From IMG/VR virus record IMGVR_UViG_3300042298_003786, positions 1 to 27,269 of that record: 27,269 nt of DNA. One strand, given 5' to 3'. A program made the translations under genes and the position numbers. Positions 1-27,269 of this stretch are shown piece by piece. Each line of letters begins with the position of its first letter. Position 1 is the stretch's first letter. The notes under the pieces were generated by a model, which was given only the letters and a program-made list of their open reading frames with translations, was not told the DNA's origin and did not search any database. This DNA comes from a virus.

Positions 1-90
1 CGGAGGCATCATCGTACCGTCGATTTCCAGCGATGGCCACACCTCAAAAGTGAGTTCGACGGGGAGCCGTAGCTCGGTCTGGTGGGTCAT
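1..90 (-). CDS. Hypothetical phage protein, 3' end cut by window edge
   Basis: An open frame of exactly 30 codons runs from an ATG at 90 to the left edge with no stop. It begins MTHQTELRLPVELTFEVWPS and ends at the edge with GTMMPP. It overlaps the end of the AT-hook/ribbon-helix-helix gene by 47 nt in another frame. The alternating hydrophobic/charged pattern looks like a beta-rich small phage protein, but I recognise no family. The site upstream of the ATG (ACTAAAG) is a weak Shine-Dalgarno, so a later start (a GTG in the VWPS part) is possible. The reading frame is seen; that it is a gene is inferred from phage-like gene overlap and lack of other coding content here. Confidence 0.4.
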   Translation of the reverse strand, partial: MTHQTELRLPVELTFEVWPSLEIDGTMMPP

Positions 91-616
91 CTTTAGTTTT
101 TGCTTGGGCATTGTCTTTCTCTCGGTTGGCTTCGATACGAGCAAGGAGCTCGGATTCTTCAGTGGCGCGGGCAAAGGCCTCATCGACGAGCTTGGCAGCG
201 ACCTGGGAGATCGGCATCTCGTAGAAGAGAGCCATCTCTTTGAGTTGCGCGTGCGCGAGCTCGGGCAAAGTGATCGTGTGAAAGCGCCGGCCGGGGCGCG
301 TGGAGGGTGACAGGCGGTACGGATCCTCGCGGTGCTTTCTACTGGGCCCACGCTTACGAGGGCGGCCGCGCTTCTTGGGCTTTGGTTTGGGGGGCTTTTT
401 CAGGTGGTCCAATCCGTTCGCTCCTAGTCGGTCTTTGAATTGGTACTTCTTGGGTTCGACCTCCTTGGGGAGGTTCATCCAATGCTCGATGACCCAGTCT
501 TCAGGGACGCTGTAGCCGTTGACGACCTCTCGGGGAACGGGAACGATCTTTAAGGGAGGAGCCCCTACTGGGTTCTTTGGAGGAAAGGCTGGGATCTTGA
601 TCACGTGGCGCGGCAC
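44..616 (-). CDS. AT-hook plus ribbon-helix-helix DNA-binding protein
   Basis: I place the start at the GTG at 616 (191 aa) because a full Shine-Dalgarno (AAGAAAGGAG) lies 7 nt upstream, and because the longer frame starting at 676 would read through a terminator hairpin. Residues 1-70 are proline-rich and unrecognised. Residues 73-95 are a basic stretch with the AT-hook core RGRPRKRG. Residues about 112-150 begin with a short beta strand (RFHTITLP) followed by two helices, the usual shape of a MetJ/Arc-type ribbon-helix-helix domain. The C-terminus is charged and probably disordered. This architecture predicts a minor-groove-assisted, dimeric DNA-binding protein: a transcription regulator or a nucleoid/partition-like factor. 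The gene follows the polymerase gene behind a terminator, so it may be expressed separately from the replication genes. Target unknown. Confidence 0.6.
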   Translation of the reverse strand: MPRHVIKIPAFPPKNPVGAPPLKIVPVPREVVNGYSVPEDWVIEHWMNLPKEVEPKKYQFKDRLGANGLDHLKKPPKPKPKKRGRPRKRGPSRKHREDPYRLSPSTRPGRRFHTITLPELAHAQLKEMALFYEMPISQVAAKLVDEAFARATEESELLARIEANREKDNAQAKTKDDPPDRATAPRRTHF

Positions 617-634
617 CGCCCATCTCCTTTCTTG

Positions 635-663
635 AAAAAGGACCGGGGGGATTAGCCCCGGTC
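635..663 (-). terminator. Rho-independent terminator after the polymerase gene
   Basis: On the minus strand an 8-bp perfect GC-rich stem (GACCGGGG / CCCCGGTC, loop of 7) is followed by C and five T. It sits 44 nt after the polymerase stop codon and directly before the ribosome binding site of the next gene. The T run overlaps the first bases of the TTCAAGAAAGGAGA motif. It could end replication transcripts or act as a partial attenuator for the DNA-binding-protein gene. Confidence 0.75.
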
Positions 664-705
664 TAACCGTCATCATCTGAAGCGAGTCCCACCAGACTCC
701 CCGTG

Positions 706-734
706 ATTATGCCGCTTCCCCCCAAGAAGGTCCA
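706..734 (-). promoter_or_regulatory. Possible sigma70-type promoter at the polymerase 3' end
   Basis: Minus strand: TGGACC (4 of 6 matches to TTGACA), 17-nt spacer, CATAAT (5 of 6 matches to TATAAT). The -10 overlaps the polymerase stop codon. Transcription would start near 699, upstream of the terminator hairpin, giving a leader of about 80 nt before the GTG of the AT-hook gene. This would explain how that gene is transcribed, but the match is only moderate. Confidence 0.35.
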
Positions 735-2587
735 GTCTCAACATCCACGCGAGACGGGACTTCCAAGGTGACCGCCCTGGCCATGATGTCCGCCGCCTCG
801 CGGGCCTCTTCAACAGTATCAACAGAGATGGCGACCTCGTCGTGGACCTGGAGCAGGAGCTTAAAGCCGGCCTTGTGGAGCGCCACCATGGCAGCCTTGG
901 TCTGATCCGCTGCCGAGCCTTGGATGAGCCTGTTCAGGCCCTTGTAGGTGCCGGCACGCTTGATCCGTTGTCCGTAGGCCATGATCGCCTGCTCGTAGGG
1001 CAGAGCCTTGTTCACGCCGTACTGCACGGGCTCCCAGAGCGGGAAGCGGCACTTGCGGCCCAGGAGCGTGCGGATCGCGCCACCGGAGCCGGGGTGTTCG
1101 ATGCGGCGCATGACCGCGTCCACCGTGCCACGAAGGAAGGGGACCTTGCTGTGGAAGGTTCCGATGAGCTCGCTCGCCTCTTCCAAGGGCAGGTCCAGGC
1201 TGTTGGCAAGCTTTTGTTTGCCCATGCCGTACATGAGCCCCAGGCCGATGGTCTTGGCGGCCTTGCGTTTGATGCCAGCCATGTCCGCGACCATCTGGTG
1301 GAAGTCCGTATCTGGGTTCTTACGGTAGGCGTCGGCCATTTTCTCAGCGCCCGGGAGGCCTAGAAGTGTGGCGTAGTGGACCAGGAGCCGTGGTTCTTGA
1401 GACGAGAAGTCATTAGCCGCCCAGAGGTTGCCTTCTTCGGGGAGGAAGAGGCTGCGTACCATGGGGCCGATGATTTCGTGTCGGGCCGGAACCTGTTGGA
1501 GGTTGGGGTTGGCGGCGGACAGGCGGCCGGTGACCGTGCCGCCGTCTTCGTTCCGCATTTGGTTGAAGTGCGTATGGATGCGGCCGTCGCGGCGGGCGTG
1601 CTCGAGATAGGGCGTGAGGAACGTGCCGTGGGTCTTGTTCAGTTCTCGCGCCTCCACGATCATCTTGGCCATGGGGTGCTCGTGGGTGTCCAGGAAGCTC
1701 TTGGTGAAGCTCGGTGCCCCTTGAGCCGTGCGCGGGTACTCGATGCCCAGCTTGTCAAAGGCCTTGGCGATGCTGGCCGCTGCCCAGATATCGACCTGCG
1801 TTCCAGCCTGCTCCTTGAGCGTTTGCAGGAGCTGCTTTTCCTTGTGCCGCATGTCGTGAACAAGACGCTCGCACTGAGTACTATCGAAACGTATCCCGCG
1901 ATAGGTGACGTCTATCAGTATAGGGAGGAGGTCGATCTCGAGATTGAAGATCGACTCGACATCTTCAGATCGCAGGAGCGCTTTGAAGTGATGCCAGATC
2001 TTGAGCGTGAGCGCGGCGTCTTGCTCGGCGTACTCGCCCACGTGCATGGCGGGGAGTTTCCAGAGTTCCTTTTTGGCGTGTACTCCGAAGTCTCCAGCAG
2101 CCTCTTTCAGGCCCTGCTCTGATTTGACTTCTTTAAGGTAGTCAAAGCCCAAGGCGTTGAGGCTGTAGCTGAAGCGGTTCTCGTCCAAGAGGGGCGCGGC
2201 GATCATCGTGTCGTAGATGCGGCCGTTGACCGTGAAGCCTGAAGCTCGAAGCCAGCCTATGTCGTAGGCGGCGTTGTGGCAGATTTTGTCAGCCGGCGTA
2301 GCAAGGACGTCGCCAATCCAACGCTCCACAATACGGCGATCGAGATTGCCACCACCGGCATGAGCAACAGGAAAATAACCAGCCCACCCATCCACTGCAA
2401 TAGCGTAACCAACGATGTAGCCATCTCGGCGCGGCCAGCCGGGCCCCATCGACTCCATGTGCGGATCACACGTTTCGAGGTCAATTGCGATCTCCTTGGC
2501 TTCGCTTAAGTTGGGGAATGTTTGAGGTGGCAGCCACTCAGATACGCGGGGGAACATGGGGAGTGTGGATAGGTCACGTTTCTTCAC
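707..2587 (-). CDS. Family-A DNA polymerase with 3'-5' exonuclease
   Basis: 626 aa; replicates the phage genome. The N-terminal proofreading exonuclease keeps all motifs: Exo I D36-x-E38, Exo II N105-x3-D109, Exo III Y186-x3-D190. The polymerase half shows TGRLSAANPNLQ at 353-364, motif A with catalytic D393 (DFSSQEPR), motif B R441-x3-K445-x3-L449-x2-x-Y453-G454, and motif C HDE with catalytic D583. There is no 5'-3' exonuclease domain, as is usual for phage enzymes of this size. The residue matching E. coli Pol I Phe762 is leucine (L449, codon at 1241-1243). The GTG start at 2587 overlaps the helicase stop by 4 nt (GTGA) and is preceded by AAAAGGA, so translation is probably coupled to the helicase. 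A complete active enzyme is expected. Confidence 0.96.
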   Translation of the reverse strand: MKKRDLSTLPMFPRVSEWLPPQTFPNLSEAKEIAIDLETCDPHMESMGPGWPRRDGYIVGYAIAVDGWAGYFPVAHAGGGNLDRRIVERWIGDVLATPADKICHNAAYDIGWLRASGFTVNGRIYDTMIAAPLLDENRFSYSLNALGFDYLKEVKSEQGLKEAAGDFGVHAKKELWKLPAMHVGEYAEQDAALTLKIWHHFKALLRSEDVESIFNLEIDLLPILIDVTYRGIRFDSTQCERLVHDMRHKEKQLLQTLKEQAGTQVDIWAAASIAKAFDKLGIEYPRTAQGAPSFTKSFLDTHEHPMAKMIVEARELNKTHGTFLTPYLEHARRDGRIHTHFNQMRNEDGGTVTGRLSAANPNLQQVPARHEIIGPMVRSLFLPEEGNLWAANDFSSQEPRLLVHYATLLGLPGAEKMADAYRKNPDTDFHQMVADMAGIKRKAAKTIGLGLMYGMGKQKLANSLDLPLEEASELIGTFHSKVPFLRGTVDAVMRRIEHPGSGGAIRTLLGRKCRFPLWEPVQYGVNKALPYEQAIMAYGQRIKRAGTYKGLNRLIQGSAADQTKAAMVALHKAGFKLLLQVHDEVAISVDTVEEAREAADIMARAVTLEVPSRVDVETGPSWGEAA

Positions 2588-4083
2588 AATCGAAATCCTT
2601 TTCGCTCGTCTTTCGGCAACACGATGTGGAGCGTCTGCTTGGCGCGTGTGATGCCGACATAGAGCAGGCGGTTGATGTCATCCGCATTGCGGTCGTATTC
2701 CTTGGCGAACTTGGTCGTCAAGTCCCCCATCAATAGTACGTTGTCGGCCTCACCGCCCTTGGCCGCGTGGATCGTGGAGAGCTTGATCGGCACTTTGCCC
2801 GTGAGCCGTGTTCCGCGACGCAGAACAGCGATCAAGTAATGGCGCTGGTTCTCCGCGATCTTGGTCAGGGCCTCATGCCAAATGGCATCCGACAGAAGGC
2901 CGTGCTTTTCTTTCAGGGAATCGAGGGTGTACATCGCACCCGGGTCGGCCGTGCGCAGGCCCTTGTAGCCGTGCTTCACGAGCTTGGTGTCGAGGTACTT
3001 GTAGATCGTCTGGACGACATTGAAGGGCACCTCTTGGCCCTTGCGAAGGCGCTCCCAGCCAATGACAGCGGTGAGCACGGACTCGGGGATGGACCGTTGT
3101 CCGAAGCGCTCAAAGAGTAGGCCCTGGCTTTTCAACCAGTCGTACATGTCGGTCAGCATGTAGTTGGCGGCAGCGAGGATCAGCCAATCGCCTTGTGCGA
3201 CGTTGACGTCATGCCAGTCCTGGTAATAGTGGATGCTGCCGACTTCTTCGCGGGCACGCCACTCCTTGGGCTGGCGTTTTTTGATCCGGTGGACGACGGC
3301 GTTCGCAAGCTTGTGGATCTTGGCCGGCACGCGGTAGGACTGCTCGAGCACTTTGATCTGGCCCGCGAAGTTCAAGAAGCTATCGACGTCGGCCCCGGCC
3401 CAGGTGTAGATGGCTTGGTCATCGTCGCCTGCCAGAAAGCAGCGCTGGGAGCGCAACGCGAGTTGCTCTACCAGCCTCCATTGCAAAGGTGAAAGGTCCT
3501 GTGCTTCGTCGATGATGAGCGCCTCGAGCCGTGGCAAGCGCTCCGGCTGCTGGACGATCATCTCCAGGAGGTCAGTGAAGTCCAGAAGGTTGCGGGCGTT
3601 CTTGTAGTGACGGTACGCACGCTCGATGAATTCAAAGTAGTACCACTCGATTTCAATCTCTGAGCGGTTGTAGTGTTCGCGCAGGTCCAGGCCCTTGATC
3701 CGTGCGATGTTGATCTCGTTCAGAATCGGATGATCCGTCTTGACAATGAAATCTTCTTCGCCAGTGTCAGTTGCGAGCGTGATGCCGGCCTCGCGTGCGA
3801 ACTCTTGGTAGTGCTCGACATCCATCATGTCTTTTGTGCCAAGGCCCAGGCAGCGGTAGGCGAGGCTGTGGAGCGTCCTGAACCAAGGGAAGTCCGTGTC
3901 AGGCTTCAGGTGCGGGAACTTTGCAACGCCCCGCTCCTTGGCTTCGTTTGCGGCCTTGCGCGTAAAAGCAAAGTAGCCGATCTGTGCGGGCGAGACACCG
4001 GACTCGAGCTCATGCTCAACGATGCCCAACAGGAAGGTTGTCTTGCCTGATCCCGGAGGGCCGAAGACTTTGGTGATGTTCAA
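2584..4083 (-). CDS. UvrD/Rep-like superfamily 1A DNA helicase
   Basis: 499 aa; ATP-driven 3'-5' DNA unwinding is expected. Walker A GPPGSGKT is at 8-15, motif Ia GYFAFTRKAA at 36-45, Walker B IIDEAQD at 190-196, motif III AGDDDQAIYTWAGA at 218-231, motif IV EQSYR at 247-251, motif V STIHAAKGGE at 436-445 and motif VI LLYVGITRAK at 473-482, with the arginine finger at R480. It is much shorter than bacterial UvrD (about 720 aa), with reduced 1B/2B inserts, as in phage forms. The start is TTG at 4083, overlapping the primase stop as TTGA, with a strong site (GAAAGGGAG) 8 nt upstream. Placed between primase and polymerase, it is the only replicative helicase candidate on this operon. A repair role is the alternative. 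Confidence 0.93.
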   Translation of the reverse strand: MNITKVFGPPGSGKTTFLLGIVEHELESGVSPAQIGYFAFTRKAANEAKERGVAKFPHLKPDTDFPWFRTLHSLAYRCLGLGTKDMMDVEHYQEFAREAGITLATDTGEEDFIVKTDHPILNEINIARIKGLDLREHYNRSEIEIEWYYFEFIERAYRHYKNARNLLDFTDLLEMIVQQPERLPRLEALIIDEAQDLSPLQWRLVEQLALRSQRCFLAGDDDQAIYTWAGADVDSFLNFAGQIKVLEQSYRVPAKIHKLANAVVHRIKKRQPKEWRAREEVGSIHYYQDWHDVNVAQGDWLILAAANYMLTDMYDWLKSQGLLFERFGQRSIPESVLTAVIGWERLRKGQEVPFNVVQTIYKYLDTKLVKHGYKGLRTADPGAMYTLDSLKEKHGLLSDAIWHEALTKIAENQRHYLIAVLRRGTRLTGKVPIKLSTIHAAKGGEADNVLLMGDLTTKFAKEYDRNADDINRLLYVGITRAKQTLHIVLPKDERKGFRL

Positions 4084-5609
4084 AACGGGCTCCCTTTCTT
4101 CTGCTCAGGAGAATCGAAAGGCGCGTCTTGCTTGGCAAAGGCAGGCATGTGCCAGCAGCGCACGGTCCTGTTTTTTATGAAGAGGCTGATGGGCTCGCCA
4201 CCCAGTTCGCGCAGGCGCTGCGCAATCTTCGCGGTGGATAGGCCCTTGAAGTTGCTGCGAAGCAAATGAGCCTCGAGGTCTTTCATGCGGAAGTAGACAC
4301 GAGCATCGTCCTCGTTCACCCAAGGACGGCCCATGAGCAACTCATCACGGTCCATGGCCTGTTGTCGGTGGGCCGCGAACTCTTCCAAGAGGTCATTGAA
4401 GCGCCCGGTCAAGCTCGTGTCTTCAGGCGCTTCGACGATCTGCTCGCTCTCGACCATCTCGCGCAAGAGCGCGTTGAGCGTCTGCTCCCAGTCTTGCTTA
4501 CGCAGCGTCGGAGGAAGCACGTTGATCTTCTCCAAGCACGCCTTCTGAAAAGCGGCTTGGTTAAAGAGCGCCTCGGTGTCGAGCTCGATGCGGCGGCCGT
4601 TAATGTCGAGGAACCAAAGCGGTGGCTCGCTGTTGTACTTCGAGAGCGACGACATCTGCGGGCTGTCCGGGCCGTCTGCGCCCACGCCGTACTTGCGCGT
4701 GCGGCACAGGCCACTATTGCAGAATTGGTTGAGCGGGGCGTCCTTGCACTTGTACTTGTAGTCTTTCTTGTGGAGCTGCTTGATGATGATCTGGAGCTCG
4801 TTGTTCGGGAGCGGCGGACCTACGTACTTGAGGTTGTGCTCAACGAGCTTGTCATCCCAGTGCACGGGGTCCAAGCGCTTCAGATAAATGCCGATGTTGA
4901 AGAGCGAATTGTTCCGTGTTCCTTCAGGCACGCCCTGTGTGCAAAGCGTCTGAAGGCAGGGCGGCCCATCCTTGATTGGGTGGTCAGGCTTCTTGGGTTC
5001 CTCAGGAGGCTCTTGGTCCGGGGGCCGTGCCCACTGGGCATGCAGTTCGTAGAACTCTTCGAGGGTCGCGGCGCTGCCATCGTCGCGGATGGCGTAGCGC
5101 ATGGTCTGATCACCGCCGAAGTAGGGCAGGTTCAAGAAGTTGCCGGTGTCGCCGCGCTCGACCAGGATCTCGGCCTGCTTAGGGAATATCTCGCGCCCTG
5201 CTTCGCCCAGCACTGCTGCGCAGGCCTTGAGGTAGCGCTGCATGTTGAGGGCAGGCATGGGCTCTGTGGAGAAGCGAAAGACGTGAGCGCCGCCCGACTT
5301 GCTGCGGCAGACGACGAGCGGGAGCTCAAGCTTGCGGATTTTTTGGACGAGCCCCGCGTGGTCAAGCGGGTACTGGTCGATGTCAATGCAGCCCCAGATG
5401 CAGGTGTTGTCTGCGCGAATGGGGATGATGCCAAGAGAGGGTTCGACGCCTTCGAGGTGCTTGACCCAGAGGTCGTCGGTCGGAGGCTTGCGGACGACAA
5501 CGGCTTTGCCGGCTTGCTTGCCGCTTTCCTTCGATGTCTCGATCTTGTACGTCCCGTAGGCGACGTCTAGACCGCTGAAGATTGCCTTGAAACGGGTGAT
5601 ATCAGTCAT
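4080..5609 (-). CDS. Archaeo-eukaryotic-type primase (AEP/PrimPol) with PriL-like Cys module
   Basis: 509 aa; expected to make primers for the polymerase. The AEP catalytic core is seen at about 60-165: motif I D76-I-D78, motif II S105-G-G-A-H109, and the typical run GNFLNLPYFGG at 156-166 following a beta strand that ends in ILVERGD. Residues about 216-310 carry PPC (C218), an RNNSLF helix, then C288, C297 and C302 before RKYGVG. This spacing recalls the C-terminal domain of archaeal/eukaryotic primase large subunit PriL, which binds a 4Fe-4S cluster; zinc binding is the alternative. Residues about 435-500 look like a winged-helix end domain. The ATG at 5609 has AGAAAGAAGAA before it. TOTE-type or PriCT-type AEP families are the closest I can name. 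The gene overlaps the helicase gene by 4 nt. Confidence 0.82.
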   Translation of the reverse strand: MTDITRFKAIFSGLDVAYGTYKIETSKESGKQAGKAVVVRKPPTDDLWVKHLEGVEPSLGIIPIRADNTCIWGCIDIDQYPLDHAGLVQKIRKLELPLVVCRSKSGGAHVFRFSTEPMPALNMQRYLKACAAVLGEAGREIFPKQAEILVERGDTGNFLNLPYFGGDQTMRYAIRDDGSAATLEEFYELHAQWARPPDQEPPEEPKKPDHPIKDGPPCLQTLCTQGVPEGTRNNSLFNIGIYLKRLDPVHWDDKLVEHNLKYVGPPLPNNELQIIIKQLHKKDYKYKCKDAPLNQFCNSGLCRTRKYGVGADGPDSPQMSSLSKYNSEPPLWFLDINGRRIELDTEALFNQAAFQKACLEKINVLPPTLRKQDWEQTLNALLREMVESEQIVEAPEDTSLTGRFNDLLEEFAAHRQQAMDRDELLMGRPWVNEDDARVYFRMKDLEAHLLRSNFKGLSTAKIAQRLRELGGEPISLFIKNRTVRCWHMPAFAKQDAPFDSPEQKKGSPF

Positions 5610-5626
5610 TTCTTCTTTCTCGGAGG

Positions 5627-5657
5627 CAGGGCCTACCGGCTAGCGCTTTCGGCCCTG
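5627..5657. repeat. Inverted repeat between SSB-like gene and primase gene
   Basis: CAGGGCC and GGCCCTG form a perfect 7-bp stem with a 17-nt loop. It lies in the 53-nt gap between the stop of the 258-aa gene and the primase start, just before the primase ribosome binding site. No T run follows on the minus strand, so it is not a classic terminator. It may slow 3' decay of the upstream message or dampen expression of the downstream genes. Confidence 0.45.
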
Positions 5658-5662
5658 GTCAA

Positions 5663-6439
5663 TCAGAATGGTGCGTCAGTGGGTGTTCCCTCTGCACCCT
5701 CGTGCTTGACCTTCACGTCGCCGGCCGACACCGACTGCGCGAATGCCTTGCAGGTCTGGTACATGCCTGCGTCTTCGACCGGACCAAAGCGCTCAACTTC
5801 CCAGCCGTACCACTTGCCCTTGTCGTTGCTTTCAGCAACGGTCGTGAGCCAGTAGATTTGGCTGTACATCGGAGGCGTGAAGAGACCGTTCTTGCCCTGC
5901 ATCTTGACGCTCTGCATCATGCTGTTCCACTTGCGGCTCTTTTTGAGCTGCGTGGACTTCATGCTGATAAGCGCAGGGCTCGGAACGCCGTCCTCGTCCA
6001 AGACCATCACGTAGTGATTGGCCGTGTTCTCGATGTAGTTTCCGTTGTCGAGATAGTCCTTGTTGTCGCCCGGCTCTTTGTGGGTCTTCGACAGAACATC
6101 GCTGGTTGCGGGGTGAATGTGGATCGGGGCACCTGTGCCTTGGCCACGCGGAGCCCATTCGATGTACTGGCGAACATAGGCGCACGGAATGACTTGGATG
6201 CCTTTCTTGCCGTCATAGATCTTGCCCGTGACGGTGTTGTAGATCATCCCAGGCATTGCGCCGTCGATCTCACCCACTTCAGGCGAGGTGTTGGTCAAGA
6301 GCCGCAGGAATGGAAGTGCATAGTCTTCCTGCGTCATACCGTCAAAGCCAGCGCCAGCATCCTGCTCGAGGTCACTGATGATCGCGAGCGCGTTTGTAGA
6401 AGCCGAAACGCCACCTACTGCAACTTGAGTCTTAGCCAT
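5663..6439 (-). CDS. Candidate single-stranded DNA-binding protein
   Basis: 258 aa. I recognise the overall type: a conserved phage replication-operon protein with aromatic/basic runs such as YIEWAPRG, LKKSRKWNSMM and YSQIYWLTTV that could contact ssDNA through an OB-like beta fold. The C-terminus is acidic-to-polar and ends TPTDAPF, resembling the SSB tail (D-x-P-F ending) used to recruit replication partners. Position directly before primase, helicase and polymerase fits an SSB acting in the replisome. The start ATG at 6439 has AAGGATCAGGA upstream. SSB function is inferred from tail and context, not from a diagnostic catalytic motif; a structural or recombination-mediator protein remains possible. 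Confidence 0.5.
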   Translation of the reverse strand: MAKTQVAVGGVSASTNALAIISDLEQDAGAGFDGMTQEDYALPFLRLLTNTSPEVGEIDGAMPGMIYNTVTGKIYDGKKGIQVIPCAYVRQYIEWAPRGQGTGAPIHIHPATSDVLSKTHKEPGDNKDYLDNGNYIENTANHYVMVLDEDGVPSPALISMKSTQLKKSRKWNSMMQSVKMQGKNGLFTPPMYSQIYWLTTVAESNDKGKWYGWEVERFGPVEDAGMYQTCKAFAQSVSAGDVKVKHEGAEGTPTDAPF

Positions 6440-6468
6440 GATTCCTGATCCTTGGTTCGTGATAAATG

Positions 6469-7023
6469 TTAAGCAGACTTGATAGTTGCTTTCTGGCCGA
6501 TGAACACGCCAAAAAGCTCCGAATCGACGGGTTGCCCCTTCTCGATCCGTTCCTTCACCCAGGCCTTGAGAGTCTGGGGCTCCACTTTCTCCGTCTGCTC
6601 GGGGATGAACCCTTGCTCGCGAAGAAGCTGGATCATGCGGGCGGCAAGCTCGTCCTCTTTCCGCCCAAATCGAACACTGACGGTGTTCTTGATGATGTCG
6701 TCAAAGCCATGGTCGCGCAGCCACTTGAACGCCTCAGCCTGCCGTGCCTTGGAGATGCTGGCTCCGTAGAACGGCTTGACATCAATCATCGACCCATCCT
6801 CCATGACAAACTTCTTCATGCCCGCTTCGGCCATGGCCTCGGGGATGGACACCTCAGTGAGGTTGCGGTACTGCTCTTCCTTTTCCTTCAACGACGCGCC
6901 GAGGTCCTCGAGCTCTTTCTCAAGCATCTTGGCACGCTTGGCGAGACCGGCAATGCCAGACACGCTTTCATCCGACACCTTGAGGGCGTCGGCGTCGTTC
7001 TCAAACAGGTTAGTAAGAGTCAT
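6469..7023 (-). CDS. Coiled-coil phage protein of unknown function
   Basis: 184 aa from the ATG at 7023, chosen because TTCAAGAAAGGAGA lies 5 nt upstream. Residues about 18-55 (AKRAKMLEKELEDLGASLKE...) form a charged heptad-rich coiled coil. The rest is a compact alpha/beta region with FVMEDGSMIDVKPFYGA and a helix-rich end (LKAWVKERIEKG) finishing GVFIGQKATIKSA. I do not know a function. It overlaps the end of the preceding gene by 14 nt and lies in the replication operon just ahead of the SSB-like gene, so a role as a replication or host-takeover accessory protein is plausible. Confidence 0.8.
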   Translation of the reverse strand: MTLTNLFENDADALKVSDESVSGIAGLAKRAKMLEKELEDLGASLKEKEEQYRNLTEVSIPEAMAEAGMKKFVMEDGSMIDVKPFYGASISKARQAEAFKWLRDHGFDDIIKNTVSVRFGRKEDELAARMIQLLREQGFIPEQTEKVEPQTLKAWVKERIEKGQPVDSELFGVFIGQKATIKSA

Positions 7024-7345
7024 CAGATTCTCCTTTCTTGAACAAATCAACCTCGATGGGGATGTAGCGGTGCTCGCGCTTGTCCCACTTGAGGCACTTA
7101 AAACGGCCGTTGTTACGGGCCGCAGCTACTGCGCAGCAGATGCCGATCGCAGAGGGGTCGCCAATGAGGAGCAGGTAGTCCTCATCAGAGAATTTTTCCA
7201 GTTTGCGCTGAACGCGGCGCACAGTGGGTACGACGCTGAACGCGACTTGCGCATTGGGCGGGAGGATTGTTTCAATTTTGCCGTAGTCCAAAGCCGACGC
7301 GATGTTGTGCGTGGTTGTTTCGGATACGACGTAGACAGTAGGCAC
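7010..7345 (-). CDS. Small phage protein of unknown function, first gene of replication operon
   Basis: 111 aa starting at GTG 7345 with GAGAAAGGAGA 6 nt upstream. It begins PTVYVVSETTTHNIASALDY and has a hydrophobic beta strand YLLLIGDPSAIGICCAVAAA in the middle, then LKWDKREHRYIPIEVDLF. The pattern suggests a small alpha/beta (possibly nucleotide-binding-like) fold; no catalytic motif is visible. Similar short proteins occur at the start of replication modules in environmental phages, as I recall, but without known function. Being first from the promoter it is probably made early and in quantity. Confidence 0.8.
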   Translation of the reverse strand: MPTVYVVSETTTHNIASALDYGKIETILPPNAQVAFSVVPTVRRVQRKLEKFSDEDYLLLIGDPSAIGICCAVAAARNNGRFKCLKWDKREHRYIPIEVDLFKKGESDDSY

Positions 7346-7357
7346 TGAATTTCTCCT

Positions 7358-7385
7358 TTCTCAAGTAGAGCGGCCAGTGTACACT
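7358..7385 (+). promoter_or_regulatory. Possible rightward promoter of the SNF2/nuclease operon
   Basis: Plus strand: TTCTCA (4 of 6 to TTGACA), 16-nt spacer, TACACT (4 of 6 to TATAAT). The -10 is the other half of the palindrome used by the leftward promoter, so the two promoters would share one binding element. A transcript would start near 7392 and carry the 7395-7410 stem-loop in its leader. Confidence 0.4.
7376..7385. repeat. Perfect 10-bp palindrome, candidate operator
   Basis: AGTGTACACT equals its own reverse complement and sits near the middle of the 85-bp gap between the two divergent operons, covering both predicted -10 boxes. A dimeric regulator such as the ribbon-helix-helix protein encoded at 44-616 could bind here; that pairing is only a guess. 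Confidence 0.5.
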
Positions 7386-7406
7386 ACGCGGTACGGGCTT
7401 TGTCAA
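7376..7406 (-). promoter_or_regulatory. Leftward sigma70-type promoter of the replication operon
   Basis: Minus strand: perfect -35 TTGACA (7406-7401), then either TGTACA at 17-nt spacing or TACACT (4 of 6 matches) at 19-nt spacing. The expected start is near 7369, only a few bases before the ribosome binding site of the GTG-7345 gene. The -10 lies in a 10-bp palindrome and the -35 in a hairpin, so repressor control is likely. No other promoter is seen ahead of this operon. Confidence 0.6.
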
Positions 7407-7410
7407 GCCC
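7395..7410. repeat. Stem-loop GGGCTT-TGTC-AAGCCC upstream of SNF2 gene
   Basis: A perfect 6-bp inverted repeat with a 4-nt loop. As DNA it overlaps the leftward -35 box; as RNA it would form a hairpin immediately before the Shine-Dalgarno of the SNF2 gene, with 4 bases between. It could be an operator, an RNA stability element or both. Confidence 0.5.
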
Positions 7411-7430
7411 CTTCAAGAAAGGAGATCCAC

Positions 7431-8882
7431 GTGGACCATTTTCTCTCGACGTACCCGTTCAAGAACAAGCCCTTTACCCATCAAGCTGCTTACCTTGAGC
7501 GCTTCTGGGATGAGCGCGTAGCTGCGCTTTTCGCGGACACCGGCACGGGCAAGAGCTATATGCTCATCAACAACATCGCGATGCTCTACGACAAGGGCAA
7601 GATCAACGCGGCCCTGATCGTAGCGCCCAAGGGTGTCTACCGCAATTGGTTGCGCATCGAGATACCTAAGCACATGCCTGACCATGTCGTCTATCGCATG
7701 GCGATCTGGTCTCCAAGCCCACGAAAAGCAGAGCAGCAGGCGCTCGACCGGCTGTTCGAGGTGAGCGAGGACTTGAAAATCTTGATCATGAACATCGAGG
7801 CGTTTAGCACGCAAAAGGGCACGTCGTTCGCCACGCGTTTTCTGCTTTCGCATGACGCCTTGATGGCGATCGATGAGAGCACAACGATCAAGTCGCATAC
7901 CTCTGCGCGAAGCAAAAACACCGAGAAGGTTGGAATCGGAGCACGATATAGGCGGATCATGACCGGGTCCCCCGTGACCAAGTCACCAATGGACCTTTAC
8001 CAGCAGTGCGCATTCTTGTCTGATGATTGCTTGAACATCCACAGCTACTACGCGTTCCAAGCGCGATACGCGGTGGTGGTCGAGCGCCACCTTGCGAGCC
8101 ACAGCTTCAAGCAGGTCGTAGGCTACCGGCATCTGGACGAGCTCAAGCTCATGCTCGACACCTTCAGCTTTCGCGTGAAAAAGGAGGAATGTTTTGACTT
8201 GCCAGACAAGGTGTTTTTACGGCGGGATGTCGAATTAACGCCCGAGCAACGTCGGGCATATGACCAAATGGTCCAAGCCGCTTTGGTCACCCTTGAGCAA
8301 GGCATGACGACGACCGCCAACGTCTTGACTCAAATTATGCGCCTGCAACAAATCGTATGTGGCCACATCACTCTGGATAACGGCGATCTGATCCCCTTAA
8401 AGAACAATCGACTTGATGAGTTGCTGGCGGCTATTGAAGAGTCTGATGGCAAGATCATCATCTGGGCCTACTTTCGGCATGACATTGAAGCAATCCAACT
8501 TGCGCTGGCCAAGACCTATGGCATGAGTTCGGTAGAAACGTACTACGGAGACACGCCAGCAGAGAAGCGCTCAGAAATCGTAGATCGGTTTCAAGATCCA
8601 AACAGCGACTTACGGTTCTTTGTGGGGCAGCCGAGAACAGGAGGCTACGGTTTGACGCTTACAGAGGCGCACACCATGATCTACTACTCCAACGGATATG
8701 ACCTGGAGGTGCGCTTGCAATCTGAAGCGCGGATTGATCGGTATGGCCAGAAGCACAAGATGACGTACATTGACCTCACGTCGCCTAATACGGTTGACGA
8801 AAAAATCGTTGAAGCGTTGCAAAAGAAAATGGACATCGCCAACCTTATTCTTGGCGAGCATGCGAAAGAGTGGATACAGTGA
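7431..8882 (+). CDS. SNF2/Rad54-like superfamily 2 helicase
   Basis: 483 aa from the GTG at 7431, which has AAGAAAGGAG 6 nt upstream; an in-frame ATG at 7377 lies in the promoter palindrome and is unlikely. Motif I is DTGTGKS at 36-42, motif Ia LIVAPKGVYRNW at 62-73, motif II DEST at 148-151 (SNF2-type DEAH variant), motif III MTGSPV at 177-182, motif V GGYGLTL at 404-410 and motif VI Q430-S-E-A-R-I-D-R-Y-G-Q440. These define an ATP-dependent double-strand DNA translocase. Phage members are thought to help recombination, replication restart or displacement of bound proteins. It is read opposite to the replication operon and precedes the HNH and exonuclease genes. G+C is about 50-55% in counted lines, lower than neighbours. 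Confidence 0.93.
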   Translation: MDHFLSTYPFKNKPFTHQAAYLERFWDERVAALFADTGTGKSYMLINNIAMLYDKGKINAALIVAPKGVYRNWLRIEIPKHMPDHVVYRMAIWSPSPRKAEQQALDRLFEVSEDLKILIMNIEAFSTQKGTSFATRFLLSHDALMAIDESTTIKSHTSARSKNTEKVGIGARYRRIMTGSPVTKSPMDLYQQCAFLSDDCLNIHSYYAFQARYAVVVERHLASHSFKQVVGYRHLDELKLMLDTFSFRVKKEECFDLPDKVFLRRDVELTPEQRRAYDQMVQAALVTLEQGMTTTANVLTQIMRLQQIVCGHITLDNGDLIPLKNNRLDELLAAIEESDGKIIIWAYFRHDIEAIQLALAKTYGMSSVETYYGDTPAEKRSEIVDRFQDPNSDLRFFVGQPRTGGYGLTLTEAHTMIYYSNGYDLEVRLQSEARIDRYGQKHKMTYIDLTSPNTVDEKIVEALQKKMDIANLILGEHAKEWIQ

Positions 8883-8912
8883 CATGTGATAGGATTGTCT
8901 TATCACATGTCA
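8880..8912. repeat. Perfect 12-bp inverted repeat at the SNF2/HNH junction
   Basis: TGACATGTGATA (8880-8891) and TATCACATGTCA (8901-8912) are exact reverse complements with a 9-nt spacer. The left arm contains the SNF2 stop codon. No T run follows, so it is not a standard terminator on the plus strand. It precedes the HNH gene by 12 nt and could be a processing hairpin, an operator, or a relic of the insertion of the HNH gene. Confidence 0.7.
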
Positions 8913-8924
8913 TTGGAGCTTCAA

Positions 8925-9410
8925 ATGGCGATCAAGCACGGGCACACTCGGGCAAGGAATGGTCGATGGTCAAGCCTTTACATTCGCTTCATGAACTTAA
9001 AGGCCCGTTGTCTTAGGCCCTGTGATCCGGATTATGTCCGCTATGGAGCCAAAGGAATCACGGTTTGTGATCGATGGCGTTACGGAGAAGAAGGGTTGAC
9101 AGGGTTCGAGTGCTTTCTTGCCGACATGGGAGAGCCTCCTTTTGAGAAGGCCAGTATTGATCGAATTGATCCAAGCAAAGGATATGGCCCAGACAACTGC
9201 CGCTGGGCATCTGCAAAAGAGCAAGGAAACAATCGCAGAACAAATCGCTGGGTCGAGATAGAGGGCGAGCGCCTCACCGTCCAACAATGGTCAGAACGTA
9301 GTGGGGTAGGACCAAAGACAATTATCTACCGCTTAAACCAAGGCATTGCTCCCAAGCAGGCGGTCTTTGTAAAGCCCAGTCATGCCCGTAGATGGGCGAA
9401 GGAACTCTAA
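8925..9410 (+). CDS. HNH/homing-type endonuclease with C-terminal helix-turn-helix
   Basis: 161 aa from ATG 8925; TTGGAG lies 6 nt upstream, and the longer in-frame start at 8886 falls inside the inverted repeat. The core YGAKGITVCDRW (40-51), DMGEPP, SIDRIDPSKGYGPDNCRWA (77-95) and EQGNNRRTNR is the signature of a phage HNH-like family related to free-standing homing endonucleases (C48 and C92 may help fold the site). Residues 110-148 (EIEGERLTVQQWSERSGV...) form a helix-turn-helix resembling NUMOD-type DNA-binding modules. It would cut a specific DNA site and promote its own spread. G+C is about 50% against about 65% at the start of the next gene, consistent with acquisition. The stop overlaps the next start as TAATG. 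Confidence 0.8.
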   Translation: MAIKHGHTRARNGRWSSLYIRFMNLKARCLRPCDPDYVRYGAKGITVCDRWRYGEEGLTGFECFLADMGEPPFEKASIDRIDPSKGYGPDNCRWASAKEQGNNRRTNRWVEIEGERLTVQQWSERSGVGPKTIIYRLNQGIAPKQAVFVKPSHARRWAKEL

Positions 9411-10114
9411 TGGCTCATCTGATCCGTCAGCGGCAAGACTTCATCTACCCCACGCTGTCCCGCGTCGATGCGGCAACCGGCCGCGTCTACAAGGTGCCGG
9501 AGTTTGAGAATGTGCCGTCAGTCACGACGATCCTCGACCGGACCAAGGACAAGGCCAAACTCAAAGAGTGGGCCGACCGCGTGGGTCATGAAGAAGCTGA
9601 ACGGATCAAGCGCGAGGCAGCCTACGTCGGCACCACCATGCACGCGACCATCGAGTCGTTCTTGGCCAGTGAGCCGTTGACCATGGGCCAGGACTGGCTT
9701 GCCTTGCGCGGCCATCAAATGGCATTCGCCCTCATCAACCGCCACTTCAAGGACATTGACGTCGTCCACGGCTTTGAGGTGGGCCTGCATTACGAGGGCC
9801 GTTATGCGGGGACCACCGATATGGTTGCAACCTATCGGGGCAAGCTTGCGATTGTGGACTTCAAGCAAGCGCTAAAGCCGAAGCGCCATGAATGGATCAC
9901 GGACTACTACCACCAGCTTGCTGCGTATGCGCTCGCGCACGACAAGATGTTTGGAACGACGATCGAGTTTGGAGTGATCCTCGTGGCCGTGCAAGACGGC
10001 ACGACGCAGGAGTTCACCACAGCCGGCCGAGAGTTTGAGGACTACAAGGCCGGCTGGATGGAGCGACTTAAGCAGGCGGAGGCGGCTGCTGTTGCTGGGC
10101 AGCCATCGCGCTGA
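9410..10114 (+). CDS. PD-(D/E)XK exonuclease, RecB/Cas4-like
   Basis: 234 aa from ATG 9410, overlapping the HNH stop (TAATG); GAAGGAA lies upstream, so the in-frame ATG at 9392 is less likely. The fold's motifs are all visible: H78 in GTTMHATIE, E123, GTTD with D137, D150-F-K152 (the D-x-K catalytic strand) and Q169-x3-Y173. These are the RecB/Cas4-type nuclease residues that bind metal and cut DNA. In phages such enzymes act in recombination, host DNA breakdown or end processing, functionally like T7 gp6. I see no four-cysteine Fe-S cluster as in true Cas4. The 3' end overlaps the convergent virion gene by 47 bp. Confidence 0.9.
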   Translation: MAHLIRQRQDFIYPTLSRVDAATGRVYKVPEFENVPSVTTILDRTKDKAKLKEWADRVGHEEAERIKREAAYVGTTMHATIESFLASEPLTMGQDWLALRGHQMAFALINRHFKDIDVVHGFEVGLHYEGRYAGTTDMVATYRGKLAIVDFKQALKPKRHEWITDYYHQLAAYALAHDKMFGTTIEFGVILVAVQDGTTQEFTTAGREFEDYKAGWMERLKQAEAAAVAGQPSR

Positions 10115-13100
10115 TGGTGTCAAACGGGAATAGCTGCTCAAGCATGGCCCGGCTCTGCGTAGTCGGGGCTTGTGATTGAGGCCCCGGAGCCGGCTGACCG
10201 CCTCCCTGTGGCACCCCTGGAGCTCCTCGAGTGGCAGGAGCCGGAGGCATCTGCCTGAACATCCGCGAGGACTGCGAAGGCTGGGAGAACGGTTCCGGTT
10301 CGGGCGGCGGGGGCTCCTCGAAAATCGAGCTAACCGCAGTCAATCCCGAAGAGATCATGTAGGAGTTGAGCTTCCTTGCGATCTCAAACTTCTCTCGCGC
10401 AGTGCGGCCTTGCCTGAGAAGCGTAGCCATGAACTCAGGGTTCTGGCTTGCCTTCTCGATCATACGACGCAGCTCCAGAGTCGGCATTTGATCAAAAATC
10501 TGCCGCACCATTCGTGATCCAATACCAGCGGCATACAAGGCATGGCCCCCGGACCCCGCCGCTGCCGCGCCAATGTTGATACCTAAAAACCGCAATGCGG
10601 CATCTTCGACTGCTGATGCACCCGTAATGAAGTTCTCCAACGGCACGTTGTTCTCAATGCCATTTTCAATCCGGATCATCGGATTCATCAAACGCTGAAC
10701 ACCCTTTTGCTCACTCAATGTGATGATGCCGTTATTGCGCATGATGTTCATCACAGACGGCTGCTGGAACGAGGTCCCTGGTTCGCCAGGAGCACGGCCG
10801 TACAACACTTCCAGATACTTCTTCGGGCTAAAGTTTCTTGCCCCGCCGGCAGCATCGTAGGCGTACTCGTACACAGAGGCCTTGAGACCGTTGATGGCTT
10901 CAGGGCCCCCGGCTCGGGCAAGCTTGGCGATCTGCGCGAAGTCGCGAACAGGGTTTTTCCCCTTGAGAGCGTCCGCTACTGCAACAACAGGATTCTCTCC
11001 ACCCGCCAACACCTGGGCAAAGGCGGTTTGTTCCCGCAGGGTCTTGTTGAGGGCGCTGTTCTCAAGGCGCACAAGGTCGAACGCGTTCTGGGCCTTGACG
11101 GCGTCCGTTAAGGTGTCGGTCAGGCCCAGACTGTCAAGAAGAGGCCTGTTCTCAGTGACAAAGCCGGTGAGCGCTGCTGGGTCAACACGGGTCACCATCT
11201 GCCCGGTTGCGGGGTCCATCTGCTGCTTCATCGTCCTCGTTGCTGCGGTGAGCAGCACTGACTGGAACGCGCCGTTGAGCGTGTCAATCTGAGAGTCGGC
11301 CATCTCAGCCAAAGGCTTGAGGCCGATTGTGATCTCGTTGTCGGGGCCCAGGCGTTGCAGCGCGTCCTCGTACTGACGTTTTGGAAAGGCCAACGCGCCG
11401 CGCAGTTCCGCCATCCGCGCCGTCGTCTGATCCATGTTCGATGGACTGAAAGCACGGCGCACGAGCATTTCTGGCGTCATGCGCTCTGCGCCGCGCCCGC
11501 TCATCGCCGTGATGTCGTTGGCATAGGTGCGCGTAAACGTGTCGTTCAGCGCTTTGGAAAAGGCACGTGCCTCGTCCAACAGTGGCGCATTCAATGATCC
11601 GATGTCATCCAGCAGCCCCGCTGCAACCGTGTCGTAGATGCCTGCGAGATTGTTGTCGCCCTGCGCCCGTGCAGTACGGGCAAGATTCATGATCTCTGAA
11701 CGGTTGCTCAGGAGATCCACTGCGTTTACGGCCTTGAGCTTGGGCAAGAACTGCTGTGGCACGGACCCTGACTCAAGAGCCTCTAAGCTGCGAGCGCCCG
11801 ACTTGTACGTCGTCCATACGTTGGAATTCACCCCGAGGCTTTGCATGATGTTGCGCAGTGGCGCAGGCAGCATGTCAAAGTTCTCGAGGCTGATGTCTTT
11901 GGTGCGATTGAGGAAGTTCTGTGCCGCGTTCGAGGGAACGACATCAGCAGGGCTCGCGGCTCCAGTGCCTTTCTTCAGCGCTTCGATCTCAAGGAAACTT
12001 CTGATCGGATTTAGATCGTTATAAATCCTTTGGGCGCGGGTAGGAATCGTGCTTAAGTATTCGGACCTACGCGTACCAAACGGCGGAGTGGTCGTCCTTA
12101 ACTGCTGTTCTATGTCCTCAAGGGACTGTGATGCTTTTTCCCGCAAAAAAGGATTTGATCGTACATTTGCTTCGATGGCATCGTACTGCTTTTGCGTCAT
12201 GCCAGCCGTTTTCATGGCCTCTTTGGCCGCAGCCGCCTGCGCATCCGGATCGACAGCAGAGCCCTTGAGTACCTGAAGCAGTCCCGCGCGCCACAGTTCA
12301 CCCTCCACCATCCGGGCGTTCTGAAGTGCCAGCTCAACCTCGGCTTTGACCGTATCGCCCAGTTCGCGACGTCCCGCAACATCGACGCGTGGAATGCGGG
12401 CAATCTTTGCCGCTGCATCGGCTTCCGCTGCCGTCAGGCGGTTCTGAAGCATCTGGTTGAACGCGGTCTCCCGCATCTCTGCCGCCAGACGCAACGCTTC
12501 AGGGTCACCCACCTCGCTCAGTCGCCGTGTGAGAATCCGAAGCGCGTTAAACGCAAGTTCCCCTTGCTTTAGGGTCTCAGGGGCATAGCGATCCTTTCCG
12601 CCAAGGGCCAGCCGTGCTTCTAGCCCCGCCAACGTCTTGTTGCCCGTCTTCTGCGCCGCCGTCATCGTGGGAATGCCCTCAATGCCTGGGTCTTCCAACG
12701 CACGAATCAGCGCAGGGATGTCTTCTCTGTTTTGCTCAAGGATGTCGTACAGTGTGTTCGCAGCACGCGTGTACTGCCGCGTGCGCAGGGCTTCGGTTGC
12801 TGAATCACGTATTTCACCAAACCGTTCAACAGGACCCGCCATCCACGGCAAAGGATTCGCGGCATCGGCAATCGCCCGCAGTCCCGTCCCAGCCTTGGCC
12901 ACGACGTTTTGCACAATAGACGATGGAGCCGAGAACAACACGCCCCCAATAACCGACCCACTCAAGCGAGGCAATGCCTCCCCAGGAGCCATCCCTTCAG
13001 CCAAACCAGCCCCTATACCGGATCCAAGCGAAGTCAGTGACTCAGCGGTCAAATAAGCCCCGGGCGACTTACGCGCCGACTCGCCAATCTTGGAGATGAA

Positions 13101-13700
13101 GGTCGCAATGCGGCCGCCCGTCTGCACCGGCAAGAAGAAGGCTGTCGGGGCAATTGCCATCGACTCGCCAATCGTCTGGCCCATGATCCGTAAAGGAAGA
13201 TCCTCGGGCCGTGCCTGGGGAATCAAAGGTTTCAAACCTTGTCCGCCAAGGTAACCTGCAAGGAGCCCGGTTCCCGCGCCGATGGCCATGCCTGGGACGC
13301 CTCCAGGAGCACCGCGCACGGCCCCTGCCAGCATGCCTGCAAAAGGAAGGCCCGTCTCAGCCGCAGCCTCGGACATGCCGTAGCCGATCTGTTTCAGACC
13401 TCCCATGAATCCGCCTTCTCCAAGGTCTGAAGAGGTCGTATTTAAGAGGCGAAGAAAGGCTGCTTGATCAAACTCGGTGCTTGGCGCAACTGAAAGCCCG
13501 GAGGCATCAGGAGGCACTGGGACTATTGCAGGGCCGGTGTCCGTGGTCGGCGGCCGACGGAACTGCTGCGCTTGGATGTTGGGGGCCAAGCCTTGGGGCG
13601 ACGTGCCTGTGGCGGAAGGAGGATAGCGAGGAGTCTCGCGGGAAGGCTCTTCGTCCAAGGGACGCGAGGTGGACTCGAGCAGTTTTTCAAAGTCATTCAT
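10068..13700 (-). CDS. Very large putative internal virion/DNA-ejection protein
   Basis: 1210 aa. Residues 1-80 are Pro/Thr-rich and probably disordered. Residues about 98-160 are a glycine-zipper-like hydrophobic stretch (AGMLAGAVRG, GMAIGAGTGLLAGYLGG) and 180-202 a second hydrophobic segment, suggesting membrane insertion. The remaining roughly 900 residues are mostly helical and charged, and the end is Pro/Gln-rich (QQQQPPPPA). No enzyme motif such as a transglycosylase is evident. Size, helical content and position at the end of the tail operon fit the large inner-core/ejection proteins of podoviruses (the role played by T7 gp15/gp16), but this is inference. The start has GAGGTGATC just upstream. 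It is the last gene of the structural operon and converges on the exonuclease gene. Confidence 0.75.
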   Translation of the reverse strand: MNDFEKLLESTSRPLDEEPSRETPRYPPSATGTSPQGLAPNIQAQQFRRPPTTDTGPAIVPVPPDASGLSVAPSTEFDQAAFLRLLNTTSSDLGEGGFMGGLKQIGYGMSEAAAETGLPFAGMLAGAVRGAPGGVPGMAIGAGTGLLAGYLGGQGLKPLIPQARPEDLPLRIMGQTIGESMAIAPTAFFLPVQTGGRIATFISKIGESARKSPGAYLTAESLTSLGSGIGAGLAEGMAPGEALPRLSGSVIGGVLFSAPSSIVQNVVAKAGTGLRAIADAANPLPWMAGPVERFGEIRDSATEALRTRQYTRAANTLYDILEQNREDIPALIRALEDPGIEGIPTMTAAQKTGNKTLAGLEARLALGGKDRYAPETLKQGELAFNALRILTRRLSEVGDPEALRLAAEMRETAFNQMLQNRLTAAEADAAAKIARIPRVDVAGRRELGDTVKAEVELALQNARMVEGELWRAGLLQVLKGSAVDPDAQAAAAKEAMKTAGMTQKQYDAIEANVRSNPFLREKASQSLEDIEQQLRTTTPPFGTRRSEYLSTIPTRAQRIYNDLNPIRSFLEIEALKKGTGAASPADVVPSNAAQNFLNRTKDISLENFDMLPAPLRNIMQSLGVNSNVWTTYKSGARSLEALESGSVPQQFLPKLKAVNAVDLLSNRSEIMNLARTARAQGDNNLAGIYDTVAAGLLDDIGSLNAPLLDEARAFSKALNDTFTRTYANDITAMSGRGAERMTPEMLVRRAFSPSNMDQTTARMAELRGALAFPKRQYEDALQRLGPDNEITIGLKPLAEMADSQIDTLNGAFQSVLLTAATRTMKQQMDPATGQMVTRVDPAALTGFVTENRPLLDSLGLTDTLTDAVKAQNAFDLVRLENSALNKTLREQTAFAQVLAGGENPVVAVADALKGKNPVRDFAQIAKLARAGGPEAINGLKASVYEYAYDAAGGARNFSPKKYLEVLYGRAPGEPGTSFQQPSVMNIMRNNGIITLSEQKGVQRLMNPMIRIENGIENNVPLENFITGASAVEDAALRFLGINIGAAAAGSGGHALYAAGIGSRMVRQIFDQMPTLELRRMIEKASQNPEFMATLLRQGRTAREKFEIARKLNSYMISSGLTAVSSIFEEPPPPEPEPFSQPSQSSRMFRQMPPAPATRGAPGVPQGGGQPAPGPQSQAPTTQSRAMLEQLFPFDTISAMAAQQQQPPPPA

Positions 13701-13713
13701 CGATCACCTCGGA

Positions 13714-16224
13714 TTAGTCTTTCTGGCGAATCTTACCGTTCGGGTGAATGTAGTATGCACCAGAGGGTAGCGCGAGGTAAGCATCCATTCCCTCTTTACT
13801 GTTGATGATCCGTGGCGGCATGCCCAGTTGGGCGCGGAGGTTCCGGACCTCTTCAAAGTTGGCGGCTGCCTTGCGAACGTCGGCGACGTTCATCGTGGGC
13901 GAGTTGTACGACCGGATAGCCCGTTGCTCAAGATTGCCGAGCAGATTGTCCAAACCGAGCAGCCTATTGCGGTAGGCGGTCGGGTTGTCGATGAACTGCG
14001 GCAGAGCGTCCAGTTGGTTTTGGATCTGTTGGCGCTCACTTTCTGTAAAGCGATCGCCCACAGCCAAGGAACGATTGATTTGGTTGGCTGCTACCGACAA
14101 GAAGGTCTTGGCGGTTTGCTCTTGCGGAGCAAGATTACCTAAGCCCGGGAACTTCGAGATCATCGACCCAGCAATTGCAATCGGACCCGTACCTTTCTCT
14201 GCTACGTTGAAGAAGGTGAACTGCTGTTCTTCGGGTGTCAAAGAAAGCGGACGCGTGTCCAAGGGTTTACGCCCCGGAGGAGGCACTGTCCCGGGAGCCG
14301 GGGCCGGTGCGCCAGGAGCCGCGCCAGCCGCAGGAGCGCCCACGGTCGGCGCGCCGAGGGGCACTTGGCCGCTTTGCGGGATGAGATCTTGCCGGCCGCG
14401 AGCGGTGAGCGCCGTGACAACAAACCTCGGAAGCGTCGGCACACGACTAAACCGCTCGCCCGTAACCGGATCGGTTGTCGAGGTTGTATTGCGGTTGATG
14501 TAATCCACCACCGCCGTCTCAAACATCCGATCACCCTCTTCGCCAATCGAACCTGAAGCAAAGCCAGGGGAGAGTTGATAGAAGGTATTGAGCTGTTGTC
14601 CCGTCAAACCTTTGCCGAACCCGGGCGTTGAAGCGGCTGACGCACGCTCTGCTGCGACTTGCAGTATGGTTGCGTTACGGTCCAGCGCGTTTAGGCGAGA
14701 GGTGATGTTGCGATCATCCGCGACACGTTGCTGAAGCTCCATCCGAGCCGTTTCAAGACGCTCACGCAGGGCAAGCCGGTCCGCTTCAAGCGCCTTACGC
14801 GTGTCCTTGTCCAAGGTTGCAGCGGCAAGTTTCCCTTCCATCTCCTTGTCCAAGCGCTCCATCCGCGCAACGTCCTGCGCTTGAGCAATCCGCTCGGCAG
14901 AACCCATCCTGTCACGGCCCAGTGCGTCGCGCATCTCCGCGATTCGCGTATTCAAAGCGTTGACTTGGTTGGCGATGCCCTGCTTCGCTTCCAAATTCAT
15001 CGTAGTCGTCTGAATCTTGTTCTGCAACGCATCCCGCTGACGCTCGGCCTCGGCGATGTTGTTGGCTTCCGACACTAAGCGCCGGGTGTCGTTGTTATTT
15101 TGATTGCGAAGCGTCAACTGCTCTTGCTTATTGCGCTCAATCGCTGACTTGGCTTCCAAAGCTTCTTTTTGCGCCCGCTCACGGCGCTCACCCTCAGTCT
15201 CCCTGACCGCCTGTCCCGACAGGGTGGCAAGCAACCGATCCTGTGAGGTCTGCAAGCGCTGATTGAGATCTTGAATCCGTTGCGCTTCCTTCTCCGCCGA
15301 GCTTAGTGCAGCCGTCTTGACCGCGCGCTCGCCCTTCTCCATCTCCGCGACCCGCGCGCCGATGGTTCCGGGCAGGCCTTGAAAGGCCCCCGCAATGCGG
15401 GCCAGTTGCCCACCACGCATCGGACGTCCACGCTCATCCACATTCGCCGCATAGCCAAAGGCCCGTTGGGCCACGTCAAACAGCATCTGCGCCTGCGAGG
15501 CCGACCGGTCGTCGCCCAACAAGCGGCGATAGTTCGGGAGGCGCTGTTCGTACAAAGTCTGTACGTCGGGCACGGCCTGAGGCCTCTGCCCAAGCGTGGC
15601 TTCAATCCGCGCACGCAACATGTCCCGAACTTCCGGGCTGTACATACCGGCTGAGGAGGGCTCATCAACAGGGGTCACTCCCTCCTCATCGGACCCCTCT
15701 TGAAAACGCTGCACATAGCCGCCCTCTGCCATGGCGATCGGCGCTTGCTCCGGGGCCGGAGGCGCTCCCATCGCGCCCGGAGGCGGCATGGCACCGAGCC
15801 CTGCTCCGGGGCCCATGGGCGGTGGTCCGGGAGGCATGCCCGGGGGCATACCCGGTGCTCCGCCGGGAGGAGGCATCATCGGGGGCTGTGGCCCTTGGGC
15901 CATGGGCGCTGATTGGGGCAACCCGCCAATCCCGCCGCCTTGCGCGAGCACCGGCTGAAGCATCGCGAGCACCGGCTCAGGGGTCTCGGTTGCAGCGGCG
16001 TAGCCAACGAGGTCAGCCAGCTCGTCGCGGCGCGCGTCAATGGAACGCATGTCACCGCGCAGATTGTTCATGAGGATTTCGGGAGAGTCCGGGCGACGCT
16101 CCATCATCTCGTCATCGTCCTCGTCGTCCCCCTCGTCCTCACCGTCATCCATCGAGTCCAAGAAGCCCTGCATGATGCCGATGTTCTCGACATCCGCATC
16201 TTCGTTCATCGCACGGTTTTTCAT
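13714..16224 (-). CDS. Large acidic/Pro-Met-Gly-rich coiled-coil virion protein
   Basis: 836 aa. It starts with an acidic run (residues 28-40 nearly all D/E), then a helical segment 49-95, a low-complexity Pro/Met/Gly region 105-158, and a short motif MAEGGYVQRFQEGSDEEG at 165-182. Residues about 300-545 are a long charged coiled coil. A second Pro/Ala-rich linker follows, then a mostly helical C-terminal domain ending AYYIHPNGKIRQKD. There is no enzyme motif. The architecture and operon position suggest an internal virion or tail-core protein. AAGGATC precedes the ATG and overlaps the stop region of the upstream gene. Function unproven. Confidence 0.75.
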   Translation of the reverse strand: MKNRAMNEDADVENIGIMQGFLDSMDDGEDEGDDEDDDEMMERRPDSPEILMNNLRGDMRSIDARRDELADLVGYAAATETPEPVLAMLQPVLAQGGGIGGLPQSAPMAQGPQPPMMPPPGGAPGMPPGMPPGPPPMGPGAGLGAMPPPGAMGAPPAPEQAPIAMAEGGYVQRFQEGSDEEGVTPVDEPSSAGMYSPEVRDMLRARIEATLGQRPQAVPDVQTLYEQRLPNYRRLLGDDRSASQAQMLFDVAQRAFGYAANVDERGRPMRGGQLARIAGAFQGLPGTIGARVAEMEKGERAVKTAALSSAEKEAQRIQDLNQRLQTSQDRLLATLSGQAVRETEGERRERAQKEALEAKSAIERNKQEQLTLRNQNNNDTRRLVSEANNIAEAERQRDALQNKIQTTTMNLEAKQGIANQVNALNTRIAEMRDALGRDRMGSAERIAQAQDVARMERLDKEMEGKLAAATLDKDTRKALEADRLALRERLETARMELQQRVADDRNITSRLNALDRNATILQVAAERASAASTPGFGKGLTGQQLNTFYQLSPGFASGSIGEEGDRMFETAVVDYINRNTTSTTDPVTGERFSRVPTLPRFVVTALTARGRQDLIPQSGQVPLGAPTVGAPAAGAAPGAPAPAPGTVPPPGRKPLDTRPLSLTPEEQQFTFFNVAEKGTGPIAIAGSMISKFPGLGNLAPQEQTAKTFLSVAANQINRSLAVGDRFTESERQQIQNQLDALPQFIDNPTAYRNRLLGLDNLLGNLEQRAIRSYNSPTMNVADVRKAAANFEEVRNLRAQLGMPPRIINSKEGMDAYLALPSGAYYIHPNGKIRQKD

Positions 16225-16233
16225 GAGTGATCC

Positions 16234-17283
16234 TTAGAAAAGACGGCCCCCGCCGCCGCTTTGATTCGAGGCCTGCTGGGACTGCATCGGATTTTGCCCG
16301 AACGCGGATTGCTGGGACTGCATCGGATTTTGCCCGAACGCGGATTGCTGGGACTGCATCGGACTTTGCCCGAACGCGGATTGCTGGGACTGCATCGGAC
16401 TTTGCCCGAACGCGGATTGCTGGGACTGCATCGGACTTTGCCCGAACGCGGATTGCTGAGACTGCATCGGACCTTGCCCAAATGGGGACTGCATCGGACC
16501 TTGCCCAAGCGGCGGACGTTGGGGCTGTCCGAACATGGCAGGCATCGGACCTTGCCCAAGCGGCGGACGTTGAGGCTGTCCGAACATGGCAGGCATCGGA
16601 CCTTGCCCAAGCGGCGGACGTTGAGGCTGTCCGAACATGGCAGGCATCGGACCTTGCCCAAGCGGCGGACGTTGAGGCTGTCCGAACATGGCAGGCATCG
16701 GACCTTGTCCTAACGGAGGCTGTTGAAGCGGCTCGAACGGGGACTGCTGGGACGGCCCATACGTGGGCGGCTGAGGCTGCCCCATCGTCGACCTATAAAG
16801 CGCTCCGATTCCACCGCCCACTGCCGAAAGCTGCGAAATGCGCTGAAGCTGCTCAGGAAGAAGGCTCATGGGCTGACCCATTCCGGGCGACATCTGCATC
16901 GGCCCTTGGCCCAGCGCCGGAGGCTGGCCGAGTGCTGCTCTAAGCTGACTCATCTCTTCGGCTGGGATCGGCTGCGCCGGCCCTTGCGCCATGCTGGCCC
17001 GAAGCTTCTCCGCCATTTGTTGCGCGAACTCAGGGGTCGTGTAGGGATTTTGCATCGCCTGAGCCTGCGCCATGCCGGCCAGACGCTGCTCCGCCAGCCC
17101 GGCAAATGGCTGTGCCAGTGAGGGAAACGACTGCGCCGGCCCGGCAAGCGGCTGTGCCAGTGAGGGAACCGACTGCGCCGGCCCGGCAAGCGGCTGTGTC
17201 GGCGCGGGTGCAGGACGAGGCGCAAACTGCTCCGCCATCATCTGCCGTGCAGTCGGTCGATTCCGACGTAAAAAACTCCGCAT
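16234..17283 (-). CDS. Gln/Pro/Met-rich repeat protein, putative virion component
   Basis: 349 aa from ATG 17283 (GGGGAG 6 nt upstream; the in-frame TTG at 17289 abuts that site and is unlikely). Residues 1-20 are basic (MRSFLRRNRPTARQ). Three repeat families follow: a 14-residue LAQPLAGPAQSVPS unit, then a 17-residue unit with core LGQGPMPAMFGQPQR in four near-identical copies, then a 12-residue QSAFGQSPMQSQ unit in about five copies. The protein ends SNQSGGGGRLF. Almost all of it should be disordered. I recognise no family. Neighbours are low-complexity virion proteins, so a flexible or filament-like virion part is the best guess. Confidence 0.7.
   Translation of the reverse strand: MRSFLRRNRPTARQMMAEQFAPRPAPAPTQPLAGPAQSVPSLAQPLAGPAQSFPSLAQPFAGLAEQRLAGMAQAQAMQNPYTTPEFAQQMAEKLRASMAQGPAQPIPAEEMSQLRAALGQPPALGQGPMQMSPGMGQPMSLLPEQLQRISQLSAVGGGIGALYRSTMGQPQPPTYGPSQQSPFEPLQQPPLGQGPMPAMFGQPQRPPLGQGPMPAMFGQPQRPPLGQGPMPAMFGQPQRPPLGQGPMPAMFGQPQRPPLGQGPMQSPFGQGPMQSQQSAFGQSPMQSQQSAFGQSPMQSQQSAFGQSPMQSQQSAFGQNPMQSQQSAFGQNPMQSQQASNQSGGGGRLF
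16275..16490. repeat. 36-bp coding minisatellite
   Basis: Five almost identical 36-bp units (16275-16454) and a degenerate sixth, in frame with the 349-aa gene. Differences between full units are single bases (T or C at one site), so the array expanded or was homogenised recently. Confidence 0.9.
16492..16710. repeat. 51-bp coding minisatellite
   Basis: Four near-perfect 51-bp units beginning at 16492, 16543, 16594 and 16645, with a partial fifth from 16696. The units differ at one base (GGGG versus GAGG). It directly abuts the 36-bp array, and both share a core encoding GPM. Confidence 0.9.
17101..17197. repeat. 42-bp coding direct repeat
   Basis: Two 42-bp units (17101-17142 and 17143-17184) plus a partial third, encoding the 14-residue LAQPLAGPAQSVPS-type repeat near the start of the 349-aa protein. 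Confidence 0.8.
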
Positions 17284-17295
17284 TTTCAACTCCCC

Positions 17296-18987
17296 TTAAT
17301 TCCCGAATAGGTTCGCTTTTTTCGCCCCAGTAGCTGCGGCCACCGCCCCGATGCCAATCCCCGCTGCCTGCTGGAACGGGCTGGCAGACGGCTGGCTCGT
17401 GGCAGTCGTCGCCATCTGACTGGACGGCGCGCCACGATAAATATCGGACAGGAACGCCGCCTGCTGGTACGGAGCGTAAACCCGCTGCAAGGTATTCGCG
17501 CGCTGCGCATCCATCAACTGCTGCTGACGTGCCTGCTCGGCCTGACCGACGTTGTACAGGAAGTTGACATCGCCCTGATACATCGCCTGACCCGTCTGGC
17601 CCAGCGCACCCTGCTGAACACCCAACTGACCCATCTGCCCGCCCAACTGACCAAGGCCCAGCGCCTGCTGCTGACCGATGTTGAACTGCTGACCCGCCAA
17701 CTGGCCGATGCCCTGTCCAATGTTCTGGAACTGACCCGCCTGCTGGCCGTAAATGTTCGCAATCCCCTGCCCCGCCTGCATCATCTGCCCGGCGGCCTGC
17801 TGTCCGAGGCCTGCTTGCTGGATGCCCAACTGCCCCAAGCCTTGACCCGCACCAATCTGCTGCGCCGCCAAGTTGCCGTACAAGCCCGCCGCGCCCTGCT
17901 GCAACTGCCCCTGCTGACCAGCGGTCTGAGCTTGCAGTTGCCCGGCCTGTGCAAGCTGCTGCGCCGCGTTCTGGCCCAAGCCCGCCTGCTGCGCGGCAAT
18001 CGCGGCCTGCTGCGCGCCCAACTGCCCAATGCCCTGCGCACCAGCCATCTGCCGCTGCTGCTGTTGCTCAAACGTGGCGATTGCATTGGCCTGCGCTTGG
18101 TTGTAGCCTTGGCTCAACAGATTCGCGATCGTCCCCGCCTTCTGCTCCATCAGGCCACGCTCAAGCTCCGCACGCTGCACACCCTCCCGCGTGCCCCCAA
18201 ACGCCCCAGACCGAACCGCCTGAGCCGATAGGTTTTGTTGTGCAATCTGGCCTTGGCGATTGATTTGGCGCATCGCCTCGTCAATCACCTGCTGCTGATA
18301 CGGGTTCATGAAGCCTTGAGCCGCAGCCAAGTTGTACCCCTGAGCCGCCCCACCCAACTGCCCCAAGCCCTGCTGAATCGTCTGCTGCGCGGCGGCAAAG
18401 CCCGGCTGTGCAGCAGCTAGGCGCGCTTCTTCTGCAGCGGACATGGCGGTCTGAACGCCTTGGCCAAAGCCCGGCTGCTGGCCTGACAAGGCAGCCATTT
18501 GCTGCGCTTGCGAGAGCCCTCCCATCCCCTGCTCGATGGCCTGCGTGGCAGGAGTCAGATTGGCCTGAGAGTTCAGGAGCGCAAGCTGCTGGCCCGTGGT
18601 CAACGCGCCAAGGCCCGAGCTGATCCCGGCCGCCGCGCCCCCTGCCCGCTGGATGGCCTGCTGTGCGTCGGTAAACTGCCCACGCGTATCGGCACCTCGC
18701 AGGATGTCCGCAGCTTCTCCGGTCGTTCTAACACCGCCTGCGAGCGACTGCTGGGCAGCGGTCAGGGCGGGGGTGAACGCGCCGATTCCGGTGTCGTAGG
18801 CGCTTCGGATCGCAGTCTGCTGCCCGGGGGCAAACGCAGCGATTTCATACGCGGGAATCTGTTGGGACAGCGGCGTGCGATCGACGTTGAATGCAAGATT
18901 CTGTGCCTCTTGCAACAACTTCATCTTATAGGCTTCAACCTCCGGGGCTTCCCGGACGATTTGCTGCTGGGTGGTGATTTCTGCCAT
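17296..18987 (-). CDS. Gln/Gly/Ala-rich virion protein with short Gly-Gln periodic repeats
   Basis: 563 aa. The N-terminal third is helical. Residues 226-275 hold the most conserved-looking part: GFMNPYQQQVIDEAMRQI and SGAFGGTREGVQRAELERG, a pattern I associate with structural proteins of marine and freshwater podophages. Residues about 320-480 are a long run of Q/G/A-rich near-repeats (GLGQLG, QQAGLGQ, IGQ), probably an elongated helical or beta-solenoid-like rod. The end is Ala/Gly-rich (FQQAAGIGIGAVAAATGAKK). No catalytic motif. The ATG directly follows the upstream stop (TAAATG), with GGGGAAA as ribosome binding site. Virion role is inferred from operon context. Confidence 0.75.
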   Translation of the reverse strand: MAEITTQQQIVREAPEVEAYKMKLLQEAQNLAFNVDRTPLSQQIPAYEIAAFAPGQQTAIRSAYDTGIGAFTPALTAAQQSLAGGVRTTGEAADILRGADTRGQFTDAQQAIQRAGGAAAGISSGLGALTTGQQLALLNSQANLTPATQAIEQGMGGLSQAQQMAALSGQQPGFGQGVQTAMSAAEEARLAAAQPGFAAAQQTIQQGLGQLGGAAQGYNLAAAQGFMNPYQQQVIDEAMRQINRQGQIAQQNLSAQAVRSGAFGGTREGVQRAELERGLMEQKAGTIANLLSQGYNQAQANAIATFEQQQQRQMAGAQGIGQLGAQQAAIAAQQAGLGQNAAQQLAQAGQLQAQTAGQQGQLQQGAAGLYGNLAAQQIGAGQGLGQLGIQQAGLGQQAAGQMMQAGQGIANIYGQQAGQFQNIGQGIGQLAGQQFNIGQQQALGLGQLGGQMGQLGVQQGALGQTGQAMYQGDVNFLYNVGQAEQARQQQLMDAQRANTLQRVYAPYQQAAFLSDIYRGAPSSQMATTATSQPSASPFQQAAGIGIGAVAAATGAKKANLFGN

Positions 18988-20964
18988 TTATTTCCCCTTA
19001 ACCGGGCCGCCTTCGAGCATCTTCATCATCTTGTACATCCGAGCTGCGCCTTTTCGCCGGCTACCGTTGCCCGCATTACGCACCGCACGGGCGGTGAACA
19101 CAAACTCACCGTCCGACAGCATGGCCGGAATGGAGTCAGAAGTCCCGGTTCCCGGGCCGTTGATCGCGCCTGTTTTGCGCGGGAACTCCGTCGTGCGCAT
19201 CTCACCGCCGCTCGCGGCCGTCCGGATGGGCCCGAGCGGAAGGCCGAGGCCGTAAAGGCCGCTTACATTGTAGGGCTGCGGGATGCCGCCAACGGTCTGA
19301 GTAACCCCCGTCGGATTGATCACTGGAATGCCTCCCGGAGGGGGCTGGATATACGGAGAGGGCGGGATATACGGAGAGGGAGGCCGAATCCCGGGCGAGG
19401 GCCCGGGTGTGGCCGGGTTATCCAATCCGCCCCGGAACATGTCTGGGTTCTCGCGTATGTAATCCAAACCCGTCTTTGGTGTAAAAAGCGGGTTCGGGTT
19501 CGAGGGCTCTTTTTTGAACGCACCAGTGGCGGCGGCAACCGCCGTACCAGCCGCTGCCAACGGAGCGTATTGACGGATCAGACCAGCATCCGCCGGCAGC
19601 CCGGGCCGGCTCGGGGAGAGGTATTGGTTGTAGAGGTCCTTTGCGCCAGTGGTCAGGCGGTCCAACATGCCGGGCTGCGCAGGATTGGCTCCCGGAGGCA
19701 GTAACTGCCCCGAGGCAGAGTACGGCGTCGAAGCAGTGGTTCCCATCTCCCCGGCAAAACTCGGCGCAGAGGGAGAAGCCATCAATTCACCGGTTGGCGA
19801 GTAGGCTCCCGTGCCCATCTCTCCGGCAAAACTCTGCATCATCGGCTGCTGCGCAGCCCCGGCTTGCAAACTTGCCGGGGCCGGCGGACCGGTTATCTCG
19901 GCAGAGGGCTGTGCCCCGCCCTGCTGCGCCGCTTGGGCCGTGGGCCCTGACAAGGCCTGCAAGCCCCCCGACACAAGGCCCGCCGTCGCACCCATCTTGA
20001 GCGCCTCTTTGGGCTTCATCCCCAAGAGTAGCCCCGCACCCGTGCCCAGTGCGCCGGTGGTCAAGCCCGTGTTCAGTGCGCTGCCGGCCGCGCCGGGCAA
20101 CACACTGCCAACAGACTGAAGCGGGCTGACACCACCAATCGTGCCGCCACCGCCCACATAGCCCAGCGCACCGGAAATCAAGGCCTCTTTCAAGCCACCA
20201 CCCGCCGCCAAGGCCGTGGTCGCCCCAGCAACACCCGCCGCAGCGGCCGTGCTGGTCATCAGGCCCATGCCGGCCGGCCCGAGGACCGTGGCCAACGCAA
20301 TCGTGCCGATGATCCGGCCGACCGGGGATTGCAAGACCTTTTTGACGGCGCTGCCCAGCTTCTTGAAGAACTTCTTGAAATATTCCGGCAAACCCGTGTT
20401 CGGGTTGATCGTTCCAGATCCACCCTGAGCCTTGAGCATCGCCGCTTCGTCCGGCGTGATGTGCGCCAGCATCGTGTCGCCGTTCCGACCCTGCGAGGCC
20501 AGATAGCCGGCCATGTCGGCCAATCCGCCTTGGGCCATGGCCATCGGGGCCGCCATCGGACCTTCGGTCATCGGCTGCATCGCGCCTTGGGCCTGCGACA
20601 TCTTGAGCTCGTTCAAGACTGCAAGGGCCGCGCCCACGAACACCGGATCGTACTCTTCCGGCATGTCGCCCGGGTCGATCATGTCCCGCGCCAGCAACTG
20701 CTGCAAGATCTGCTGGTAGTCTTGGGGGTTGTTCGTCAGGTGCTCAAAGACAGAGAGAAGCTGGTCAATCTCACGCGGGGTAAGGTCCACATCCGCCAGA
20801 TTCTCGCGCAAGGAGGCCTTCATCTCCTCAAGCGCCTGAGGATTGGTCATGCCCAGAGCGGTCTTCGCCGCATCATAGGAGTCCGCGCTTGATACAGCCG
20901 TCGGAGCAGGCTGCTCAGGCATGCCCTCCCCCATGGGGAGCGACATGATTCCTTCGTTTTCCAT
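18988..20964 (-). CDS. Putative membrane-active virion/tail protein with GPGTGTSDSIPAML motif
   Basis: 658 aa. Residues 45-125 are helical. Then comes MAMAQGGLADM at 141-151, NGDTMLAHITPDEAAMLKAQ at 161-180 and NPNTGLPEYF at 188-197. A cationic amphipathic helix (KKFFKKLGSAVKKVL, 197-211) leads into a Gly/Ala-rich hydrophobic region (213-275). The middle is Pro/Gly-rich linker. The C-terminus (597-658) carries GPGTGTSDSIPAMLSDGEFV, a motif I know from the ends of phage tail and tape-measure-type proteins. This suggests a virion protein that touches or crosses the cell membrane during DNA entry. A strong site (GGAAAGGA) precedes the ATG, and a promoter lies at 21039-21068. Confidence 0.7.
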   Translation of the reverse strand: MENEGIMSLPMGEGMPEQPAPTAVSSADSYDAAKTALGMTNPQALEEMKASLRENLADVDLTPREIDQLLSVFEHLTNNPQDYQQILQQLLARDMIDPGDMPEEYDPVFVGAALAVLNELKMSQAQGAMQPMTEGPMAAPMAMAQGGLADMAGYLASQGRNGDTMLAHITPDEAAMLKAQGGSGTINPNTGLPEYFKKFFKKLGSAVKKVLQSPVGRIIGTIALATVLGPAGMGLMTSTAAAAGVAGATTALAAGGGLKEALISGALGYVGGGGTIGGVSPLQSVGSVLPGAAGSALNTGLTTGALGTGAGLLLGMKPKEALKMGATAGLVSGGLQALSGPTAQAAQQGGAQPSAEITGPPAPASLQAGAAQQPMMQSFAGEMGTGAYSPTGELMASPSAPSFAGEMGTTASTPYSASGQLLPPGANPAQPGMLDRLTTGAKDLYNQYLSPSRPGLPADAGLIRQYAPLAAAGTAVAAATGAFKKEPSNPNPLFTPKTGLDYIRENPDMFRGGLDNPATPGPSPGIRPPSPYIPPSPYIQPPPGGIPVINPTGVTQTVGGIPQPYNVSGLYGLGLPLGPIRTAASGGEMRTTEFPRKTGAINGPGTGTSDSIPAMLSDGEFVFTARAVRNAGNGSRRKGAARMYKMMKMLEGGPVKGK

Positions 20965-20991
20965 AGAAGTCCTTTCCGTTAGTGGCCTATA

Positions 20992-21005
20992 GCCCTGTAA
21001 AGGGC
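20992..21005. repeat. Small hairpin in the leader of the 658-aa gene
   Basis: GCCCT-GTAA-AGGGC, a 5-bp stem with a 4-nt loop, lies between the predicted promoter at 21039-21068 and the start codon at 20964. It may stabilise the transcript. Confidence 0.35.
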
Positions 21006-21038
21006 CGCGCGCCGGAAAAGGACGCGTTCTCAGGCCAG

Positions 21039-21068
21039 ATTATCTGCTAGGAAACGCCCCGTTGTCCA
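21039..21068 (-). promoter_or_regulatory. Internal sigma70-type promoter for the ejection-protein block
   Basis: Minus strand: TGGACA (5 of 6), 18-nt spacer, GATAAT (5 of 6). It lies directly after the stop codon of the 110-aa gene in the only sizeable gap (108 nt) of the structural operon, giving a start near 21032. It would drive the 658-, 563-, 349-, 836- and 1210-aa genes. Confidence 0.6.
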
Positions 21069-21072
21069 CCGA

Positions 21073-21405
21073 TCAGGTACGATCCATTTCCAAATACGAA
21101 AGCCAGAAGTCCACATCTGCGGTTGACGCTGTCACCTTAAGCACATCTCCAGCCTGCATAACCAACGGCACGCCTGAAAACGCATCCAACGTCTGGCTGG
21201 TCGGCAAGACATAAGTCTTCAACATCTTGTAGGGCGTCGCCCCACCCTCCGGATACAAGGTCACACTGATGTTGGAGGTGCTGGCATTGTCATTCGTCAC
21301 ACGCAACGACGAAACGACTGCGCTATTGGCCGCCGGCGTCGTGTAAAGCGTCGTCTCGGTCGCCGATGACGGGGTCAGGTACTTCCTCAGATACTTGTTG
21401 GCCAT
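21073..21405 (-). CDS. Small beta-rich virion protein
   Basis: 110 aa, starting MANKYLRKYLTPSSATETTL. Alternating strands such as VVSSLRVTND, ISVTLYPEGG, TLDAFSGVPLVMQAGDVLKV and VDFWLSYLEMDR indicate a small beta-sandwich. Proteins with this layout occur next to tail-hub genes in environmental phages and are usually called structural. No binding partner can be read from the sequence. The ATG follows the upstream stop by 2 nt, with an extended GGGCTGACC context, so translation is probably coupled to the 237-aa gene. Confidence 0.7.
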   Translation of the reverse strand: MANKYLRKYLTPSSATETTLYTTPAANSAVVSSLRVTNDNASTSNISVTLYPEGGATPYKMLKTYVLPTSQTLDAFSGVPLVMQAGDVLKVTASTADVDFWLSYLEMDRT

Positions 21406-21407
21406 GG

Positions 21408-22121
21408 TCAGCCCGCTGAGACAAAGTTAATGGTGAGGATTACAGAGGGGATCTCAGGCCGCGTGGGCGTCGATTCGGCCGCATAGTGCTCAAGGAACAC
21501 ATCGGTGCTGCTGGCCCACCAAGCGATCTCAAGGTAGTGGGTGCTCGGATCGTTGACCGTGAAGATTCCGGTAATGGCAGGGACAATGTGAGACCAAATT
21601 GAGCCACTTTTACGCGCCGGAATGTCAAAGCGCGTCCGGCTGCTAGGATAGTTGACGCCTGTGTCCTTGGCCCAGACCTCAAACTCTTGCACCGCGTTGC
21701 TGCGGTTGGAGACCTGAAGCGTGAACGTCACCAGATATTGCCCGGAACACGGGACATAGATCTTGCTGTTGTCCACCACCCGGATGCCGTTGGTGAGCGC
21801 CACCACGTCGTAGGTCAGAAGCTCTTCAGTCGTCGTGCTGGTGAGGTCCTGATCCACATTTGAGACCAGCATCGCATGCGGCAGGATGATGCCGTTGCTG
21901 TGCTGGAAGCCTCGGATCCCGCCCGCAAACCCGCCGCCCGCGCCTGACCCGGCGGACATCCAAGTCGCCGCACCGGCCGTGTTCTCACTGGTAATCGGCG
22001 TGTAGGTGTTGTTGAGCTGGAAGACGATCTGCTCAAGCGAACGAACCAACTGGTTAAACTGCTCCGGGCTGTAGTTCGTCGTGATCGCATTCGGCAGGCG
22101 AACATTGTTGATCTTGCTCAT
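21408..22121 (-). CDS. Tail-associated protein with C1q/TNF-like beta domain
   Basis: 237 aa. The N-terminus (SKINNVRLPNAITTNYSPEQ, then FNQLVRSLEQIVFQLN) is a helix likely to trimerise or dock to the tail. Residues about 95-235 read like a jelly-roll: KIYVPCSGQYLVTFTLQVSN is typical of the C1q/TNF-like beta core, followed by further strands (EFEVWAKDTG, YLEIAWWASSTDVFLEH). Such domains are common in phage tail knobs and receptor-binding accessory proteins. The start overlaps the upstream stop (ATGA). Role in the distal tail is inferred from fold and neighbours. Confidence 0.65.
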   Translation of the reverse strand: MSKINNVRLPNAITTNYSPEQFNQLVRSLEQIVFQLNNTYTPITSENTAGAATWMSAGSGAGGGFAGGIRGFQHSNGIILPHAMLVSNVDQDLTSTTTEELLTYDVVALTNGIRVVDNSKIYVPCSGQYLVTFTLQVSNRSNAVQEFEVWAKDTGVNYPSSRTRFDIPARKSGSIWSHIVPAITGIFTVNDPSTHYLEIAWWASSTDVFLEHYAAESTPTRPEIPSVILTINFVSAG

Positions 22122-23968
22122 CTGAGGCCGTCCGGCGTGATATCGACCCGCATCGTCCCAAACCGCCAGTTGCTATCGAGCTCATCACTCTCGATCCTAA
22201 GCTGGATCTGTCGGCCCCTAGCCCGGGTATCCACCTTCTGCGTCGTCGGCGTGATGACATACGGATCCAGTGAACTCGGACTCGCCGACGCCTGCGGAAA
22301 CGGCCGCAGAAGCAACCGCACCGTCAGGTTGCCGACCTGATTTTTAAAGTCCGGGATGAACCGGCTCATCAGGAGCATGTTGTCGCCGTCGCCGATGTCA
22401 AAGTAGCCCGAGACGATGTAAGCCGGCAATGGCTCATCGATCGCGTTGACCCCGTCCTCTTGGTTGTACACCGTTGTCCGCCCAGCCGTCAGACCGTAAA
22501 TGGTGGAGATCGTCGCTTCGGTACTGTCCGGCTCATACTCGGTGGCAATCGGCTTTTCAAACGACCCAACATCCCGCCACGCGGTTCGCGGCATACTGCC
22601 CACGGACCAGACGTTCTCCAAGTAGTTGTAGGTCACGAAGCGGTCGATGTAGTCGCTCGTGAACGAGCAGTACCACCACGTCACCTCGTTGAACTGCGTG
22701 TTGATGCCGACATGCACCTTCTGCGCTTGAACGACGTTGAGGTCCTTGAACACATAGTCCTGCACCGTGCACGCCAGCTTCTTGACCGTGCCGTCGAAGA
22801 CAAAGAACGCGTCCTTGCTCATCCAATACGCCACGCCGTTGACGTCAGCCGACGCATGGGGCCCGATACAGCCACAATTCGCCCCAAGCTGCTGAAATCC
22901 GAAGGTGTAGGGCGGACCCAGATACTGCTGGCCATGGAGCGAGGTATCCGTCCAAATCAGGATCTGACCTCGCGATCGCACTGCCGTGATGATCTCATTG
23001 CCGTCCGTGAGCCTCTGTCCGCCGGCCGTGTTCGTGGCCGTCTCTGCGAAGGTGTTGATGTCCTCCTGCGCCGAAAAGCGCACAAACATCGGATCCTGCG
23101 TGCCGGGCGAGCCGATCGTGTTCTCTGTGCCAAAACAGACCAGATGCCGATCAGGCGTTGAAACCAGCGCGTATCGGCTCCGGGTGGGCGCGCCTGAAAT
23201 CGCCGTCGCACGCGGGGACAACGTGATATCCGGCGTCCACTCGTAGATGCCTCCGTTGACAAGCTGGAGGATTAGGACCTCCCCAAACGTGTCAAACTGC
23301 CAGACGCGAGACAGGAGAAGAATCGGTACACCGGAAGTACGGGGCGTGCCCCACGTGCCACTGCCCCAAGTGCCCGTGCCCCAGCCGTAGTCAAAGAAGC
23401 TGCGGTCATCGCCCACACTGATCTGATACGCCGCATCGGCCGATCCAGCCGCCGTGGCCGTGCTGGTCGCAGCGGTCGGCGAGGTGATTGCGTACTCGTC
23501 CGCCCCAACCACCTCGATGATCTGAAACTCGTTGTTCAAAGAGGCGTTGAGTATGCCGCCCGGATCGCCGGTCGTACTGCTGAATGTTACAAAGTCACCG
23601 ACTGACGCGTCATGCCCAACGTCGTTGACCACGACCCGGGTTAACCCGTTCGTGGTGTCAAAGGTGACCGTTCCAGTCGCGCGGATGGGGGTGATGTCCG
23701 CCCAGTTGCCCCCGGCAAACGCATAAACCTTCCGGTTGGTGCCCACCACCGCATAAGGCGTCCCGTCCAAGGCATTCCAAGTGAATACCTCGCTGGCCAT
23801 CCCCACCAAGTACTCAGGCCCGTCGTTGAACCACTGCCAGCCGCCCGTCTTTTCCGGTAGCCCGTAGCGAAAGCGGATGTAGTCGCCGTCCACCCAGCCG
23901 CCCTCAGCACCGTATTCGGTGTTCTGTTTGTCGATTCCGGGCTTGAGAAAGAGTCGGAGCAGGGGCAT
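22118..23968 (-). CDS. Tail nozzle/hub-like beta-propeller protein
   Basis: 616 aa. It opens with PGIDKQNTEYGAEGGWVDGD then IRFRYGLPEKTGGWQ, a start pattern I associate with podovirus tail-tube/stabilisation proteins (roles of T7 gp12 or P22 gp10). Repeated tryptophan- and glycine-rich strands (for example YGWGTGTWGSGTWG at about 192-205, then LVCFGTEN and ILIWTDTSLHGQQYLG) suggest a beta-propeller. The end (NWRFGTMRVDITPDG) is also typical. The protein would form the tail channel that closes and releases DNA. The ATG follows the 34-aa gene's stop by one base, with AGGAAAC upstream. Confidence 0.7.
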   Translation of the reverse strand: MPLLRLFLKPGIDKQNTEYGAEGGWVDGDYIRFRYGLPEKTGGWQWFNDGPEYLVGMASEVFTWNALDGTPYAVVGTNRKVYAFAGGNWADITPIRATGTVTFDTTNGLTRVVVNDVGHDASVGDFVTFSSTTGDPGGILNASLNNEFQIIEVVGADEYAITSPTAATSTATAAGSADAAYQISVGDDRSFFDYGWGTGTWGSGTWGTPRTSGVPILLLSRVWQFDTFGEVLILQLVNGGIYEWTPDITLSPRATAISGAPTRSRYALVSTPDRHLVCFGTENTIGSPGTQDPMFVRFSAQEDINTFAETATNTAGGQRLTDGNEIITAVRSRGQILIWTDTSLHGQQYLGPPYTFGFQQLGANCGCIGPHASADVNGVAYWMSKDAFFVFDGTVKKLACTVQDYVFKDLNVVQAQKVHVGINTQFNEVTWWYCSFTSDYIDRFVTYNYLENVWSVGSMPRTAWRDVGSFEKPIATEYEPDSTEATISTIYGLTAGRTTVYNQEDGVNAIDEPLPAYIVSGYFDIGDGDNMLLMSRFIPDFKNQVGNLTVRLLLRPFPQASASPSSLDPYVITPTTQKVDTRARGRQIQLRIESDELDSNWRFGTMRVDITPDGLR

Positions 23969-23969
23969 T

Positions 23970-24074
23970 TCAGTTTCCTGTCAAGGCCGCCAGCGCCTTG
24001 GCCTCCGGATCCGGAATGACCTTGTTCAAGACCTTGCCGGCAAAAGGCAAAAGAGCACTGAGCATGGGGAGCAT
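23970..24074 (-). CDS. 34-aa small phage protein
   Basis: A complete 34-codon gene with a near-perfect ribosome binding site: GGAGG 7 nt before ATG 24074. It starts MLPMLSALLPFAGKVLNKVI and continues PDPEAKALAALTGN. It fills the gap between the tail-fibre and nozzle genes, leaving one base before the next ATG. The first half is hydrophobic/amphipathic; the VIPDPEAK part resembles the short segment near the start of some phage holin-like proteins (GTA-holin type), but at 34 aa it lacks the three membrane spans. It could be a membrane-active or scaffold peptide. The gene call rests on ribosome site, tight spacing and amino-acid pattern. Confidence 0.65.
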   Translation of the reverse strand: MLPMLSALLPFAGKVLNKVIPDPEAKALAALTGN

Positions 24075-24111
24075 ATTAGGCCTCCGTTATCCCGGGGTAA
24101 AGCTGTGTGGA

Positions 24112-25935
24112 TCAAGAAACACGGACAAACAATCCAGATTTCCATCCATATATTGGAGTGAGATCATCGTACGCCATAAGATATATTGGTCGCCCCATAC
24201 ACCTCCAAGTTCCAGAAAGAGACGATCCACCTCCGTCATATGTCGTATTGTTATAACGAAAATACTGCCCATCAAAATCATTAAAAAGATTAGAAGGAGA
24301 TGCATTATCTAGCGTTGTGGTAAACCCGTAACGCAAAGTCGATCCTGCAACAGTATCACCAATCGCAAGAGGTCTGGTATTTGTTCCAGGATGAGTACCA
24401 GGAACATATAAACAAACAGTATAGCTACCAATAGAATCAACGGATGTTTGCGTTACAGCACCGGTCTGACCGTTGACACTTGTAACGCCGCCGTTTGCCG
24501 CGTTTCCAGAAATGCTAATACCCCAAGTCCCACTTGCCCCCGTCCCGGTTGTGCTCGGCGCACCCACCGTGCTGTAATCAATCGTCCGTGCAGCGGACCC
24601 GTTAAAAGTCGTGCCAGCCGCAGCACCGCCCGACGTATTGAACGTCACAGCATTGGCAACCGACCCGGCAGAACCGGTTGTGTTTTGATTCAGGGTCGGC
24701 ACATCCCCAGCTTGGATGGCGCTCATCACGACGTTTGTGCCATTGCCTCGAAGATACTGCCCCGAAGTCGTAGCCCCAGCGAAGGCGTTCATCGCAGCTT
24801 GGGCAGTAGTCTGACCCGTGCCACCATTACCCAGCGGCAATGTTCCAGTCACCCCAGTCGTCAACGGCAACCCAGTCGCGTTGGTCAGCGTGCCAGAACT
24901 CGGCGTGCCAAGTGCCCCGCCGTTCACAACAAACGCCCCGGACGATCCCACGTTCACCGCAAGCGCTGTGGCGACGTTTGACCCTAAGCCCGACACGCCC
25001 GTGCTGATCGGCAAGCCCGTAGCATTGGTCAGCGTGCCGGAGCTTGGCGTACCCAAGACGCCGCCGTTGACGACCACCGCCCCGGACGATCCCACGTTCA
25101 CCGCAAGCGCAGTGGCGACGTTCGTGCCCAGTCCGCTCACACCCGTGCTGATCGGCAAGCCCGTTGCATTGGTCAGCGTGCCAGAGCTCGGCGTGCCCAA
25201 AACACCGCCATTGACGACAACCGCCCCGGCCGTGCCGACGTTGACCGCCAGAGCCGTTGCGACGTTCGTGCCCAGCCCGGCTACACCCGTACTGATCGGC
25301 AACCCCGTCGCATTGGTCAGCGTGCCAGAGCTCGGCGTTCCAAGCACACCCCCGTTGACAACCACCGCCCCGGCCGTGCCCACGTTCACCGCAAGCGCCG
25401 TTGCGACGTTCGTGCCCAGCCCACTCACGCCCGTACTGATCGGCAGCCCCGTCGCGTTGGTCAAGACCCCCGAAGCAGGAGTCCCCAGCGCAGGAGTAAC
25501 AAGCGTCGGGCTGACAAAGTAATCCACCATCTGCACGACGTTCGTGCCGTCCACATACAGATGCGCCTTCTTGCCATTCGGCACCGTCACGCCCGTGCCG
25601 GCCGAGGTCTTGACCGTGATGCTTTGTCCGCCAGTCGTGTTGTTCTGGACGATGTACTGCTTCTGAATCGTCGGAACCACCAGCTCACGGGTCGTGGACA
25701 ATGAGACGCCGGACGTCACATCAAGGACCAAGGCTCGCGCTGCTTGGGCCGAGTTGCTGTCGGTCAGCGAAATCGTCAGGTTCGCGTCACTGGCAAAGTT
25801 CGGATTGCCCTTGCCCACGATCGCCTGCTCAAGCGCCGTGCCAAGATTGGTGTTGGTGACAGTGCCCCACGTGTTTGACTTCTCCCCCGTGGCCATCAGC
25901 TCAATCTTGAGATTCGTAGAGAATGTACTCGCCAT
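24112..25935 (-). CDS. Tail fibre with 48-residue repeats and a distinct C-terminal tip
   Basis: 607 aa. The N-terminus (TFSTNLKIELMATGEKSNTW, then GTVTNTN) is a known tail-fibre attachment pattern. Residues about 150-352 hold four 48-residue repeats (NATGLPISTGVSGLGTNVAT...), followed by GNGGTGQTTAQAAM, a motif common in phage fibres, and VTSVNGQTGAVT. Residues about 497-607 form the tip, ending YGWKSGLFVRVS, probably the receptor-binding part. The tip's DNA is about 41% G+C against about 68% in the repeats, so it was probably exchanged. AAAGGACGG precedes the ATG. It probably forms a trimer that recognises the host surface. Confidence 0.88.
   Translation of the reverse strand: MASTFSTNLKIELMATGEKSNTWGTVTNTNLGTALEQAIVGKGNPNFASDANLTISLTDSNSAQAARALVLDVTSGVSLSTTRELVVPTIQKQYIVQNNTTGGQSITVKTSAGTGVTVPNGKKAHLYVDGTNVVQMVDYFVSPTLVTPALGTPASGVLTNATGLPISTGVSGLGTNVATALAVNVGTAGAVVVNGGVLGTPSSGTLTNATGLPISTGVAGLGTNVATALAVNVGTAGAVVVNGGVLGTPSSGTLTNATGLPISTGVSGLGTNVATALAVNVGSSGAVVVNGGVLGTPSSGTLTNATGLPISTGVSGLGSNVATALAVNVGSSGAFVVNGGALGTPSSGTLTNATGLPLTTGVTGTLPLGNGGTGQTTAQAAMNAFAGATTSGQYLRGNGTNVVMSAIQAGDVPTLNQNTTGSAGSVANAVTFNTSGGAAAGTTFNGSAARTIDYSTVGAPSTTGTGASGTWGISISGNAANGGVTSVNGQTGAVTQTSVDSIGSYTVCLYVPGTHPGTNTRPLAIGDTVAGSTLRYGFTTTLDNASPSNLFNDFDGQYFRYNNTTYDGGGSSLSGTWRCMGRPIYLMAYDDLTPIYGWKSGLFVRVS
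24880..25494. repeat. 144-bp tandem repeats in the tail-fibre shaft
   Basis: About four units of 144 bp encode the 48-residue shaft repeat (core LPISTGVSGLGTNVATALAV and GGVLGTPSSGTLT). Copies differ mainly at synonymous sites, so they are older than the minisatellites in the 349-aa gene. Confidence 0.85.
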
Positions 25936-25957
25936 GATTCCGTCCTTTATTGTGACG

Positions 25958-26941
25958 CTAGGTCACAACCTCGACCCAATTCGTTGTTTGGCTGTCGTCC
26001 ACAGTCACCCAGTTCGTCGTCTGACTGTCGTCCACGGTTGCCCAGTTTGGGACTTGGTTGTCGTCGATCGGCCCCCAGACCAACGCAACACCGACCTGCC
26101 CGATCCCCGCCACGCCCACCGGGAACACACTACAGTTGCCGGTGATGACAACTGAGCCGACTTGGCCGGTGGCCGAGACACCTGTCACAGGCACGGGTGT
26201 GATCAGCTCTATGGTAACCGAGCCGACCGCTCCTGTCGCGCTTACGCCTGTGACAGAGACGCTTGCACCGGCAGCTATTGCGACAGAGCCCACCTGACCT
26301 GTAGCAGACACGCCAGTGACGAATACACCAACACCTTCACCGACCGTAACAGACCCAACCTGCCCAGTGGCCGAGACGCCTGTTACAACAACCGGCGTAA
26401 TCAGCTCTATGGTAACCGAGCCGACCGCTCCTGTCGCGCTCACGCCCGTGACAGAGACGTTGGCATCACCAGCTATCTGTACGGAGCCCACCTGCCCCGT
26501 GGCCTGAACCCCGGTAACGAAGACTGAGGTGACCAGATCAACCGTAACCGACCCTACCTCGCCGGTAGCCGATACTCCGGTCACATCAACCGACGCATCC
26601 CCGGCCACATCCACTTGGCCAACTTGGCCAGATCCGGATACGCCGGTCAGGCTAGTGTTGGCATCTCCGGTGACGGTCGCCGTTCCAACTTGGCCAGTAG
26701 CCGCGACCCCCGTGACATTGACATTGGCGCTGCCGGTGACCGCAACATCGCCCACCAGCCCTGTGGCCGAGACGCCCGTGACATTGACATTGGCGCTGCC
26801 GGTTTCAACCGTAACGCTGCCAACTTGGCCGGTTGCAGTAACGCCCGTAACATCAACGGAGACGTTGGTTCCACCGGGCGCGGCAAAGACCCAGCCAAGA
26901 CTGCCGTTGTTGGTGGAATTAGCGCCAGCGTACCAAGTCAT
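25958..26941 (-). CDS. Repeat-rich tail protein with 22-residue beta repeats
   Basis: 327 aa. After a short start (MTWYAGANSTNNGSLGWVF) come about twelve 22-residue repeats with consensus TGVSATGQVGSVTV, alternating small and beta-branched residues, as in beta-solenoid or fibre-shaft proteins. The C-terminus has three 11-residue DDSQTTNWVTV-like repeats, a Trp-containing motif seen in phage tail tips. No catalytic motif. The start overlaps the upstream stop (ATGA). It lies between a partial tail gene and the tail fibre, so a structural role in the tail is likely; it could also form immune-evasive or adhesion surface. Confidence 0.75.
   Translation of the reverse strand: MTWYAGANSTNNGSLGWVFAAPGGTNVSVDVTGVTATGQVGSVTVETGSANVNVTGVSATGLVGDVAVTGSANVNVTGVAATGQVGTATVTGDANTSLTGVSGSGQVGQVDVAGDASVDVTGVSATGEVGSVTVDLVTSVFVTGVQATGQVGSVQIAGDANVSVTGVSATGAVGSVTIELITPVVVTGVSATGQVGSVTVGEGVGVFVTGVSATGQVGSVAIAAGASVSVTGVSATGAVGSVTIELITPVPVTGVSATGQVGSVVITGNCSVFPVGVAGIGQVGVALVWGPIDDNQVPNWATVDDSQTTNWVTVDDSQTTNWVEVVT
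25961..26070. repeat. 33-bp tandem repeats encoding NW-V-DDSQ motif
   Basis: Three copies of a 33-bp unit encode DDNQVPNWATV, DDSQTTNWVTV and DDSQTTNWVEV at the C-terminus of the 327-aa protein. Confidence 0.8.
26100..26865. repeat. 66-bp tandem repeats with 198-bp higher-order duplication
   Basis: About twelve 66-bp units encode the 22-residue repeat. A nearly identical block of about 70 bp occurs at 26203 and again exactly 198 bp later (26401), i.e. three units on, showing a more recent multi-unit duplication. Confidence 0.85.
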
Positions 26942-27269
26942 AGCGGATATGCCCTCACGCCCGTGATGGTGAGGTAGTCTACCGATATATCACCCGCTCC
27001 GGTATGCACCAAAGTTGCCGGAGAGCTGGCTGAAGTCCCCTGAACCGTCAGCACCCGGCCTGCCTCGCCTGCCGCCGTCCATTGAGACACCCGCTGGGTG
27101 GTTGTACTGAGAGTGATATTGGTCGCGCCGGTTGCTTTATAAGTATTAGTGATGTCCTTGAAGGTGTTATTGCCGGTGATCGTCAGAGTTCCAGCACCGC
27201 CTTGGTTGAGGGTGATGTCAGTGTAGGCGATACCGCCGCCAGCAAAAGTCTTGGCAGATGCAGATGTGA
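26938..27269 (-). CDS. Tail/structural protein, 5' end beyond window
   Basis: An uninterrupted frame of 110 codons runs from the right edge to a TGA at 26938 that overlaps the next ATG. The visible part is rich in Thr, Gly and beta strands (FAGGGIAYTDITLNQGGAGT, LTITGNNTFKDI, ISVDYLTITGVRAYPL), like the final beta-helix or strand-rich domain of phage tail and fibre proteins. No start is visible. It is the most upstream visible gene of the structural operon. Confidence 0.7.
   Translation of the reverse strand, partial: TSASAKTFAGGGIAYTDITLNQGGAGTLTITGNNTFKDITNTYKATGATNITLSTTTQRVSQWTAAGEAGRVLTVQGTSASSPATLVHTGAGDISVDYLTITGVRAYPL

Follow-up and report, generated by a model that had tools for sequence, protein, structure and literature searches.

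The DNA analysed here, referred to below as the window, is the complete IMG/VR contig IMGVR_UViG_3300042298_003786 (27,269 bases), which is flagged as linear, is thus a fragment, and covers only part of a virus genome of about 62 kb. On its minus strand, in the order of transcription, genes for Pam3 gp32-, gp33- and gp34-like proteins are followed by those for a primase, a helicase and a DNA polymerase (PolA), and its plus strand carries an SNF2-type SF2 gene, an HNH gene, a gene for a RecB-like nuclease and then virion genes. Support from Pfam and PHROG is strong for PolA, the SF1 helicase and the SNF2 protein, and clear for the archaeo-eukaryotic primase (AEP) domain. A first-pass annotation had placed an AEP primase, a UvrD-like SF1 helicase and a PolA in one row, and this reading is borne out, as each of the three is an open frame that matches its family strongly. 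The interval that it gave (2584-5609) covers the primase and helicase genes and leaves those of PolA and the SNF2 protein outside.

The primase (4080..5609, minus strand, 509 aa) has three domains, namely an N-terminal AEP domain with D76/D78 and H109, a cysteine-bearing middle domain and a C-terminal winged-helix-like domain. It matches the Pfam family AEP-TOTE (PF22548) with an E-value of 2.6e-11 (44 bits against a cut-off of 27) as well as PHROG 21866, annotated as primase, and it is predicted to make primers de novo. Both D76/D78 (the DxD motif) and H109 (sxH) are invariant in 13 divergent primases, as are C218, C288, C297 and C302 of the middle domain, a four-cysteine pattern which we take to recall the iron-sulphur domain of PriL, in a region where the model has a pLDDT below 50 (residues 286-358). 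The AF2 model is usable in the AEP and C-terminal domains only. Searches of PDB sequences with the primase, both as a single sequence and as a profile, gave nothing useful, and the closest solved fold to the modelled AEP domain is that of the CRISPR-associated Prim-Pol (CAPP) of Marinitoga (Z 14.9, rmsd 3.4 over 187 residues, 21% identity; PMC8211822), which however has another genomic context and lacks the additional cysteine-bearing and winged-helix-like domains of the phage protein. The C-terminal part gave weak structural matches that include the C-terminal domains of mobile-element helicases (Cch and SaPI Rep; Z 5-7). An origin in a TOTE defence operon, which the name of the matching domain might suggest, was rejected, as in the window and in every annotated relative the neighbours of the primase gene are genes for phage replication and virion proteins.

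The helicase gene (2584..4083, minus strand, 499 aa) encodes a UvrD/Rep/PcrA-like enzyme of the SF1A class in which the core motifs are all present, including the N- and C-terminal UvrD domains (UvrD-helicase, E 2.7e-33; UvrD_C, E 1.5e-12; PHROG 1967), Walker A, Walker B and motif VI. It matches the PcrA structure 1pjr with an E-value of 1.2e-25, and its Walker A, Walker B and motif VI are conserved in 11 phages. The TTG start is forced, since the frame offers no earlier start and Walker A already begins at residue 8. The polarity of the enzyme is predicted to be 3'-5', and enzymes of the UvrD-type SF1A class are described as having low processivity (PMC6302109). PolA (707..2587, minus strand, 626 aa) combines a DnaQ-like 3'-5' exonuclease (DNA_pol_A_exo1, E 1.1e-8) with a family A polymerase (DNA_pol_A, E 6.8e-61; PHROG 17), has 7pbk as its best PDB match and likely uses its GTG start, an alternative ATG 10 codons further in being possible. 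In its O-helix, KTIGLGLMYG, alignment with relatives places a Leu at the equivalent of E. coli Phe762, and this residue is Leu in the window and in 8 of the 9 other polymerases aligned, R5C having Phe. The exonuclease and polymerase motifs of PolA are intact across the divergent phages aligned, and the same holds more generally for the catalytic residues of primase, helicase and PolA.

On the opposite strand, the open frame of the SNF2-type SF2 motor (7377..8882, plus strand, 501 aa; SNF2-rel_dom, E 1.5e-21; Helicase_C, E 3.2e-10) probably has its true start downstream of the start of the frame, and by its company this gene belongs to the replication set. Upstream of the primase lies the gene for the Pam3 gp34-like protein (5663..6439, minus strand, 258 aa; PF23977, E 2e-69), whose AF2 model (pLDDT 75) is beta-rich, with a putative OB-like fold. 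The best matches of this model are weak and mainly to OB-fold proteins that bind ssDNA (RPA with a Foldseek E-value of 9.3e-3, an OB domain of BRCA2 with a VIA Z-score of 5.4, and many SSB rows with Z 3-4), which makes the protein a weak candidate for an ssDNA-binding protein. It is preceded by the genes for the gp33-like protein (DUF7307; 6469..7050, minus strand; PF23984, E 3.5e-34; alternative ATG at 7023, giving 184 aa), which is linked to the module in R5C, Pan1, HTVC023P, HTVC027P and 023Pt, and for the gp32-like protein (7010..7345, minus strand; PF23992, E 1.1e-27), linked in several relatives. A RecB/Cas4-like PD-(D/E)XK nuclease gene (9392..10114, plus strand; PDDEXK_1, E 1.3e-6; PHROG 298 exonuclease, E 3.8e-50) also adjoins the module, and its membership is not constant.

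A guide to the rest of the genome is an IMG/VR relative (L018, a record of 62,839 bases) with 86% DNA identity over the module, which covers much of the gene order of the window and shares its capsid, portal and terminase lineage with phage DSL-LC04 (OR003939, circular and complete, 61,547 bases). The gene order of DSL-LC04 is like that of the window, and its PolA, SF1 helicase and primase are 68-79% identical to those encoded here; it differs in having an 85-aa ORF between primase and helicase and no HNH gene adjoining SNF2. More widely, the primase query matched 25 named phage records, among them SH-Ab 15497, PMBT28, K21lambda1, R5C, R26L, Pan1, HTVC023P, HTVC027P and 023Pt_psg01, and a relative of the SF1 helicase is present in 24 of the 25. 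Of 80 IMG/VR loci, 78 have this helicase gene downstream of the primase, and in the remaining two the contig breaks off at or shortly past that point. A single SNF2-rel domain and one or more UvrD domains were found in each of the 19 records tested that contain the AEP+SF1 pair. MW202803, the exception among the named phages, encodes a different AEP and lacks both SF1 and SNF2; it has a gene annotated as DnaB-like, whose match to DnaB_C is below the cut-off (24 bits, E 3.5e-7). Thus, the compact set of primase, SF1 helicase and PolA proposed in the first-pass annotation is real, but its constant companion, the SNF2 motor, had been overlooked.

Related sets are found in more distant phages. Those with Z-genomes (SH-Ab 15497, PMBT28, K21lambda1 and others) also have an AEP primase, an SNF2 protein, a UvrD-like helicase and a PolA/DpoZ with Leu762, but differ in their order (primase-SNF2 ... 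helicase-PolA) and in sequence, with protein identities of about 28-32%. A purZ gene was recognised neither in the window nor in the annotation of DSL-LC04. In Nanhaivirus (R5C, R26L and Pan1) and the pelagiphages HTVC023P and HTVC027P, genes for gp33/gp34-like proteins (and gp32 in most) lead into the AEP primase and then SF1, with SNF2 present, and R5C differs in that its PolA, with Phe762, lies farther off.

The primase/helicase and helicase/PolA junctions of the window, AAAGGGAGCCCGTTTTGAAC (TTGA) and AAAAGGATTTCGATTGTGAAG (GTGA), are indeed, as had been read in the sequence, 4-nt overlaps with non-ATG starts. At both, a purine-rich ribosome site lies 6-8 nt upstream. Two such overlaps mean little alone, since 18 of the 79 same-strand neighbour pairs of DSL-LC04 have an exact 4-nt overlap, and we therefore discarded the overlap itself as a mark of unusual coupling. 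A more informative picture comes from 80 IMG/VR loci, drawn from at least 599 stretches, out of 600 candidates, encoding a relative of the primase. In all 70 loci that can be read, helicase and PolA overlap by exactly 4 nt; as related sequences these do not represent 70 independent events, but the geometry is clearly kept in them, even with a PolA start codon that varies (ATG in 33, GTG in 26 and TTG in 11). By contrast, only 5 of 78 relatives have an exact 4-nt overlap between primase and helicase, and the helicase starts with ATG in 66 of the 78. Most relatives have at least one ORF in this gap, usually of about 58-119 aa, which marks it as a variable insertion site; read by eye, it holds a frame of 420 aa resembling a DNA-cytosine methyltransferase in one locus (L020) and frames of 575-576 aa in four others (L083, L085, L086 and L088). 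In more distant phages the helicase-PolA junction is also lost, PolA not adjoining the helicase in R5C and MW202510. The fixed ratios of all three products suggested in the first-pass annotation are, as only the second junction is kept, plausible for helicase and polymerase alone, between which we infer translational coupling, and the non-ATG starts are not conserved (PolA itself begins with ATG in 33 of 70 loci).

No match to DnaB_C is present in the 27,269 nt of the window, in agreement with the earlier observation that it holds no DnaB or gp4-type helicase. Since these 27 kb cover only part of the roughly 62-kb virus genome, the absence of a ring helicase was checked in relatives, and the search of complete and near-complete genomes found neither DnaB nor gp4 elsewhere: none of the 15 named records with the AEP+SF1 pair (including DSL-LC04) and none of 17 long IMG/VR relatives (including L018) has a DnaB_C match above the cut-off, and Toprim_2, the domain of DnaG and gp4 primases, was absent from 8 long relatives. 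Phage T7, used as the positive control, was detected with both profiles (DnaB_C, E 6.8e-20). Helicase loaders were likewise sought, and no DnaC/IstB-type match rose above the cut-off in the relatives; the weak rows below it, which include the SF1 helicase of 023Pt, were rejected. So were a hidden ring helicase suggested by weak sub-cut-off rows for AAA_25, many of which fall on the P-loops of SF1 and SNF2, and one weak DnaB_C row (E 0.005, 11 bits), which falls in a relative on a frame of 302 aa whose P-loop is kinase-like and which by eye does not resemble DnaB. A P-loop motif scan of the 62.8-kb L018 returned SF1 and SNF2 as the sole credible motors, the terminase P-loop being missed by the motif. 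As five phages with an SF1 relative outside the list of AEP+SF1 pairs likewise have no DnaB_C match, absence of DnaB alone is not specific to the pair. At the level of sequence, then, the enzyme identities, their intact motifs and fixed company, and the lack of recognisable DnaB, gp4 and DnaC-type loaders are established, and a self-contained phage replication set without a ring helicase is supported in complete and near-complete relatives.

The arrangement itself is already known, because PMC6302109 and PMC9069017 describe PolA Leu762 with UvrD and SNF2, so that the novelty implied in the first-pass annotation does not stand. Nasko et al. (2018) grouped virioplankton PolAs by residue 762 and found that 68% of the Leu762 Group II PolAs were accompanied by a UvrD-like helicase, never without an SNF2-like protein; PolA with UvrD and SNF2, the helicases being non-ring, ranked second in abundance among the PolA-helicase combinations sampled, and the module is abundant in estuarine viruses (PMC6302109). 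The window likewise has Leu762, a UvrD-like SF1 helicase and an SNF2-like SF2 protein near PolA and no DnaB_C match above the cut-off, and its module is by these features a further member of this published replication module, which is real and widespread. In contrast to the constant AEP primase seen here, an AEP primase is not mentioned as part of the module in the excerpted text of that study (PMC6302109). What the present analysis adds is that AEP primase and SNF2 are constant companions and that the 4-nt helicase-PolA overlap is kept throughout the clade.

Taken together, we consider it slightly better than an even chance that these genes form the phage's own replication module, in which the AEP enzyme would lay primers, the Leu762 PolA would extend them, the UvrD-like SF1 helicase would open the fork ahead of PolA, and the SNF2-type SF2 motor might support initiation, the removal of proteins or the remodelling of forks, with the 258-aa protein perhaps coating single strands. 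Given its predicted 3'-5' polarity, SF1 would track on the leading-strand template, and a role as the main fork helicase is plausible, although the low processivity of UvrD-type SF1A enzymes (PMC6302109) and the separation of PolA from the helicase in R5C and MW202510 speak against it. This division of labour, above all the place of SF1 at the fork, and the SSB role of the 258-aa protein are what we infer from the genes and their company. A virus with its own primase gene almost invariably has one for a replicative helicase as well (PMC5862659), and a DNA virus that joins an SF1 helicase to an AEP primase is known in the herpesvirus helicase-primase UL5-UL52-UL8 (PMC8187027). The herpesvirus set, with SF1 UL5, AEP UL52, SF2 UL9, an SSB and a polymerase, offers a functional parallel that is no more than an analogy, UL5 coming from a different branch of SF1 and the herpes polymerase being of family B.

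One alternative, which we regard as unlikely, is that the Leu762 PolA itself opens the duplex by strand displacement, with SF1 and SNF2 serving recombination, repair, fork restart or the removal of roadblocks. Members of the UvrD family classically act in repair or in an accessory role, and when Leu762 viral PolAs were expressed in a 2022 follow-up, 2 of 5 active enzymes displaced strands in vitro, the authors linking such PolAs with SNF2 and suggesting that the polymerase may itself do the unwinding in place of a helicase (PMC9069017). However, only some enzymes did so, and the activity is described as requiring a high enzyme concentration (PMC9069017); moreover, this explanation accounts neither for the strict placing of SF1 beside primase and PolA nor for the joint absence of SF1 and SNF2 from the AEP phage with a DnaB-like gene.

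Co-occurrence alone favours SF1 no more than SNF2, which is equally constant. With one SNF2 in 19 of 19 records with the pair, the SF2 motor could be thought the main unwinding or origin-melting enzyme and SF1 its accessory, and in herpesviruses SF2 enzymes do serve as origin-binding helicases. We nevertheless give this possibility very little credence, as SNF2 proteins usually translocate on double strands without separating them (PMC9069017), and as the gene in the window is on the opposite strand, outside the primase-helicase-PolA row. Equally deserving of mention is the recruitment of host DnaB, either by a phage loader that escaped recognition or by the primase, for instance through its C-terminal winged-helix-like domain, which seems quite improbable to us. 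Lambda-type phages recruit host DnaB, and many small genes annotated without a function are present that could encode a loader. Yet no loader of the DnaC/IstB type exceeded the cut-off, the phage has its own primase and polymerase, which usually go with an own helicase (PMC5862659), and the coupling of DnaB to DnaG would be absent, because the primase is an AEP and not a DnaG.

Returning to SF1 as the favoured fork helicase, hexameric ring helicases open almost all bacterial and phage forks that have been studied. Against this background we suggest tentatively, and with somewhat less than even confidence, that a sizeable group of bacterial viruses (a relative of the primase is encoded in at least 599 IMG/VR stretches) may replicate independently of a hexamer, with a UvrD-type SF1 fork helicase, an AEP primase and SNF2, as a counterpart of the herpesvirus helicase-primase. 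Since cultivated relatives exist among the phages of Acinetobacter, Klebsiella, Salmonella, Providencia, Dinoroseobacter and Pelagibacter, the question of the fork helicase can be answered at the bench, and if it is true that a common phage group uses a UvrD-type SF1 enzyme at the fork, this would represent a distinct and testable type of replisome.

An SNF2-type motor (7377-8882), encoded on the strand opposite to that of the AEP primase and the UvrD-like SF1 helicase, accompanies this primase-helicase pair in all tested records in which the pair occurs. The replisome set proposed in the first-pass annotation did not include this motor, which had been passed over. Between the SNF2 gene and the gene of a RecB-like nuclease lies an HNH endonuclease gene (8886-9410), which is probably a mobile insertion because, among the relatives listed, it was found at this position in only three (L077, L078 and L080) and not in the closest ones.

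In the primase itself (4080-5609), cysteines 218, 288, 297 and 302 are invariant across 13 divergent phage primases, in an arrangement that we take to be reminiscent of the PriL iron-sulphur domain. Genes resembling gp32, gp33 and gp34 of Pam3 (5663-7345) are also found alongside relatives of this primase in several distant phages, and the gp34-like product of 258 aa is a candidate ssDNA-binding protein.

Elsewhere in the window, virion-type proteins (15700-17300, 24112-25935 and 25958-26941) are highly repetitive, with Q/F/G-rich repeats and with repeats of LGTPSSGTLTNATGLPISTGV and GVSATGQVGSV.

In the relatives, the boundary between the primase and helicase genes is a hot spot for insertions: small acidic ORFs are inserted there in most of them, a frame of 575-576 aa in four (L083, L085, L086 and L088), and in L020 a frame that, judged by eye, resembles a DNA-cytosine methyltransferase separates the two genes.
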